Below, in pieces: positions 1-64,000 of a stretch of 64,000 bases of DNA. The position numbers and the translations under genes were made by a program. The stretch's first letter is position 1; every line of letters starts with the position of its first letter. Below the pieces are notes generated by a model, which was given only the letters and a program-made list of their open reading frames with translations, searched no databases and was not told the origin of the DNA. The stretch is taken from the NCBI RefSeq assembly GCF_900129505.1, contig NZ_LT670818.1, forward strand, positions 3,877,001 through 3,941,000. The letters are read 5' to 3'. The DNA comes from Bradyrhizobium erythrophlei. Lineage in GTDB: Bacteria > Pseudomonadota > Alphaproteobacteria > Rhizobiales > Xanthobacteraceae.

Positions 1-228
1 GCTCGTTGATGCGAAACACGATCAGGATGAATTCCGCGGCGATGCGCGAAAACACCACGCTGACGACCACGCTGGCGATCGATGACAGCAGCAGGATGAA
101 CCCGCCGAACGGGCTGATGGCCATCTCTGCCAGGCCGACAAAGATGCCGCGGAGGCCGAACAACACGATCAACGCGATCACCAGCCAGTAGAAGGTCTTG
201 ATAATGGTGGGCGTAATGAAGCGGTCCC
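1..228 (-). pseudogene. DUF4282 membrane protein gene, 3' portion cut off by element integration
   Basis: This is the downstream part of a small DUF4282 membrane-protein gene; it runs off the left edge of the window. It encodes two hydrophobic helices closely matching the intact copy at 16611-16904. Its first 15 or so codons are missing here and are found instead at 17001-17028. Joining 1-228 to 17001-17028 restores an uninterrupted reading frame beginning MFEFRDLFQWDRFITP, so this is the original host gene split by the mobile element. On its own it has no start codon in its own frame; the recombinase gene reads through the same DNA in a different frame to a stop at 178. Confidence 0.85.
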
Positions 229-1884
229 GCCTGTACCGATACGCGGAAGTCCCTCTGCTGCAACGATTTCTTCGTTTGAACGAGGGGTTGGAAAAAGGTT
301 GAAATCTCCCATAACAGCCGAAAGTCTTGCATATAAGCTTATGTCGTAAGGTTTAGCATTCTCGGTCGGATGGACGATAATGCTGTCAATAATATTCCCG
401 AACGCCATGCGGCACTCAGGATCATCGGAGTTACGCTTGAGTTTTTCATGCAAGGTTTCGATGTTCTTACCAAATGCCTTGATGACGTTAGGGTGTAAGG
501 TCGTGACGTTGCTTTCAGCACCGAGCAAACGAATGCGTTCCTCTAGGCCCTTTCGTTCAATCTCTTTGGCCTTGAGCGACGCCAACAACTCTCTTGGCAT
601 GTCATCTTCCTCGTCAAGCGTCCTTACCAGTTTTGCAATCTGAATATTGAGACGGTCAAATTGTCTAACGGCTGTTTGCCGTGCTCCGCTGTTTTCCCTT
701 TCGAGCCGTGCAAATTCGAGAGTCTTTTCCCGTGCCTTCTCTTTGAGAAATTCAGGGTCAACCAAATGCGAACACATGCTATCGACCGCCAGCTTCGTCA
801 GCTTTCCAAGGTCATAGCTTTTGCTATGTTTACAAGATCGGGAGTTGTAGGAAGCCGAACACCCGATACGTTGTCCATTCCGGGATGACGCCGTGATCGA
901 CATTTGACCATTGCATTCGCCACACCGCAGCAATCCAGACAAGAGATGCAATTTACGCGGCACAACTGCCCTTTCAGACTGACCGCTTGCCACATGGATT
1001 TTGTTTCCGCGTGCCTTGCGGAGTGCATGGGCAGCATCCCATAATTTTTGATCGATGATACGAAGATGAGGAACTTGTGCCGTTATCAAATCGTCATCGT
1101 CGGCTTTACGCGTGATGACTTTTCCGGTTTCCGGATTTTTGATGTTGGTGAACCGGTTTTTCACATATTCGCCGATGTAGAGCCGATTGTGAATAAGTCC
1201 GCGCTTATGTTCACCACCGACAATGCTCTGAAAATTCCACCGCTCGGCACCTGATGGTGAAGGTATTTTATCAAGCGAGAGTCCGTCCGCTATTTGACGT
1301 GGCGATTTTCCGTTGACGTACTCTGTGAAAATACGAACCACAATCTTGGCTTCGACGGGATTGATGACGCGCTCCCCCGGTTCATGTTTGACCAAATCAT
1401 AACCATAGGCGAGGGCACCGGCGACCAATCCTTCACGCGCAATGCCATCATGACCCCGCTTGACACGTTCGGCTAATTTTTTGCTGTAGCCGGGATTGCT
1501 GATGCCATCGAAAGCGATCTGCATTTCGGACACTTCGCCGTTGGCAGGTGTAATAATCTTCACGCCATGAAATTGCAGATGCTGGAAAATCCACGGCAGG
1601 TCAGCTTGGTTACGTGATAAGCGGTCAGTGGCTTCAACCACTAGAACATCGAATTCTTTTCGCTTCGTTGCGGCCATCAGGTCGCGCAAGCCGTCGCGGT
1701 CCAACATTGACGCACCAGATTTCGCCTTGTCTGAAAATCGATGGACCACAGTGAGACGTTCACGTTGCGCATACTTTTCGCAAACCGCGAATTGATCGGT
1801 GATGGATCGATCTTTCTGCATATCACTCGAAAACCGCGCATAAAGAACGGCCCTAGATGCGGCTACGATTTTCGGCTTTGCCAT
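178..1884 (-). CDS. Large serine recombinase (element integrase)
   Basis: Site-specific serine integrase of 568 residues, the size expected for large serine recombinases. The N-terminal resolvase domain shows the catalytic motif YARFSS, with Ser19 the likely nucleophile. A central recombinase domain follows (about residues 150-270), then a zinc-ribbon domain with CGEC and later paired cysteines (about 320-350), then a coiled-coil region. It lies at the left end of the element reading outward. The last codons (from GTASLR on) lie on the attachment core and then host DNA: in the integrated state the tail ends PPLSRPSTGW. In the circular form it would instead read through attP and end in a different 19-residue tail (see findings). 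The ATG at 1884 directly follows the stop of the upstream small gene. Confidence 0.93.
   Translation of the reverse strand: MAKPKIVAASRAVLYARFSSDMQKDRSITDQFAVCEKYAQRERLTVVHRFSDKAKSGASMLDRDGLRDLMAATKRKEFDVLVVEATDRLSRNQADLPWIFQHLQFHGVKIITPANGEVSEMQIAFDGISNPGYSKKLAERVKRGHDGIAREGLVAGALAYGYDLVKHEPGERVINPVEAKIVVRIFTEYVNGKSPRQIADGLSLDKIPSPSGAERWNFQSIVGGEHKRGLIHNRLYIGEYVKNRFTNIKNPETGKVITRKADDDDLITAQVPHLRIIDQKLWDAAHALRKARGNKIHVASGQSERAVVPRKLHLLSGLLRCGECNGQMSITASSRNGQRIGCSASYNSRSCKHSKSYDLGKLTKLAVDSMCSHLVDPEFLKEKAREKTLEFARLERENSGARQTAVRQFDRLNIQIAKLVRTLDEEDDMPRELLASLKAKEIERKGLEERIRLLGAESNVTTLHPNVIKAFGKNIETLHEKLKRNSDDPECRMAFGNIIDSIIVHPTENAKPYDISLYARLSAVMGDFNLFPTPRSNEEIVAAEGLPRIGTGGTASLRPPLSRPSTGW
210..242. 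repeat. attL: 19-bp core plus left attP arm
   Basis: The core ggcgtaatgaagcggtccc (210-228) is repeated exactly at 16982-17000. Immediately inside the element, 231-242 reads ctgtaccgatac, the perfect reverse complement of 16967-16978 at the other end. Sequence left of 210 is host DUF4282 gene; sequence right of 228 is element. The core sits in the DUF4282 coding region and also in the 3' end of the recombinase frame. Confidence 0.88.
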
Positions 1885-1889
1885 CGGTC

Positions 1890-2108
1890 TTATCTTTCAT
1901 CGTTGTTGTGGATCATGGCGTATTCTTCGCGGGCTTCTAATCGACCAAGTACCCTTGCTAATTCGAGCCATTGTTTTTTATGGCAAGGATGATCGGGGCT
2001 TCGTTCGTCGGACGGGTCGAGTCGTCTGACCGTGCCCTGTTTCTTGTTGTTGTCATTGGCCGGTTTCATTCCATTCTTAGCAGAAACCCCGTTGAGTCGC
2101 GCTTTCAT
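1890..2108 (-). CDS. Small hypothetical protein upstream of the recombinase
   Basis: A 72-residue hydrophilic protein rich in charged residues, ending five bases before the recombinase start, so the two genes are probably co-transcribed and translationally linked. Position directly before a serine integrase makes a recombination directionality factor or regulator conceivable, but nothing in the sequence shows this. No domain recognised. Two terminator-like hairpins lie upstream (2124-2151 and 2271-2304), so its promoter should lie within the roughly 160 bases between the first of them and the start, or the gene is expressed by read-through. Confidence 0.55.
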   Translation of the reverse strand: MKARLNGVSAKNGMKPANDNNKKQGTVRRLDPSDERSPDHPCHKKQWLELARVLGRLEAREEYAMIHNNDER

Positions 2109-2123
2109 TTCCCCGTCCCCATA

Positions 2124-2151
2124 ATAAAAACGCCGCCCGGAATTGGGCGGC
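2124..2151 (-). terminator. Rho-independent terminator, minus strand
   Basis: Perfect 7-bp stem (2132-2138 with 2145-2151) followed on the minus strand by a run of five U. It lies only 16 bases upstream of the 72-residue gene's start, which is odd for a simple terminator and could make it an attenuator. Confidence 0.65.
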
Positions 2152-2270
2152 AGGTTGGCTTGTTGGTGTTTGGTGTTTGCACTTCGTTAAGCGAATCGAA
2201 GATTCCGCCATCGGTTGTCGGGCCGGGCTAGCAGTGAGCATTCTTGTTTCCTAGTTCGGTAGGACGGCAT

Positions 2271-2304
2271 GAAAAAACCGCCCGTGCTAAATCGCACGAG
2301 CGGC
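2271..2304 (-). terminator. Rho-independent terminator after the 102-residue gene
   Basis: A 10-bp stem with one G-U type mismatch (2278-2287 with 2294-2303) followed on the minus strand by six U. It lies about 20 bases beyond the stop of the gene at 2324-2632. Confidence 0.75.
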
Positions 2305-2323
2305 CTGGTTGTCTTTAGTCTCG

Positions 2324-2632
2324 TTAGTTGTGGCAATAAGGCTCAAGACTGGCGTTGGCCCAAGTCTGAGGGTCGATAAATCCATCCCACTTCACAAGCG
2401 AAGCACATCCGCTGGCACTCACAATATCTCCCGCTATGCCACCTTCGGTATCGGCTTCAATAACTCGGTCACCGGGTGAGGGTGACCACCGTGTCATTTC
2501 ACCGGCCGGGTAATCGCGTTCTTCGTCTCGTTCCATTGAGACGACCTGAAATTTGTCACCGTCCTTGCGGAAAATGTAGCCGATACCTTCCGGTGTGCGA
2601 ACGTATGCGCCAGTCTGAATAGCCCCGCTCAT
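2324..2632 (-). CDS. Hypothetical protein, 102 residues
   Basis: An acidic, beta-rich protein with short segments such as GAYVRTPEGIGYIFRK and PSPGDRVIEAD, reminiscent of small SH3/KOW-like folds found in phage-derived islands; this resemblance is by eye only. It has its own terminator downstream and lies between the integrase unit and the divergent nuclease-protease module. No function can be assigned. Confidence 0.6.
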   Translation of the reverse strand: MSGAIQTGAYVRTPEGIGYIFRKDGDKFQVVSMERDEERDYPAGEMTRWSPSPGDRVIEADTEGGIAGDIVSASGCASLVKWDGFIDPQTWANASLEPYCHN

Positions 2633-2723
2633 ATGCAGTCCCTTTCATGGAACGAGTCGGGTGACCCGCCCCGCGAACATCACCGCACGTCTTGCATGTA
2701 GCCGTCAACACCTAAGGTGTAGC

Positions 2724-2753
2724 CAAAATCACTACACAACCTGTGAGATTTTG
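2724..2753. promoter_or_regulatory. Inverted repeat upstream of the 2842 operon, possible operator
   Basis: Arms caaaatc (2724-2730) and gattttg (2747-2753) are separated by 16 bases, and partial symmetry continues inward. The repeat lies in the divergent intergenic region (2633-2841) between the 102-residue gene and the nuclease-protease operon, about 90 bases before the first start. A repressor site or overlapping promoter is plausible but unproven. Nothing else is evident in this intergenic region. Confidence 0.35.
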
Positions 2754-2841
2754 TAGCTGAGATCGACACACACAACCTGCGCGACAGGCGTCGGAGAAAA
2801 GTGGTAGAAGCAACAACAAGGGACTAGCGCAAGTTGAGCGG

Positions 2842-4350
2842 GTGCCGACGAATATGAGCGCGGATGATGAACGATATCCCGCCATCCGAACGTCTCGCTT
2901 ATCCGAAGACTCTTGGCGAATAAAGAGGGACTGTTGGCCAATGCCTTTGCACGAATTTGCACGCGCCAAGCTTGATGAGTTCTACCAGGCGATATCGCCT
3001 TGGGAGAGCGGTTATCAAACGAACAGCTTTACGTATGTTGCCGTCAGGCAAGGTGCGGATTTCGTTCTGGTTCAAGGTGCACTTTGGCTGAATACGGTCA
3101 ATTCTAAGATTCCGTACACGCACTTCGAGTCGGAGAATGTGCGAGGTGGTCATTTTCATCTTTCCGAACTGGAGATGGACTATAGGCAATTGGTCGACGC
3201 GCTCATTTCCGGAAATCTAAACACTCCTCGCGGGACGTTGACTTTTCCAGTAGCAGGGAGCGGCCATCATTCCGTCCTCTACACCCCAGTTCATCCGTCG
3301 GCGACACAGTCACAGAGCCGGGTGAATGTCGTTCGGATAGGGGGCGCCGAACAAACCGTTCAAAATCAGCAACCCAATCTTGACTGGGAGCTTAGAGGCG
3401 CGTCAACGCCCTACGACGGATTGAATGATCTCTTGACGGAATACGGACTTGGCGCGCTGTTTGGCGATGTAATAAGCGTTGAAATCATCGCAACCACTGT
3501 TATGGGAATCGAGGAAAGTTCGACAGTATCGGGGACAGTCGCTTCGATAGGTGTGAGATTGGCATCTACATTGTCGACAAAAAGCGCTTCTGTTGGGTAT
3601 AGAGTGTTTAGTCAAGGCAAGGTCATTGCTCGCTCAATATTGTTGGGAGAGCGGATGGATTGGCACTCTGCAAATGGAATGCAGATCGGTAGAGCGCAGA
3701 TAGACGTTCCGCTTGCTGCCGTCGTTCACTGTTTTGCCAATTATGATTCGAATACACAAAACCATTGGTGGATCACTGATCCAACTACCGCTCAAAATGC
3801 GCGTCGAACCGTTTATCAAACATTTGACGATCAACTTTCCGTTCTGCAAGACTTCATAAACAAAGCCGCAGGACGTGGAAGAAACGCACGCGATCTAGAA
3901 AGTGGCGTCGCGTGGCTATTTTGGATATTGGGTTTCAGTGTCGCGCATCTAGGCGGAACCGATAAAACTCAAGATGCTGCAGATTTGATATTCGTGAGTC
4001 CCAGCGGCCACTTTGCAGTGGTAGAATGTACAACAGGCTTGCTCAGAGCCGACAACAAGCTTCCACTACTCATTTCGCGAGCTGAGACCGTAAGGAAAAA
4101 TCTCCACGCGTCGAATCAAGGTCATTTGAAGGTACTTCCTGTCATCATTACGTCCCGACCCCTCAGCGAGATACGCGCCGATATTGAGCAGGCTGAAAAG
4201 CTAGAAGTACTGGTCATCGCGCGTGAAGCTCTGGAAGAGATGATCACGAGAACCTTAGTGGCCCCAAATGCCGACGACCTTTTTGCTCGGGCCGAAAGAG
4301 CAATAAGAGATGCAAGAGAGCGTCACGATCTGAGTAAGGTTGAGAATTAA
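2842..4350 (+). CDS. Predicted restriction-like nuclease-fold protein (module A, gene 1)
   Basis: A 502-residue cytosolic protein without signal or membrane segments. Residues about 345-400 look like the core of a restriction-endonuclease fold: Glu353 in a helix, then GFSVAHLGG, Asp381 in DLIFVSPSG, and VVECTTG with Glu395. The usual E-x-K is E-C-T, a variant seen in some PD-(D/E)XK-like proteins, so activity is uncertain. The N-terminal 330 residues match nothing I recognise and may be a sensor. The stop directly abuts the trypsin-like gene, so the two form an operon. GTG 2842 is the longest start; ATG 2854 or 2941 is also possible. Codon use is more AT-rich than the host flanks, suggesting transfer. 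Confidence 0.7.
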   Translation: MPTNMSADDERYPAIRTSRLSEDSWRIKRDCWPMPLHEFARAKLDEFYQAISPWESGYQTNSFTYVAVRQGADFVLVQGALWLNTVNSKIPYTHFESENVRGGHFHLSELEMDYRQLVDALISGNLNTPRGTLTFPVAGSGHHSVLYTPVHPSATQSQSRVNVVRIGGAEQTVQNQQPNLDWELRGASTPYDGLNDLLTEYGLGALFGDVISVEIIATTVMGIEESSTVSGTVASIGVRLASTLSTKSASVGYRVFSQGKVIARSILLGERMDWHSANGMQIGRAQIDVPLAAVVHCFANYDSNTQNHWWITDPTTAQNARRTVYQTFDDQLSVLQDFINKAAGRGRNARDLESGVAWLFWILGFSVAHLGGTDKTQDAADLIFVSPSGHFAVVECTTGLLRADNKLPLLISRAETVRKNLHASNQGHLKVLPVIITSRPLSEIRADIEQAEKLEVLVIAREALEEMITRTLVAPNADDLFARAERAIRDARERHDLSKVEN

Positions 4351-5343
4351 TTGGCCATTGAACGTCTTGGAGTTAAGTCACCATCGCTTGGGATGACGGC
4401 GAGGTTGAAACGGGGTGCGGAAGAAATAGTTGCGCTTCCGGAGTCGGGGGATGGTATGTCGACAGTTCATAACTTGCCTGCAACACCAGCTTTTCGTGAC
4501 GAGCGCCCTGACTCGCCTATTTCAGAAATTGCTCTGCGGGTGATCGTTGAGCGCAACGATTGGCAGTTTGAAGTCGTAGGGACGGCGACTCTGATTTCAG
4601 GCCACCTTGCAATAACCGCAAATCACGTTTTGGAACATGCCTTGCGAAAGTACGGTGCTTTGCAAAAGGATGACAAACTAATCGAAATCGATTCGTTCGA
4701 ATTGAAACTTTGGCAAGTGTTGCCCGGACCCATCTATCGCACTTGGAAAGTTTTTGCAGCGTGGCCTTGCGCCACCGACGTTGTCATACTTCATCTAGGT
4801 CTTGATCGAACTAGTTTACCCGATCAGAAAATCGAATGGAAGCAACCGCGCCTACGTGTTCTACCGCCCCCGATAGGGGAAACAGTGGTTGCTTTCGGCT
4901 ATCGCGAATCCCATGTCAGGGTGACGGAAGGCGACGGACAGCACCACATCGAGCTAAACGACCGCCCCACGACTTCGATAGGCAAGATTAGAGAGGTTTA
5001 TTCGTCCGGGCGAGACTCTGTCATGCTTCCATTCCCCTGTTTTGAAATTGAAGCGCGTTTTGATCCCGGTATGAGTGGAGGCTTGGTTATCGACGAGGCA
5101 GGTGCAGTCTGTGGCTTAATTTGCGCGAGCTTGCAGCAGAGCGACGTGAACGCATCCCCAATTAGCTACGTGGCTTCGCTTTGGCCGATGTTAAAGACGT
5201 TGATATCGGCTAATCGAGGCGACGGATATCCGAAGGATGGTTCCTATCCCGTAATTGACCTAGCGATTGACGGTCTGATCTGTGTTACCGATCTTCACAA
5301 TCTCGATCCCGCTTTGTTCCCAGACAAGCAACTTTCAAAATGA
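4351..5343 (+). CDS. Trypsin-like serine protease (module A, gene 2)
   Basis: A 330-residue protein with a chymotrypsin-fold catalytic triad: His92 in ITANHVLEH, Asp143 in CATDVVILHL and Ser242 in DPGMSGGLV. There is no signal peptide, so it probably acts in the cytoplasm, unlike HtrA/DegP; no PDZ domain is visible. The TTG start at 4351 follows the previous stop with no gap; an ATG at 4456 behind a G-rich stretch is an alternative and keeps the whole protease domain. Pairing a cytosolic trypsin-like protease with a putative nuclease in a mobile element recalls protease-activated effector systems in phage defence. The domain call is firm; the defence role is inference. Confidence 0.82.
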   Translation: MAIERLGVKSPSLGMTARLKRGAEEIVALPESGDGMSTVHNLPATPAFRDERPDSPISEIALRVIVERNDWQFEVVGTATLISGHLAITANHVLEHALRKYGALQKDDKLIEIDSFELKLWQVLPGPIYRTWKVFAAWPCATDVVILHLGLDRTSLPDQKIEWKQPRLRVLPPPIGETVVAFGYRESHVRVTEGDGQHHIELNDRPTTSIGKIREVYSSGRDSVMLPFPCFEIEARFDPGMSGGLVIDEAGAVCGLICASLQQSDVNASPISYVASLWPMLKTLISANRGDGYPKDGSYPVIDLAIDGLICVTDLHNLDPALFPDKQLSK

Positions 5344-5349
5344 GATCAA

Positions 5350-5640
5350 TCACCGATCCCGCGCCAACTTCCGCCGTCCCCAATGCTTCTCTTTCCGAGC
5401 CGGATCAAACACGCGCTCCACCTGCCGGTTCAACGCTCGCATGACGCCGATCCGCGCAAACATTGTCGGCCCGTCGTGCTCCGCAACAAGAAGCAACGCC
5501 TCCATCGCGGCTTGCCATTCAGCGGCGTTGTGCTCTGCCTTGGGCAGCTTGGTGATGTAGAGCGCGGCGTCGCGGAGGGTGAGCAGTGGCTTGCCCTTGG
5601 GCAGTGGGATTGGTTCGTCGAATTTTTTATCCCATGACAT
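5350..5640 (-). CDS. Conserved small hypothetical protein (MSWDKKFDEP family)
   Basis: A 96-residue protein beginning MSWDKKFDEPIPLPKG, of a type I recall as common in Bradyrhizobium genomes, including near prophage-like regions. The segment LRDAALYITKLPKAEHNAAE followed by a helix resembles a small all-helical fold. The start at 5640 is preferred because the conserved N-terminus begins there; upstream in-frame codons look non-coding. It sits between the two convergent protease modules. Function unknown. Confidence 0.7.
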   Translation of the reverse strand: MSWDKKFDEPIPLPKGKPLLTLRDAALYITKLPKAEHNAAEWQAAMEALLLVAEHDGPTMFARIGVMRALNRQVERVFDPARKEKHWGRRKLARDR

Positions 5641-5665
5641 AAATTGTCCACCCGACCGCTCTGCC

Positions 5666-6532
5666 TCAGGCGACCGGCTCCGTCTGCCATTTGCCTCCAA
5701 CTAATTCCATTCCGAACTTGTCGCGTCCCTCCGCTATGAAAGCATCCAAATCACCGGCGCGGCTCGGAATACATGGGACTTCGCTACAAACTGGCATTAT
5801 GAAGCCACGGCGACCCGACCTAAAATAGATGCCAACGCCGCGTGTTTCGGTGTTGGAGGCAAGCAAAGTAAAGCCGCCTTCTGGCTCCCACGGAAAATGG
5901 GACGCTTCAACTGCCTGCATATATTCCAGTTGCTTCGAAATCCGCGCATCGACAACGCGAATTACGCATCCACTGATCGCTCCTACCGTAACAGCCTTCT
6001 TACCGACCGTATCTCGCGACAGAGCCTCCATAGCGTTCGACACGATATCGAATTCCTTTTCGCTCTCAGTCACAGCTATTTCGACGCCGGCATCAAGGCG
6101 AACTGGCGGCCCTGCGTAGGGCTGTCTCAGTTCAGTGTATCTCTGATAATCTGATTGCAAGCCAATATAGGCTCGACGGCATTCTAAAACCTTGCCATCG
6201 GTGATGCGGAAAAGTTGTTTCGTCTGCCCATTGAGCAAGGCGAGAAATTCACACCCGTCTAGACCCTCCCGATTTGCAATCCACTCGACAGGATCGATGT
6301 CCCGATTTTCCGATAAGGCAGCTTTCATTTCGCAAATTGCCCCATACGCCTCTTGGAATTTACCGGCGTAGGCCACCGCGACCGTCCCGCTGAGTACCTG
6401 GACCTTTAAGCTGTGGAACTCACCGTTCACGGGTCCCACATCATCGGGCAACTGGAAATGTTCATGGCTTAATAGCGTATCGCCCACCATAAAGCCGATA
6501 TCGCCATCGGCGTAACCAACGACTAACGTCAT
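5666..6532 (-). CDS. Proteasome/HslV-like N-terminal-threonine hydrolase (module B, gene 2)
   Basis: A 288-residue protein whose start is fixed by GGAGG nine bases before ATG ACG. Removal of Met exposes Thr1 of TLVVGYADGDIGFMVGDTLL, as in HslV and proteasome beta subunits. Asp17 falls at the canonical position, Lys42 in HSLKVQVL fits the catalytic lysine after a longer loop, and VAVAYAGKFQEAY matches the HslV GFAGG-TADAF region. FLALLNGQTKQLFRITDGKV fits the following beta-hairpin. The length exceeds HslV (about 175), leaving a C-terminal part of roughly 100 residues that I cannot assign. No HslU-like ATPase is nearby. It lies 79 bases downstream of the nuclease-like gene on the same strand. 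Homology is inferred by motif; the substrate is unknown. Confidence 0.75.
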   Translation of the reverse strand: MTLVVGYADGDIGFMVGDTLLSHEHFQLPDDVGPVNGEFHSLKVQVLSGTVAVAYAGKFQEAYGAICEMKAALSENRDIDPVEWIANREGLDGCEFLALLNGQTKQLFRITDGKVLECRRAYIGLQSDYQRYTELRQPYAGPPVRLDAGVEIAVTESEKEFDIVSNAMEALSRDTVGKKAVTVGAISGCVIRVVDARISKQLEYMQAVEASHFPWEPEGGFTLLASNTETRGVGIYFRSGRRGFIMPVCSEVPCIPSRAGDLDAFIAEGRDKFGMELVGGKWQTEPVA

Positions 6533-6611
6533 GGGATTGATCCTCCAACGCATCATCAGCAATTCGCGTTCAGCACCAGCGTTCCGTACGACCGGAGCCG
6601 GGTAGTCCACG

Positions 6612-7688
6612 TTACCTTGTCGCGCGCGATACCGGGGCAACCACAACTGAGGTTTCAGTATCTCCCTTAACGTCTTCGAGCCTAACATCCTCCACGTCGG
6701 TGGCCATTAATTCGGGTTGCCCAAAGACTTTCATTGCTTCAACTACTTCTACGACGGGGAATTCCCGACGCTCTTCTAGTATTCTGCAAATTTCGCGATC
6801 TACCGGGCGAGGTAGAATAGACTCTTTTGGAATCTTAGCATCCGCATTCATAAATGCCTGAACGACGCGCCACGCCTCATAAAAAATCTGCATGAAATCG
6901 GCATCATGATGAAGGGGACAAATCACCAAGCCGCGATGTTCGTCCAACCTCACTTTATCGCTAACTCCTTGGCGAGTGGGGACTATGCCAATTCGTAGTC
7001 CCGCCGCCCCTTCGAGTTGCGCCGGATTGATTTTTACACTTGTGCCTACCCATTGTTGACTATCTAACGATCCGACGAAAAGATCGGCTTTCCACAAGCC
7101 ACGAATTGACGACGGTAGAGCCAATCTCGTTGTTGGTCGTCTAAACGCTGCGGCAAGCATATTTAAACGTCTCAGAAGTTTCGGAGGTTGCCCGACTTTA
7201 CCGGCTAGGGTGCGAGATTCGTCCGTGAGGATATTTTTGGCGGTAGCGATCAATTGAACTGCACCTGATTTCTCGATTCCAAAGAGAATCGACTTAGTCT
7301 CGTTTGGCCTAATCCTACAGAATCTCATCGCGTCATGAATTCGCTCAGTTACCCGAGCATCACCATTGTTCATCGCTTCGTGGACAGCATACTCAAAGCA
7401 AATTCCCACGTCGCCATCGCCGGGTCTGTATAGACGTGGCAACATTTTTAACTTGACGTCTGAGGCACCTCCCGCTTCAGCAACAACGTCGGCTTTCAGT
7501 GCGTTAAGGACACCAGATAGAATAGGTCCAACCACCGCTGTGAGAGCCAGAACGTCATCGGCTACGGCATTAAGCTGCTTTTCCCTACGAACCTTCATTA
7601 TCGCCCCCAGCAGATTACTAGAGGGAAACATGCCATATTTTTGGACTGAAGGTGAACGTTTCTGTTCAGATTGCGAAATAACTTCCAT
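6612..7688 (-). CDS. Possible nuclease-fold protein (module B, gene 1)
   Basis: A 358-residue protein if started at ATG 7688 (alternatives: ATG 7598 behind a G-rich site, or TTG 7841 without a good ribosome site). The order FEYAVHEAM (Glu99, Glu104), KADLFVG (Asp202) and WVGTSVKIN (Lys219) followed by GLRIGIVP resembles the E...D...x-K layout of PD-(D/E)XK proteins, but the position usually Glu before the Lys is Ser217, so catalysis is doubtful. No membrane segment. The gene is the first of a two-gene unit with the threonine hydrolase and is divergent from the small gene at 7845. An inactive DNA-binding or target-recognition role is also possible. Confidence 0.6.
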   Translation of the reverse strand: MEVISQSEQKRSPSVQKYGMFPSSNLLGAIMKVRREKQLNAVADDVLALTAVVGPILSGVLNALKADVVAEAGGASDVKLKMLPRLYRPGDGDVGICFEYAVHEAMNNGDARVTERIHDAMRFCRIRPNETKSILFGIEKSGAVQLIATAKNILTDESRTLAGKVGQPPKLLRRLNMLAAAFRRPTTRLALPSSIRGLWKADLFVGSLDSQQWVGTSVKINPAQLEGAAGLRIGIVPTRQGVSDKVRLDEHRGLVICPLHHDADFMQIFYEAWRVVQAFMNADAKIPKESILPRPVDREICRILEERREFPVVEVVEAMKVFGQPELMATDVEDVRLEDVKGDTETSVVVAPVSRATR

Positions 7689-7844
7689 TATCTTCTTTCT
7701 ATTCCCCGGTGCAGCGGTCCCCGATTCGCCCGTTGACCTGTCCCCACCAGCCACCGCCAGCGGGGCGACGTTCGAGATTGTTTTTGAATTGCTAAATCGA
7801 TTTGCTGTGCTACACGCTCGACTCCAAAAAAAAGGAATCAAACG

Positions 7845-8021
7845 TTGGCCAAGAAGAAAAAAGTAGTTCGTCTCGCGTGGTCGAAGGATGACTTACGTAA
7901 TTTGAAGTCGATGGCCCGAGACAAACAAGGCGTTGCCAAAATCGCCAAGGCATTGAAGCGCACGCCCGGCGCAACGACCGTCCAAGCGGCCAAGCGTGGA
8001 ATATCGTTGAGTACAACGTAA
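7845..8021 (+). CDS. Small basic HTH-like protein, 58 residues, TTG start
   Basis: The TTG start lies eight bases after AAAGGA. The product begins MAKKKKVVRLAWSKDDLRN and contains KIAKALKRTPGATTVQAAKR. This matches a small protein type I recall from rhizobia (W-[ST]-K-x-D-x-x-x-L-K then K-R-T-x-G-A-T), which looks like a Myb/SANT-type helix-turn-helix. It is transcribed divergently from module B and its start lies just outside the longest possible start of that gene, so it may regulate the module. Confidence 0.7.
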   Translation: MAKKKKVVRLAWSKDDLRNLKSMARDKQGVAKIAKALKRTPGATTVQAAKRGISLSTT

Positions 8022-8134
8022 TCAAAGCCAGTCCCAACTTTTTGCGACCGCTTCCCGGAATTTGCCCGCCTACCTCGCCAGCCAGTAAGAAACCGTGCCT
8101 TGACAGATTGGGAAGCGCGACACACCTTGAATTC

Positions 8135-8156
8135 AGGCCAACAATTGCGTTGGCCT
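8135..8156. repeat. Perfect 8-bp hairpin before a tiny ORF
   Basis: aggccaac (8135-8142) and gttggcct (8149-8156) form a perfect stem with a 6-base loop, 18 bases before the ATG at 8174. There is no U-run, so it is not an obvious terminator; a leader structure is possible. Confidence 0.4.
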
Positions 8157-8173
8157 CTAGCAGAGGAGATACC

Positions 8174-8236
8174 ATGGCTCCACCTGCAAAGGCTCGCCGC
8201 AGTGACCGCTGCTGCAATGTTCGGGCACGAGCGTAG
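8174..8236 (+). CDS. Possible 20-residue ORF with strong ribosome site
   Basis: An ATG preceded by gaggagatacc opens a 20-codon frame encoding MAPPAKARRSDRCCNVRARA. The Shine-Dalgarno sequence is good and a hairpin lies just upstream, but the frame is too short to judge from composition. It could be a leader peptide or chance. Confidence 0.25.
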   Translation: MAPPAKARRSDRCCNVRARA

Positions 8237-8328
8237 CGGCTAACACACGAACGGCGTTCCGGGAGCGGCCTATGGGCCTCATCAGTTAGGCATGGACCAA
8301 CTTGGCCCCTCCCGGAGCGATTGCCGTC

Positions 8329-8601
8329 CTATAGAAAATCCCGGAGCCGGGCAATTTCAGGAATAAGTCTTGCGGTCAGGACGGCGCTGACCAGTTCTCC
8401 CTGTGGAGTCGTATGAATCTCGTAAAGGTGTTGCTGGGCTGTTGGCTTCGCCATGAATTGCCGGATGCAATAGTCCAAAGTGCCATCCACGATTAGATAA
8501 GGGCGGGCACCTTCGGCGGCACTAATGCGCTCGCCATTTCGTGACGGCCATTTTCGCAGAATTGCAGGGGCATCAAAATTGATTCGATTCGTATCGTCCA
8601 T
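8329..8601 (-). CDS. Hypothetical protein, 90 residues
   Basis: A soluble protein beginning MDDTNRINFDAPAILRKWPS with a mixed alpha/beta appearance and no membrane segment. It lies in the same orientation downstream of the terminase small subunit gene and probably belongs to that transcription unit. No domain recognised. Confidence 0.6.
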   Translation of the reverse strand: MDDTNRINFDAPAILRKWPSRNGERISAAEGARPYLIVDGTLDYCIRQFMAKPTAQQHLYEIHTTPQGELVSAVLTARLIPEIARLRDFL

Positions 8602-8656
8602 GACGAGGACCTAATACAGATTGCAAATGCATCGCAAGCTTTGCGAACCGGAACAA

Positions 8657-8851
8657 CTACCTCGGCTCCGGGTACTGCATCCCCGGCTCCCAGCGAAAGT
8701 TTTCACTATCGCCAGCGCGGTCCCATAATTCTTGCAGCACAAAGCCATGATTGAGGCTAACCAAGAAGCCGGCTTTGCGATCACCATCTAGCCACGCTGC
8801 ATGATGTTCGCTGATTGCGCCGCGATGTTTGTTCGTTCTACGTTTCGGCAT
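8657..8851 (-). CDS. Hypothetical protein, 64 residues
   Basis: Begins MPKRRTNKHRGAISEHHAAW at ATG 8851, chosen because AGAGGA lies eight bases upstream; earlier in-frame starts overlap the terminase gene. The basic N-terminus suggests nucleic-acid binding. It follows the terminase small subunit gene by a few bases. Function unknown. Confidence 0.55.
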   Translation of the reverse strand: MPKRRTNKHRGAISEHHAAWLDGDRKAGFLVSLNHGFVLQELWDRAGDSENFRWEPGMQYPEPR

Positions 8852-8856
8852 ATCTT

Positions 8857-9192
8857 TTATCCTCTGTTGCTGCGGAGAGAAGGCGGGCGATTGTCGGGAG
8901 CGGAGTCCTCGCTCAAATCGAGTTCGCGACACAGCCTTGCGAAGGCGATGGTGGCTGCTTCACCGACCGACACGGCAGGATGTTTTCTCGGCGCTCCGAA
9001 ACGATCGTTATAAAAGAGTCCGTGCTCTGCAATGGTCTCTCTTGCCGTTATAGCTCGGTCCCAGGAATCCGCCGCGAGCGTGAGTAACTTCACGTGGTGA
9101 GGTTCGAGTTCGTATTCGGCGTGGACGCTTTCCCACCAAACCTGCGTTGGCTTGCGAAGATGGGTTGGCGCTTTGGTTGTTGATTTCTTCAA
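8857..9192 (-). CDS. Phage terminase small subunit, P27 family
   Basis: A 111-residue protein with the P27 pattern: HLRKPTQVWWESVHAEYELE, then EPHHVKLLTLAADSWDRAI, an IAEHGLFYNDRFGAPRKHPAV turn, and a C-terminal helix ending CRELDLSEDSAP. Terminase small subunits recognise the packaging site and recruit the large subunit. No large terminase gene is found in the element. A small subunit alone is what packaging-redirecting satellites carry, suggesting dependence on a helper phage. The 156 bases upstream contain a GC-rich hairpin near 9296-9333 and probably the promoter. Confidence 0.8.
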   Translation of the reverse strand: MKKSTTKAPTHLRKPTQVWWESVHAEYELEPHHVKLLTLAADSWDRAITARETIAEHGLFYNDRFGAPRKHPAVSVGEAATIAFARLCRELDLSEDSAPDNRPPSLRSNRG

Positions 9193-9348
9193 TGTTAGTT
9201 TCCTTGTAGTACAAAAAGTGTTTTGAACGGGAGGGCCAGCCGTTCAACTTGGGCCTGTGGCCGGTGTCGGGTGCTCATGCTGTAGAGATGGGATGCCCCC
9301 ACCCGTCCCGCACTTCCAGTGGGGGATTGGTGTGATGCTGTGTCGCGA

Positions 9349-10090
9349 CTACACCTTCGTTCGGCTATGCCTTGGAAATCGAATGTATTCGGGATCGAGC
9401 AGAGCTAGCAAATCGATAAAAGCGTTCTGCAAATTCGTAAGCCGCTCTTTAGCTTGGTCGAGATTCTGATTGAGCGACGCGACATCACTCTCTAAATCGT
9501 CGATCAACGGATCGGTGCCCTTGGTGAATTTCGTAAGGAACGCGCCATATCCAACGCACTCAAGGCCTGTTGGGCTGGTCACGATAAACGCCTCGCCTAT
9601 CGCCCGTTGTTCACCTGCAAATATGCGAAGTGTCTTCGATTGCTGATCTGTGCGCCAGATGCTTTCGATCCTATCTTGAAGTTCTTGCAACTGCCGCGTC
9701 TTCTCGCTACCTCCCAAATCAATGAACTGAATCTGCCGGCGCACCATTTCAGTCCAACACAAGTATTGTCCCATTAAGAAGGCCGTATTGTTGATGACAT
9801 ATTTCTTTTCCCTTTCATCGCCACGGACGAGATAGGCGCCGGATAAGGTCTTGCTTTAGTATGTTGTAAATTCGGCTTTGTAGATCGAAGGCGGCCCGGG
9901 CGAGCGGCTCGCGTAGCTTCGACATCTCTTTTTCCCGTTGAGATGCGTCTTGAAGTTTTTGGTTATCTATTTGCAACACGGCAATAGCTCTCGCGTTATC
10001 ACTTGATTGACGCGAACCTATGTAAGTGCCTACGACAGCGGCGAGCGAGGCGGTCGCAGCAATAACCGCGACAATAATCTCAACTTTCAT
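9349..10090 (-). pseudogene. Membrane-anchored coiled-coil protein, split by a frameshift
   Basis: Two overlapping frames together make one protein of about 245 residues. The N-terminal part begins MKVEIIVAVIAATASLAAVV (one membrane helix) and runs through FDLQSRIYNILKQDLI. It then shifts and stops near 9815. The other frame continues GAYLVRGDEREKKYVINN into the 141-residue frame ending at 9349, with a coiled coil near the C-terminus. Removing one C/G from the run at 9839-9842 restores a single frame. I recall similar intact proteins (FDLQSRLYNI type), but could not compare them here. It may be a true mutation, a sequencing error, or a phase-variable site. Confidence 0.7.
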
Positions 10091-10162
10091 GACGCCCCCT
10101 TGAATGCGCTGACAGATTGAATTGTGAGATTAAACAACTTCACTCGTCAAGCAACGGCACCA

Positions 10163-10351
10163 CTAAGCCTTCGGCCAACCAAACGGTGAGCCGCCGGTTG
10201 AACGAACGCACAGGTGATGCAGCCAAGGCGCTGGCGTCGTGAAAAATAGGGTTTTGGGGTCATATTCTGAATTGGGAATTTGCGTGCCATGAGGCGGTTC
10301 GGTCGGCACCAAATCGCTTACGTGAAGATAGGTCGTCCCCCCTACGTACAA
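10163..10351 (-). CDS. Doubtful small ORF, 62 residues
   Basis: TTG-started frame encoding a proline- and threonine-rich peptide with segments such as SDLVPTEPPHGTQIP. The frame stays open upstream to about 10407 without a normal start. Composition is plausible for coding, so this may be the tail of a decayed gene. It lies in a gap between the frameshifted gene and the ATPase gene. Confidence 0.25.
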   Translation of the reverse strand: MYVGGTTYLHVSDLVPTEPPHGTQIPNSEYDPKTLFFTTPAPWLHHLCVRSTGGSPFGWPKA

Positions 10352-10496
10352 GCCACAGCGCGGCTCTGTGGGGGGCCATACGTATGCTGGCTACCCATGT
10401 GGCTGCCGTAGCAAACCAAGCCACAGGCTGGCCGTTGTGATGGTTGGCCAGCGCCCGGCTATTCGCCACCACCAGCCACGTCAAAAAACGAAGTAG

Positions 10497-10630
10497 CGGT
10501 GGCAGCGACGGCCCGGTTTCCACCGGGCGGCGGTGCTTCCACCGCCACGGGGGGTATGGGGGGTGGCAGCACACACGCGGTGGAAGGCGGTGGAAGCCGG
10601 TGGTAGGTGCGGTGGAGGGATCGGTGGAAC
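10497..10630. repeat. Cluster of CGGTGGA-type repeats beside the RepA-like gene
   Basis: About eight copies of cggtgga or its complement tccaccg occur in roughly 130 bases, in both orientations, immediately beyond the 3' end of the RepA-like ATPase gene. The surrounding gap (10352-10637) has no convincing gene. Clustered short repeats next to a replication ATPase suggest an origin, but the repeats are irregularly spaced and very GC-rich. Confidence 0.4.
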
Positions 10631-10637
10631 CCCCCGG

Positions 10638-11762
10638 CTAGTGAACGGTCGTGTGGCCAGTTTCCACTAACCGCGACCGTTGCCGGGATGGTGAGCCTTC
10701 CGTCACGACCTTAATGCAACCGGAATCCAACAGCCTCTGCATTGAGGCGGCAAGCTTGTCTTTGCTGTATCCTTTTGCCTTGGGGTGCTTGGCCATCTTC
10801 GCAGGCGCATACGAAGTGCCCGTAATAATTCCAACGTTCTGGCCTTGCGCCGTGAAGATGCCAAGCAACTCAAGAAACAGTTTATCGACCGTCGAATTGA
10901 ACAGCGACTCAACAACAGGATCGCCGCCATTGTCCAAGACATAAATGCCGTCCTGCCATCGCATTTCGATCTTTTCGCCTACCTTGCCGTGGTTTGCCTT
11001 AACGATTGTCAGGACTCTGGTTTCCGGTGAAGTTATTTCCAGATAGAGACGGCTCCGAACAGAGTTGTTCCAAGCGGTGCTGCCTGACGTACCGGTGCCG
11101 CTGTTCATGCCGGTGAGACTAGGATGGCTCAAAAGCAAAACGGCGCAATCGACATCCATCGCAAGTCCGCGAAGCATCGAAACGAACTTCCGCACTTGCG
11201 CCCGGTTTATCTCGTCACCACCGAAAACATCGGCACTCGGGTCGACCACGATTAGCTTTGGCCGCAAAACCATCGCTTGCGAAACAAGCTTCGGATAGAT
11301 CACGGTCGCAGCAAGGGTTCCTTTCCGGTCTGGCTCGGCCAGTACAGCGTCTAGACCGGCCATCGGAATAAGCCGTATCCCGTCTAGGTCCGACAACTGC
11401 TTTCCCGACTCCGATACAATCGTTTCTAAGCGTCTGTGAAGCTCGTCCGCTTCATCTTCCGCGCCGTAATAGAGACACGGACCGATAGCCACGTTCTTGC
11501 CGAACCATGACAGGCCAAGCGAAGACGCGGCGATCAGTTGCAGGACGATTTCCGTTTTGCCGGAACCACCATCGCCGCTTAGATTTGTCACCGTGCGATC
11601 TGGAATCCACCCTTCAACGAACCACTGCCGCTCCGGTACTGACTTGCCCTGCCAATCGCGGGGATCAATGACGGGGAGTGAACTAGCGTATCCGGCCTGC
11701 GCTTTGATGTTCTGGTTTGGCGAATAGGCTATAGCCTGTCTGAGTGTTCGCACGTTGCTCAT
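10638..11762 (-). CDS. RepA-like RecA-fold ATPase (AAA_25 type)
   Basis: A 374-residue ATPase with Walker A GDGGSGKTEI near residue 65 and Walker B LIVVDPSADVF near 175, followed by the LLLSHPSLTG region typical of RepA/DnaB-like RecA-fold helicases, and a C-terminal winged-helix-like part. Probably the replication helicase of the element or a phage-type replicative ATPase. Its start overlaps the upstream gene's stop by ATGA, showing translational coupling. The repeats at 10497-10630 lie just downstream. Confidence 0.82.
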   Translation of the reverse strand: MSNVRTLRQAIAYSPNQNIKAQAGYASSLPVIDPRDWQGKSVPERQWFVEGWIPDRTVTNLSGDGGSGKTEIVLQLIAASSLGLSWFGKNVAIGPCLYYGAEDEADELHRRLETIVSESGKQLSDLDGIRLIPMAGLDAVLAEPDRKGTLAATVIYPKLVSQAMVLRPKLIVVDPSADVFGGDEINRAQVRKFVSMLRGLAMDVDCAVLLLSHPSLTGMNSGTGTSGSTAWNNSVRSRLYLEITSPETRVLTIVKANHGKVGEKIEMRWQDGIYVLDNGGDPVVESLFNSTVDKLFLELLGIFTAQGQNVGIITGTSYAPAKMAKHPKAKGYSKDKLAASMQRLLDSGCIKVVTEGSPSRQRSRLVETGHTTVH

Positions 11763-12385
11763 GCCGCTACCTCAAATGCTATTCTGTCTAGTGCGGCTCG
11801 CTCTGCGGCATCGCAATCAAGGAAGAGCCGTTCGGCTGGACCCACGAAAGCAAGTTCCGAGATTTCGCAGGCGTGTTCGTATCCTTCAGCAATAATGCAC
11901 GGGGCATGTTGCAACAGCGGGAAGAACGATTTCGAAAGCGGCAAGATACCTTCGCAGTTGGCCAGCAGCCAATTGATTGGGTTCTTATAGACCCGCAGCG
12001 GGCTATCCAATTTCGTACGCCCTTGGGCAGTGCTACCGATGTACTGGCCGATCCCGGTGACACAGCCCCAAACAGAGTGGTCGTGGCGGGATATCGCCAG
12101 CAAATCGACCATACGGAAGTCTTCGTAGACCGGCAGGACGACGGCAAGCCCACCTGTATGTGTTGGTGTGAATGTCCAATGATACGTATGGAGCGCAAGC
12201 AAACCCAATTCGAAGCGCCCACGCATCATAGCGGCTTGTCCGACGATGGTGTCAGAAACGTAACGCCAATCTAACCAAGCCTGTGCGCGTTCAGGACGGT
12301 GTTTGTGCCCTTCGAAGAGTTGTTCAGCATCTATGTTCGAACGCCAATACGGTAGGGTCGTGTCGCGGTGGTAAAAAGAAGTCAT
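11759..12385 (-). CDS. Hypothetical protein coupled to the RepA-like ATPase
   Basis: A 208-residue protein from ATG 12385, chosen because it lies 12 bases after the upstream gene's stop; longer in-frame forms run into that gene. Contains VVLPVYEDFRMVDLLAISR and CIIAEGYEHACEISELAF, which suggest a compact alpha/beta domain. The position before a RepA-like ATPase would fit a primase or polymerase-associated protein, but no primase motif is certain. The stop overlaps the ATPase start (ATGA). Confidence 0.6.
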   Translation of the reverse strand: MTSFYHRDTTLPYWRSNIDAEQLFEGHKHRPERAQAWLDWRYVSDTIVGQAAMMRGRFELGLLALHTYHWTFTPTHTGGLAVVLPVYEDFRMVDLLAISRHDHSVWGCVTGIGQYIGSTAQGRTKLDSPLRVYKNPINWLLANCEGILPLSKSFFPLLQHAPCIIAEGYEHACEISELAFVGPAERLFLDCDAAERAALDRIAFEVAA

Positions 12386-12396
12386 TTCTAAAATAC

Positions 12397-12729
12397 TCAA
12401 CTCGCTGTCGCTGGTTCCGACAACACGTCGAGCAGATGATCCACGAACGAAGGGAAATCTTTGATCTTCCTCGTGAAGCCAACTTGCCTTGCAGCGATGC
12501 TTATCGATTCGCGCCAAGACTCGGACGCCCATCCCGCATAGGGCTGGAGTCGGAGCCAATCGGTGAGTTCAGCGGAATCAATGGCAAGTTTTGCGAGGCA
12601 TTGGCCAGCGCGAGCATTGCGAGGGTCCGAAGGAAACTTGATCGCGAGCTTTTTTCGCCATCCACCTGTGTGGTTGAGTCCAAAGATCAACGAGTCGATG
12701 CAATCAACTTTTTCTATTTCATTAGTCAT
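12397..12729 (-). CDS. Hypothetical protein, 110 residues, first gene of the replication operon
   Basis: A soluble, mostly helical protein beginning MTNEIEKVDCIDSLIFGLN. It is followed closely by the 208-residue gene and the RepA-like ATPase, making a three-gene unit. No domain recognised. Confidence 0.55.
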   Translation of the reverse strand: MTNEIEKVDCIDSLIFGLNHTGGWRKKLAIKFPSDPRNARAGQCLAKLAIDSAELTDWLRLQPYAGWASESWRESISIAARQVGFTRKIKDFPSFVDHLLDVLSEPATAS

Positions 12730-12748
12730 GTTAATATTTCAAAGATAT

Positions 12749-12766
12749 TGCCGCGAAATTGCGGCA
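12749..12766. promoter_or_regulatory. Inverted repeat upstream of the replication operon
   Basis: tgccgc (12749-12754) and gcggca (12761-12766) form a perfect 6-bp palindrome with a 6-base spacer, about 20 bases before the ATG of the 110-residue gene. It lies in an AT-rich stretch within a gene-free gap (12730-12940) and is a plausible operator. Confidence 0.4.
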
Positions 12767-12940
12767 GTCGTGCGCACGAAAATGCCAGCGGTGCGCTTGC
12801 TGGTCGTGTTAGAGCAATGCCGGTCACCGGCTCGTAGCTGCGGAGAAAAGCTACGGCCGGATTCCAAGCATCGTGCTGCCGTCATCCAATGCCGGGATGA
12901 AACATTGAGGGGCGCACAGATTCGAAACGTTTATGGCTGG

Positions 12941-13510
12941 TTACTGCAGCTTGCGAAGCTCGCGAAGGAAGCCACGGCTCGCGCCTTCGCTCGCAAAGGT
13001 CTTGGCGTCATCAGCGAGCGAACCTACGTCGTCCGCGTTACGAATCTCAGACCATACCTGCCGCACGGCACCAACGTAGCAGGCACTTATCTCTAGGAGC
13101 ACCGCAGATTTAATGAGCAGGACTCCATCGCTGCGAAGGGAGGCCTGCAGAAGATGGTAGCCCACGCTCAGTTGGTCGCGCCCCTCAAGCCTATCAAGCA
13201 CGCCGTCCTTGAGATGAACCCGCATCGCGAGTCCAGCTTCACAGTCGTGAACCTCTAGATCGCCGTCATCTTGATCTGCCATCGCCTTTTCTGAAAGCAA
13301 GTGATCTCTGAGAAAGAGCAATCCCGTCAAACTTCCGGCAAAGCATCCCGGAAGAAATATCTCTCGGACGTCGGTCTTGTAGTTGGTGTGCTCGACGTTG
13401 TAGTGACAAGCCCAACCCTGCAGAACCTGTTGCTTCTGAGGCAAGGCCTTGCGAGCCACGCCATCGTCTCCGACCAAATAGCGCCCGGGGGCAAGGTGGC
13501 CGTAGATCAC
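12941..13510 (-). CDS. HK97-family prohead protease-like protein
   Basis: A 189-residue protein with the prohead protease layout: LQGWACHYNVEH strand, DVREIFLPGCFAGSLT (the E-x-I-x-P-G-x-F motif), RDHLLSEKAMADQDDGDLEV in place of the usual L-x-x-H-D segment, then DQLSVGYHLLQA and VLLEISACYVGAVRQ. In HK97 phages it processes the scaffold region of the capsid protein. The GTG start at 13510 overlaps the previous stop. No portal or capsid gene accompanies it, so it may act on a helper phage's capsid or be a remnant. Confidence 0.75.
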   Translation of the reverse strand: MIYGHLAPGRYLVGDDGVARKALPQKQQVLQGWACHYNVEHTNYKTDVREIFLPGCFAGSLTGLLFLRDHLLSEKAMADQDDGDLEVHDCEAGLAMRVHLKDGVLDRLEGRDQLSVGYHLLQASLRSDGVLLIKSAVLLEISACYVGAVRQVWSEIRNADDVGSLADDAKTFASEGASRGFLRELRKLQ

Positions 13511-14214
13511 AGCCGCATCTCCTTCGGGACTGCCGAAATATGCCCGTCATTCTTCGCCGAGCGGAAAAAGTCCGCCATGTCGGAGTAAGGGTCGTTCGGT
13601 GCCCCTAGGAACGCGGCGGGAAGATTCAGGCACAGACCATGGAGACCACCATTATCGATCAGATGGCTCTTCAAATTGAAAAGCTCGCTCCAAACGGAAA
13701 GCGCCTCAAGCTGCTTCTGGCAGAAAGTTTTCATCAAAGCATCGTGCTTTGGACGCATCTTCTTAGAGTACTCTATTGCGAGCTTCATTTTCTCGCGCTG
13801 TATCTCTCCCGTTAGAAAATCTATGGCGTCCAAAGTAGCGGACAATTTGATTTGCTCGCTGTCAAGCTGCTGCTGGATGCTGCTAGGCGTAACAATCACC
13901 TCACCGGCTAGCGTTCGTTCAATCGCTTCTTTCTTTCGGGCAGCTTCGTCTCGGTTGTCGGCAGATACGACTTGCTTTTTCATCGTGGTCTTTAAAAGGC
14001 CGATGCGAGCCACCGTCGTGGTGTCTGCGTCCCAGGTTGTAGAGGACGTTTCGTCATAACAACTGGCCGGGGATAGCAGCTTGGTAAAATTCCAAATTTT
14101 GGCTCGTGATTGCGCACTACTGGCTAAAAGCCGGGCCTTGTTTTGGGTATCATCCGTAAGTTTATCGGACGTGAGGATTGGATCGGGATTAGGCTTAGTC
14201 ATATGATCTTTCAT
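13507..14214 (-). CDS. Hypothetical helical protein, 235 residues
   Basis: A hydrophilic, largely helical protein with a coiled-coil tendency between about residues 85 and 165 (EAARKKEAIERTL, QREKMKLAIEYSKKMRPKHD). It precedes the prohead protease gene with a GTGA-type overlap, so the products are probably made together. A scaffold-like or structural role would fit the context but is not shown. Confidence 0.6.
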   Translation of the reverse strand: MKDHMTKPNPDPILTSDKLTDDTQNKARLLASSAQSRAKIWNFTKLLSPASCYDETSSTTWDADTTTVARIGLLKTTMKKQVVSADNRDEAARKKEAIERTLAGEVIVTPSSIQQQLDSEQIKLSATLDAIDFLTGEIQREKMKLAIEYSKKMRPKHDALMKTFCQKQLEALSVWSELFNLKSHLIDNGGLHGLCLNLPAAFLGAPNDPYSDMADFFRSAKNDGHISAVPKEMRL

Positions 14215-14647
14215 TGTTGAGGACGGCGTCCACCTGTTGGACGATTTGATTGCAATTCACGATGATGACGCATGCCGAATTGCTGATCTCGGAAATCGAA
14301 GTATCGGCAAAGCAATTTTTCACGGTCGCACCATCTGGTGTCACCACCAGATGGGTGGTGCCATGGGCGAACAATTCTCCGGGCGCGCGGTTGATATTTC
14401 CGACGTCGGAGAATTCGAAGGCCACGCGCGCCGCGTGTGGGATGGACAACCCGTTACGGTGTAGCTGTTTCATGGCGGCGGCCTGATAGGCGCGTGGCCT
14501 TGACAGGCCAACACGGGAGCCGCTGCCGCTTGGTCTCTTGTCGGCTCCGCACAACTTGAGCGCTCCTAATGCAAAGCACTGGCTCAAAGCCCGTTGCTTC
14601 ATTCCGGCGGCACCTGCGACGATGCGCGTCGGCCACGTTTCGACCAT
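14195..14647 (-). CDS. Hypothetical protein, possible DNA-binding regulator, 150 residues
   Basis: Starts at ATG 14647 after AGGA with a 6-base spacer. Contains NGLSIPHAARVAFEFSDVG, which could be a helix-turn-helix, and LVVTPDGATVKN. It overlaps the start of the 235-residue gene by about 20 bases. Excisionase-like or regulatory function is only a guess. Confidence 0.55.
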   Translation of the reverse strand: MVETWPTRIVAGAAGMKQRALSQCFALGALKLCGADKRPSGSGSRVGLSRPRAYQAAAMKQLHRNGLSIPHAARVAFEFSDVGNINRAPGELFAHGTTHLVVTPDGATVKNCFADTSISEISNSACVIIVNCNQIVQQVDAVLNNERSYD

Positions 14648-14679
14648 TTGAAATCCTCGCTTTGTGTTTTGTTAGCTGC

Positions 14680-14717
14680 AAAAAGAAACACCCCCGGCGC
14701 GGTGACACCGGGGGTGT
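14680..14717 (-). terminator. Rho-independent terminator after the 383-residue gene
   Basis: A perfect 10-bp GC-rich stem (14688-14697 with 14708-14717) is followed on the minus strand by a U-rich stretch. It separates the 383-residue gene at 14804 from the downstream gene at 14195-14647. Confidence 0.8.
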
Positions 14718-14803
14718 GAAAGTCTGCTTTTGGAAAAGCCGGAAGAATCTAACTTCCATACTTAGACTATAACGGTTTTGCCACGACCCCCTCCCGGGCC
14801 CCC

Positions 14804-15955
14804 CTAAGCGGCTTTCGATGCAAAGGTGTCGAAGCGGTGATTGTCGTTTGCAGGCAATGGCTTATCGGCAAGCTTGATGACTAAACCGGCTGTCTGGTTC
14901 TGGTAGGCGTTCCCCGCCAAAACACCTAACGTGCCCTTTATGATGTCATCGACTGAGAATCCCGGCCGGTCGACTCGTATTTGTCTGGCGCGGATTTGAC
15001 TTTGCCACACCGAAAAGGCGCGGTCCTGTCGTCCGAGTCCCTTCCTGATCGACTCCGCGAGCCTCAATCCTTCAATGATGCGTTGACGGCCAACTGCTGC
15101 CGCAACGTCTTTGCCTTTGCCTTGCCCGAAGCTCTTCATATCCTCGTGGCTGGCAATGGCGCGAATGACGGGATGCCAGAGCGAGCGCATTCCAAACATC
15201 AACATACGAATGATCTTGCCGGATTCCGCCCGTTGATCGAGGTCGGGAAAATCGACCTGTGGCAGAAGAGGCGGACCCTCGCGCCGCAGATCGTTAACGT
15301 CGATTTTGGCTAGCTGATCGATTTCACGCAGATCATCTATAAGCCGACCGATTCTGTAGTTGTCTCCTTTGATCTCAAGACGGTGCGTTATTCCGTCCAC
15401 GTCAGTCACTGTAGCGTTTCCACTTTCGTCAGTCGCACAGATATTGAAATTCTTAAATCCGAATCCTTCGTTTCCTGCTTCATCGGGCGCTTCATCATCC
15501 GGCCCGGTAGGTGCGCCAGTTCCTTCCGTGCTTTGTGATTTTTTGTCGCCGACGTAAATGTTAAGTGGCGGAAGCGCTTCCGCTGGCGTCGTCGTGACTC
15601 GAAAGTGCTTGTCGATCCACAGCGCAGTATTCCAGAGCCTGCCGTTCTCTTCCTCGTTCTTGCCAAGACGGCCCGCAATATATTCTGCATACAAATGGTA
15701 AGCGCCGCGCTTCTCATCATCGGTACCGGCGCGGCCAGAGGGCGGGCCGAGATATTTTGGCGCGGGTTCGTTCTCGATTGGATATGGATGGTCGTCACCG
15801 TCCAGCAGGCATTTCTCGCGTTCTCCCGGTCGGAGAAAACCTACACGCGAACTTCCTGAACGTCTTATGGCGATTTTCGGCGGTACGTCGATATCGCCAG
15901 CATTGAATGAAGGGTCAGCGGTCTTGTCGATAGCATTGAGAAATTCGTCGTCCAT
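14804..15955 (-). CDS. Hypothetical protein, 383 residues
   Basis: A soluble protein with an acidic, low-complexity middle (about residues 140-165, including GPDDEAPDEAGNEG) and a C-terminal part with IRMLMFGMRSLWHPVIRAIA. It is transcribed alone and ended by the hairpin at 14680-14717. The start ATG 15955 follows a purine-rich site. Nothing in it matches a family I know; its place in the element suggests a phage-satellite-specific function. Confidence 0.6.
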   Translation of the reverse strand: MDDEFLNAIDKTADPSFNAGDIDVPPKIAIRRSGSSRVGFLRPGEREKCLLDGDDHPYPIENEPAPKYLGPPSGRAGTDDEKRGAYHLYAEYIAGRLGKNEEENGRLWNTALWIDKHFRVTTTPAEALPPLNIYVGDKKSQSTEGTGAPTGPDDEAPDEAGNEGFGFKNFNICATDESGNATVTDVDGITHRLEIKGDNYRIGRLIDDLREIDQLAKIDVNDLRREGPPLLPQVDFPDLDQRAESGKIIRMLMFGMRSLWHPVIRAIASHEDMKSFGQGKGKDVAAAVGRQRIIEGLRLAESIRKGLGRQDRAFSVWQSQIRARQIRVDRPGFSVDDIIKGTLGVLAGNAYQNQTAGLVIKLADKPLPANDNHRFDTFASKAA

Positions 15956-16444
15956 AATATTTTACTTTTCCAAAAATGATTCCCGCTGCCTTCGGCATGT
16001 CAGGTCGCGCCCACGTTGTTCGCGGTGTTGTTAGTCGCCCGCTAACGGGCGTAATGCCTCCTTGCAAAGACGAGGCTATGGCAGCCAGCCGCGAAGCGAG
16101 CGCATTGCCGATTGCTAAGACTGTTTTGCTGGTGCCGCGTGTCCCGTCGCGGCGGGCATTCAAATCATTTGGCGCTAATGGCGCGCCTCAACGTTCGGGT
16201 TGTAGCAAAATTCGCTGCCAAAATCCACGTGTTTCCATAGAGATCGTGCGTCCGACACCACCGCCCCCTGCAACACGCGAACCGGCATCGGGTGAGAGGC
16301 TAGCTGTCTAGCAGCGGGGCCATGCCGGTGCGCTGATCCGTGGCAGCCGCCCGGCTATGGCCGCTCGGGCTTTAGCTGGGGCAGGGGTTTGAACCTTGAG
16401 CCGCTGGCGGAGACTTACCTACTAGAGCAAGTTAGGAGGGTCCG
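15956..16444. other. Gene-free 489-bp region of the element
   Basis: No convincing coding frame. A perfect hairpin (cgcccg, ctaa, cgggcg) lies at 16036-16051, and the stretch 16250-16440 is GC-rich with short palindromes including ggtttgaacc. It may hold promoters for the divergent genes at 15955 and 16445, or a packaging or replication site of the element. I see no tRNA. Confidence 0.4.
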
Positions 16445-16570
16445 ATGGCTCGCCACTGGCGAAAACCTTATCAGCCAAAGTCCCAATTCAACTCGATTGC
16501 AGTTTGGACAATCGGCGCATGTGTGGTGCTGGCAGTGCTCGTCGTTATAGCTCGGCACGGTTACGTTTAG
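16445..16570 (+). CDS. Small single-pass membrane protein, 41 residues
   Basis: ATG 16445 sits four bases after GGAGGG. The product begins MARHWRKPYQPKSQFNSIA and continues into a hydrophobic segment TIGACVVLAVLVVIA, ending RHGYV. The positive N-terminus followed by one helix indicates an inner-membrane protein with its N-terminus inside. It is within the element, convergent with the DUF4282 copy. Function unknown. Confidence 0.55.
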   Translation: MARHWRKPYQPKSQFNSIAVWTIGACVVLAVLVVIARHGYV

Positions 16571-16610
16571 GTTTGGCCTGTACCGGCAGCTTTGCCGCCC
16601 GGCCAACAGG

Positions 16611-16904
16611 CTAGCGGCGTTCCCCTTGGTCGCGGATGGCGCCGAGGTGCTCGTTGATGCGGAACACGATCAGGATGAACTCGGCGGCGATACGCGAAAA
16701 CACCACGCCGACCACCACGCTGGCGATCGACGACAGCAGCAGGATGAACCCGCCGAACGGGCTGATGGCCATCGCCGCGAGGCCGGAAAAGATGCCGGAC
16801 AGGCCGAACAGGACAATCAACGCGATCACCAGCCAGTAGAAGGTCTTGATGATCGTCGGAGTTATGAATCTATCCCATTGAAAAAGGTCTCGAAATTCAA
16901 ACAT
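16611..16904 (-). CDS. DUF4282 membrane protein, element-borne complete copy
   Basis: A 97-residue protein: an amphipathic N-terminus (MFEFRDLFQWDRFITPTIIK), then two membrane helices (about residues 21-45 and 48-80) and a short basic tail. It duplicates the host gene cut at 1-228, with about 90 percent nucleotide identity after codon 18. In the first 18 codons I count 13 differences in 54 bases, all synonymous, including five within the 19-bp recombination core. The ATG overlaps the stop of the 43-codon fusion frame from the host promoter side, so it can be translated from the host mRNA. It therefore looks like a rescue copy resistant to the element's own recombinase. Confidence 0.85.
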   Translation of the reverse strand: MFEFRDLFQWDRFITPTIIKTFYWLVIALIVLFGLSGIFSGLAAMAISPFGGFILLLSSIASVVVGVVFSRIAAEFILIVFRINEHLGAIRDQGERR

Positions 16905-17028
16905 TTCGATTCCCCCCGAACATCAAGTAGCTCTCCAACGGCCCAATAAAATCAGGTCGTTTTGCTGTATCGGTACAGTCTGGCGTAATGAAGCGGTCCC
17001 ACTGAAACAAATCCCGAAATTCAAACAT
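16897..17028 (-). pseudogene. 5' fragment of the interrupted DUF4282 gene fused to element sequence
   Basis: Starts at ATG 17028 behind GGAGA and encodes the first 16 residues of the host DUF4282 protein. It then crosses attR into the element and stops after 43 codons at 16897, where its TGA overlaps the ATG of the intact copy (16904). It keeps the host translation start and leads ribosomes to the replacement gene. The host intergenic region 17029-17237 upstream presumably holds the native promoter. Confidence 0.8.
16967..17000. repeat. attR: right attP arm plus 19-bp core
   Basis: gtatcggtacag (16967-16978) is the perfect inverted partner of 231-242, followed by the 19-bp core at 16982-17000 identical to 210-228. 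Bases to the right are host DUF4282 5' coding sequence. Recircularisation would give an attP with the core flanked by 12-bp inverted arms, as expected for a large serine recombinase. Confidence 0.88.
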
Positions 17029-17237
17029 CGGTCGTTCTCCCCCAGCACGTCGAATATCAGCTTCGTTGCAACCCGGCCAGAGACGGCGCAGGGCCCAGCC
17101 CCGAATGTCGTCCCGGGCAAGGTCGGGGACACCGAAGAGCGGTACCCGCCCGCAGAGCACGAGCCATGCGGGCAGGCCGCTTGAGATTGCCGCAAAGTGC
17201 GGCCACAATCGGGCTTCCCTCGCCACAATCCCCCGCC

Positions 17238-17702
17238 ATGACCCTGACCTTCGAAGATTTCCCGCCCGGCCATTTCGGCACATTCGGTCCGCGCCGCGTC
17301 ACGCGCGAGGAGATCCTTGCCTTTGCCGCCGAGTTCGATCCGCAGCCAATGCATCTGGACGAAGCGGCGGCGGCGAAATCGATGCTCAAGGGCCTGTCGG
17401 CCTCGGGCTGGCATCTGTGCTCGATCACGATGCGGATGATGTTCGACGGATATATCGGTCGCACCGCGTCGCTGGGCTCGCCCGGCGTCAACGAATTGCG
17501 CTGGCTGGCGCCGCTTCGTCCCGGCGACGACCTCACGCTCGATATCGAGGTCATGGAGGCAAGGGTTTCGCGCAGCCGCCCCTCGACCGGCATCGTGACC
17601 TTCAAGGCGCTGGTCCGCAACGCGGCGGGGCAGCTGCTGTGCGAAATGGTGTCGCCGATCATCGTGGAGCGGCGCGCCGGCGCGGCAGAGCAGGCCGGCT
17701 AA
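17238..17702 (+). CDS. MaoC-family dehydratase
   Basis: A 154-residue hot-dog-fold protein with FAAEFDPQPMHLDEAAA, the MaoC/R-hydratase motif in which Asp and His are catalytic, then LSASGWHLCSI and the GVNELRWLAPLRPGDDL beta region. Probably hydrates an enoyl-CoA or a related thioester. The start at 17238 gives the typical N-terminus. Its TAA overlaps the ATG of a second MaoC gene (TAATG), so the two are translationally coupled and may form a heterodimer. Confidence 0.85.
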   Translation: MTLTFEDFPPGHFGTFGPRRVTREEILAFAAEFDPQPMHLDEAAAAKSMLKGLSASGWHLCSITMRMMFDGYIGRTASLGSPGVNELRWLAPLRPGDDLTLDIEVMEARVSRSRPSTGIVTFKALVRNAAGQLLCEMVSPIIVERRAGAAEQAG

Positions 17703-18184
17703 TGCGCTTTTTCGAGGATATCAAGATCGGGCAGCGGCGCGAGGTGGGATCGTTCACCTTCACCGCCGACGCCATCAAGCACTTTGCCGCGCAATTCGAT
17801 CCGCAGCGCTTCCATCTCGACGAAGAGGAAGGCAAGAAATCGCTGTTCGGCGGGCTCGCGGCCTCCGGCTGGCATGTCGGATCGGTTTGCATGAAACTGA
17901 TGGTGGCCGACGGCAAGCGCCAGGCGAAGGAGGCCCACGCGCGCGGCGAGAAGGTCGCGATCTGGGGACCGTCGCCGGGCTTTCGGGAACTGCGCTGGAT
18001 CAAGCCGGTGCTGGCGGGCGACACCGTCAGTTTCTCCAGCGAGGTCGAGACGCTGCGGACGTCGGATACCCGCCCCGAATGGGGCATCGTCCAGGTCCGC
18101 AACACCGGCACTAATCAGCGCGGCGAAGTGGTGTTTTCGTTTCTCGCCACCGCCTTCGTGCCGCGGCGGAACCCCGCTGCCTGA
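17702..18184 (+). CDS. MaoC-family dehydratase, second copy
   Basis: A 160-residue paralogue of the preceding protein with FAAQFDPQRFHLDEEEG (catalytic Asp and His retained) and LAASGWHVGSV. Both copies keep the catalytic motif, so this is not an active/inactive pair by sequence. Likely acts on acyl-CoA thioesters; the substrate is unknown. Confidence 0.85.
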   Translation: MRFFEDIKIGQRREVGSFTFTADAIKHFAAQFDPQRFHLDEEEGKKSLFGGLAASGWHVGSVCMKLMVADGKRQAKEAHARGEKVAIWGPSPGFRELRWIKPVLAGDTVSFSSEVETLRTSDTRPEWGIVQVRNTGTNQRGEVVFSFLATAFVPRRNPAA

Positions 18185-18285
18185 TTCGGCGCGGCGGCGT
18201 GGCCGGAACGATTCCCCTGCTAACGCATTTTGAACTTTGTGCCGGTCATAGTCACAGCGGGACATATTTTTCTGAGGGGATGACC

Positions 18286-18429
18286 ATGGCTGACCGCACC
18301 GGCTTGAAATTAGTCGGCTTTATCTTCGCCACCGTGACGCTGGTGGTGATGCTCACGACCGGGATGGTGGTGAAGGGCTACGCCGACGGCGCGTATTCGC
18401 TGGAAAGCACGCTGGTCGCGGGCCAGTAG
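18286..18429 (+). CDS. Small membrane protein, 47 residues
   Basis: The second of two close ATGs is chosen because GAGGGG lies six bases upstream. The product begins MADRTGLKLVGFIFATVTLV and has one hydrophobic helix followed by a short polar tail (YADGAYSLESTLVAGQ). I recall similar short proteins in Bradyrhizobium. Function unknown. Confidence 0.6.
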   Translation: MADRTGLKLVGFIFATVTLVVMLTTGMVVKGYADGAYSLESTLVAGQ

Positions 18430-18469
18430 GTCAGGATTCGCTAACCATGGCGCCAGATCGCGAGCCCAA

Positions 18470-18607
18470 TCAGCGGCTATAGATCAGCGCCAGCACGACC
18501 ACGGCCACGACCAGCAATCCGACAAAGCGGATCATGATGGTGCCCATCCGGGGTGGTTCAGTCCGCATCGGAATGGGATCGGTTTTGTCCGGCCGAACGG
18601 TCTTCAT
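18470..18607 (-). CDS. Small C-tail-anchored membrane protein, 45 residues
   Basis: From ATG 18607 behind GGGGGA, the protein has a polar, proline-containing N-terminus and a C-terminal helix IRFVGLLVVAVVVLALIYSR. Longer upstream frames lack a good ribosome site. Function unknown. Confidence 0.5.
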   Translation of the reverse strand: MKTVRPDKTDPIPMRTEPPRMGTIMIRFVGLLVVAVVVLALIYSR

Positions 18608-18773
18608 CGAGATCTGTCCCCCAAAAGAATCCGCTGCCGGCGACAGCGCCTGCTCTTGGTCGCGGCATGGGCCCGGCAAGTTCGGGGGATCGGTCAACCA
18701 TCAGCGCCATCCCGGGGTTGGTCCTTCGGACCATCCCGGAACGACGCGAATGACGGTAGGGTACGGAAAAGCG

Positions 18774-19199
18774 TCAGCTGTTGCGAAGCCCGTCCGCGGT
18801 GCGCTTCCACTGCGCCACATTGTCGGCGATCATGCGTGTGGATTTCATCGCGGCCTGGCTGAGCTGGGCATAGCCGGAGATCTCGCGCTGGACGCGCTGG
18901 CCTTCGGCGTGCAGCAGGTCGCGCAGGCCTTCCAGTTCGGAGATCAGGTTCTCGATCTCGCCGAGCGAAGTGCCGGCGACGCGCTGGATCAGCGAGTTGA
19001 CGTTGTTGACGGTGGCCTCCGCGCTGGGTTCGAGTTGGGCCTCGCTGCCGGAGAGCATGCTCGGCGCGCGGCGCAGATAGGCGATGTCGTTACGCACGAA
19101 ATCACGGATGCCGGCCTCGACTTCCGAGACCGCGGCGTGGTTGGAATCCTCTTCAGTCGATTCGGTCGATTCAAGCTTTTCAGAACGAATGGCAGTCAT
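18774..19199 (-). CDS. Hypothetical coiled-coil protein, 141 residues
   Basis: An acidic, helical protein with a likely coiled coil across LIQRVAGTSLGEIENLISEL and the following residues. It has no signal or membrane segment. It may be a phasin-like or cytoskeletal protein by appearance, but this is weak. Stands alone between small membrane genes and an exported protein. Confidence 0.6.
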   Translation of the reverse strand: MTAIRSEKLESTESTEEDSNHAAVSEVEAGIRDFVRNDIAYLRRAPSMLSGSEAQLEPSAEATVNNVNSLIQRVAGTSLGEIENLISELEGLRDLLHAEGQRVQREISGYAQLSQAAMKSTRMIADNVAQWKRTADGLRNS

Positions 19200-19372
19200 C
19201 GGCTGTTCCCCTGTTCGCGTGGCGATGCGAGTGTCCCCCGCACGACGAAAGTTGCAGTGGGGCTATCTGGGCTGCCGATTTTGACCGCATCGGGGCCAAT
19301 CTGCGGCAATGCTCGATCTTTACTGCGATGCAGCGGGAACGCACGGGAACCGCCGCGCGCCGATCCAGGCGC

Positions 19373-20266
19373 TCACCAGCTGTGCTTGTATCCGGCGGTG
19401 AGGCTCTTGCTGGTGGCGCCCAGCGGCGTCTCGCCGATCGAGCCCGAGATGCTGACGCCGTCGAACAATTTCTGTTCGGCGCCGATCTTGCGCAGCCATT
19501 TGTCGTCGGTGGAGGAAAGCGTCTGGCCGGCGACCAGGCTGGTGCCGGTGTCGGCGATGTTCAGCCTGGCCGACTGCTCGGTCTCGTAACTTCGCGCCGC
19601 CCGCGCGACGATTCCGGGGACCGGCAGGATGCCCTGCTGGGTGACGTTGTAGCCGTTCTGCAGGGTCAGCGAATACTGATCGCTGAGCGGCAGCGACTTG
19701 CTCAGGGAGGTGCCGAGCTTGCTGCTCTCCTGGCCGGGGTCGACGCGGGCTTCGACCGCCGTCTTGTCCCAGATCGATCCGACGCCCGGGGCGGTGATCG
19801 CGGCCCACGCGGTCCCGGAGGATTGCGGCGCATTGCCGCCATTGGCGACTTTCTCCGCCAGCAGCTCCGACATCGTCGAGGGCTGCGGCGCTACCGTCAT
19901 GTCGGCGCCGATCCGCGTGTCCCAGAATGGCGAGAGCGGCTGCTTCACCGAGACGCCGGCCGAGCCGTTGGCATTGTTCTTCGACGACCACGACATGTCG
20001 CTGCCCGCGGCCTGGGGCGAACGCGATTTCGAGACCGGGCGGGTGGCCAGCGTGGAGGCGTCGACGTTGAGCTGGCTCCAGTCCAGTTCGAGGCCGTTGA
20101 TGTCGGCGTCGTCGGCATCGGGCATGGCGGCGGGTTCCGCCGCGGGTGCTTCCTGATCTTCCGCTGCCGGCACGGTCTGCGCGCGGGCCTGCAGCACCGG
20201 CGCCATGCCGATTCCAGCCGCGAGAATCAGCAATCCCGCCCAGCCGCACCGTGTTCTGGAAATCAT
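19373..20266 (-). CDS. Exported hypothetical protein, 297 residues
   Basis: From ATG 20266 the protein has a signal peptide (ISRTRCGWAGLLILAAGIGM, cleavage near QARA-QT), then an alanine- and proline-rich acidic stretch and a beta-rich, serine-rich C-terminal two thirds with repeated S-L-T-L-Q / S-I-S-G-S strands. This suggests a periplasmic or outer-membrane beta structure. A family name is not known to me. Confidence 0.65.
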   Translation of the reverse strand: MISRTRCGWAGLLILAAGIGMAPVLQARAQTVPAAEDQEAPAAEPAAMPDADDADINGLELDWSQLNVDASTLATRPVSKSRSPQAAGSDMSWSSKNNANGSAGVSVKQPLSPFWDTRIGADMTVAPQPSTMSELLAEKVANGGNAPQSSGTAWAAITAPGVGSIWDKTAVEARVDPGQESSKLGTSLSKSLPLSDQYSLTLQNGYNVTQQGILPVPGIVARAARSYETEQSARLNIADTGTSLVAGQTLSSTDDKWLRKIGAEQKLFDGVSISGSIGETPLGATSKSLTAGYKHSW

Positions 20267-20355
20267 AGCCCTGCCCGCATTCCAAGTGAGGCGACCATGC
20301 GGGGACATCGGCGCAAAATTGTGGCGGGGCTGATCACGCGCGAATCCATTCACCT

Positions 20356-20454
20356 CGTCATTCCGGGGTGCGCGTTAGAACCTCAGATGCGCAATTGCGC
20401 ATCGGGGAATCTCGAGATTCCGGGTTCGATGCTTCGCATCGCCCCGGAATGACG
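20356..20454. repeat. Dispersed palindromic repeat, family B copy 1
   Basis: Ends cgtcattccggg and cccggaatgacg flank an inner palindrome gaatctcgagattc and gcgcaattgcgc. Similar elements occur at 21435-21571 and 22969-23046. It lies against the 3' end of the SnoaL-like gene and could form an mRNA 3' structure. Confidence 0.75.
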
Positions 20455-20460
20455 GCTTAG

Positions 20461-20901
20461 CTAGGCGAACGACGAGATCCTCGGCAAATGAATCGGACGC
20501 CCGAGCGCCTGCTCCACCAGATCGAAGGTATCGACGAGAATGCGGATGTTGGAGAGCTTGCCGGCCTTGAACTGCGCGAAATGGGCGATCCGCAAGCTGA
20601 TCGGCTTGTCGGAATCCAGTGCCGTCAGTGAATAGCGCAGCATCGATGACGCCGAATCCACGCCCAGCATGATGGTCTCGCGATCGAAGCGGCGAACCCG
20701 GACGTTGTCCGCGATCTGCCGGATCACTTCCAGCACCGCCGCCTTGCCGCGGCGCGCGCCGAGGAACGGAAACATGTCGATCGGGCCGTAGATCGCCCAA
20801 TCGACATCGTCATCGATCAGGTCTTCGATTTCGTCGTGCCGGCGCTCGTTGATCGCGCGATGCAACGCGCGTGAGAAACGCCAGAGGCTGTGCTCTGTCA
20901 T
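20461..20901 (-). CDS. SnoaL-like / nuclear transport factor 2-fold protein
   Basis: A 146-residue protein with the NTF2-like layout: helix MTEHSLWRFSRALHRAINER, then VDWAIYGPIDMFPFLG, ARRGKAAVLEVIRQIAD, and a C-terminal sheet ending RILVDTFDLVEQALGR. These folds bind small ligands or catalyse isomerase-type reactions. A homologous gene lies at 21582. Start at ATG 20901 after GCGGAAAA. Confidence 0.75.
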   Translation of the reverse strand: MTEHSLWRFSRALHRAINERRHDEIEDLIDDDVDWAIYGPIDMFPFLGARRGKAAVLEVIRQIADNVRVRRFDRETIMLGVDSASSMLRYSLTALDSDKPISLRIAHFAQFKAGKLSNIRILVDTFDLVEQALGRPIHLPRISSFA

Positions 20902-21072
20902 TTTTTTCCGCTTTCTGAACTGGATTTTCGAATCAGCAAATGGCCCCGACGGGGTCGTCAATGACGCCGGGCCTGGATGCTGCACTTCACGATTGATCCC
21001 TTAAATAGAATCATCCGGCCGAAACACAACGCTTAATATTGCATTGCACAAATGCGGGCCGCTTCCACACAT

Positions 21073-21339
21073 TTACGTGTCGTGGCGGCGCAGCGGTTCC
21101 CGTTCGATGGCGATTTCGGCGTCGCGCAGCGCGATCACGCCGAACAGCGCCGCGCCGCCGAGCCCGCCGATCGCCGCACCCAGCGGCATGAAGGTGAAGA
21201 ACACCAGCATGCCGCTATAGCCTTCAAAACTGCTGGTTTTGAAGATTTCGACCCATGCCAGCCCCGCGCCGATGCCGAGCGCGGCGCCGCCGAGCGCGCC
21301 CAGCACCAGACCCAACAGCGCGAGCAACGCAATCTTCAT
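21073..21339 (-). CDS. Small membrane protein, 88 residues
   Basis: From ATG 21339 the protein has two glycine-rich helices (KIALLALLGLVLGALGGAAL and LVFFTFMPLGAAIGGLGGAA) and a charged C-terminus. It resembles small conserved rhizobial membrane proteins. It is between two SnoaL-like genes in the same orientation. Confidence 0.6.
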   Translation of the reverse strand: MKIALLALLGLVLGALGGAALGIGAGLAWVEIFKTSSFEGYSGMLVFFTFMPLGAAIGGLGGAALFGVIALRDAEIAIEREPLRRHDT

Positions 21340-21434
21340 GAGGGTGTCTTTGCCAGTCGGTGTTCGCTTTAGCCCATGATGGGTCGCGGCAAGGACAGCA
21401 AGGTTCAACCCGGCGCGGAAAATGGAACTGGGCT

Positions 21435-21571
21435 GTCATTCCGGGATGGTCCGCAGGACCAGACCCGGAATCCTGGGATTCCCCGATGCGCAATTGCGCA
21501 TCTGAGGTTTGCGTCGGAGCCAGTCATCGGGCCGCGCTTTGCGCGGACTCGTTGGACGCGCTCCGGAATGA
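21435..21571. repeat. Dispersed palindromic repeat, family B copy 2
   Basis: Begins tcattccggg and ends ccggaatgac, with an inner block (gatgcgcaattgcgcatc) shared with copy 1. Intergenic, just beyond the second SnoaL-like gene. Confidence 0.7.
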
Positions 21572-21581
21572 CGAAGCAAGC

Positions 21582-22031
21582 TTAGCCTTCGCGCGGCCCG
21601 CGTTGCGCCAGCACCGCGGCGATATCGGTTTCGAGCACCTGCTGCACCAGATCGAAGGAATCGATGATCTCGCGGATCTGCGCGATCCGGCCTTCGCGCA
21701 GGGTGTAGAACACCGCCACGTCGAACTGCACCACGCGCTCGTTGCTGCGTTTGGTGAAGAACGCGCGCAGATAGGCCGCGACCTTGTCGCCCTCGGCGAC
21801 CAGGATCGGCGCCTCGTAGCGAATGCTGGAATAGCGGTCCTGGACGGTCTTCCACATCTCCCGCAGCTCGGCCTTGCCGCGGCGCGGCCCCATATGGGGC
21901 AGGATATCGATCGGCGCGTGGGTGAGGAAATCGACGTCGTCGGCGCAGTGCCCCAGCGCGGCCTCGATATCGCCGGCCGAGAAATCATCGAGAAGCGAGA
22001 GCACGCGCTGGCGGTTGAGTGGCTCGGTCAT
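21582..22031 (-). CDS. SnoaL-like / NTF2-fold protein, second copy
   Basis: A 149-residue protein from ATG 22031 (GGAG upstream) with CADDVDFLTHAPIDILPHMG, PRRGKAELREMWKTVQDRYS and IIDSFDLVQQVLETDI. It shares the order and several residues with the protein at 20461-20901, notably the D-x-F-D-L-V-x-Q ending, so the two are paralogues. Substrate unknown. Confidence 0.75.
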   Translation of the reverse strand: MTEPLNRQRVLSLLDDFSAGDIEAALGHCADDVDFLTHAPIDILPHMGPRRGKAELREMWKTVQDRYSSIRYEAPILVAEGDKVAAYLRAFFTKRSNERVVQFDVAVFYTLREGRIAQIREIIDSFDLVQQVLETDIAAVLAQRGPREG

Positions 22032-22348
22032 TTGTTGTTCTCCGCCGGTGTTTGGCCCGGCTCGCATTTCCGGTTGCATTGTGAGGTTTATTCCACCGCG
22101 ATCAACCGGCAAAAGGCCCCCGTTGCATTTGACGTTAACAGTTCAAAAATGGTTCACAGCCTATGGCTGTATTTCCGGACATTGCTGTGCGGTGCCTTGC
22201 CGCAGTCGTGGCGCAGTCCGGCGGCGCCGGCGGTTTTGGTTCGGGTGAGGGAAGGCAGAGCGGCTGCAGGATCCCACACGCCAAATGGCTGCCGCCTCGC
22301 ATAAGACTTCACTTTTCAAATAGCCCGGCCGTCAGCGGCCCTGAACAC

Positions 22349-22427
22349 CGTCATTGCGAGCGCAGCGAAGCAATCCATTCTTTCTTTGCGCGGTGAGATG
22401 GATTGCTTCGCTGCGCTCGCAATGACG
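22349..22427. repeat. Dispersed palindromic repeat, family A copy 1
   Basis: Long inverted repeat: cgtcattgcgagcgcagcga at the left end is matched by its complement at the right end, with caatcc/ggattg continuing the stem. Other copies at 23382-23466, 31351-31421 and partly 36873-36902. Confidence 0.8.
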
Positions 22428-22968
22428 GCGAGACATACTTTCGCGATCTCGCCGCAGCTTTTGCGCGAGTTTTGGGCCTTACGTTCCGCCCTCTGCCGTC
22501 AGAGGGCGCAGGGAATGCCGGGCGCCCGATGCGCCCGATAGCCGCGTGTGCAATGGTAGTGGTAGAACGCACACGCGTTAGTCAGGTCACACCGGCAAAA
22601 CACCCGGCACTCCCCGCGCAATGGTTTACGGCTTACTTGCTCTTCCCGGCGATCGGGCTTTTTTGTCACCGTCATCCCTGAGAAGCTTGCTTCTCAAGAA
22701 CTTGACGCCAGCGTCGAGGCGTCAGAACCACACGACTTCGCCGTCCGCCTCACGCGCCATTCGTCAAAGGCGCATCCGCGTCCACCGCATCCTGTCCCGC
22801 GTCCGTGACGATCTCGAGCCGCCCCTCTGTGGGACAGGACAGCCGCGGTTCTTAAAGTGATTCGCGATTTCGGAAAACCAGAATATTTTTGCGAAAGGGG
22901 CTGGACAGGGTGCGAGTGATTTGCCCGTCGGGTGGGGTGGATGGAGTGGACGGGAGAGATTTTCTCGC

Positions 22969-23046
22969 CGTCATTCCGGGGCGCGAAGCGCGAACCCGGA
23001 ATCTCGAGATTCCGGGTCTGGTCCTGCGGTCCATCCCGGAATGACG
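22969..23046. repeat. Dispersed palindromic repeat, family B copy 3
   Basis: cgtcattccggggcgcgaag at the left, an inner gaatctcgagattc palindrome, and cccggaatgacg at the right; it abuts the stop of the zinc-ribbon gene. Confidence 0.8.
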
Positions 23047-23048
23047 GA

Positions 23049-23327
23049 TTACACTTCAACGGAAGCCAGAAATTCCTCGGCCTTCTCACGCGTCGGAAAG
23101 CGGCCAAGCTCGCGATAGTCGGGATCGTCCTCGGCCGTATCGGGCGAACGAATGGCGACGAATTCGCCGCCCTCCTGCTCGATAAGCTCTGTTAGATCTT
23201 CGCTGTCGAAGGGTGACATGTGCCGCGCCCCGCAATGCGGGCAGTCGTCGTCGCACGTGCACGACCATTCATCGGTCCATCTGCGTCTGCAGCGGTCGCA
23301 TTTGTAGAAGTTGAGAAACCAGGCCAT
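23049..23327 (-). CDS. Zinc-ribbon protein, 92 residues
   Basis: From ATG 23327 (GGGAGA upstream) the protein begins MAWFLNFYKCDRCRRRWTDE, with CDRC and CPHCGARH as a probable zinc-binding pair and extra Cys in SCTCDDDC. An acidic C-terminal half ends in EKAEEFLASVEV. Probably a small nucleic-acid or protein-binding module; no specific function known. Confidence 0.7.
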   Translation of the reverse strand: MAWFLNFYKCDRCRRRWTDEWSCTCDDDCPHCGARHMSPFDSEDLTELIEQEGGEFVAIRSPDTAEDDPDYRELGRFPTREKAEEFLASVEV

Positions 23328-23381
23328 GCAAATCTCCCGGAGTATGACCCGAGTGCAATAAGAAAATAAGAGATTAGATGC

Positions 23382-23466
23382 CGTCATTGCGAGCGCAGCG
23401 AGGCAATCCAGCTTTGCCAAGTAAGAAGGAAAGGATTGCTTCGTCGCTGCGCTCCTCGCAATGACG
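23382..23466. repeat. Dispersed palindromic repeat, family A copy 2
   Basis: cgtcattgcgagcgcagcga at the left and its near complement with a 3-4 base insertion at the right; separates the zinc-ribbon gene from the DpnI-like gene. Confidence 0.8.
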
Positions 23467-23482
23467 GAAGCGCGAGCGGATT

Positions 23483-24250
23483 CTACGAACGCAGGCGATA
23501 ATTACCACGCGACACGAAATCGATAAATCCCCGGTCCCGTAAATATTGAAGCTGCTGGCGTATCTTGGGTTTGACGTTCTGGTTGCCGGGATAGAGATCG
23601 CCGAGATGCCGCTCGAAGGCATAGACTTCGTCAAGCGTGAACTCGCGCTTGCCGAGCGACTCCACGCATTTCATGACATCCAGCAGCCAGCCGCGCGTCT
23701 CCGGCGATTCATTCCTGAGGAAGAGCGTCTTTTGCCATTCGGCAAGCACCAACTCCTTCGCGCGAATGATCCCACCTTGGACGATGTGAATTTTGCCCGA
23801 CTCGGGAACGCGATCGAGCAGGATTTTCGAACCAATCCATCCGGCTCGGCGTGCGGTCGCTGCCAGTGGCTTGCGTTCCTCGATGATCTCGCGGACAAAG
23901 AAATGCTTCGGCACGATGAACAGGTTCACGACCGCAAGCGATTTGAGATCGTAGTTCATCAGCAGAAGGTTGGGATTGTTGCTTACGGCGAGACGTTCGC
24001 ATTTGGTCTTGAACTCGCCATCCAGGACCTTCGCGCCGAATTTCCCTTTCTGACTCTTGAGTTCGAATTCCTCGGCGCAAAACGTACAAAAGAAATCCGC
24101 CAGCGGGCTGTTATTCGGAAAGGCAGATATCTTTGCATTGCCGCAATGCGGGCAGTATGCCCACGCGCTCACCCAGGCTTCCGTCCATGCGCGGGCACTT
24201 TGCGAGCCGCTGGAATAGGACGATTGCGATTCCTCGAAGCCGAGTTTCAT
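23483..24250 (-). CDS. DpnI-like methyl-directed restriction endonuclease
   Basis: A 255-residue protein that aligns with DpnI along its whole length from memory: a zinc-binding set CPHC (33-36) and CTFC (55-58), the PD-(D/E)XK core with Asp52, Glu63 and Lys65 in EEFELKSQKG, the RKPLAATARRAGWIG block, and a C-terminal winged helix ending KIRQQLQYLRDRGFIDFVSR. DpnI cleaves GATC methylated at N6-adenine, so this enzyme probably attacks Dam-type methylated incoming DNA. There is no partner methylase, as expected for this class. The gene lies 48 bases downstream of uvrB on the same strand. Confidence 0.9.
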   Translation of the reverse strand: MKLGFEESQSSYSSGSQSARAWTEAWVSAWAYCPHCGNAKISAFPNNSPLADFFCTFCAEEFELKSQKGKFGAKVLDGEFKTKCERLAVSNNPNLLLMNYDLKSLAVVNLFIVPKHFFVREIIEERKPLAATARRAGWIGSKILLDRVPESGKIHIVQGGIIRAKELVLAEWQKTLFLRNESPETRGWLLDVMKCVESLGKREFTLDEVYAFERHLGDLYPGNQNVKPKIRQQLQYLRDRGFIDFVSRGNYRLRS

Positions 24251-24298
24251 TGCTGCAGCCTAACCAAACCCCATCGAATTGCTAGCGCTGCGTGACGG

Positions 24299-27200
24299 CT
24301 ACCTCTTCTTCCACCCACCCCGATGCCCCGGCGCACCGCCGGTGGAGCGCGGGGCGGGTCCGAATTCGGGGCCGGACTGGCGGGAGTCGGTGGGCTGGAA
24401 GATCTTGCTGCCGGGGCCGCTGTCGTCGAGCGAGGGTTTTCGCGGTGTCGCCCGGTTGGGGCGGAAGGGCAGGGATTCCGGGCCGTGCATTTCGTCGAGA
24501 TGGGGTTTGTGGACTTTCGAGGCTGCGCTGCTGGCACTGCCCGTGGATCGCCCCTCACCCCGACCCTCTCCCCGTGAAGAACGGGGCGAGGGGGAAGACG
24601 CGCCGCCACGCTTTTTCATCGCGCTTGCCGGCAGGTTGGCGGCTTCGCCGTACTTCTTCGCTCCCGCATAGGCGCCGGCTTTGCCTTGCACGGTGCGCTG
24701 TTTGGCGGTGGGATCGTCGACCACGGCAAGCTCGGTGGCGCGGAGGCGCTTGACTTCGTCGCGCAATCTGGCGGCTTCCTCGAAGTTCAAATCGGCGGCG
24801 GCTTCGCGCATCCTTGTTTCGAGATCGCCGAGCACGGCCTCGAAATTGTGCCCGATCGAGATGATGTCGTCGGTCATGTCGTTGCCGCCGATTTCCACCA
24901 GCACATGGTCGCGCTCGTAGACGCTGTTCATGATGTCGCCGATGGATTTCTTGATGCTTTCCGGCGTGATGCCGTTGAGCGTGTTGTATTCGACCTGCTT
25001 TTCGCGGCGGCGGTCGGTCTCGGCGATGGCGCGCTCCATCGAGCCGGTCATCTGGTCGGCGTAGAGGATCACCTTGCCGTCGACGTTGCGCGCGGCGCGG
25101 CCGATGGTCTGGATCAGCGACGTCTCGCTGCGCAAAAAACCTTCCTTGTCGGCGTCGAGGATCGCGACCAGCGCGCATTCGGGAATGTCGAGGCCCTCGC
25201 GCAACAGGTTGATGCCGACCAGCGCGTCGAACGCGCCGAGCCGCAAATCCCGGATGATCTCGATCCGCTCGATGGTGTCGATATCGCTGTGCATGTATCT
25301 GACACGGATACCCTGCTCGTGCAGATATTCGGTGAGGTCTTCGGCCATGCGTTTTGTCAAAACCGTGATCAGGCTGCGATAGCCCGCCTGCGCGGTGGCG
25401 CGAACCTCGCCGACGAGGTCGTCGACCTGGGTGCGCGCCGGGCGGATGTTGACCGGCGGATCGATCAGCCCGGTGGGGCGGATCACCTGCTCGACGAACA
25501 CGCCGCCGGACTCATTGAGCTCCCACGCCGAGGGCGTCGCCGACACCGCGACGGATTGCGGGCGCATCATGTCCCATTCCTCGAAGCGCAGCGGGCGGTT
25601 GTCCATGCAGGAGGGCAGCCTGAAACCGTATTCGGCCAAGGTCGCTTTGCGCCGGAAGTCGCCTTTGAACATGCCGCCGATCTGCGGCACGGTGACGTGG
25701 CTTTCGTCGGCGAACACCAGCGCGTTGTCGGGGACGTATTCGAACAAAGTCGGCGGCGGCTCGCCGGGGCGGCGCCCGGTGAGATAGCGCGAATAGTTCT
25801 CGATGCCGGCGCAGCTGCCGGTCGCTTCCATCATTTCGAGATCGAACGTGGTGCGCTGCTCCAGCCGCTGCGCTTCCAGGAGGCGCCCCTGGTTGTTGAG
25901 CTGGTCGAGCCGCATCTTCAGCTCGGACTTGATCGACTTGATCGCCTGCACCAGGGTCGGCCGCGGCGTCACATAGTGCGAGTTGGCGTAGATCTTGATG
26001 AATTCGAGCTCGTCCTGCTTGTGGCCGGTGAGCGGATCGAACTCCTCGATATTCTCCACGGTGTCGCCGAACAGGTTCACGCGCCAGGCGCGGTCTTCAT
26101 AGTGGGCCGGGAAGATGTCGATGACGTCGCCGCGAACCCGGAAGGTGCCGCGGGTAAAGTCGGCCTGGGTGCGCTTGTATTGCAGCGCGACGAGGTCGGC
26201 GATCAGCTGGCGCTGGTCGATGCGTTCGCCCTTCTTCAACGCGAAGGTCATCGCGGTATAGGTCTCGACCGAGCCGATACCATAGATGCACGACACGGAC
26301 GCGACGATGATGACGTCGTCGCGCTCCAGCAGCGCCCGCGTCGCCGAATGGCGCATGCGGTCGATCTGTTCGTTGATCGAGGAATCCTTCTCGATATAGG
26401 TGTCGGTCCGCGGCACGTACGCTTCGGGCTGGTAGTAATCGTAGTAACTGACGAAATACTCCACCGCGTTGTCGGGAAAAAAACTTTTGAACTCGCCATA
26501 GAGCTGCGCGGCCAGCGTCTTGTTCGGCGCCAGGATAATGGCGGGACGCTGCGTCGCCTCGATCACCTTGGCCATGGTGTAGGTCTTGCCCGAGCCGGTG
26601 ACGCCGAGCAAAACTTGCGTGCGGTCGTTGCGCGCGATGCCCTCGACCAATTCCTTGATCGCGGTGGGCTGGTCGCCCTTCGGCTCGTACTCGGACTTGA
26701 TCACGAAGCGGACGCCGCCTTCGGATTTTTCCGGACGCGGCGGCCGATGCGGGGTCCAGACCTTGACCTGGCCGTCGTCGCCCTTGAATTCGGGGCGGCC
26801 CTCGCGGATCAGCGCGTCCAGCGCGTCCGCGGTGGCGGCGACGCCAAGCGCCTCCATCTTGTTGCGCGGCGGCCTCGCCATCGCCGCGGCGTCTTCCTCC
26901 TCGGTGGTGAAGCCGAGTTGCTTTGCCAGTTCGGGATCGAGCGTCGGAATGGTGGCGGATGTGCCGTAATTGGCCGGCGCGAATTCGCGCTGCGGCGCCT
27001 CGCCGAGGCCGCTGTTCTCTTCTCCTCCCTTCTCTTCTCCCCTCCTCCCGCGAAGCGGCGGGGAGGGGTCGGGGGTGGGGGGTCGTGCGGCAGACTCTCG
27101 CTCTCGATCTGGCACCGGATCTGCCGAAGCACCCCCCACCCCCGACCCCTCCCCGCCACGCGCTTCGCGCGTGGGGGGAGGGGAGAAGGAAGAAGAATCG

Positions 27201-27511
27201 CGCGTCGTGACAGCATCCTTCTTCGCCACATCATCACCACTCCCGCGCGTCGAGGCGCGCGCGCGATGCGCGGCGGCCTCGCCGCCGGCGCGGCGATCCC
27301 AGGAATTATCCGGCGGCGGCTGCAGTCCGGTACCGGAGCCGAGGCCGCTCTCGCCGCGATTGATCGCGGGATTGAGCAGTTCCGCCAGCGCCGGCCCGAT
27401 CGGCTGCACGTCGGGGCGTGACGCCTTGGAAGACGCCCTGGAACCCGACTTCGGTTTCGGGGGAGACGCGGGTTTCTTCTGCGATTTAGGTTTATCTGGG
27501 GGAGTCGCCAT
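24299..27511 (-). CDS. uvrB: UvrABC excinuclease subunit B, with long N- and C-terminal extensions
   Basis: Nucleotide excision repair helicase-like subunit that loads on UvrA-marked damage and recruits UvrC. Visible: Walker [12 protein letters not shown], the damage-probing beta-hairpin around [18 protein letters not shown]-like DESH, the helicase C-terminal region with [13 protein letters not shown], and a UVR domain near [15 protein letters not shown]. At about 1070 residues it is far longer than the usual 670: some 265 extra residues precede [14 protein letters not shown] and about 100 follow the UVR domain. Both extensions include proline-arginine-glycine stretches encoded by palindromic repeats. 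ATG 27511 is used since upstream codons look non-coding. Confidence 0.95.
27040..27190. repeat. Palindromic repeat inserted in frame in uvrB
   Basis: A perfect 24-bp inverted repeat (27060-27083 with 27131-27154) is flanked by further hairpins with cgcttcgcgcg loops. It encodes the low-complexity peptides around [12 protein letters not shown] and [13 protein letters not shown] in the UvrB N-terminal extension. A related but shorter block (about 24546-24600) lies in the C-terminal extension. The reading frame is kept in both places. Confidence 0.8.
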
Positions 27512-27703
27512 GGTCGGAATATGGGCCTCCCCGCTCGCCGATGGAAGACCGCACCCCTCCGAACTCGACCGCCGGCCTGGCCCGCCCGCAGGTCGGGTCA
27601 CCCCGACACCCGTAGTTGCAGCGGAAAAGATATGCATCTAGCATGGTTGCCGGCTGCCGTCCGTGCGACGGTTCGTTGTGTGGCGCCTGGCAGGGGGAAG
27701 CAC

Positions 27704-28186
27704 ATGCGGAAGTTCAATCTGCCGCTCGTGGCGGCAAACCTCAGCGTGGATACCGCGCTGAAGACGGCGATCGACGCCAAGCGCTCCGGCGTCGTGCTGA
27801 AAACCAAATCCGGCGGCCTGCGTCTGGTGCATTACGAAGACCTGGTCGGCGCCTCCAAGAAAAAGATCCCGCTCAGCAAGGTGGACTTCGTTCCGATTCT
27901 GGACATGGCCCGCACCAGGAAGGCCGGGCTCGTGTTCGATGCGGTCAAATCCGCCGGATTGAAAATCGGCTATAGCGGCGTAAGCGGCAGCGATATCGCG
28001 AACCTCCTGGTCCTGGGGGGAACGCTCGCCAAAGGCTATGTGAGCGCTTCCACCGGAACCCGGTGCACCCGCCCGGGCAAGCCTCCGGGCCGACCCGACC
28101 GCAAGTGGTACCATTATTATCCGCCGGAAGATCGCGACGCGGCGGCCCCCGACATCTGCACGATATGCAGTGCGAAACTTCTGTAG
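27704..28186 (+). CDS. Hypothetical protein, 160 residues, CBS-like first half
   Basis: ATG 27704 follows GGGGGA. The N-terminal part (VDTALKTAIDAKRSGVVLK and LRLVHYEDLVGASKK) resembles one CBS-type repeat; the C-terminus has a basic proline-rich linker and a Cys pair (CTICSAKLL) that may bind metal. It is the first gene of a same-strand series (27704-31255), ten bases ahead of the next. The family is not known to me. Confidence 0.6.
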   Translation: MRKFNLPLVAANLSVDTALKTAIDAKRSGVVLKTKSGGLRLVHYEDLVGASKKKIPLSKVDFVPILDMARTRKAGLVFDAVKSAGLKIGYSGVSGSDIANLLVLGGTLAKGYVSASTGTRCTRPGKPPGRPDRKWYHYYPPEDRDAAAPDICTICSAKLL

Positions 28187-28195
28187 GGGGATCGC

Positions 28196-29437
28196 GTGCT
28201 CTCCACCTTGCTCAGCCAGCTTCAGGGTTATTTCTCCAAATACTTCGTCGTCGGCAGTTTTTCGCCGATGCTCGCATTTACATTCATCAACGGTGCGGCG
28301 GCTTATTTCGTCGTCGAGCCCTGGCATGCGTGGGCCGACGACAACATCCTCAAACCCACCGTCACCGGTGGCGCATTTCTGACCGCAAGTATCGTGGTTG
28401 GAATCGTGCTTGCGGCCTATGTGCTCTCGTCGCTGAGCACTTTTCTTCGCCAGGTGCTGGAGGGACAATGGTGGGCACGTGTCGCGGGCTGGTTCGTTCC
28501 TGCCCAGAACAAGCGCCGCCTGCAACTCCTGGATTCGCTGGCCAGGTCATTCGAGGAGATGACCGACCTCAATCAGATGGATGAGACGAAGAAGAAGCTC
28601 GCCAGGGCGAGAGCCATCGGAATCGTGCCTCCCGGCACGGGGCTGTTTTCGGCGGGCGCCAATGACCCGATTGAAACCAGGCTCACGGCGCTGGAAGCGA
28701 GGCTCAGAAACCACGAGATCATTGCCGCCGCGGAACTGACTGAGGTGGCCGAGTCGCTGGAAACGCGCCTGCGCACCTACAACGCGGATCTGGGCGAAAC
28801 GCTGGATGAGGAACACCGGCGGCTTTCGAAGCTGATCAAATATGCTTCCGATTTTTTCGCTCCGGATGCCCGTGGACTGCATACGCGATTGCAGAACGAA
28901 TTCAATTCGAATTTCGGCGGCGCCCAGAACATGGCGCCGACCAAGATGGGCAATATCGCAAATACGATCCAGAGCTACGTGATGCGCCGTTATCGCTGCA
29001 ATCTGGAAGTCCTGTGGAGCAACCTGATGCAGATCGTGCAGAAGGACGAGAAGGCGCAGGCCACGCTGATGGAGGCGAAGACCCAGCTGGACTTTCTGGT
29101 CGCATGTTGCTGGCTGACGCTGCTAACGGCCGCCATCTGGTCGGTGGTCGCGTTCGCCATTGCGCCGAGCCGATGGGGCTTCCTGCTGGCCGCGCTCGGT
29201 GGCCCGCTTGCCGCCTATCTCTGGTACCGCGCCGCCGCCGAGCAGTACCGCAGCTTCGCCGACGTCGCGATGACCTCGTTCGATTCATTCCGTATCGACT
29301 TGCTGAGCGCGATGCATTTGCGAACGCCAGCCGACGTGGAAGATGAACGAACCATGTGGGAAGCCATCGACAAGCTGGCGACGTTCGGCGAGCAGCGTAA
29401 TTTCCGCTACGAAAAACCGGCCGCGCCGGCAAAATGA
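28196..29437 (+). CDS. Membrane protein with long coiled-coil domain, 413 residues
   Basis: GTG start ten bases after the preceding stop. Two hydrophobic helices lie near the N-terminus (around MLAFTFINGAAAYFVV and ASIVVGIVLAAYVLSSL). A helical domain of about 240 residues with coiled-coil tendency follows, then two more helices (VACCWLTLLTAAIWSVVAFA, GFLLAALGGPLAAYLWYRAA) and a C-terminal soluble tail. Looks like a scaffold or sensor in the inner membrane. No family recognised. Confidence 0.65.
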   Translation: MLSTLLSQLQGYFSKYFVVGSFSPMLAFTFINGAAAYFVVEPWHAWADDNILKPTVTGGAFLTASIVVGIVLAAYVLSSLSTFLRQVLEGQWWARVAGWFVPAQNKRRLQLLDSLARSFEEMTDLNQMDETKKKLARARAIGIVPPGTGLFSAGANDPIETRLTALEARLRNHEIIAAAELTEVAESLETRLRTYNADLGETLDEEHRRLSKLIKYASDFFAPDARGLHTRLQNEFNSNFGGAQNMAPTKMGNIANTIQSYVMRRYRCNLEVLWSNLMQIVQKDEKAQATLMEAKTQLDFLVACCWLTLLTAAIWSVVAFAIAPSRWGFLLAALGGPLAAYLWYRAAAEQYRSFADVAMTSFDSFRIDLLSAMHLRTPADVEDERTMWEAIDKLATFGEQRNFRYEKPAAPAK

Positions 29438-29489
29438 GCAGGAGCAGGGTGCGCAGGGCGAAGTGAGCAGGGCAGGCGAGTCTTGGTGA

Positions 29490-30902
29490 ATGCGCAAATT
29501 TTTCCGAGAGCAGACCACGCCGGGGAGGGTGCTGGTCGCTGTCTATGCGCTCTGCGTGGTGGTCCTCAGTTTCTTCGTGGCGGATCGCCCGACGTTCCCG
29601 TCTTTCAAGGCCGCGCGCGCACTGGGCGCCAATACGCGGCTCACCGAAGTCCATCTGATCGCGCCGGCGGCCAGATCGATCGGCGACAGGCTGCAAATCA
29701 AGCGCGCCCGCGATCGCCTCGGCGGAAAGTACCTGGCCCGCGATTTTTGCAGAGGCGAAGTGGTTGACGAGGATGCGTTGCTGGCGTGGCCAGACTTCAG
29801 GGATGCCCCAGTGACGCTCGTGCCGCTGGGCGCCGAACCCGATCTGCGTCTGCTCAATCAGGGCGCGATCGTGGAAGTCTCGGTTGGCAACGCGCGCAAG
29901 CAGCTTGAGGTGCTCGCCGTCGTGCAGTCGGACGGGAAGTGGGTTGCAATGTTCCCTCAAGCCGCCATCGGCGACACTTCCAAGGAGGAGCCGAAGCTCG
30001 TCCGCGTCATATCGTTGCCCGGGGCTCCGCCCGGCGCATCGACCGCGTGTCCCAAGCCGGCAGCGGTAGCAACGCCATCGCCGTCGCCGACGGGATCAAA
30101 GCCGTCGCCAGCGCCAGCGCCGACAACGGTACTAACGCCATCGCCGACGCCGACGGGATCGACGCCGTCGCCCCCGCCGCCCCCGGCACCGACGCCAACA
30201 CCAACGCCGACGGGATCAACGCCGTCGCCCACGCCGCCCCCGGCACCGACGCCAACACCAACACCAACGGGATCAACGCCGTCGCCTACGCCGACCCTGG
30301 TACCGACGCCAACACCAACGCCGACGGGATCAACGCCGTCACCCACGCCGCCCCCGGCACCGACGCCAACACCCACGCCGACGGGATCAACGCCGTCACC
30401 CACGCCGCCCCCGGCACCGACGCCAACACCAACGCCGACGGCATCAACGCCGTCGCCCACGCCGCCCCCGGCACCGACGCCAACACCAACGCCGACGGCA
30501 TCAACGCCGTCGCCCACGCCGCCCCCGGCACCGACGCCATCGCCGACGCCGACGGGATCAACACCGTCACCCACGCCGCCCCCGGCACCGACGCCAACAC
30601 CTACGCCGATGGAATCAACGCCATCGCCCACACCGACGGCGGGGCCAACCTCGCCTCGGGCGTTAGATGAGAAACCAGCGGGTTGCCCGGCTCCGGCTGT
30701 GCGGCCACCTCTGCCGGCAACCAAGGCATCTTGGTCCACTTCCAGAAGGCAACATCACACGCGCACCAGGCACAGGCGGGAGGATTCAAAATGGGACAGC
30801 CGACTTGGCGGAAAATCGCGACGGTGTCGGTGCCGGAAAACAAGACGGGTCTCTGGACGCCGGCGCTCGATTACGTCACGCAGGGAAAGCTTTACAAGAT
30901 AA
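29490..30902 (+). CDS. SAF-like membrane-anchored protein with Pro-Thr-Ser minisatellite
   Basis: The 470-residue frame begins with one helix ([20 protein letters not shown]), then a segment resembling a SAF domain ([15 protein letters not shown] to [14 protein letters not shown]) and a beta-rich part. From about residue 195 it has nine to ten 19-residue units of the type [17 protein letters not shown]. The helix implies an exported, tethered protein and the repeats an extended spacer. After the repeats the frame becomes arginine-rich and overlaps the next gene by 112 bases, so the true end is uncertain: a frameshift between about 30650 and 30790 is possible. Confidence 0.6.
30073..30645. repeat. 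57-bp minisatellite (VNTR), about ten units
   Basis: Tandem imperfect copies of a 57-base unit (19 codons) built on ccaacgccgacgggatcaac. Because the unit is a multiple of three and poor in stop codons, two forward frames and at least one reverse frame remain open through it. Copy number change would keep the protein in frame. Confidence 0.85.
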
Positions 30903-31255
30903 CGGTCGAAATGAAGCCTGATCCGGCTGACGAGACCAAACAGGTGCCGCAAACCTGGAAACCCGAATCGGGAAGGGTCTGCACGGCCGACGGCGACCCA
31001 ACGATCGCTCGCAAGGATCCGTTGATGATGGACTCCTGCGCAGCCGGAGCAATGATTGGGAAGGTTGGCGGCAGCTCCGCGGATACCAAAGCAGACAAGG
31101 ACAAGCTCGTGTTGTTTGTCGTCGGGCATCACTGCGTGTTTTGCGTCAGCGACGCAGCGAAATGCGGCAGCCTGTATTTGGCGGTAAACGACGTGCCGGG
31201 AAGCCAGGGAAGGGTCGAGGGTCAAATCGAGGTCACGATTTTCGAGGCGCTCTGA
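30791..31255 (+). CDS. Hypothetical protein, 154 residues
   Basis: ATG 30791 lies six bases after GGGAGGA, a strong site. The protein is beta-rich with segments [17 protein letters not shown] and [17 protein letters not shown]; three to four cysteines near the C-terminus may form disulphides or bind metal. No signal peptide at this start, but the frame stays open upstream to 30683 and could be part of the preceding exported protein. Function unknown. Confidence 0.55.
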
Positions 31256-31350
31256 GGGCAATTTGCGCGGGCTGCGGATGGACGCGGCCTTACCTTAACC
31301 GTCATATGCAAGCCAACGGGTCGGCGCAATGCGCTACCCGATGACAGGCT

Positions 31351-31421
31351 CCGCGAAGCAATCCATCTGGCAACGCCAAGGGAATGGATTGCTTCGTCGC
31401 GTTCGCTCCTCGCAATGACGG
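31351..31421. repeat. Dispersed palindromic repeat, family A copy 3
   Basis: Partial copy: gcgaagcaatcc at the left and ggattgcttcgtcgcg then cgcaatgacg at the right. It lies in the intergenic region before phosphoglucomutase. Confidence 0.7.
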
Positions 31422-31514
31422 TGGGAGACATCGCGGTCTCTTGTTCAGATCGATAAAACCTATCTACAATGTCAGGACGATGATCCTCGCCTGTGTGATT
31501 TTAAGGGAACCCCC

Positions 31515-33164
31515 GTGTCCGCCAAAGTAAATCCGCTCGCCGGCAAGCCCGCCGAGCCGTCAATGCTGACCAACGTGCCGCGGCTGGTGACCGCTTATTT
31601 CGCCAGCAAGCCCGATCCTGCGGTGCCGGCGCAGCGGGTGGCATTTGGAACCTCGGGGCATCGCGGCTCCGCCTTCAACCATGCCTTCAACGAAAACCAT
31701 ATCCTCTCCGTCAGCCAGGCGGTGTGCGATCACCGCAAGGCGAGCGGCATCACCGGGCCGCTGTTCGTCGGCATCGATACCCACGCATTGGCGGAGCCGG
31801 CGCTGGCGAGCGCGCTCGAAGTGTTCGCGGCCAACGGCGTCGAGGTGATGATCGACGCGCATGATGGCTACACGCCGACGCCGGTGATCTCGCACGCCAT
31901 CCTGACCACCAACAAGGGCCGCGCCGATGGCCTTGCCGACGGTGTCGTGATCACGCCGTCGCACAACCCGCCCGAAGACGGCGGTTTCAAATATAACCCG
32001 CCCCATGGCGGGCCGGCGGATACCGACGTTACCGGCGGTATCGAGCGCGCCGCCAACCGTTATCTCGAAGACGATTTGAAGGGCGTCAAGCGCATCCCCT
32101 ATGACCGAGCGCGCACATCCGCCTGCGTGCATCGCTATGACTATATCGGGCCCTATGTCGCCGACCTTGCCAATGTCGTCGACATGGAGGCGATCCGCAG
32201 CTCGGGCGTGAAGATCGGGATCGATCCGCTCGGGGGGGCTGCGGTGCGCTACTGGCAGCCGATCATCGAGCGCTACCGCATCGACGCGACCGTCGTCAGC
32301 GACGCGGTCGATCCGACCTTCCGCTTCATGACGGTGGACTGGGATGGCAAGATCCGGATGGATTGCTCGTCGCCTTATGCGATGGCGCGGCTGATCGGGC
32401 TGCGCGACCAATTCGATGTCGCCTTCGCCAACGACACCGATGCCGACCGCCACGGCATCGTGACCCGCTCTAACGGCCTGATGAATCCCAATCATTACCT
32501 CGCCGCCGCGATCGCCTATCTGTTCGAACATCGCCCGCAATGGCGCCGGGATAGCGCGGTGGGCAAGACCATCGTCTCCAGCGCGATCATCGACCGCGTC
32601 GCCAGGAAACTCGGCCGCCGGCTGGTCGAAACCCCCGTCGGCTTCAAATGGTTCGTCGACGGGCTGATCGACGGCTCGTTCGGATTCGGCGGCGAGGAAA
32701 GCGCCGGCGCCTCGTTCCTGCGGCGGGACGGATCGGTGTGGACCACCGACAAGGACGGCCTCATTCTGGGTCTGCTGGCCGCCGAGATGACGGCACAGAC
32801 AAAGTCCGATCCGAGCCAGCTGTTCGACAAACTGACCGGCGAACTCGGCGTGCCCTACTACGAGCGGATCGACGCGCCCGCGACGCCGGCGCAGAAGAAT
32901 CTGCTGAAGGCGCTGTCGCCGGAAAAGCTCGCGATCAAGGAACTCGCCGGCGAGCCGGTGCGCTCCGCGCTCACGGCCGCGCCCGGCAACGGTCAGTCCT
33001 TCGGCGGCATCAAGGTCTCCACCGACAATGGATGGTTCGCCGCGCGGCCCTCGGGCACCGAGGACGTCTACAAGATCTATGCCGAGAGTTTTGTGAGCGC
33101 GGCGCACCTGCGGCAGATCCAGCAGGAAGCGCAGGCCGCGATCGCGCTGGCGTTCAAGGGCTAG
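31515..33164 (+). CDS. pgm: Phosphoglucomutase (alpha-D-glucose phosphate-specific)
   Basis: Interconverts glucose 1-phosphate and glucose 6-phosphate, linking glycogen, trehalose and exopolysaccharide precursors to glycolysis. At 549 residues it has the expected length. Visible: GTSGHRG near residue 45, the phosphoserine loop [12 protein letters not shown] with Ser149, the metal-binding [11 protein letters not shown], and the C-terminal phosphate-binding [15 protein letters not shown]. Starts with GTG at 31515. Confidence 0.94.
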
Positions 33165-33166
33165 AT

Positions 33167-33418
33167 TTAGGCTGAAGGGGCCTGCGGCGGCGAGGCGGTG
33201 TCGACCGCATCCTGATGGATGTGGCCGCACTTCGTGCATCGCAGCGTCCAATGTTCGAGGCCCAATCGCCCGGGGATGATTTGCTGGACCACCAGGCGGG
33301 TGCTGCACAGCGGACAATCGGGCAGCGCCAAGGCTGCAGCATGCGGGATCGACTTGGCCTGGGAGGGCTTGGCGTGGGAAGGCTTGGCGTGGGAAGGCTT
33401 GGCCTTGGAGTTGGGCAT
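33167..33418 (-). CDS. Small zinc-ribbon protein with KPSHA repeats
   Basis: An 83-residue protein whose N-terminus repeats KPSHAKPSHAKPSQAK and whose C-terminal half has CPLCSTRL and CTKCGHIH, a typical four-cysteine zinc ribbon. It converges tail-to-tail with pgm, three bases apart. Function unknown. Confidence 0.65.
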   Translation of the reverse strand: MPNSKAKPSHAKPSHAKPSQAKSIPHAAALALPDCPLCSTRLVVQQIIPGRLGLEHWTLRCTKCGHIHQDAVDTASPPQAPSA

Positions 33419-33443
33419 GGCGGGGGCTCAGTTCTGGATCTGA

Positions 33444-33698
33444 CTAACAGGCGGCGGCCTGCAGTTCGGGTTGCGGCAATGGCCCGGCGTAGCGCTTGAG
33501 CTTGAGCTGGTCGATTTGCGCCTTCGCATCCGCGATGGCCGTGTCCGGATCGGACCAGGCGAAACCGATCTCGAGGATTGAAAACGAAACGCCGTCGATG
33601 TTGACGGGCTTCAGGTCCGCGCGCCGGATCCTGGCGTGCCACAAGCCTTGTCCCGCCTCGAAAGCCTCGATTTTAAAACCGTCATGAAAACAGTGCAT
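33444..33698 (-). CDS. Hypothetical protein, 84 residues
   Basis: Begins MHCFHDGFKIEAFEAGQGLW at ATG 33698 with GGAG upstream. It has alternating beta strands and a C-terminal helix (ADAKAQIDQLKLKRYAG), like a small conserved rhizobial protein. It follows the same orientation as the zinc-ribbon gene, 26 bases ahead of it. Confidence 0.65.
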   Translation of the reverse strand: MHCFHDGFKIEAFEAGQGLWHARIRRADLKPVNIDGVSFSILEIGFAWSDPDTAIADAKAQIDQLKLKRYAGPLPQPELQAAAC

Positions 33699-33843
33699 GT
33701 CCCGACTCCGCCTATTGGGGGTTGAGGAAACCATGAACCGCCCAAAACGGATGTGAACTCGTTCACATGCCCGCCATTTTCTTTAATTGCAGGACTTTTG
33801 TCTTTTAGCTGCAAAGGCTTGAGGCCGCGCGATGGGGGCCGGC

Positions 33844-34761
33844 TCAGCCGGCGTGGCGTGCCATTCTGCCGGCGGGCCTGCCGCGCGCAGCCGGTTCCGC
33901 GGCGGCGCGGATGATCCAGCGCCGGAACGCGGTGAAATCGCGCTGGTCGGTGCGGAAGCTGCGATAGACCAGGTACCAGCGCATGCCCTTCGGCACCGAC
34001 AGCGCGAACGGCGCCACCAGCCTTCCTGCGGCGAGGTCGTCGTCGATATAGGGCCGGATGCCCATGGCGATGCCGAGCCCGTCAACGGCAGCCTGCAGCG
34101 CCTGGCCGTAATATTGGAGCTCCGGTCCGCGCGCGCTCACCCGCGTGATGCCGGCGGCCTTCAGCCATGAGGGCCAGTCGTCGGGCGAATGCGCGACACG
34201 CAGCAGCGCCGGCCCCTTGAGGTCACCCGCGCGTTTCAATGGCGCCGCCAGCCGCGGCGCGCAGACCGGCAACAGATCGGCCGCGAACAGCGGTTCGGCG
34301 ACCAGGCCCGGCCATTCGCCGTCGCCGAGCTTGATGCCGCAGCTCCAGTCGTCGCCGAACGGCGCCGCAGCACCTCCGGTGGTGATGCGTACGTCGATGT
34401 CGGGTTCTGACTTGCGAAAATCCGCCAGCCGCGGGATCAGCCATTTCATCGCGAAAGTCGGACCGACGCCGAGCGTCAGCACCCGGACGCTTCCGGGCGC
34501 GGTGACCTGCGCGGTGAGACTCGCCAGCGCATCGAAGATCGGCGTCAGTCCGCTCTGATAGGCGCGGCCCGCCGCCGTCGTCACCAGCCGGTTGGCCTTG
34601 CGCTCGAACAAGGCGACGCCGAGCCGCTGCTCCAGCAGATGCACCATCCGGCTGACCGCCGCCGCCGACACGTTGAGCTCGGCACCGGCGCCGGCAAAAC
34701 TGCCGGTTCGCGCCGCCGCCTCGAACGCCTTGATGCCGTTGAGAAACAGCAGCCGTCGCAT
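33844..34761 (-). CDS. LysR-family transcriptional regulator (GcvA-like)
   Basis: A 305-residue regulator. The N-terminal winged helix is FLNGIKAFEAAARTGSFAGA with AAAVSRMVHLLEQRLGVALF, and the periplasmic-binding-like effector domain has PDIDVRITTG and VDGLGIAMGIRP. It is divergent from the TSUP permease gene at 34852, so it probably controls that gene; the effector is unknown. ATG 34761 is the normal LysR start. Confidence 0.88.
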   Translation of the reverse strand: MRRLLFLNGIKAFEAAARTGSFAGAGAELNVSAAAVSRMVHLLEQRLGVALFERKANRLVTTAAGRAYQSGLTPIFDALASLTAQVTAPGSVRVLTLGVGPTFAMKWLIPRLADFRKSEPDIDVRITTGGAAAPFGDDWSCGIKLGDGEWPGLVAEPLFAADLLPVCAPRLAAPLKRAGDLKGPALLRVAHSPDDWPSWLKAAGITRVSARGPELQYYGQALQAAVDGLGIAMGIRPYIDDDLAAGRLVAPFALSVPKGMRWYLVYRSFRTDQRDFTAFRRWIIRAAAEPAARGRPAGRMARHAG

Positions 34762-34851
34762 TCTTACCCTCAGGAAAACTGATGCCAGGCCAAGATAACT
34801 CAGTTTGTCCGGTCTGTCCAAGCGAGGCAGAAATAGCTTGCGGAGATTCGA

Positions 34852-35616
34852 ATGACGACGCTGACGATAAGCCTGCTTGGCCTCTTGATGGTCGCGACGG
34901 CGTTTCTGTCCGGTCTGTTCGGCATGGCCGGCGGATTGATCCTGATCGGCGTGCTGCTCACCCTGATGCCTTTGCCGTCCGCGATGGTGCTGCACGCGAT
35001 CACGCAGATGGCTTCCAATGGCTGGCGCGCCCTATTGTGGCGCAGCCACATCCGGTGGCGGCCGGTCGCGATCTATCTGATCGGATGCGCGGTCGCGCTC
35101 GCCGCATGGTCGATCACCCGCTACGTGCCGGGCAAGCCGATGGCGCTGTTGCTCTTGGGGGTGACGCCGTTCCTGGCGCGGCTGACGCCATCGAGCCTGA
35201 AGCCCGATCCCGAGAGCATCTGGCAGGGCAGCTTCTACGGCTCGATCTGCATGGGGCTGATGCTGATGACCGGCGTGTCCGGTCCGCTGATGGACACCTT
35301 CTTTCTCGGCGGCAAATTCGACCGCCGCGGCATCGTCGCGACCAAGGCCAGCTGCCAGGTGGCCAGTCATTTCGTGAAGCTGGTCTATTTCGGCGGCATC
35401 ATCGATTCCGCCGCGACGCTGGATCCGGTGCTCGCCGGCGTCGCCGTGGTGGCGTCGATGACCGGCACCACGCTGGCGCGGCGCATCCTGGAAGCGATGA
35501 CCGACCTGCAGTTTCGCACCTGGGCCGGGCGTCTGATCACCACGGTGGCCGGCTATTACATCATCTACGGAAGCTGGCTGTTGTTGTTTGCGCGCAGCGA
35601 CGCGCTGGCCTACTGA
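34852..35616 (+). CDS. TSUP-family (TauE/SafE) membrane permease
   Basis: A 254-residue polytopic membrane protein with about seven to eight helices and the family's glycine-rich first repeat (LFGMAGGLILIGVLLTLMPL) and second repeat (MTGVSGPLMDTFFLGGKFDR). Such proteins export sulfite, sulfoacetate or other organosulfur anions. Divergent from the LysR regulator; the next gene lies 12 bases downstream. Confidence 0.85.
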   Translation: MTTLTISLLGLLMVATAFLSGLFGMAGGLILIGVLLTLMPLPSAMVLHAITQMASNGWRALLWRSHIRWRPVAIYLIGCAVALAAWSITRYVPGKPMALLLLGVTPFLARLTPSSLKPDPESIWQGSFYGSICMGLMLMTGVSGPLMDTFFLGGKFDRRGIVATKASCQVASHFVKLVYFGGIIDSAATLDPVLAGVAVVASMTGTTLARRILEAMTDLQFRTWAGRLITTVAGYYIIYGSWLLLFARSDALAY

Positions 35617-35628
35617 GGGAGAAAGCCG

Positions 35629-35865
35629 ATGACCGGGATGGCGGATCCACTGGTGCTTGACTTCGTCGAATGGATCGCGCGGGAGCCGCGGGTCTATTCC
35701 GAGGTGATCGCGACCTGGCGGACGTCGTGCCCGCGCCTCACGATCTGGGAAGATGCGGCCGACCGCGGCTACGTCGCGCGCGAAACCATCGCGGGTTTCG
35801 GCCTGATCGTGACGGTGACCGAAGAGGGCGAAAAACTGCTGCGCGAGCACGGCCGCCTCGGTTGA
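35629..35865 (+). CDS. Small conserved protein, possible winged helix
   Basis: A 78-residue protein with LDFVEWIAREPRVYSEVIA, ARRTSCPRL-type central helix (WRTSCPRLTIWEDA) and a C-terminal VTVTEEGEKLLREHGR, which looks like the wing and last helix of a MarR-type fold. GAGGGAGA precedes the ATG. Probably co-transcribed with the TSUP gene. Confidence 0.65.
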   Translation: MTGMADPLVLDFVEWIAREPRVYSEVIATWRTSCPRLTIWEDAADRGYVARETIAGFGLIVTVTEEGEKLLREHGRLG

Positions 35866-35990
35866 TGCATCAATTTGCGGCGAGGCGATTGACTTCGACT
35901 TCCCGTTGCGGTGAACTTCATGCAATCGCATCCAATCTGCGCCTTCGATTGGATGCCGGCTGAACAACGCCAGCAGGACAGGAACGCCCC

Positions 35991-36698
35991 ATGATCGACC
36001 TTTATTACTGGACCACGCCGAACGGTCACAAGATCACGATGTTTCTCGAAGAGGCGAGGCTGCTCTACAAGATCTACCCCATCAATATCGGCAAGGGCGA
36101 CCAGTTCAAGCCGGAGTTTCTCAAGATCGCGCCGAACAACCGGATCCCGGCGATGGTCGATCACGCGCCGAAGGGCGGGGACAAGCCGATCTCGATCTTC
36201 GAATCCGGCGCGATGCTTTTGTACCTCGCCGAGAAGACCGGCAAGTTCCTGCCCTCCGACATCTACGGCCGCTACGACGCGATCCAGTGGACGTTCTGGC
36301 AGATGGGCGGGCTCGGACCGATGGCCGGTCAGAACCATCACTTCCGCAATTACGCGCAGGAAAAAATCAAATACGCCATCGATCGCTATGTGAACGAGAC
36401 CAACCGGCTCTACGGCGTGCTCAACAAGCGCCTTTCCGACCGCGAGTTCATCGCCGGTGACTATTCGATCGCGGACATGGCGAGCTATCCCTGGATCGTG
36501 CCGTACAAGAACCAGGAGCAGAACATCGACGACTTCCCGCATCTGAAGCGCTGGCTCGAGACCATCCGCGAACGCCCCGCCACCCTGCGCGCCTACGCCA
36601 AGGCCAAGGAGGTCAATCCGAATTTCGGCCAGCCCGCGATCCGCACCGAGGAAGAGCGCAAGCTGTTGTTCGGGCAAACCGCGGCGGTGGTGAAGTAG
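35991..36698 (+). CDS. Glutathione S-transferase, Ure2p/YghU-like
   Basis: A 235-residue two-domain GST. The thioredoxin-like domain starts DLYYWTTPNGHKITMFLEEA and has NNRIPAMVDHAP with the cis-proline, then SIFESGAMLLYLAEKTG. The helical domain follows. Such proteins have glutathione-dependent reductase or disulphide-bond activities. No neighbour indicates a substrate. Confidence 0.88.
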   Translation: MIDLYYWTTPNGHKITMFLEEARLLYKIYPINIGKGDQFKPEFLKIAPNNRIPAMVDHAPKGGDKPISIFESGAMLLYLAEKTGKFLPSDIYGRYDAIQWTFWQMGGLGPMAGQNHHFRNYAQEKIKYAIDRYVNETNRLYGVLNKRLSDREFIAGDYSIADMASYPWIVPYKNQEQNIDDFPHLKRWLETIRERPATLRAYAKAKEVNPNFGQPAIRTEEERKLLFGQTAAVVK

Positions 36699-36714
36699 CG
36701 TACTGTTGCCGTCA

Positions 36715-36902
36715 TTCGCGCAGTCGTCATCATCCGCGAAGGCGGATGATCCAGTAAGCACAAGCGGTAGCGGTGCACGCGAGGTCACGGCGTACTGGAT
36801 GCCCGGCGGAGCCTGTCATCGGGCTCGCCGAAGGCGAGACCCGGTGGCGGGCATGACGATGGTGGGTAAAACCGTCGTTGCGAGCGAAGCGAAGCAATGA
36901 CG
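36715..36902. repeat. Composite dispersed repeat with partial family A copy 4
   Basis: Contains tcatccgcgaaggcggatga, a perfect hairpin, then a stretch repeated in kind at 38630-38815 (tgacaggctccgcg-like), and a partial family A end cgttgcgagcgaagcgaagc at 36875-36894. No gene is supported here. Confidence 0.55.
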
Positions 36903-36931
36903 GTTGTGAGATCGGGCGAAGGACCAAATCA

Positions 36932-37627
36932 ATGACTCTAAAACTCTTCGAACTGGTCGGCACCGACGATCAACGTCCGTTCAGCCCGTTCTGCTGGCGG
37001 ATTCGGATGGCGCTGGCACATAAGGGGCTGTCGGCGGAAACCATTCCCTGGTGTTTCACCGAAAAGGACGCCATCGCCCCGCACAAGTCCGAAAAGGTGC
37101 CGGTGCTGCTCGACGGCGACAACTCGGTCGCCGATTCCTGGGCGATCGCGAATTATCTCGAGGACCGCTACCCGGACCGGCCCTCGCTGTTCGGTGGCGC
37201 CGGCGGCCGTGCCATGGCCCGGATGATCAACTGGTGGGGCGACATCGCCGTGGTCGGCGGCATGTTTCCGCTGATCGTCGCGGACATCCCGCCGCATCTG
37301 AAGCCGGTGGACGCGGATTATTTCCGCAGGAGTCGCGAAGCGCGTTTCGGCAAGCCGCTGGAAGAGGTGGTGGCCGGGCGTGACAAAGCCGTCGAAGGCT
37401 TTCGCCGCGCGCTCGACCCGATGCGGCTGACGCTGAAGACGCAAGCCTTTCTCGGCGGCGATACGCCGAACTACGCCGACTATATCGTGTTCGGCCCGTT
37501 CCAGTGGGCGCGCGTAGTCAGCCCGTTCATGCTGCTCGCCGAAGGCGATCCGGTCTACGCATGGCGCGAGAAACTGCTCGATGCCTTCGACGGCATGGCG
37601 CGCAAATCGCCGGGCTATCCGGTGTAG
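36932..37627 (+). CDS. Glutathione S-transferase family protein
   Basis: A 231-residue protein from ATG 36932 (AAGGA upstream). The N-terminal thioredoxin-like domain starts LKLFELVGTDDQRPFSPFCW, has KVPVLLDGDNSVADSWAIAN, and a C-terminal helical domain. Cys-containing SPFCW suggests a beta-etherase/omega-type enzyme. The second of four GST-like genes in this window. Confidence 0.82.
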   Translation: MTLKLFELVGTDDQRPFSPFCWRIRMALAHKGLSAETIPWCFTEKDAIAPHKSEKVPVLLDGDNSVADSWAIANYLEDRYPDRPSLFGGAGGRAMARMINWWGDIAVVGGMFPLIVADIPPHLKPVDADYFRRSREARFGKPLEEVVAGRDKAVEGFRRALDPMRLTLKTQAFLGGDTPNYADYIVFGPFQWARVVSPFMLLAEGDPVYAWREKLLDAFDGMARKSPGYPV

Positions 37628-37803
37628 CGTCTTCTCAATGGCGGCCCGCGGACCGCCGCATCTGTGCGCCAGTTGCCGCCGGACAACCAGGCCGACGGCG
37701 ACAACAGTAACGCCGTCGATGCCGTCATGATCCAGCGCGCGAACCAGTCGGGCAGGAAGATGTCCGGCGTCGTGCGATGACGATTGTTCCTGTTCCTATG
37801 GCA

Positions 37804-38001
37804 CTATGGCCGCGGGCGTTCCGAATCGGCCGCCTTGCGCAAACAATCCCGGCACAGGCAATCCTCGCCATCGAGCGGCATCGGCAGGCGCGCGGTTTCC
37901 TCGGCGCACCAGCACGGCCCCGCCAGGCTGCAGGTGAATTCCGTTCCACAGCGGGAACAGCTGAGACGGCGCGAGGCCTGCATCTCCAACTTGTTTGTCA
38001 T
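37804..38001 (-). CDS. Cysteine-rich CWC-type protein, 65 residues
   Basis: From ATG 38001: eight cysteines in the pattern CSRCGTEFTCSLAGPCWC then DCLCRDCLRKA, matching the cysteine-rich CWC family and indicating zinc binding. Longer in-frame starts read through intergenic sequence. The 283-base gap to 38285 shows no other gene. Confidence 0.72.
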   Translation of the reverse strand: MTNKLEMQASRRLSCSRCGTEFTCSLAGPCWCAEETARLPMPLDGEDCLCRDCLRKAADSERPRP

Positions 38002-38284
38002 CAATCCAACCGAATTGCGCGGTGAAGTCTTCATGTCCGGTTCGTGCCGAACCGCGCCACGTTGCCCGTCCCAATATACGCGCTGGATCGCCCAAGGGAA
38101 ATCCGATGGCCCGCGACAGCGTGTCGGTGAAGCCGATAAGGGCTGGTGGCGCAAGTCTTGCTGTGCTTGTGTTTTCCGCTGGCCTCTCGGCGGAATTGTC
38201 GGATTGCGCGCACGCGGCCGTTCGGCATCGAACAAAACCATGTCGGTGTTGACCGGTCCCGCCCGGGAATAAGGAGATCAAGCC

Positions 38285-38623
38285 ATGTTCATCGCCATGA
38301 ATCGTTTTCGCGTCGCCAAGGGCTCCGAAGCCGCGTTCGAGCAGGTCTGGGCCTCGCGCGACAGCCATCTCGACAAGGTGCCGGGCTTCGTGGAGTTTCA
38401 TTTGCTGAGGGGGCCCGAAGCCGAGGACCACACGCTCTATGCGTCGCACACGATCTGGGAAAATCGCGCCGTGTTCGAAGCGTGGACCAGGTCAGATGCG
38501 TTCCGCGCGGCGCATCAGAAGGCCGGCGACAACAAGCCGCTCTATCTCGACCACCCGCAATTCGAGGGATTCGAGGTTTGCCAGACAGTGGCGCGGCCGA
38601 AGGCCAGCTCGGCGGCGGGTTAG
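38285..38623 (+). CDS. Antibiotic biosynthesis monooxygenase-fold protein (ABM/IsdG-like)
   Basis: A 112-residue ferredoxin-like alpha/beta barrel protein: MFIAMNRFRVAKGSEAAFEQ, VPGFVEFHLLRGPE, TLYASHTIWENRAVFEAW and SDAFRAAHQKAG. The family includes quinol monooxygenases and haem-degrading IsdG-type enzymes; the haem-binding His/Trp-Asn set cannot be decided by eye. AAGGAG precedes the start. Confidence 0.78.
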   Translation: MFIAMNRFRVAKGSEAAFEQVWASRDSHLDKVPGFVEFHLLRGPEAEDHTLYASHTIWENRAVFEAWTRSDAFRAAHQKAGDNKPLYLDHPQFEGFEVCQTVARPKASSAAG

Positions 38624-38629
38624 AACCAT

Positions 38630-38815
38630 CCCGTCGTCCCGGCCAAGCCAACGGGTCCGGCCTTCGGCCGGCCCGATGACAGGCTCCGCGCGAACCGGGA
38701 CCCACAACCACGAATGCTCGCTATTGAACGGGCTGGAGCAACAGCTCATCCGATCTCTAATTTCGGTGGTTATGGGTCCCTGCTTTCGCAGGGACGACAA
38801 CGTCCATGTTGTGCG
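38630..38815. repeat. Dispersed repeat with small hairpins
   Basis: Holds gtccggccttcggccggccc, a hairpin, followed by tgacaggctccgcgcga and a right part gggtccctgctttcgcaggg forming another hairpin. Similar blocks occur at 36780-36860 and 55150-55280. It fills the space between converging genes. Confidence 0.6.
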
Positions 38816-38822
38816 ATCTATT

Positions 38823-39764
38823 TCACCCCTTCGTGATCTTGTCGATCTCCGAAAGCTCCTCCGCGCTCAGCGTCCAGCCGATCGCCTTCACGTTCTGCTC
38901 GATCTGCTCGACGCGGGTAGCGCCGGCGATCACGCTTGCGACCTGCGGCCGGGCCGCCAGCCATGAGAAGGCGAGTTCGAGCATGGTGTGGCCACGCTTC
39001 TCGGCAAAAGCCTGCAGCTTCTCGACGATGTCCTCGTTGCGCGGCGTGACATAACGATCGCGGATCGCGGGCATCTTGGCAAAGCGCGTGTCCGCCGGTA
39101 CCGCGGCGCCGCGCTTGTACTTGCCGGTGAGGAGTCCGCTGGCGAGCGGAAAGAACGGCAGCAGGCCGAGATTGTATTCTTCCGCCGCCGGCAGCAGATC
39201 CTTTTCGATGTCGCGCACCACGAGGCTATATTCATCCTGGCAGGAGACGAACCGGCTGACGTTCATCTGCCGCGCGGTGAATTCGGCCTCGGCGATGCGC
39301 CAGGCCGGGAAATTCGAATTGCCGATGTAGCGCACCTTGCCCTGCCGGATCAGGTCGTCCAGGGCGCGCAGCGTCTCCTCGATCGGCGTCAGGGAATCGT
39401 AATCGTGCTGCTGGTAGAGATCGATGTAATCGGTCTTCAGCCGCTTCAGGCTGGCCTCGACCGCGGACATGATGTAGCGCCGCGACGCGCCCTGCTTGGT
39501 GCCGTCCGTGCTCATCGGCTTGGAATACTTCGTCGCCAGCACGATGTCCTTGCGGCGGTCGCCGAGCACCTCGCCGAGCACGGTCTCCGAACCGCCCATG
39601 CCCGCATAGATGTCGGCGGTGTCGAACAGCGTGATGCCGAGATCGATCGCCTTGTGGATCACCTTGCGCGAGGTTTCCAGATCAGTGCGCTGGCCGAAAT
39701 TGTTGCAGCCGAGGCCGACGGCGGAAACACGCAGGCCGGAGCCGCCGAGGTTACGAATTTGCAT
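38823..39764 (-). CDS. Aldo/keto reductase
   Basis: A 313-residue (beta/alpha)8 oxidoreductase using NADPH. Visible: GLGCNNFG, LFDTADIYAGMGGSE with catalytic Asp and Tyr, VLATKYSKP with the Lys, and DYIDLYQQHDYD with the His. The C-terminal VASVIAGATRVEQIEQN binds the cofactor phosphate. Substrate unknown. ATG 39764 gives the normal N-terminus. Confidence 0.9.
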   Translation of the reverse strand: MQIRNLGGSGLRVSAVGLGCNNFGQRTDLETSRKVIHKAIDLGITLFDTADIYAGMGGSETVLGEVLGDRRKDIVLATKYSKPMSTDGTKQGASRRYIMSAVEASLKRLKTDYIDLYQQHDYDSLTPIEETLRALDDLIRQGKVRYIGNSNFPAWRIAEAEFTARQMNVSRFVSCQDEYSLVVRDIEKDLLPAAEEYNLGLLPFFPLASGLLTGKYKRGAAVPADTRFAKMPAIRDRYVTPRNEDIVEKLQAFAEKRGHTMLELAFSWLAARPQVASVIAGATRVEQIEQNVKAIGWTLSAEELSEIDKITKG

Positions 39765-39863
39765 AGGATCGATCCTGTGGGGAATGACGTGCGAGACAGC
39801 CATGCATTGTGGCGCGCAGGCCGCGAGGCCGCAAGGCGCCGCGCGCCATGGCGCCCATGCAGA

Positions 39864-40694
39864 TCAGGCCGGTTCCGGTAGCGGTTGTTCGGAGGCGGCC
39901 GGCATCGCCGGCGGCGCGGCGCGCAGGGCCGCCGCGGTCATGCGCCGGACCGATTTTTCGGCCTCGCGCGCAATCGCCTTGCGGTCGGCGCGCCGATCGT
40001 ACGCGACCGCCTCGCCCCAGCTCACGGTGACATCGACCGCACCCGAGGCCAGCACGCGCATCAGATGCGGCATCAGGTCGGCGTCGCCGTACCACGCCAC
40101 GCGCTCGCGCAAGGCCCGGCCCATCGGCACGCCGCCGAACCCGATATAGGCCAGCGACATCGGCTGCACGGTGATGCTGGTATGCTGGGTGGTGTTGCCG
40201 AGCGCATGATGAACCGCGCCGACCAGCGCGGAGCGGAACGGCAGCACGCGGTTGCCGTCGCTCGATGTGCCTTCGGCGAACAGCACCACCGCATCGCCGC
40301 CGAGCAGCCGGCCGGCGATCTCGCTGGTGGCGGCGCCGGTCTGATGCCGCGCCTGCCGGTTGATGAAGACGGTCCGCTGCAGTTTCGCGAGCCAGCCGAG
40401 CAGCGGCCAGCCTGCCACTTCGCTCTTGGCGACGAACACCACCGGCGATAGCGCCGATACGACGGAGATGTCGAGCCAGGAGACATGATTGGACAGGATC
40501 AGCGCGGGACTTGCGGTCGATCGTACTCCGACCTCGCGAATCCGCACGCCGATCAGCGCGCAGAGAATGCGGTGGTAGAGATGCGGAATGCTCCGCTGCA
40601 GCCGCAGGTCGAAGGCGAGCCCGATCAGCTGGAACGGCAGCAGCAGCAAAGTCAGTGCGAAAAAAGCGAGAGCGATGAGCGCGACACGGATCAT
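39864..40694 (-). CDS. Lysophospholipid (1-acyl-glycerol-3-phosphate) acyltransferase, PlsC-like
   Basis: A 276-residue inner-membrane acyltransferase: N-terminal helix (VALIALAFFALTLLLLPFQL), the NHVSWLD catalytic motif (NHx4D) and FAEGTSSDG substrate motif, then VQPMSLAYIG. Transfers acyl chains to lysophosphatidate or ornithine-lipid precursors; it could also be an OlsA-type enzyme. ATG 40694 is used, since the earlier in-frame start adds a proline-alanine stretch. Confidence 0.85.
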   Translation of the reverse strand: MIRVALIALAFFALTLLLLPFQLIGLAFDLRLQRSIPHLYHRILCALIGVRIREVGVRSTASPALILSNHVSWLDISVVSALSPVVFVAKSEVAGWPLLGWLAKLQRTVFINRQARHQTGAATSEIAGRLLGGDAVVLFAEGTSSDGNRVLPFRSALVGAVHHALGNTTQHTSITVQPMSLAYIGFGGVPMGRALRERVAWYGDADLMPHLMRVLASGAVDVTVSWGEAVAYDRRADRKAIAREAEKSVRRMTAAALRAAPPAMPAASEQPLPEPA

Positions 40695-40978
40695 GAAGGC
40701 GGCTTGCCCTGGAGCGCGGGATGCGGGCGCTGGATTGGCGGCGCACAACGCAACGCGACCGAACGGAGGACCAAAAACAGATCCCCAAAAAAAGTGCGGC
40801 CCCGGTCAGACGCGGCGACTGACGGGGACCGCTGGGGCGCGTGATCTGTGACGGGGGGCCTGATCAGACGCGAGGTGAAAACTAGTCCCGGTATGTTACG
40901 CGCCAATGACAGCCGGACTTATCCACAGGCCCGGATAGGCGCGGAAGATTTGGCCGGAAGCCGCGACACGCAAGCCCG

Positions 40979-41458
40979 TCAGAACAGCTTGCGGTACACG
41001 ACGAATCCGGAATGCTCCGCCACCTTGTCGTAAAGCTGCATCGCGGTGAGGTCGGTCTGGTGGGTCTGCCAGTACACGCGTGGTGATCCGGCAAGCCTTG
41101 CGCGTTCATAGACGCCATGGATCAGGGCTCCGCCCAGGCCCTTTCCGCGGGCGGATTCGGCGGTGAACAAATCCTGCAGATAGCAGACGGGCTCGATAGC
41201 CGTGGTGCTGCGGTGAAACAGGTAGTTTGTCAGGCCGAGCAATTGTCCGCCGCTTTCCGCGACAAGACCATGGACCGGTTCATGGGCGTCGAAGAAGCGC
41301 GCCCACGTCATTCCTGTCGTCTCGGGAGCAAGCGCGGTGGCACCGGCCCGCCCGTAAAACGCATTGTATCCGTCCCACAACGGGAGCCATTGGTCGTAGT
41401 CCTGCCGGGTCACCGGGCGGACAAACACCTCGCCGGGAATTTGGGATTTTGCATTCAT
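40979..41458 (-). CDS. GNAT-family N-acetyltransferase
   Basis: A 159-residue acetyltransferase with YLQDLFTAESARGKGLGGAL, the acetyl-CoA pyrophosphate loop (R-G-K-G-L-G), followed by the helix and TDLTAMQLYDKVAEHSGFVV. The substrate could be an amine or protein terminus. The 284-base gap upstream of the acyltransferase gene shows nothing else. Confidence 0.85.
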   Translation of the reverse strand: MNAKSQIPGEVFVRPVTRQDYDQWLPLWDGYNAFYGRAGATALAPETTGMTWARFFDAHEPVHGLVAESGGQLLGLTNYLFHRSTTAIEPVCYLQDLFTAESARGKGLGGALIHGVYERARLAGSPRVYWQTHQTDLTAMQLYDKVAEHSGFVVYRKLF

Positions 41459-41534
41459 GGGGGAGCAATCCGAAGGGCACGCGCGAGTAGCGATGATCTC
41501 GCTCCCTTACTAGGGACACCGCCGCGATGGATCA

Positions 41535-41612
41535 ATCCCGTTCGCAGCGGGAGCGCGGCACCGTGCCGTCGGCGAGCCTGATCTTTATCGGCGTTGAATC
41601 ACCCGCGCGTGA
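41535..41612 (-). pseudogene. Decayed fragment of the PAS membrane protein gene
   Basis: The minus strand reads AGDSTPIKIRLADGTVPRSR, closely matching SGDSTPINIKLADGKVLRFC in the PAS protein at 42816-43628. It has no start and is cut after about 25 codons. It lies upstream of the reductase gene at 41697, on the opposite side from the intact PAS gene. Confidence 0.6.
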
Positions 41613-41696
41613 CCCGCGTTTCAACTCGGCGTGATCAGTTTGCTGGCAATCCATTTCCGGCCACCTATCTGCAGCAGGCAACACGAAGGACAGGAC

Positions 41697-42761
41697 ATGA
41701 CGGACTCCGCGCTTGTGGTGGGTGCCAGCGGTATCGTCGGCAACAATCTCGCCAGACATCTGCGGACACGCGGCTGGCAGGTGCACGGACTGGCGCGACG
41801 GCCGCCGCCAGCCGTGGAGGGTGTGACGCCGCTGGCGGCGGACCTGCTGGACCCGGCATCGCTCCGCGCCGCCTTGCAGGGCTTGCATCCGACCGACGTC
41901 TTTCTCAGCGCTTGGCTGCGACACGATACCGAGGCGGAAAACATCAGGGTCAACCGTGCCATGGTTCGTAATGTGCTCGACGCATTGTCGCCGGCCGGTT
42001 CGGTAAAGCACGTGGCGCTGGTGACCGGATTGAAGCACTACCTCGGTCCGTTCGAGGCCTATGGCAAGGGCAGTCTGCCAGCAACGCCGTTTCGCGAAGA
42101 CCAGCCGAGGCTCGATCTGGAAAACTTCTACTATGCGCAGGAAGACGAAGTGTTTGCCGCGGCCGCGCGCGACGGCTTCGGCTGGAGCGTACACCGCCCG
42201 CACACCATCATCGGCTACGCGATCGGCAACGCGATGAATATGGGCGTGACACTCGCCGTCTACGCGACGATCTGCCGCCAGACCGGCCGTCCCTTCTTGT
42301 TTCCGGGCTCGGCGGCGCAATGGAACGGCCTCACGGACATGACGGACGCGAGGCTGCTTGCCCGCCATCTGGAATGGGCCGCCACGACAGCGGCGGCGCG
42401 CGATCAGGCATTCAACGTCGTCAACGGCGACGTATTCCGCTGGAGCTGGATGTGGACGCGGCTGGCCGGCTGGTTCGGTTTGGACCCCGCGCCGTATCCG
42501 GGCGAGGCAACGCCGCTCGAACGTCAACTGACGGACGCGGCTTCGATCTGGACCGAGATCGCCCGGCGGCATGATTTGCGGGTCACCGACCTCTCGCGCG
42601 TCACCTCGGCCTGGCACACCGATGCCGATTTGGGTCGCCCGATCGAGGTGGTCACCGACATGAGCAAGAGCCGCAAGCTCGGATTTCGCGAATATCAGGC
42701 AACCGACGACAGTTTCTTCGACCTGTTCACCCTGTTGCGTGACGAGCGCATCATTCCGTAA
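41697..42761 (+). CDS. SDR-family reductase, PRISE (progesterone 5-beta-reductase/iridoid synthase)-like
   Basis: A 354-residue protein with the NAD(P)-binding VVGASGIVGNNLARHLRTRG and GLARRPPP, then VALVTGLKHYLGPFEAYGKG, FYYAQEDEVF and VHRPHTIIGYAIGNAMNMGV. PRISE-type atypical short-chain reductases reduce enones with NADPH; the Lys in TGLKHYLGPF and the Tyr in FYYAQED are the expected catalytic positions. AAGGACAGGAC precedes ATG 41697. Confidence 0.8.
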   Translation: MTDSALVVGASGIVGNNLARHLRTRGWQVHGLARRPPPAVEGVTPLAADLLDPASLRAALQGLHPTDVFLSAWLRHDTEAENIRVNRAMVRNVLDALSPAGSVKHVALVTGLKHYLGPFEAYGKGSLPATPFREDQPRLDLENFYYAQEDEVFAAAARDGFGWSVHRPHTIIGYAIGNAMNMGVTLAVYATICRQTGRPFLFPGSAAQWNGLTDMTDARLLARHLEWAATTAAARDQAFNVVNGDVFRWSWMWTRLAGWFGLDPAPYPGEATPLERQLTDAASIWTEIARRHDLRVTDLSRVTSAWHTDADLGRPIEVVTDMSKSRKLGFREYQATDDSFFDLFTLLRDERIIP

Positions 42762-42815
42762 CCCGAGCGTGTCGTTTGCGCCAGCCGGTTGCGCGGCTGG
42801 TTCGCGTTCTTCCCG

Positions 42816-43628
42816 TCACTCCGCGGCACGCTGGTGCCGACCATCATCGTGATTTCGGCCGCGCAGCGAGCGGTAATATTCGGCCTTGGCGGGATCGTCG
42901 GTGTGGCGGACGAGGTCGGTGATCGGCGTGTAGCTCAGCATGCGTCCGCCGTCCGGCAATGCCGTGCAGCAGAAGCGCAGCACCTTGCCGTCGGCGAGCT
43001 TGATATTGATCGGCGTGGAATCGCCGGACCGGATCATCTCCGTGCGTCTTGCAATGAAGGCGCTCAACTCTTCCTCCGGCATTTCGAAGGCGCCGGTGTC
43101 GCGGCCGTGATACATGAGCGCGATGAAGGGCGGCTTGCTGTCGGCCTTGTCATCGGGCAACGAAAAATAGTCGCGGAAGGCGCGGTTGATGAATTCCGCG
43201 CGGGTGTCGGAATCGAGCAGCACGATGCCGATGTCGAACTGGTCGAGCGCCGCCGACAGCCGCGTGGCCGTGGCATAATGCGTGCGCTCCCAGCCGAACG
43301 CATCCAGCATCCTTTGCCGCAGCAGGCCGGTGATGGCGGCGGTGCCGCCCGCCGTGATCGACAGCGTCGCCAGTTGAAGCAGATCGGCCGTGTCGTAGCC
43401 GGATGCGGTGTGGCGGTTGAGGAAGAACAGCGCGGAAAAGGCGACCGCGATCGCGGCGCTGATCAGGCTCGAGGCGAGGCCCGAAAGCGAGCCCGCGAAG
43501 GCGACGATGCAAACGAACAGCGGCGCAGGATTGGGAACGGCTGCGAACTGGCGATCGACAAGGATCGCGATCAGCGCCGTCGCCGTCGTCAGAGCCGGAC
43601 CAGAGATTGCGCGCCAGTCGAATCGCAT
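42816..43628 (-). CDS. Membrane protein with PAS domain
   Basis: A 270-residue protein with three to four membrane helices in the first half (ALTTATALIAILVD, LFVCIVAFAGSLSGLASSLI, AIAVAFSALFFLN, LATLSITAGGTAAITGL) and a PAS domain (LSAALDQFDIGIVLLDSDTR, FINRAFRDYFSLPDDKADS) at the C-terminus. No kinase or GGDEF domain follows, so it is a stand-alone sensor that may signal through partners. ATG 43628 is chosen. Confidence 0.78.
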   Translation of the reverse strand: MRFDWRAISGPALTTATALIAILVDRQFAAVPNPAPLFVCIVAFAGSLSGLASSLISAAIAVAFSALFFLNRHTASGYDTADLLQLATLSITAGGTAAITGLLRQRMLDAFGWERTHYATATRLSAALDQFDIGIVLLDSDTRAEFINRAFRDYFSLPDDKADSKPPFIALMYHGRDTGAFEMPEEELSAFIARRTEMIRSGDSTPINIKLADGKVLRFCCTALPDGGRMLSYTPITDLVRHTDDPAKAEYYRSLRGRNHDDGRHQRAAE

Positions 43629-43793
43629 GCCTTGTTCTCGTTCCGCCACGAGAGTAAGGCGCACAGCTTGCCTGATAGTTGCATTTGCGGGGGGCTTTCT
43701 CGCGCCATCATTAAGGAAGGGTTGACCCGAAGGCCGCGGTTTTCCGCTTTTACTGGATCAAATGATAGCGAAGGCGAGCCGAGGGGGCCGCGC

Positions 43794-43976
43794 TCAATTC
43801 CGGCGGGAAGGCAGGCCGCTTCCTCCGGGCTGCGGCAGCACGGCGCGACCGGACTTGTGATCTGCGAGCGGCCACAGAGCATCCTCGCCGCGCGTGCCGC
43901 TGACGAACAACAGCGATGCCGCCAGCAGGATCGCGGTTGCCAGCATCAGGGTAACGAGTACGACCGGTGTCTTCAT
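43794..43976 (-). CDS. Small membrane protein, 60 residues
   Basis: Begins MKTPVVLVTLMLATAILLAA, a hydrophobic segment that could be a signal peptide or anchor, followed by a polar C-terminus (LWPLADHKSGRAVLPQPGGS). Probably exported or inner-membrane. Function unknown. Confidence 0.5.
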   Translation of the reverse strand: MKTPVVLVTLMLATAILLAASLLFVSGTRGEDALWPLADHKSGRAVLPQPGGSGLPSRRN

Positions 43977-44048
43977 CCTTGCCCGCTCGCGATGCCGAGC
44001 ATCGCGCGTTGTCGCGCAAAACTGCGAATGGCCTGGAAAAAATCTCGA

Positions 44049-44159
44049 CTATGCGGGAAGCGGCATGGCCACCGAGACCTTGATCGACAGCACCGTGAGG
44101 GTGACGATCAGGCATAGCGACAACGAGCCGATGGCGAGCGTGGCTGCGACGGCATCCAT
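44049..44159 (-). CDS. Possible small membrane protein, 36 residues
   Basis: The frame MDAVAATLAIGSLSLCLIVT continues with a helix and ends SVAMPLPA; it is uninterrupted from ATG 44159 to TAG. There is no clear Shine-Dalgarno sequence, so expression is doubtful. Confidence 0.35.
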   Translation of the reverse strand: MDAVAATLAIGSLSLCLIVTLTVLSIKVSVAMPLPA

Positions 44160-44385
44160 CAGTCGGGTCGATGCAACTGGCGCGGAGCGGCCATTAAAGC
44201 CTGCAGCGCCGGGCGACCGTTTCATGGCCTTTAAGATCCTTCAAACGCGGGCCGAATCACCCGCAATCCCCAATGGATCGCTGGAATCGCTGGCTATTTT
44301 GCGGCGGACAGCGCCGGAAGATGGCTAAAAGACGGCAGCGGAAGCGGTTATGCCCGCTACTCCCGCTGTTATCCCCGCTATTTCC

Positions 44386-45039
44386 TCAGGCCTCGGCGGC
44401 GATGCCGGCCTGGTCATCGACTTCGGCGCCCGGGCGCCAGTCCATGCTGACAAAGCCCGGGGTCTGCTCGACCCGGCGCAACCAGGTGCGGATCGCCGGA
44501 AAGGCTCCGAGGTCGTAGTCGCAGCGGTCGGCGACATGGGTGTAGCCGTAGACAGCGATATCGGCGACCGTGAGCTGACCGGCGGCGAAATACTCATGGG
44601 TCTTGAGGTGATTTTCCATTACCTGCAGCGCGGCATAACCGCGCTCCATCCAGTCTTCCAGCGCATGCGTCTGCAGGTCGCGGCCGCCCTTGACCAGCGC
44701 CAGCCAGAAATAGGCGGCGCCGATATTCGGCTCCAGCGCGTGCTGTTCGAAGAACATCCACTGCAGCGCCTCGGCGCGTTCGATCCGCGATTCCGGCGCC
44801 AGCGGCGTACCGCCGCAGACATACCAGAGGATGGCATTGGATTCGGCGAGGTAGCGTCCCTCCGCGACTTCCAGCAGCGGCACCTGTCCGCTCGGATTCT
44901 TGGCAAGGAAATCCGGCGTGCGGCTCTCGCCGCGCAGGATGTCGATCTCGATGGCGCGATAGGGCGCGTTCAACAGCGCCAGAGCAAGGCGGACCTTGTA
45001 GCTGTTGCCGGAGCGCTGCATCGAATAGAGTTTGTACAT
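44386..45039 (-). CDS. Glutathione S-transferase family protein
   Basis: A 217-residue GST from ATG 45039: YKLYSMQRSGNSYKVRLALA with the active-site Ser/Asn region, KNPSGQVPLLEVAEGRYLAE with cis-Pro and ESNAIL for glutathione binding, then a helical domain with YFAAGQLTVADIAVYGYTHV. Third of four GST-type genes here. Confidence 0.88.
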   Translation of the reverse strand: MYKLYSMQRSGNSYKVRLALALLNAPYRAIEIDILRGESRTPDFLAKNPSGQVPLLEVAEGRYLAESNAILWYVCGGTPLAPESRIERAEALQWMFFEQHALEPNIGAAYFWLALVKGGRDLQTHALEDWMERGYAALQVMENHLKTHEYFAAGQLTVADIAVYGYTHVADRCDYDLGAFPAIRTWLRRVEQTPGFVSMDWRPGAEVDDQAGIAAEA

Positions 45040-45270
45040 TCGGTTTCGTTTGATTGGTATGAAGACGGACTTTGATTGACGAACGAGCTTGGATTGACGA
45101 ACGAGCTTGGCCCCGCGGGCGCGGAGCGATTGCTTTGTCACCCCTCAACGCGGCTAAACAATGATGCCGATGTTGTTGCGTCGCAAGGGCTGCAAGATGG
45201 AAAAGCTCGAAAACCTCTACCGCACTGCAACCGCGGAGAACACTTTTCCAACACGCCGGAACAACTCAGA

Positions 45271-46491
45271 TCACGCCTGCGCGAGTCCGTGCGCAGCCGA
45301 GCGCGCAGGATCCAGTACCGCCCGCCGCAAGGTGAAAACGTAAAGTGTTAGCAGCACCAGCAGACCGAGGGGTATGCCGGTGAGCCCAGCGACGCTGCGC
45401 GACAATAGCGGCACGATCCATGCGGCGGCCAACAGGCTGATCTCGAACGGGCTGAAGCCGCGGCTCAAGCCGTGGCGGGCGAAGAAGGCGATGGCAACCG
45501 CGAGCACGACAAGGTCGTAATCGAGCACATAGGGCGTCGCGAGCAGGCTGGCGGTGGCGAGCGCCGAGGCCTTGAGCTCGAAGGCGGCATCGCTGTGCCA
45601 CAGCCACGCCAGCGTTGCGGCGAGCGTGAGCGCCAGCGCGCTCTGTGCCGCATACGCGCCATGGACGCTCGCGCCCCACATCCGCACCGCGGAGAAGATC
45701 GACTGGATTTTTTCCCAACCGGTGCCGCCCTGTTCGAGCACTACGGTCTGGGTGAAGGTCATGGAATCCGCGAAGGCGTGCCAGACGCCGCCGCCGAGGG
45801 TGACAAAACTGACCGCGAGCAGGGCGGCAAGGGTGGCCACGGCAGCAGCGATCGTGCTCCATCGTCCGCCGGCCAACAATGCTACCGGAATCAGGACGCC
45901 GAATTGCGGCTTGTAGGCGAGGCACCCGATCAGCACGCCGGCGAGCCACGGCCGGCGATCGAGCAGCTGCAGCGCGCCGCCGAGCAGCGCTGCGGTGAGA
46001 AATCCGTTCTGGCCGTGACCGATATTGACGAATACGCCGGGGAAGGCGGCCGCGGTCAACAGCGTCTCCGGCCGGGGCAGGATCGCGCGCGTCGCCGCGA
46101 GGTAGGCGGCAAAGCTCGCTACGACCCAGATCGCCAGGCCCCACGCATAGGGAAACGCGGCCACGACGAAGGCGACGGCGAAGAAGAACGGCGGATAATG
46201 CCAGCCGAAGAACGGTACCTCGCGGCCGAATACCGCGTTCTCCTCGGCATGCTGAAGCGCCGGGACATAGGCGTCGGCGGGGCGCCCCTGCCAGATCAGC
46301 GTTCCCGCGGCGTAGACGTTGGAAAAATCGGTCCCGATCGGCTTGCCGTTGCGGTCGATCAGCCCGTCCGACGAGGCGATCCATCCGGCCGCCGCAATGA
46401 CGCAGAAAACGAGCAGGATCAGGCTGTAACCGCGGATCCGCGCGGCGGTCAGCCACCGACCGGATTGCACCCCTTGCCAGAAATAAGTCAT
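45271..46491 (-). CDS. Glycosyltransferase family 87 (DUF2029) membrane protein
   Basis: A 406-residue polytopic membrane protein with about nine helices. The first loop has GTDFSNVYAAGTLIWQGRPA, the conserved acidic motif of GT87 mannosyltransferase-like proteins, followed by YPPFFFAVAFVVAAFPYAWG and GQNGFLTAALLGGALQLLDR. Probably transfers a sugar from a polyprenyl-phosphate donor at the periplasmic face. Substrate unknown. Confidence 0.82.
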   Translation of the reverse strand: MTYFWQGVQSGRWLTAARIRGYSLILLVFCVIAAAGWIASSDGLIDRNGKPIGTDFSNVYAAGTLIWQGRPADAYVPALQHAEENAVFGREVPFFGWHYPPFFFAVAFVVAAFPYAWGLAIWVVASFAAYLAATRAILPRPETLLTAAAFPGVFVNIGHGQNGFLTAALLGGALQLLDRRPWLAGVLIGCLAYKPQFGVLIPVALLAGGRWSTIAAAVATLAALLAVSFVTLGGGVWHAFADSMTFTQTVVLEQGGTGWEKIQSIFSAVRMWGASVHGAYAAQSALALTLAATLAWLWHSDAAFELKASALATASLLATPYVLDYDLVVLAVAIAFFARHGLSRGFSPFEISLLAAAWIVPLLSRSVAGLTGIPLGLLVLLTLYVFTLRRAVLDPARSAAHGLAQA

Positions 46492-46643
46492 TTCGCCGCG
46501 GAATTTTATGAATGTTGCGCCACTCTAGCGGGGCGCCCTTTAAGGTTTCCTAAAGTTCGGCCGTATTGGGCCAAGCTTCTTGCGATGCAGCGTGACCCGC
46601 TTTAGGGTGCCACGATCCCAGAAAATAGAGTCGTGGATCGTGA

Positions 46644-47885
<1,242 letters not shown>

Positions 47886-48035
47886 TCAAATCACTACTCC
47901 AACAGTAGCCGCCGAACTCTTGATATTTTGGCGGCAACTTTTCGAAAGCGCCTTGTTTTGGACACGGCGCTTCCATTCTGTCCCCGCGCCAAGACAATGC
48001 GTCACAAGTCAATTCGTCACTCGGGGAACCAACTC

Positions 48036-48557
48036 ATGCGACTCTCGACACTCACCCTTGCCGCTACCTCTCTCGTTGCGTCGATCGCCAGCGCCAACGC
48101 GATGCCACCCGTCCGCGCCGGTGTCCTGCAATGCGAGGGCGGCCAGAATGTCGGCTTCGTCGTCGGTTCGGCCACCAGCCTGCAATGCGTGTTCCAGAGC
48201 GATGGCCGTCGGCCGGAGCCCTACACCGCGACCCTGCGCCGCCTTGGGCTGGATCTCGGGATCACCGACCAGACCAAACTGACCTGGGCAGTGAACGCGC
48301 CGACCACGCGGGTCGGCTACGGCGATCTCGCCGGCAGTTACGGCGGCGTCGGTGCCAACGCCTCGGTCGGGATCGGCGGCGGCGGCAACTTCCTGGTCGG
48401 CGGTTCGGCGAATGCCTACGCGCTGCAGCCGATCAGCCTGCAAGGCCAGACCGGGCTGAACGTGGCGGCCGGCGTGGCCTCGATCGAACTAGAGCCGGTG
48501 GCGTTCGGCCATGGCGGCTATCGCCATCATCATCATCACCATCGCCATCACGGCTGA
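48036..48557 (+). CDS. DUF992 exported protein with His-rich tail
   Basis: A 173-residue secreted protein: signal peptide RLSTLTLAATSLVASIASANA, then the DUF992 body (AGVLQCEGGQNVGFVVGSAT, LQCVFQSDG, LGLDLGITDQTKLTWAVNAP, a glycine-rich SVGIGGGGNFLVGGSANAYA) and a C-terminus GGYRHHHHHHRHHG that could bind metal. A paralogue follows at 48733. Ends before a strong terminator. Confidence 0.85.
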   Translation: MRLSTLTLAATSLVASIASANAMPPVRAGVLQCEGGQNVGFVVGSATSLQCVFQSDGRRPEPYTATLRRLGLDLGITDQTKLTWAVNAPTTRVGYGDLAGSYGGVGANASVGIGGGGNFLVGGSANAYALQPISLQGQTGLNVAAGVASIELEPVAFGHGGYRHHHHHHRHHG

Positions 48558-48578
48558 GACATCGCGATGCTGACGAAG

Positions 48579-48604
48579 AGGCCCGCGGAAGCGGGCCTTT
48601 TTTG
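48579..48604 (+). terminator. Rho-independent terminator after the first DUF992 gene
   Basis: A perfect 8-bp stem (48579-48586 with 48591-48598), GGAA loop, followed by six T. It separates the two DUF992 genes into different transcripts. Confidence 0.88.
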
Positions 48605-48732
48605 TTGTGGGTTCGTCATTGCCGCAAATATGGCATGGTCGCCGATGTTGTGTCATAGAAAAGCCAGCGCCCGGGGTATGGCGCTGCCCTGACTCCTTGC
48701 TCGCATCACACCTTTTCAGCCGGAGATTCCTT

Positions 48733-49218
48733 ATGCGCCGTTCCCTTACCCTTGCCGGATTAACCGTCGCCACGCTGGTCGCATCGATCGCCGGCGCCTC
48801 GGCGCAGCAGCCGATGGCGCGCGTCCAAGTCGGCGTGCTTGAATGCCGCGGCGGTGCGAGCGTCGGCTTCATCGTCGGCTCCGTGACCAACCTCGGTTGC
48901 GTGCTACGCATCGATGGCTTGCCCGAAGACCGCTATATCGCGACCATCCGCAAGGTCGGCGTCGACCTCGGCATCACCCAGGAATCGGCGCTCGCCTGGG
49001 GCGTCTACGCGCCGGTGGCGCGGCTCGGACCGGGCGATCTCGCGGGCACCTATGCGGGCGCGCAGGGCAGCGCGTCGGTCGGCGTCGGGGTCGGCGGCAA
49101 TGTGCTGATCGGCGGTTCGGACAATTCGATCGCGCTGCAGCCGCTCAGCGTGCAGGGCCAGGTCGGGCTGAATGTCGCGGCGGGGCTTGAGAGCCTGGAA
49201 CTTCGGCCGGGTCGGTAA
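48733..49218 (+). CDS. DUF992 exported protein, second copy
   Basis: A 161-residue secreted paralogue: signal peptide RRSLTLAGLTVATLVASIAG-ASAQ, VGVLECRGGASVGFIVGSVT, LGVDLGITQESALAWGVYAP-like strand and glycine-rich SVGVGVGGNVLIGG. It lacks the His tail of the first copy. ATG 48733 follows GGAG. Function unknown. Confidence 0.85.
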   Translation: MRRSLTLAGLTVATLVASIAGASAQQPMARVQVGVLECRGGASVGFIVGSVTNLGCVLRIDGLPEDRYIATIRKVGVDLGITQESALAWGVYAPVARLGPGDLAGTYAGAQGSASVGVGVGGNVLIGGSDNSIALQPLSVQGQVGLNVAAGLESLELRPGR

Positions 49219-49227
49219 TTCTTTTAG

Positions 49228-49265
49228 ATCCCTCGCCGCGGGCTTGCCGGGCGAGGGATTTCTTT
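49228..49265 (+). terminator. Rho-independent terminator after the second DUF992 gene
   Basis: A 10-bp stem (49228-49237 with 49250-49259) followed by ttcttt on the plus strand. Confidence 0.75.
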
Positions 49266-49411
49266 CCGCGAACGCCAATCAGTGGCGGGAAACTCCCGCG
49301 TCGCGCAATGCACTGCAGCGACGTTTTTCCGTCTTGCCAAATCGGCGGCGGAGGGCGAGCATCTTGTCCGCCGACCCAATCAAGGGCCGAGCTCCCAACA
49401 AGGAGGCGGCG

Positions 49412-51460
49412 ATGGGACAAGACGTCAGAAGTCCCCGCGGCCCACGGTGCATTGCGCTGGTGGGCCCTTTCCAAAGCGGTAAAACCACACTGTTGGAAGC
49501 GATTTTGGCGCGCACGGGTGCGATCCCGCGCACCGGCAGCGTCGACGCCGGTACTTCCGTAGGCGATTCCAGCGCCGAAGCTCGCCGCCACAAGATGGGC
49601 GTTGGTCTGACCGCTGCCACAACGAGTTTCATGGGCGAAAGCTACACTTTTATCGATTGTCCCGGTTCGGTCGAGTTCGCGCACGACATGCGCGCCGCAT
49701 TGCCGGCGGTCGATGCCGCGGTCGTGGTCTGCGAAGCCGACGAGAAAAAGCTGCCGCAGCTTCAGCTGATCCTGCGCGAACTCGAGGATCTCGGCATTCC
49801 GCGCTTTTTGTTTCTCAACAAGATCGATCGCGCCAACAAGCGCATTCGCGAGACGCTCGCGACCTTGCAGCCGGCGTCGCGGATTCCGCTGGTGCTGCGC
49901 CAGATCCCGATCTGGAACGGCGACTTGATCGCGGGCTTCGTCGATCTGGCGCTGGAGCGCGCCTTCGTCTACCGCGAACACAAGGCCTCCGAAGTCGTGG
50001 CGCTGGAGGGCGGCGATCTCGATCGCGAGAAGGAAGCCCGTTTCTCGATGCTGGAGAAGCTCGCTGATCATGACGACGCGCTGATGGAGCAGTTGCTGGA
50101 GGATATTCAGCCGCCGCGCGACGCGGTGTTCGACGATCTCGCCCGCGAATTGCGCGAAGGGCAGATCTGCCCCGTTTTGCTCGGCTCGGCCGTGCGCGAG
50201 AACGGCGTGCTGCGCCTGATGAAGGCGCTGCGCCATGAAGCGCCCGGCGTGGCCGACACCGCGCGGCGTCTCGGCGTGCCCCAGACCAGGGACGCGACGG
50301 GCTACGTGTTCAAGACCGCGCATCTGCAGCATGGCGGCAAGCTGTCGCTGACGCGCCTGTTCGCGGGCCATCTCGATGACGGCGCGACGCTGCATGCGTC
50401 CTCCGGCGAGAGCGGGCGGGTGTCGGGCATCTCGAACGTCAACTGCGCCAATGACAGCAAGCGTGCCGCCGCGGAAGCCGGCGACACCATAGCGCTCGGC
50501 AAGCTCGACACCGTCAAGACCGGCGACACGCTGTCGAGCGGCAAGACCGCGCCGAAGGCGCTTGTCACAATCGAGCCCCTGCCGCCGGTCTTGTCGATGG
50601 CGATCGCGGCGGGCGACCGCAAGGACGACGTCAAGCTCGGGCAGGCGTTGTTGCGGCTGAACGAGGAAGATCCCTCGCTGACCATGATCCAGAATCCGAG
50701 GACCCATGACATCGTGCTGTGGGGACAGGGCGAAATGCATCTGCGGGTCGCGCTGGAGCGCCTCAGCGAACGCTTCGGCGTCAACGTCAAATCGCATCCG
50801 CCGGCGATCGGATATCAGGAGACCATCCGCAAATCGGTCACCCAGCGCGGCCGCCACAAGAAGCAGTCGGGCGGCCACGGCCAGTTCGGCGACGTGGTGC
50901 TGGAGATCATGCCGCTGCCGCGCGGCGGCGGATTCGAGTTTCACGAGAAGGTCGTCGGCGGCGCGGTGCCGCGCAATTACATCGGCGCGGTGGAAGAAGG
51001 CGTGGTCGACGGCTTGCTGCGCGGGCCGCTCGGCTTCCCCGTCATCGACGTGCAGGTGACGCTGACGGACGGTTCCTATCACAGCGTGGATTCCTCGGAT
51101 CTCGCCTTCCGCACCGCGGCGCGGATCGGCATCTCCGAGGCGCTGCCGCAGTGTCAGCCGGTGCTGCTGGAACCGATCCATGTGGTGGAGATCGTTTGTC
51201 CGACCGAAGCGACCGCGAAGATCAACGCCATCCTGTCGGGACGGCGCGGCCAGATCCTCGGCTTCGACACCCGCGAGGGCTGGCCGGGATGGGACCGTGT
51301 CCGTGCCATGATGCCGGAAGCCGAGATCGGCGAATTGATCGTGGAATTGCGCTCGGCCACCGCCGGCGCCGGCAGTTTCACGCGGGCGTTCGACCGCATG
51401 GCCGAGGTCACCGGCCGCGCCGCCGACCAGATCATCGCCGCGCATCGCGTCGCGGCGTGA
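49412..51460 (+). CDS. EF-G-like translational GTPase paralogue
   Basis: A 682-residue protein with EF-G domain order: G domain, domain II, then III-V. The P-loop is GPFQSGKTTL and the NKID motif is intact. The G3 motif reads DCPGSVEF where EF-G has DTPGHVDF, so the histidine needed for fast GTP hydrolysis is serine here. The switch-I region is diverged too. It therefore probably is not the main translocase; a paralogue acting in ribosome rescue, hibernation or tetracycline-type protection is possible. ATG 49412 is used. The C-terminus directly meets the brnA stop. Confidence 0.85.
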   Translation: MGQDVRSPRGPRCIALVGPFQSGKTTLLEAILARTGAIPRTGSVDAGTSVGDSSAEARRHKMGVGLTAATTSFMGESYTFIDCPGSVEFAHDMRAALPAVDAAVVVCEADEKKLPQLQLILRELEDLGIPRFLFLNKIDRANKRIRETLATLQPASRIPLVLRQIPIWNGDLIAGFVDLALERAFVYREHKASEVVALEGGDLDREKEARFSMLEKLADHDDALMEQLLEDIQPPRDAVFDDLARELREGQICPVLLGSAVRENGVLRLMKALRHEAPGVADTARRLGVPQTRDATGYVFKTAHLQHGGKLSLTRLFAGHLDDGATLHASSGESGRVSGISNVNCANDSKRAAAEAGDTIALGKLDTVKTGDTLSSGKTAPKALVTIEPLPPVLSMAIAAGDRKDDVKLGQALLRLNEEDPSLTMIQNPRTHDIVLWGQGEMHLRVALERLSERFGVNVKSHPPAIGYQETIRKSVTQRGRHKKQSGGHGQFGDVVLEIMPLPRGGGFEFHEKVVGGAVPRNYIGAVEEGVVDGLLRGPLGFPVIDVQVTLTDGSYHSVDSSDLAFRTAARIGISEALPQCQPVLLEPIHVVEIVCPTEATAKINAILSGRRGQILGFDTREGWPGWDRVRAMMPEAEIGELIVELRSATAGAGSFTRAFDRMAEVTGRAADQIIAAHRVAA

Positions 51461-51757
51461 TCAGCCCGTCAGCTTTCGCGCGGCCTTCCGCAGGTCGGCG
51501 TTGATGCGTGTTTGCCATCCGCTGCCGGTCTTGCGATAGGCCGCGAGAACGTCGTGGTCGAGACGAAGCTTCACCGCCTCTTTTGGATTTTCCAGCGGCG
51601 GCCGGCCACGTTTGATGATTTTGTCGCCATGGCGAATTTCCGCGCGATCGAGCATCTCCTTCGTCAGTTCAGGAGCCTCGTCATATTCGGCCTTCGTGAT
51701 GCGATGGGCATCAACTTTGGCCAAATCGCTTTTGATAGATCGCTTTCTCGCGGTCAT
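51461..51757 (-). CDS. brnA: BrnA-family antitoxin
   Basis: A 98-residue antitoxin of type II: RKRSIKSDLAKVDAHRITKA, EYDEAPELTKEMLDRAE, then GRPPLENPKEAVKLRLDHDV with an Arc/ribbon-helix-helix-type C-terminus. BrnA binds BrnT and represses the operon. The start overlaps the end of brnT by 47 bases, as is usual for this pair. Confidence 0.85.
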   Translation of the reverse strand: MTARKRSIKSDLAKVDAHRITKAEYDEAPELTKEMLDRAEIRHGDKIIKRGRPPLENPKEAVKLRLDHDVLAAYRKTGSGWQTRINADLRKAARKLTG

Positions 51758-51990
51758 TGCACATTCTCATCGAGATGACATGCCGAGCATCGCTGCGCGG
51801 CGTCCAAACAACCATCACCATTCGATCAGCAAGAAATCCAATCGTCTGGAAGCGAGTCTCGCCATAGTCCCGCCGCGTGTCTTGCACGGTGATCGTCGAG
51901 CCGGCAAAGACGATCGCCGCATCAGCAAAATTCAAACCTGCTCTCGCTGAGAGCAGCTTGGCGCTTTGCCGGATCAAACGTGATCTTCAC
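51711..51990 (-). pseudogene. brnT: BrnT-family RNase toxin, frameshifted
   Basis: The first codons, from GTG 51990, read VKITFDPAKRQAALSES, the usual BrnT start. They are then out of frame with the rest, which resumes as GLNFADAAIVFAGSTITVQD and continues through VVWTPRSDARHVISMRMCND to the stop at 51711. A one-base change near 51930-51945 would restore one protein. So the RNase toxin looks inactivated while its antitoxin is intact. A sequencing error is the alternative. Confidence 0.8.
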
Positions 51991-52134
51991 GAGATTAATT
52001 GTACCCCCATTTAATAGCTCGCGTCAAGCCTCCCGTTGGAATGGACTGGTTAAAGGCATTTTCGGTGCCGCTTCCCAAACGAGCCGCTTTCATGAACACT
52101 GGTGTCTCGCACTGCGGGGCTGGTTTCCAGAGCA

Positions 52135-52770
52135 ATGCTTGATACACGCCGCAATATTTCGTTAGCCTGCGCGCTGAGCGCGCTGGCCGGCTATGTCGAC
52201 GGCATCGGCTATTTGTATCTCGGTGGCCTGTTCGTCTCCTTCATGAGCGGCAACTCGACGCGGATGGGCGTGAACCTCGCGCAGGGCCAATGGATGAATG
52301 CGGCGGAGGCGTTCGGCGTGATCGCGCTGTTCGTGATCGGCGCTGCCGTCGGCAGCCTGATGGTGCTCGGCCGGGGCGTGCACCGGCAGCCATGGGTGTT
52401 GCTGGTGGAAGCGCTGCTGCTCGTCGCTGCCGGGTTGGCGGACGTCTTCGGCATGCCGAATACGGCCATCGCCGCGATCGTGCTGGCGATGGGATTGGAG
52501 AACGCGGTGTTCCAGATCGAGGGCGGCGGCGGCCTCGGCGTTACCTACGTCACCGGCGCGCTGGTCAAGGTCGGCCAGCTCGTGGCTGCGGCACTGACCA
52601 GCGGGGCGCGCTGGGGCTGGGTGTCCAACCTCTTGCTGTGGGCGGCGCTGGTGGCGGGCTCGGTGTGCGGCGCGCTGGCTTATTACTGGATCAATCTCGC
52701 CGCGATCTGGTTTGCCGCGGGCGGCGCACTGGCCCTGAGCGCCATCGTTGCGGTTACGGTGCACCGATAG
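52135..52770 (+). CDS. DUF1275 (YoaK-family) membrane protein
   Basis: A 211-residue protein with about six helices: CALSALAGYVDGIGYLYLGG, FVSFMSGNSTRMGVNLAQG (the family motif), then FGVIALFVIGAAVGSLMVLG and GLGVTYVTGALVKVGQLVAA. The family is of unknown transport or sensing function. ATG 52135 fits; earlier in-frame codons are unlikely. Confidence 0.88.
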   Translation: MLDTRRNISLACALSALAGYVDGIGYLYLGGLFVSFMSGNSTRMGVNLAQGQWMNAAEAFGVIALFVIGAAVGSLMVLGRGVHRQPWVLLVEALLLVAAGLADVFGMPNTAIAAIVLAMGLENAVFQIEGGGGLGVTYVTGALVKVGQLVAAALTSGARWGWVSNLLLWAALVAGSVCGALAYYWINLAAIWFAAGGALALSAIVAVTVHR

Positions 52771-52850
52771 CATTGACAGCGGGCGCGGCTTGCCCGATTT
52801 GAGCACAGCGACAACATCCGCATACGCGGTGCATTGCAACAGGACCGGCA

Positions 52851-53696
52851 ATGACAGCCATGGCAAAACCCCGCGCCGCATGCCTGATCGGATGGCCGGC
52901 GGCGCATTCGCGCTCGCCGCTGATCCATCATTACTGGCTGCAGACGCTTGGCCTTCCGGGCGGCTACAACATCGAGGCGATCCCGCCCGAAGGCCTTGCC
53001 GAATTCGTGCTGCATCTGAAGGCGCATGGTTTCGTCGGCGCCAACGTCACGATCCCGCATAAGGAGCGCGCGCTGGCCCTGACGACGCCGGACGAGAGGG
53101 CCCGCGCGGTCGGCGCCGCCAACACGCTGTGGTATGAGGGCGACGAACTGCGCTCAACCAACACCGACATCGAGGGATTCATCCATAATCTCGACGCCTG
53201 CGCGCCCGGATGGGACGGAGCCACCGGCGATGCGCTGGTGCTGGGCGCCGGCGGGGCGGCGCGCGCCGTGGTGTTCGGACTGATCGAGCGCGGCATCAAG
53301 CGCGTCTATCTGGCCAACCGGACTGTCGAGCGGGCCCGTGCGCTGGCCGATCAGTTCGGCGTCCAGGTTCATCCGGTATCGTGGGACGCCATCGGCGAAT
53401 GGCTGCCGCGGGTCGACTTTTTGGTGAACACGACGTCGCTTGGCATGCACGGCCAACCCGCGCTCGAGATCGATGTCGGCCGGCTGCCGCCGCATTCGGT
53501 CGTCGCCGATCTCGTCTACGTGCCGCTGCAGACGCCGTTGCTGGCGGCGGCGCGGGCGCGCGGATTGCGGATCGCCGATGGCCTCGGCATGCTGCTGCAC
53601 CAGGCGGTGCGCGGGTTCGAGCTCTGGTTCGGACAGCGGCCGCAGGTCACGCCGGAGCTTCGCGCGCTGATCGAGGCCGATCTCACAAAACTTTGA
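52851..53696 (+). CDS. aroE: Shikimate dehydrogenase
   Basis: Reduces 3-dehydroshikimate to shikimate with NADPH in aromatic amino acid synthesis. The 281-residue protein shows LIGWPAAHSRSPLIHHYWLQ, the catalytic Lys in VTIPHKERAL, NTDIEGF with Asp, LGAGGAARAVVFGLIERGIK for the nucleotide and GMLLHQAVRGFELWFG. It may be a second aroE or quinate-type paralogue. Confidence 0.92.
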   Translation: MTAMAKPRAACLIGWPAAHSRSPLIHHYWLQTLGLPGGYNIEAIPPEGLAEFVLHLKAHGFVGANVTIPHKERALALTTPDERARAVGAANTLWYEGDELRSTNTDIEGFIHNLDACAPGWDGATGDALVLGAGGAARAVVFGLIERGIKRVYLANRTVERARALADQFGVQVHPVSWDAIGEWLPRVDFLVNTTSLGMHGQPALEIDVGRLPPHSVVADLVYVPLQTPLLAAARARGLRIADGLGMLLHQAVRGFELWFGQRPQVTPELRALIEADLTKL

Positions 53697-53758
53697 GCCG
53701 GAATATCATTGCAGCACCGGGGTGTCCGTTCTTAGTTCCCTCAATCGGAGACCCGTTC

Positions 53759-54385
53759 ATGCCCACTCGCCGTTCAACGCTCATTCATCCGCTTGTCATA
53801 ATCACTGCCGTCGCCGCGTCAACCTGCTACGCGATCGCGCAGCAGCCGCCAACGCCGTCGCGGGTTCGCGGCACGATCGAAGCCGTCGACGGCGATGTGC
53901 TCGCGGTCAAATCGCGCAGCGGCGAGGATTTCAAGCTGCACATGGGCGCCGACATGCGCGTGGTCGGCATCACCAGCATTTCGCTTGCCGATATCAAGGT
54001 CGGTTCCTTCATCGGTGCCACCACGGTGCCTGGACCCGGTGGCGAGGCCGACGCGGTCGAGGTGCATGTGTTTCCGGAAGACATGCGCGGCACCGGGGAG
54101 GGATCGCGGCCGTTCGATCTGCGTCCCAACTCGACCATGACCAATGCGACGGTGGCCGAGAGCGTCGTCAGCAATGATGCCCACACGCTGACGGTCAAAT
54201 ACAAGGACGGCGAAAAGAAAGTCGTGGTTTCGCGGGATACGCCGGTCGTGACCTATGTTCCGGCCGACAAGTCCGAGCTCAAGGCCGGCGCCAAGGTGAT
54301 CGCCTTCATCAAGAAGCAGCCGGACGGCTCGTTCGAGGCCAATCGCGTCAGTGTCGGCCTCAACGGGCTGACGCCACCGATGTGA
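53759..54385 (+). CDS. Exported DUF5666-like protein, first of a tandem pair
   Basis: A 208-residue protein with a signal peptide (LIHPLVIITAVAASTCYAIA) and beta repeats: VRGTIEAVDGDVLAVKSRSG, GSFIGATTVPGPGGEADAVE, RPFDLRPNSTMTNATVAESV and KYKDGEKKVVVSRDTPVVTY. This resembles DUF5666-type secreted beta proteins. Next to aroE but probably unrelated to it. Confidence 0.75.
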   Translation: MPTRRSTLIHPLVIITAVAASTCYAIAQQPPTPSRVRGTIEAVDGDVLAVKSRSGEDFKLHMGADMRVVGITSISLADIKVGSFIGATTVPGPGGEADAVEVHVFPEDMRGTGEGSRPFDLRPNSTMTNATVAESVVSNDAHTLTVKYKDGEKKVVVSRDTPVVTYVPADKSELKAGAKVIAFIKKQPDGSFEANRVSVGLNGLTPPM

Positions 54386-54510
54386 CCTCTTTGCCTGAGC
54401 CAGGTGAGGCACACCGCGCCGAACGACCTCTCACGGTTGTGTTATCCCGGAATAGCCCCGGCGCCGCGGTGTTCTTCCTCTGGTCGACCGAGTATGGGGA
54501 GGAGATGGCT

Positions 54511-55137
54511 ATGCTGGGAATGTCTTCATTGTTGCCGCGCGCGCTGGCTGCGCTGGCGGTGCTATCGGTGCTGGGATCGGCAGTGTCGGCCCAGCAGCCG
54601 CCGGCGGTGCGCATTCGCGGCACCATCGAGGCCGTCGACGGTCCGCTGCTCACGGTGAAATCGCGCGAGGGCACCGACATGAAGGTGCGGCTGACCGACA
54701 ATGTCGCGGTGTTCGGCGTCGCCAACATCGCGATGTCCGAAATCAAGCCGGGTTCCTATATCGGCGTCTCCGCGATGCCGGAGCCCGACGGCACCCAGAA
54801 GGCGCTCGCCGTTCACATTTTCCCGGAGGCGCAGCGCGGCGTGGCCGAAGGTTTCAGGCCTTGGGATCTGCGCCCGAACTCCACCATGACCAACGCCACG
54901 GTGGCGCAGACCGTCGAGGGCACCGACGGCCAGAACATCCTGGTCAAGTACAAGGACGGCGAAAAGAAAGTCGTGGTGCCGCCGGGGACGCCGATCGTCA
55001 CCTTCCTCGTGGGTGACAAGTCGGAACTGAAGCCGGGCGCCAAGATCATCATCTTCGGCGCCACCCGGAAAGACGACGGCACGCTGGAAGCCAACCGCGT
55101 CAATGTCGGCCGCGACGGCATCACGCCGCCGATGTGA
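54511..55137 (+). CDS. Exported DUF5666-like protein, second of the tandem pair
   Basis: A paralogue of the preceding protein with the same blocks (IRGTIEAVDGPLLTVKSREG, GSYIGVSAMPEPDGTQKALA, RPWDLRPNSTMTNATVAQTV, KYKDGEKKVVVPPGTPIVTF) after a signal peptide. ATG 54511 is preferred as GGGGAGGAG ends six bases before it; ATG 54505 is possible. The pair arose by tandem duplication. Confidence 0.75.
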   Translation: MLGMSSLLPRALAALAVLSVLGSAVSAQQPPAVRIRGTIEAVDGPLLTVKSREGTDMKVRLTDNVAVFGVANIAMSEIKPGSYIGVSAMPEPDGTQKALAVHIFPEAQRGVAEGFRPWDLRPNSTMTNATVAQTVEGTDGQNILVKYKDGEKKVVVPPGTPIVTFLVGDKSELKPGAKIIIFGATRKDDGTLEANRVNVGRDGITPPM

Positions 55138-55282
55138 TTGCAGAGACGTCGAGCGCAATCCCGTCAACGGGTCGTCCCTGCGAACGCAGGGAATGGGCTT
55201 GTTGGCCCGGCAGTGCCTGATTGATCCGCCGGTGGTTATGGGTTCCGGCTCGCGCTCGCTTGGCCGGGACGACGACGGGGAA

Positions 55283-56711
<1,429 letters not shown>

Positions 56712-56754
56712 CGCCGGCGCGGCAAACGGTTCCATTTTTAGCATAATCCTTGAA

Positions 56755-56770
56755 TTAACAACGGCTTAAC
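56755..56770. promoter_or_regulatory. CtrA-type box upstream of glmM
   Basis: ttaacaacggcttaac matches the alphaproteobacterial CtrA consensus TTAA-N7-TTAAC exactly. It lies about 158 bases before the glmM start in the intergenic region 56712-56927. Chance occurrence cannot be excluded. Confidence 0.5.
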
Positions 56771-56927
56771 GGTCGATTACGGATTCGGCCGCCGGTAATG
56801 ATTCATCATATTTTTTGAAGCCATTTTAGTCCCGATGGCATTATAAGGCTTACACGCCGGGATGGCGGGCGTTCAAGACTTCGCGCCGGGTGGGATTTGA
56901 GAAGCCTCGATAGCTGCTGGGGGGACT

Positions 56928-58274
56928 ATGAGCCGCAAATACTTCGGTACGGACGGGATTCGGGGCCGTGCCAATGGCTTGATCACGCCGGAGCTGGCGC
57001 TCAAGGTGGGGCAGGCGGCCGGACTGGTGTTTCAGCGCGGCGAATACCGCCATCGCGTCGTGATCGGCAAGGACACGCGGCTTTCCGGCTACATGATCGA
57101 ATACGCGATGGTGGCCGGCTTCACCTCCGTCGGCATGGACGTGCTGCTGCTCGGCCCGATACCGACGCCGGCGGTGGCGATGCTGACCAAGTCGATGCGT
57201 GCCGATCTTGGCGTAATGATTTCCGCTTCGCATAATTTGTTCGAGGACAACGGCATCAAGCTGTTCGGCCCGCAGGGTTTCAAGCTTTCCGACGACGTCG
57301 AAATGCAGATCGAGCAGCTGTTGGACGAGAGCCTCGACAAGAAGCTGGCGCAGAGCGCCAGCCTCGGCCGCGCCCGCCGCATCGACGGCGTCCATGACCG
57401 CTACATCGAATTCGCCAAGCGCACGCTGCCGCGCGATCTCAGCCTCGACGGCCTGCGCGTGGTGATCGATTGCGCCCACGGCGCGGCCTACAAGGTGGTG
57501 CCGGAAGCGCTGTGGGAGCTGGGCGCCGACGTCGTTCCGATCGGCGTCGAACCCGACGGATTCAACATCAACAAGGAATGCGGCTCGACCTCGCCGGAAG
57601 CGCTGAGCCGCAAGGTGCGCGAGATGCGCGCCGATATCGGTATCGCGCTCGATGGCGACGCCGACCGCGTCATCCTGGTCGACGAGCGCGGCCACCTCGT
57701 CGACGGCGACCAGTTGCTGGCTGTGATCGCGCAAAGCTGGAAGGAAGACGGCCGCCTAGCGAAACCCGGTATCGTCGCCACCGTGATGTCCAATCTGGGA
57801 CTGGAGCGCTTTCTCGAAGGCCAGGGCATTGAGCTCGTGCGCACGCCGGTCGGCGATCGCTACGTGCTCGAGCAGATGCTGAGCCGCGGCTACAATCTCG
57901 GCGGGGAGCCCTCCGGCCACATCATCCTGTCTGACTACGCCACCACCGGCGACGGTTTCGTCGCCGCCCTTCAGGTGCTCGCGGTGGTGCAAAAACTCCG
58001 CCGCCCGGTGTCGGAGGTCTGCCACCGCTTCGATCCCCTGCCGCAGATCCTGAAGAACGTGCGCTACCGCAGCGGCAAGCCGCTCGACGACGCCGAGGTC
58101 AAGTCGGCCATCGTGGACGGCGAGAAGCGGCTCAACGGCCAAGGCCGGCTCTTGGTCCGCTCCTCCGGAACCGAGCCGGTGATCCGCGTGATGGGCGAGG
58201 GCGACAACCGAATCCTGGTCGAGGAAGTGGTCGATCACATCGTCTCCGCGCTCGGCCACGCCGCGGCGGCGTAA
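56928..58274 (+). CDS. glmM: Phosphoglucosamine mutase
   Basis: Converts glucosamine 6-phosphate to glucosamine 1-phosphate for UDP-GlcNAc, hence peptidoglycan and lipid A. The 448-residue protein has [10 protein letters not shown], the phosphoserine loop [14 protein letters not shown] with Ser101, metal-binding ALDGDADRV, and the C-terminal [15 protein letters not shown]. Length and motifs are standard. Confidence 0.95.
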
Positions 58275-58431
58275 GCGCTGTTCTTTCGAAACGCGCCTGA
58301 TCTCGCCGGCAAACCGTTCACGCTCGCGCGGATCATGCGAACGCATCGCAGCCATAATCTAATGGTGCTGGTCGGCGCGGCGCCGCCATCGTAGAAAAAA
58401 CTAGGCGCGCCGAATCCGTCGGGAATATTCA

Positions 58432-59679
58432 TTGAACAAGACCGTCATCGTCTCCGAAGAAGCACTGGTCGCGCCGGTGCCGGACGTGACGGTCGCAGGA
58501 AGCGCTGCCGCGGCGGGGCCAGCCTATGTCGTGCTGGCGGGAATCAGCTTCTCGCATTTTCTCAACGACACCATGCAATCGCTGATCGCGTCGGTCTATC
58601 CGATCCTGAAGGACAGCTACGCGCTGGATTTCGCGCAGATCGGCATGATCACGCTGGCTTTCCAGTTCACCGCGTCGCTGCTGCAGCCGGTGATCGGACA
58701 TTTCACCGACAAGAAAGCCCAGCCGTTCTCGCTCGCGATCGGCATGGGATTCACGTTCCTTGGATTGCTGCTGCTCAGCGTCGCGCAGCGATATTCGGTC
58801 ATTCTGGTGGCGGCATCGCTGGTTGGCCTGGGCTCGGCGGTGTTCCATCCGGAATCCTCGCGGATCGCGCGGCTTGCCTCGGGCGGCCGCTACGGCTTTG
58901 CGCAATCGGTATTCCAGCTCGGCGGCAGTTTCGGGACCTCGATGGGACCGCTGCTGGCGGCGCTGATCGTGGTGCCGTTCGGTCAGCCGAGCATCGCGTG
59001 GTTTTCCTCGATCGCGTTCCTGGCGATCGTGATCCTGTGGCGGATCGGGCAATGGTACAAGCCGCAGATCGCGGCAAAAAGGGCGGTGCCGATCCATCTG
59101 CATCCGGATGCGCCGAGTTCGCGCCGCGTCATGATCGCGCTCGGCATATTGGTGGCGCTGTTGTTCTCCAAGCAGCTCTATATCGCCAGCCTGTCGAGCT
59201 ATTACATCTTCTATCTGATCGAGAAGTTCGGCGTCTCGACCCAGGCCGCCCAGTTCTATTTGTTCATCTTCCTCGCCTCGAACGCGGCGGGTGCGTTCTT
59301 CGGCGGACCGCTCGGTGATCGCTTCGGCCGCAAATACGTGATCTGGTTCTCGATCCTCGGGGCGCTGCCGTTCACGCTGGCGCTGCCCTATGCCGGCCTG
59401 TTCGCAAGCGCGGTGCTGACGGTGTTCATCGGCCTGATCATTTCGTCGGCGACGTCGTCGATCATCGTATTCGCGCAGGAATTGATGCCGCACCGCTTCG
59501 GCATGATCTCCGGGGTGTTCTTCGGGTTTGCGTTCGGCATCGGCGGTCTCGGCGCCGCGGTGCTCGGCAAGGTCGCCGACCACACCGGCATCGCCTTCGT
59601 CTATCAGCTCTGTGCGTTGCTGCCGGCGATCGGGCTGCTCGCGGTGTTCCTGCCGAAGCTTCCCAAAACCGCGCGCTGA
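58432..59679 (+). CDS. MFS transporter, fosmidomycin-resistance type
   Basis: A 415-residue protein with 12 predicted helices. The fosmidomycin-resistance (Fsr) motif set is visible: ISFSHFLNDTMQSLIASVYP, PVIGHFTDKKAQPFSLAIGM, SAVFHPESSRIARLASGGRY and GPLGDRFGRKYVIWFS. Exports fosmidomycin-like or other small molecules. TTG start at 58432. Confidence 0.88.
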   Translation: MNKTVIVSEEALVAPVPDVTVAGSAAAAGPAYVVLAGISFSHFLNDTMQSLIASVYPILKDSYALDFAQIGMITLAFQFTASLLQPVIGHFTDKKAQPFSLAIGMGFTFLGLLLLSVAQRYSVILVAASLVGLGSAVFHPESSRIARLASGGRYGFAQSVFQLGGSFGTSMGPLLAALIVVPFGQPSIAWFSSIAFLAIVILWRIGQWYKPQIAAKRAVPIHLHPDAPSSRRVMIALGILVALLFSKQLYIASLSSYYIFYLIEKFGVSTQAAQFYLFIFLASNAAGAFFGGPLGDRFGRKYVIWFSILGALPFTLALPYAGLFASAVLTVFIGLIISSATSSIIVFAQELMPHRFGMISGVFFGFAFGIGGLGAAVLGKVADHTGIAFVYQLCALLPAIGLLAVFLPKLPKTAR

Positions 59680-60024
59680 TTGTCGGAAGCGGCGCCCGGC
59701 GCCGGCGGCCTCGCATCAATACATTATTAGCGATTGTAGCGGTGTCGTCCGCTTTCGCGCTGGCAACTTCCTGAAACAAAAATCTGCGGCAGCGCATGTT
59801 GACCAGATCGAGATCGGGTTTCGCGGCCATTCGTGCGGCAAATATTGAAATCGCGCGGCCATCCTGTCGCAGGCCACCCGCGCCGGGCCGATCATCCGCA
59901 ACGGATTATCAACGTTAATAATTAGGGTTAAGTGGCGCTTAAGCATTTGCTGCCATCGTCCGGCCGTGAGTTTTTCGATGTGAGGCCGCCGTTGCCTGCC
60001 TCACCGGCCAAAAGGACGAAGCCA
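59680..60024. other. Intergenic region before the outer-membrane protein gene
   Basis: A GC-rich palindromic stretch (ggcgcccggcgccggcggcc, near 59691-59710) may be part of the MFS gene's terminator. AT-rich sequence near 59900-59935 (including gttaataattagggttaag) probably carries the promoter of the outer-membrane gene. No gene is supported. Confidence 0.4.
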
Positions 60025-60870
60025 ATGCGTAGCGTTAAGTGTCTCGTTGCCGCCGGAGCGGCATCACTGTTGTCGTCGATGGCGTTCGCCGCCGATATGC
60101 CGATGATCACGCCGCCGCCGATGTACGCGCCGGCCCCGCCCGCCGATTTCGGCGGCTGGTATTTGCGTGGCGATTTCGGCTTCAGCAATCAAAGCATCAG
60201 CAAGCGCGACTATTATTCATATCCCAACCTGTTGTCCCTGCAGCAGCAGAATAGTTTCGATACCGGCGGCATCTTCGGTGTCGGCGTTGGTTATCAATTC
60301 AACAACTGGTTCCGCGCTGACGTGACTGCGCAGTACCGCGGCAACGCGAACTTTCACGGGGTCGACCTGACGTCCTATCCCGACACCGGCACCGTGCAGC
60401 GCGGCAGCGATGCCTATAGCGCCAGCAAATCCGAATTGGTTTTCCTCGCCAACGTCTATGCTGATCTCGGTACCTGGTGGTGTGTGACGCCCTATATCGG
60501 CGCCGGTGTCGGCACGTCGCGCAACACGATCTCGAATTTCACCGATATCGGCGTCAACGGGACCTTCCTCTTCGGCACCGTTCCGGGGCTCGCGTCGGCG
60601 TCGAGCGCGTCGAAGTGGGACCTCGCCTGGGCACTTCATACCGGTCTGGCATATCGGGTGACCCCGAACGTGACAGTCGAACTCGGGTACAGCTATATGA
60701 ACCTCGGCGACGGCGTCACTGGTGCGCTGGTGACCAAGGACGGTGTCACCGCCAACCAGGCGATGACCTTCAAGGACATCACCTCGCACGATCTGAAGCT
60801 CGGCGTGCGCTGGAATTTCGAGAGCGAGCAGCCCGTCTATGCGCCGCCGCCGCTGGTGCGCAAAGGCTGA
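60025..60870 (+). CDS. Outer-membrane beta-barrel protein (porin-like, Omp25/RopB type)
   Basis: A 281-residue protein with signal peptide RSVKCLVAAGAASLLSSMAFA-ADM, a proline-rich linker and a barrel ending in ITSHDLKLGVRWNF. Strands include GWYLRGDFGFSNQ, FGVGVGYQFNNWFRADVTAQ and VTVELGYSYMNLGDG. Typical of the abundant alphaproteobacterial Omp25/31 family. AAAGGA precedes ATG 60025. Confidence 0.88.
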   Translation: MRSVKCLVAAGAASLLSSMAFAADMPMITPPPMYAPAPPADFGGWYLRGDFGFSNQSISKRDYYSYPNLLSLQQQNSFDTGGIFGVGVGYQFNNWFRADVTAQYRGNANFHGVDLTSYPDTGTVQRGSDAYSASKSELVFLANVYADLGTWWCVTPYIGAGVGTSRNTISNFTDIGVNGTFLFGTVPGLASASSASKWDLAWALHTGLAYRVTPNVTVELGYSYMNLGDGVTGALVTKDGVTANQAMTFKDITSHDLKLGVRWNFESEQPVYAPPPLVRKG

Positions 60871-60898
60871 TCACGCCTCTCGACTATTAATCATTGTC

Positions 60899-60932
60899 AA
60901 CGGCGCGGGATCTTCCCGCGCCGTTTTGTTTT
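60899..60932 (+). terminator. Rho-independent terminator after the outer-membrane protein gene
   Basis: A perfect stem of at least 10 bp (60901-60910 with 60914-60923) followed by a T-rich tail (ttttgtttt). Confidence 0.88.
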
Positions 60933-61018
60933 GCGCAAAACGCGCGGCGACAACCATTGGTTAAGGTTAACGGGCGATGATCGGCGCCAAGCCATGGTGG
61001 GTTCGATGGAGTGTTGCG

Positions 61019-61870
61019 ATGCGTAGGTTTGTACTGGCGGCGATGATGTTCGGTGCGGTGTCCAGCGCGCAGGCGGCGGACATGCCCGATTTCCTTCGCG
61101 GCAGTCTCCCGGCAGGACCCGCGCCCACCCGAAACTGGTCTGGCTGGTACGCCGGCGGCCAGGTCGGGTATTCGTGGACAAATACGGACTATGGGAAGAC
61201 CGTCGTTTCCATGACCAATGATCTATTTCGCAGCACTACGCTGCAAGCTCCAGTGTCTCAACTTACTTTACTGGGCCGGGTCAACGGACAAAGCCCGGCG
61301 TTCGGAGCTTTCGTCGGACGCAACTTTCAGTTTGACGACATCGTCTTGGGCGTCGAGGCAAACTATAATTATCTGTCCAGCCTTGCCACATCAACCGCCG
61401 CGAGTTTGGGCCCGATTCAAGTCGCTGAGCCGACGCTGGTTCTGCCGGCCGGTGCCACTGCCGCAGACGGTGTGACGCTGAAAGGTAGTGCTGCACTGCA
61501 GGTCAAGGACGAGGTGACCTTCCGTGGCCGCGCGGGCTGGGCAACCGGCGATTTCCTGCCTTATATCTTCGGCGGTCTCGCGGTCGGTCGAATGGACGTT
61601 ACACGCACGGTATCAAGTTCTGTGACCAGGACAATCAATTTTGCCAATGGAACTTCGACCAGCTTTCAGCTTCCACAGTTTGCGCTAACCACGACCGATG
61701 GGCGATCCAACAACTTCGTGGCCGGCTGGACCGCTGGTCTCGGCATGGAATATATGTTGTGGGATTGCGTGTTCCTGCGCGGCGAATGGGAATACATCAA
61801 GTTTTTGTCGATCAAGGACAGCGTGGTCACGCAGAACAGCGTGCACGCCGGGATCGGCTACAAGTTCTGA
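61019..61870 (+). CDS. Outer-membrane beta-barrel protein, second copy
   Basis: A 283-residue barrel with signal peptide RRFVLAAMMFGAVSSAQA-ADM, the family start WSGWYAGGQVGYSWTNTDYG, FGAFVGRNFQFDDIVLGVEA and a C-terminal strand ending NSVHAGIGYKF, with Phe last as required for barrel assembly. Related in layout to the preceding protein but separately terminated. Confidence 0.88.
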   Translation: MRRFVLAAMMFGAVSSAQAADMPDFLRGSLPAGPAPTRNWSGWYAGGQVGYSWTNTDYGKTVVSMTNDLFRSTTLQAPVSQLTLLGRVNGQSPAFGAFVGRNFQFDDIVLGVEANYNYLSSLATSTAASLGPIQVAEPTLVLPAGATAADGVTLKGSAALQVKDEVTFRGRAGWATGDFLPYIFGGLAVGRMDVTRTVSSSVTRTINFANGTSTSFQLPQFALTTTDGRSNNFVAGWTAGLGMEYMLWDCVFLRGEWEYIKFLSIKDSVVTQNSVHAGIGYKF

Positions 61871-61960
61871 TCGGTGCTTTCGCGTATCGCCGGCGGATTT
61901 TATTGACATAGCCAATCGCGCCTGCTGCTCTGTCGTTCCCCTCAACAACGGCGGTGCGCC

Positions 61961-62551
61961 ATGAAAATCTACGGCGACAGCAATTCGGGCAATTGCCTGA
62001 AGGTGAAGTGGGTCTGCGATGCCCTGGCGTTGCCCTACGACTGGATCGATGTCGATACGCTGAAGCACGAGACCCGAACTGCGCAATTTCTCAAGCTCAA
62101 CAGCGCGGGCCAGGTGCCGGCCGTCGCGTTCGACGACGGCCGCGTGCTGGCGCAGTCCAACGCCATCATCCGCTATCTCGCGCGCGACAGCGATCTCATT
62201 CCCAAGGATGCCTTTGCTGCAGCCAAGATGGACGAATGGCTGTTCTGGGAACAATACAGCCACGAGCCCTATCTCGCGGTGTGTCGTTTCCAGATGAAAT
62301 ATCTGGGGAAGCCTGCCTCCGATCTCGATCCCGACAAGGTCAAGCGCGGCTACGCGGCGCTGGCGCGGATGGAGCATGAACTCGCCGCGACGCGGTTTCT
62401 GGTCGGCGACAGTCTCACGCTCGCCGACGTCTCGCTGCTGGCCTATACGCGGCTTGCGCGTGAGGGCGGCTTTCACCTCGACGGCTACGCCTCGCTGCGG
62501 CGCTGGATCGGCGAGGCCGAACGGTCGCTGGGACTGAAGCCGGTCCGCTAG
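61961..62551 (+). CDS. Glutathione S-transferase family protein
   Basis: A 196-residue GST: KIYGDSNSGNCLKVKWVCDA with the active Ser region, NSAGQVPAVAFDDGRVLAQS with cis-Pro, then SNAIIRYLARDSDLIP and a helical domain with FLVGDSLTLADVSLLAYTRL. Fourth of four GST-type genes in the window. Confidence 0.9.
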   Translation: MKIYGDSNSGNCLKVKWVCDALALPYDWIDVDTLKHETRTAQFLKLNSAGQVPAVAFDDGRVLAQSNAIIRYLARDSDLIPKDAFAAAKMDEWLFWEQYSHEPYLAVCRFQMKYLGKPASDLDPDKVKRGYAALARMEHELAATRFLVGDSLTLADVSLLAYTRLAREGGFHLDGYASLRRWIGEAERSLGLKPVR

Positions 62552-62569
62552 ACAAATACTGGAATCTTC

Positions 62570-63037
62570 ATGGTGGCAAATTCCGCTGTTATCATCCGAC
62601 GCGCGCACCGCGACGACGTCCGAATCGTCGTCGCGATGCTCGCGGACGATCCGCTCGGCAGCGGGCGCGAACGGATCGAGGATCCGCTGCCGCCGTCCTA
62701 TCTCAGGGCATTCGAGGCGGTCGAGAGGGATCCGAACATCCAGCTCGTGGTTGCCGAGCAGGGCGGTGCGGTGGTCGGCTGCCTGCAGCTTTGCATTCTG
62801 CCGGGATTGAGTTCGCAGGGCGCCTCGCGCGCCCTGATCGAGGACGTTCGCGTCGCCAGCCATTGCCGCAGCCGAGGCATCGGCGAGCAATTGGTGCAAT
62901 GGGCGGTCGCGGAAGCGCGCGCCGGGGAATGCAGGCTGGTCGAACTGCTCACCCACAACACCCGCATCGACGCGCAGCGCTTCTACAAGCGGCTGGGATT
63001 CCAGCCGAGCCATGTCGGCATGACATTGCGGTTCTGA
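62570..63037 (+). CDS. GNAT-family N-acetyltransferase
   Basis: A 155-residue protein with IQLVVAEQGGAVVGCLQLCI, the acetyl-CoA loop in DVRVASHCRSRGIGEQLVQW (R-x-x-G-I-G), and RIDAQRFYKRLGFQPSHVGM. Follows the GST gene by 18 bases and may be in one operon with it. Confidence 0.87.
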   Translation: MVANSAVIIRRAHRDDVRIVVAMLADDPLGSGRERIEDPLPPSYLRAFEAVERDPNIQLVVAEQGGAVVGCLQLCILPGLSSQGASRALIEDVRVASHCRSRGIGEQLVQWAVAEARAGECRLVELLTHNTRIDAQRFYKRLGFQPSHVGMTLRF

Positions 63038-63211
63038 GCGCCGCTCCGCCGCGCGCTTCCGATGATGGTGCGACGGCAAGCTGCCTGAAACCCGCGGGCG
63101 CGCAAACCCGCTGTTAACTCAACAATCTGAACGGCCGCAATATCGCCCCTTTGTAACCACCCTTTGTTCAGACCTTCGCCGCAAGCATGCACCTCGAAGG
63201 TGAGGTGCGGC

Positions 63212-63436
63212 ATGCCGCCAGTTGCAGGTCTGATGATGGGCGGGTTCGCCGCCTTTATCATGGTGACGCTTGTTCGCGCCTTGCGCGACGGCGTCATCTT
63301 CAGCGACGGCATCGGCTACGATATCCACCAGCAGCCGACGAAGTTCGCCTCGACGGCAGCCCTGCACGGCACGGGCGCGTTGCTGTTTGCCTGGCTGGCC
63401 GCGCACGATCTTTATCGTCTCGTTTTGCAGCCCTGA
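63212..63436 (+). CDS. Small membrane protein, 74 residues
   Basis: ATG 63212 gives a first helix (AGLMMGGFAAFIMVTLVRAL), a short loop GVIFSDGIGYDIHQQPTKFA and a second helix ALHGTGALLFAWLAAHDLYR. Likely two-pass inner-membrane protein. GAGGTG lies upstream. Function unknown. Confidence 0.55.
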   Translation: MPPVAGLMMGGFAAFIMVTLVRALRDGVIFSDGIGYDIHQQPTKFASTAALHGTGALLFAWLAAHDLYRLVLQP

Positions 63437-63589
63437 TTCCCGTGGCCATTGAGCTCGTTGCGATTCCGGTTTCACGGTTCAATTCGGTTAACACGGAATA
63501 AACTACCCAGCCTTCCATAATTTTTTCGGCGGAACCAAACGTGGCATGATGGTGTATCCCGTCGGGCTCGGGCAGCTTGGGGACCGCAC

Positions 63590-63814
63590 ATGAAGATTTA
63601 TTCGATTGTCAGGATCGGCGACGAGTTCGTGGTGCGGGCGGGGGAAAAAAGCGTCTTGAAGGTCGCGAGCCGGCGAAGAGCCGCTCAGCTCGTCACCGAT
63701 GCGGCGGAGTTGCTGGACTCGCTAGGCAGCCCGCAACTGTCGCCGCAAGATCCCGCCGAGCCATCAATCGCCTGTGATCCCGAGATCATACCTGATCCCT
63801 CCGAAGCTTCTTGA
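63590..63814 (+). CDS. Hypothetical protein, 74 residues
   Basis: Begins MKIYSIVRIGDEFVVRAGEK, followed by SRRRAAQLVTDAAELLDSLG, a beta-hairpin then helix pattern, and an acidic proline-rich tail. GGGGAC precedes ATG. It lies upstream of the serC leader but its function is unknown. Confidence 0.6.
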   Translation: MKIYSIVRIGDEFVVRAGEKSVLKVASRRRAAQLVTDAAELLDSLGSPQLSPQDPAEPSIACDPEIIPDPSEAS

Positions 63815-63844
63815 CGATTCCAGTCGATTCCCGTAATCACTGCG

Positions 63845-63893
63845 GCGGGACACCTCCCCCCAACGGGAGGCTAGCTATCTGGAAGGATAGATC
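63845..63893 (+). ncRNA. serC leader element (serC RNA motif-like)
   Basis: Two hairpins lie in the 50 bases before serC: a C/G stem around cctccccccaacgggagg (63853-63870), and ctatctggaaggatag (63875-63890), in which the Shine-Dalgarno GGAAGGA is enclosed by a 5-bp stem. This resembles the serC motif described upstream of serC in alphaproteobacteria; the match is by general form only. Translation would be controlled by opening the second hairpin. Confidence 0.55.
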
Positions 63894-64000
63894 ATGACTG
63901 CAGCGAAGCCCGCTTCGCGGCCGAATGTGCCGCATTTTTCCTCCGGCCCCTGTGCCAAGCGCCCCGGCTGGACCCCCCAAAATCTCAAGGACGCCGCGCT
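63894..64000 (+). CDS. serC: Phosphoserine aminotransferase, 5' end only
   Basis: Makes 3-phosphoserine from 3-phosphohydroxypyruvate in serine synthesis. Only the first 35 residues are present: [20 protein letters not shown] then [15 protein letters not shown], the distinctive N-terminus of the rhizobial SerC type. The gene continues beyond the window, where serA would be expected from the usual order. Confidence 0.88.

Follow-up and report, generated by a model that had tools for sequence, protein, structure and literature searches.

A serine-integrase element of Bradyrhizobium erythrophlei lies within a conserved DUF4282 gene and carries a complete, partly recoded copy of it

Integrative elements are generally described as repairing their targets by restoring one end of the gene, or as switching the gene off. 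The locus analysed here raises the question of how an element can occupy the interior of a conserved gene in a genome that still holds a complete version of it. The window, i.e. the whole stretch of 64,000 nucleotides that was analysed (G000:C1:3877001-3941000), comes from a genome of Bradyrhizobium erythrophlei that consists of one contig of 9.18 Mb. It contains a serine-integrase element of ~16.75 kb (window positions about 229-16981) inside a conserved DUF4282 gene. A sequence-only reading of this DNA had claimed that the element interrupts the gene near its start and brings a full copy at its right edge, beside a large serine recombinase att site, and this is borne out: the native gene is split at codons 13-16 and a full DUF4282 copy sits just inside attR. 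The native gene is split, yet an intact full-length replacement is present, which bears on whether integration would abolish the function of the target and excision restore it, as in regulated gene integrity. We consider it probable that the element splits DUF4282, supplies an adjacent complete replacement with an altered core, and carries its attP inside the integrase gene. Within this reading, the existence of a replacement gene is well supported, while the shielding of the copy from the integrase is what we infer.

The left boundary is formed by the start-less 3' portion of the native DUF4282 gene, which occupies positions 1..228 on the minus strand and continues to G000:C1:3876966, with ychF beyond. 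The attL core (210..228), which is common with attR and reads GGCGTAATGAAGCGGTCCC on the plus strand, is followed by the left attP arm CTGTACCGATAC (231..242, plus-strand sequence), an inverted repeat of the right arm. The large serine integrase of 568 amino acids (178..1884, minus strand) comprises the Pfam domains Resolvase, Recombinase and Zn_ribbon_recom and matches phrog_95; its last codons cross attL and read the DUF4282 3' part in another frame, and the protein ends in GTGGTASLRPPLSRPSTGW before the stop. At the right boundary, the complete replacement gene of 97 amino acids with its recoded 5' segment (16611..16904, minus strand, Pfam PF14110) is followed by a residual integrase 3' end at attR (16923..16981, minus strand), which in the circular form specifies the integrase tail VPIQQNDLILLGRWRAT, up to the stop. 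The right attP arm, GTATCGGTACAG on the plus strand, lies at 16967..16978 and the attR core at 16982..17000. The 5' piece of the native DUF4282 gene, which retains its own start codon, occupies 16982..17028 on the minus strand, its last bases being common with the element core, and a maoC-like gene (17166..17702, plus strand) marks, by synteny, the flank on the 5' side of the native locus. In host sense, the core common to attL and attR is GGGACCGCTTCATTACGCC, and in attP it is flanked by the inverted arms GTATCGGTACAG and CTGTACCGATAC. With the domain set of a large serine recombinase, boundaries formed by att sites and relatives in which the site is empty, the element can be assigned to the large serine recombinase integrative elements.

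The cargo region (2324..15955) encodes a trypsin-like protease (4351-5343), a terminase-small-subunit-like protein (8857-9192) and a primase/helicase-like ATPase (10638-11762), and its other open reading frames matched no named family in the libraries searched. The terminase-small-subunit-like and primase/helicase-like genes would be compatible with a phage satellite. No endonuclease family was found in those cargo proteins that were scanned, the recombinase being the serine integrase, and a PADLOC search of nine proteins returned only a weak RT-protease match to the trypsin-like gene. This gene immediately follows a 502-codon open reading frame of no known family (2842-5343 for both), possibly as a cargo operon. 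Elsewhere in the window, a 57-base tandem repeat array (29992-30763) lies within a reading frame of 470 amino acids (29490-30902, plus strand).

The relation between the copy and the native gene is uneven along their length. In codons 1-18 the window copy is changed at 13 of 54 bases and at none of the 18 amino acids, the 19-base att core is changed at 5 of 19 positions, and codons 19-96 differ at 27 of 234 bases and 6 of 78 amino acids. The figures given from sequence alone (13 of 54 bases with an unchanged protein, 5 of 19 core bases, and about 10 percent downstream divergence with amino acid changes) were thereby recovered. The changed bases span nucleotides 15-54, around the crossover region at nucleotides 37-40. 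Of the degenerate codons with identical amino acids, 11 of 13 are changed in codons 5-18 versus 16 of 73 elsewhere, a local excess with a hypergeometric p of 2.7e-5 and a best-window permutation p of 0.004. An unrelated paralogue with equal divergence along its length, an outcome that had been named as speaking against the claim, is ruled out for the window copy by this concentration of changes at the 5' end.

For comparison, we used an ortholog set of 89 of the 142 single-match genomes, consisting of the 29 best-scoring (as loci) and 60 picked down the list. Together with two joined host genes, the 89 orthologs form 4095 pairs, which are not independent of each other. At least 13 synonymous differences at the 5' end, i.e. 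the level of the window, occurred in 0 of 2583 pairs with similar downstream synonymous divergence and in 1 of 4095 overall. At codons 12, 14, 15 and 16 the window copy uses AGA, ATA, ACT and CCG, which are found in 0, 3, 2 and 42 of the 89 orthologs, respectively. Within positions 1-95, the copy and the fragment differ at five amino acids, and at four of these the commonest ortholog residue is present in the copy and absent from the fragment. The motif TTCAT is still present in the copy core of the window and of a second occupied site (G240), which counts against core erasure.

DUF4282 is conserved in the genus and nearly always single. A match was detected in 262 of 265 congeneric genomes (250 of the 251 of good quality), with exactly one match in 258, more than one in four and none in three. 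Tandem copies in genomes with an empty site, the other outcome named against the claim, were not found: exactly one match is present in 258/265, and more than one is found only in G000 (the window genome), G032, G218 and G240, all of which are occupied sites. In all four, a 5' piece, a full copy and a 3' piece are present, with maoC next to the 5' piece and ychF next to the 3' piece; at 29 empty loci maoC was found in 28, ychF in 27 and both in 26. A missing gene start was seen in 0 of 142 single-match genomes, and no occupied site lacking a copy was seen among these 142; since the four sites were found by copy number, such a site could be missed in the 119 further genomes, for which only some of the matches were listed. 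Two of the four assemblies are fragmented, G032 into about 1000 contigs and G218 into about 980, and no single contig of G032 carries both att ends. In G240, on a contig of 9,242,232 bases, the copy is 58 kb away from the 3' fragment. In G218, both pieces and the copy lie within about 1.6 kb, the distance from the copy to the 3' fragment is about 0.9 kb, no integrase-sized open reading frame is present between the copy and the 3' piece, and the 3' fragment is missing bases near its start. The copy is the only complete DUF4282 gene found in this fragmented assembly, and it looks as if it was retained while the element shrank to less than 1 kb, with misassembly possible at about 980 contigs.

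How far the synonymous recoding around the target extends differs between these sites: it is clear in the window and weak in G032, and the G218 and G240 copies change amino acids as well, so that the original claim of purely synonymous recoding applies to the first two only. The G032 copy differs from its host gene at 11 of 54 bases and no amino acid in codons 1-18, at 31 of 234 bases and three amino acids in codons 19-96, and at 6 of 19 core bases. Changed codons amount to 9 of 13 in codons 5-18 versus 26 of 75 elsewhere (p 0.02; scan p 0.25), and of 847 matched ortholog pairs, 16 reach the 5' count, each of them with at least one amino acid change. The scan value and the 16 of 847 pairs make G032 the weaker support. 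Its codons 12, 14, 15 and 16 (AGG, ATA, ACC and CCA) are used in 4, 3, 9 and 0 of the 89 orthologs, and at the three amino acids that differ it is the copy, not the fragment, that departs from the consensus. The G218 copy is 72% identical to the window copy and differs from its host at 2 of the first 16 amino acids; the G240 copy is 54% identical and differs at 6 of the first 16. The octamer CGCTTCAT, picked after the sequences were seen and, in the G218 host, read from joined halves, is present in 4/4 used host sites, 59/89 orthologs and 0/4 copies (chance of 0/4 about 0.013). The bases common to attL and attR range from 19 in the window down to 4 in G218, with TTCA in all four as judged by eye.

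Further occurrences were sought by pattern. An attR pattern matched twice among the 265 genomes of the genus, in G000 and G032, and missed G218 and G240; an attL pattern matched G000 only among 198 genomes of the family, a sample to which G032 does not belong. Integrase peptide patterns gave no match in the genome contig or viral contig collections. The right-arm pattern gave 0 stretches in viral contigs and 13 in genome contigs, one of which is the G032 contig CADEDX010000497.1; the remaining 12, none titled Bradyrhizobium, are probably chance matches. The genome G013 carries an integrase that is 53% identical and ends elsewhere, together with a single full DUF4282 gene. In the plasmid collection, 276 records matched the integrase, all below 60% identity. 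The integrase tails of P0004, P0039, P0063 and P0016 read GVMKRSH-like, which corresponds to the antisense of the DUF4282 5' end, and these elements seem to use the DUF4282 site in the opposite orientation; the P0016 tail runs on to an LGRW tail, as an attP would.

The position of the copy suggests how it could be expressed. The distance from the native start to the copy start is 124, 123, 137 and 191 bases in the four sites. In the window, G032 and G218, the frame that begins at the native start is open through attR and stops at the copy start: in the window, a frame of 43 amino acids (16897..17028, minus strand) ends with a stop that overlaps the start codon of the copy (ATGTTTGA), in G032 the stop lies directly before it, and in G218 the two share TGATG. 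In G240, the frame from the host start ends 71 bases ahead of the copy. The simplest reading of this arrangement is that the copy would be transcribed from the native promoter and that its translation would be coupled.

The second feature of the element is the location of its attP. When the att halves are joined, the integrase frame is open through attP in three elements (window, G032 and G240), and the integrases of the circular forms end in NDLILLGRWRAT, NDLILLGRWMAA and GDLVFLGRYKLAA, respectively, each followed by the stop; a G218 integrase remnant can be read by eye as DDLIFLGRAKAAA. Because the integrase frame continues through attP, the stretch from attR to the copy is a residual integrase 3' end, and the differences between the window and G032 in this stretch look, by eye, mostly silent in the integrase frame. 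In the circular form, the integrase gene is directly followed by the DUF4282 copy. Of 346 integrase relatives, the 120 that were listed comprise 20 with DUF4282-forward tails (the integrated state), three with DUF4282-reverse tails, 32 with LGRW tails and 65 with none of these; within the same 120, tails ending in AA are found in 30 of 32 LGRW relatives versus 4 of 88 others. The circular-form tail of the window element itself ends in RAT, not AA. The two host tmRNA tags end in QAA and RLAA; the tmRNA genes (G000:C1:95884-96239 and 2959470-2959830) are different from each other and encode different tag peptides in one genome. In G240 (L159), the residual integrase tail that separates attR from the copy contains a second att-like piece, GTATCGGTACAGGCGGG, which looks like the trace of a previous tandem insertion.

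Taken together, these features are consistent with the following mechanism. In the circle, attP lies within the integrase 3' end with the complete DUF4282 replacement next downstream, and the serine integrase inserts the element at DUF4282 codons 13-16, splitting the host gene. Integration cuts the integrase at attP, so that a conserved ssrA-like tail (..LGRW..AA) is lost and a short out-of-frame DUF4282 tail is gained. It also places the replacement some 75-150 bases past the junction, behind the start of the host gene, where transcription from the host promoter could keep the DUF4282 protein present through a replacement gene that is presumably functional. The altered core of the copy, produced by synonymous changes only in the window and G032, would most likely render it insensitive to the integrase, which would then neither insert a second element there nor use it in a faulty excision. 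Because the tail resembles the ssrA-like ends that are removed by integration in the mycobacteriophage-type system of BPs, its removal may change integrase stability, presumably through proteolysis.

Several other explanations account for parts of this picture. Ordinary integration that restores a gene end, as exemplified by SXT at prfC and by elements at icd and tRNA genes, would fuse the host remainder to a 5' or 3' end supplied by the element. Such integration is usually set in a protein gene, with an integrase and a common core (PMC10111431, available passages), but at attL the integrase end precedes the host 3' part in another frame and no fused DUF4282 frame with its own start exists; since the junctions yield no chimeric DUF4282 gene, integration of the icd or tRNA type is excluded by the junction frames, and this explanation is scarcely tenable. 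It is very improbable that the copy is captured cargo from an earlier host without any rescue role. The tree on codons 19-97 would allow capture per lineage, because the window copy and the gene of its host fall together (96/70) and the G032 copy lies inside its host clade (98/95; 18 rows); however, a full copy of exactly the broken gene is present in 4/4 DUF4282 sites and in 7/7 chosen genomes at the second target described below, and the G218 copy remains although the rest of the element is nearly gone. In the same tree the four copies do not form one clade, which contradicts a single common origin; the G218 and G240 copies form long, deep branches of uncertain position. Unusual codons stand at positions 7, 9, 12 and 14 of both the window and the G032 copy, namely CTT, CAA, AGR and ATA (CAA in 26 of 89 orthologs, the other three in 0-4), and each of these two copies keeps the amino acids of its own host at codons 2, 3 and 5. 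Both parallel recoding and a mosaic of an element-derived 5' segment with a host-derived 3' part fit these 5' codons.

Two further explanations accept the copy or its recoding as real and differ in what the recoding is for. That the 5' changes block homologous recombination with the host 5' piece, rather than the integrase, is unlikely, but it has the most in its favour among the alternatives: near-identical 5' ends only 124, 123, 137 and 191 bases apart from start to start would form close direct repeats, and the recoded nucleotides (15-54 in the window, 6-48 in G032) correspond to about the stretch that is common with the host 5' piece. Yet in the window the recoding reaches nucleotide 54, beyond the 47 bases of the 5' piece left in the host, and the copy is less changed in its 3' part, where its identity with the displaced fragment is about 88%, although recombination there would delete the element. 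Selection for an AT-rich translation start, with loss of the att core as a by-product, is distinctly less likely still. Third-position GC in codons 5-18 is 0.43 in the window copy and 0.50 in the G032 copy, below the lowest value of the 89 orthologs (0.64), and 0.92 and 0.77 in codons 19-95; but the window changes begin at codon 5, not directly after the start, and the G218 and G240 copies are not shifted (0.65 over codons 2-18, with an ortholog minimum of 0.59). A replacement gene with a core altered with respect to the integrase remains our preferred reading.

A second target gene extends the comparison. At 23 loci with integrases that are about 35-41% identical, 22 integrases end in KSVSS before the stop, and in the remaining one (G122) the integrase frame continues into a fragment of ybgC; the sequence after the KSVSS stop is the antisense of the ybgC 5' end in 4/4 flanks read. 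The identity of this gene was checked by profile. Seven complete genomes were chosen, six with the KSVSS tail plus G122, and the profile TIGR02799 detected at least one full-length divergent ybgC together with a broken ybgC in 7/7. In six genomes the cut falls at profile position 13-14 and leaves a 3' fragment; in G122 the broken gene is a fragment fused to the integrase. Weaker paralogous thioesterases, up to 66 bits, also matched TIGR02799, and the control G000 gave one full ybgC above the cut-off and two weak matches. Two full copies each were found in G104 and G075, one of each slightly below the curated cut-off; with one truncated gene besides (L169, L170 and L179 in G104; L163, L171 and L178 in G075), it looks as if two elements had used the site. 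Eight ybgC copies are 77-100% identical to each other and the ninth (G075 at 7594289) is 68-72% identical to them. Copies and fragments are 62-69% identical, whereas the fragments are 80-83% identical to the native YbgC of G000. The core reads GATTTTTCCGGC in G000, GAYTCCGGCCAR in 8/9 copies and GATTTCAGCCAG in the ninth, and here amino acids are altered as well. The stretch between the ybgC copy and the fragment in G005 contains, in antisense, an LGRW tail that ends in NALISLGRWSVKA before the stop.

The copy in G005, in which the order was read, is on the 3' side of the broken gene and not behind the host promoter. Because of this location, ybgC copies would need their own promoter, and promoter inheritance is not general: whole-gene replacement recurs at ybgC, and promoter inheritance does not. 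According to the available passages of PMC9239051 and PMC9174649, the B element of the bipartite tRNA-Val symbiosis ICEs of Bradyrhizobium is reported to integrate at ybgC, and its integration inverts the chromosome between the sites; such an inversion would explain why the integrase is far from ybgC in most of the chosen genomes. It is possible, if somewhat short of probable, that a family of Bradyrhizobium elements, including the symbiosis-ICE ybgC element, shares one compact switch that combines removal of the integrase tail with a core-erased replacement. If so, a conserved gene would become a safe and durable docking site and the arrangement a natural counterpart of recoded rescue. The integrase L029 (G032:C179:4413-6026) carries the KSVSS tail, and G032 may carry both DUF4282- and ybgC-type elements.

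The original reading had likened the locus to a cleave-and-rescue arrangement. Synthetic cleave-and-rescue drives combine an attack on a gene with a recoded, insensitive rescue copy. The window and G032 cores are changed at 5 and 6 of 19 positions, but amino acids change downstream, and here a recombinase stands in place of a killing nuclease; the term is an analogy only and as a label goes beyond the evidence. The reading had further named no known case of a complete recoded rescue gene beside a serine-recombinase site; a whole-gene homologue next to an integrase site does have some precedent. The helper-embedded PICI 11capE of E. coli NRG857c inserts into a gene of which it brings its own full homologue, and its authors state that sequence differences at the att region would likely prevent self-integration (PMC10111431, available passages). 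The likeness lies in integration into a gene, a full homologue of the target and differences in the att region; the serine-integrase case differs from 11capE, whose target is a phage capsid gene in the helper prophage, in that a conserved chromosomal gene is used, attP lies inside the integrase gene and the copy stands directly behind it. Other islands with target homologues are described in PMC7192596, as cited in PMC10111431. Outside bacteria, the WHO elements of Torulaspora and Lachancea follow a similar logic, because the conserved gene FBA1 is cut, a resistant part is supplied and the old fragment is displaced (PMC7282813, available passages); there, a homing endonuclease and break repair give a chimera with a replaced 3' end, in contrast to site-specific recombination and a whole separate gene here. 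On the available parts of these papers, 11capE is the nearest bacterial precedent and the WHO elements are the nearest logic elsewhere.

For the integrase tail, the comparison is with BPs, in which integration removes an ssrA-like tail from the repressor and the integrase carries a degradation signal too (PMC4557955, PMC9262239, available passages). An attP within a coding gene and the removal of an ssrA-like C-terminal tail are common to both, the tail being ssrA-like by likeness only in our case; the gene cut in BPs is the repressor and such phages use tyrosine integrases, whereas here the serine integrase itself is cut. The B element of the tRNA-Val symbiosis ICEs belongs to the same genus and uses the ybgC site of the related integrase clade, and it differs from the window element in its target and in the copy lying 3' of the broken gene; a full copy stands beside the broken ybgC in our data, and a replacement ybgC is absent from the available B-element descriptions (PMC9239051, PMC9174649). 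In the literature searched, no mention of DUF4282 was found, and a limited search found no earlier report of this DUF4282 replacement case. The case can be described as a target kept by whole-gene replacement with an altered att core, together with an att site inside the integrase gene.

Whole-gene replacement would let an element use the interior of a conserved gene and would make the host depend on the copy of the element. G218 looks like an end state of this process, in which little but the copy is left of the element, and where genome surveys turn up a divergent second copy of a core gene, the same process may be the reason. It would provide a natural model for recoded-rescue designs, suggests one way in which elements can avoid harming their hosts, and is relevant to the manner in which symbiosis ICEs occupy ybgC; the swap of the integrase tail opens a clear test of integration-dependent recombinase control. 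Other recurrent integrase tails, namely TSSTSSG..VAMQ, QVQRGNTWR, NAVTSD and EKSVSS, the last of which corresponds to ybgC, point to additional targets of this integrase family.
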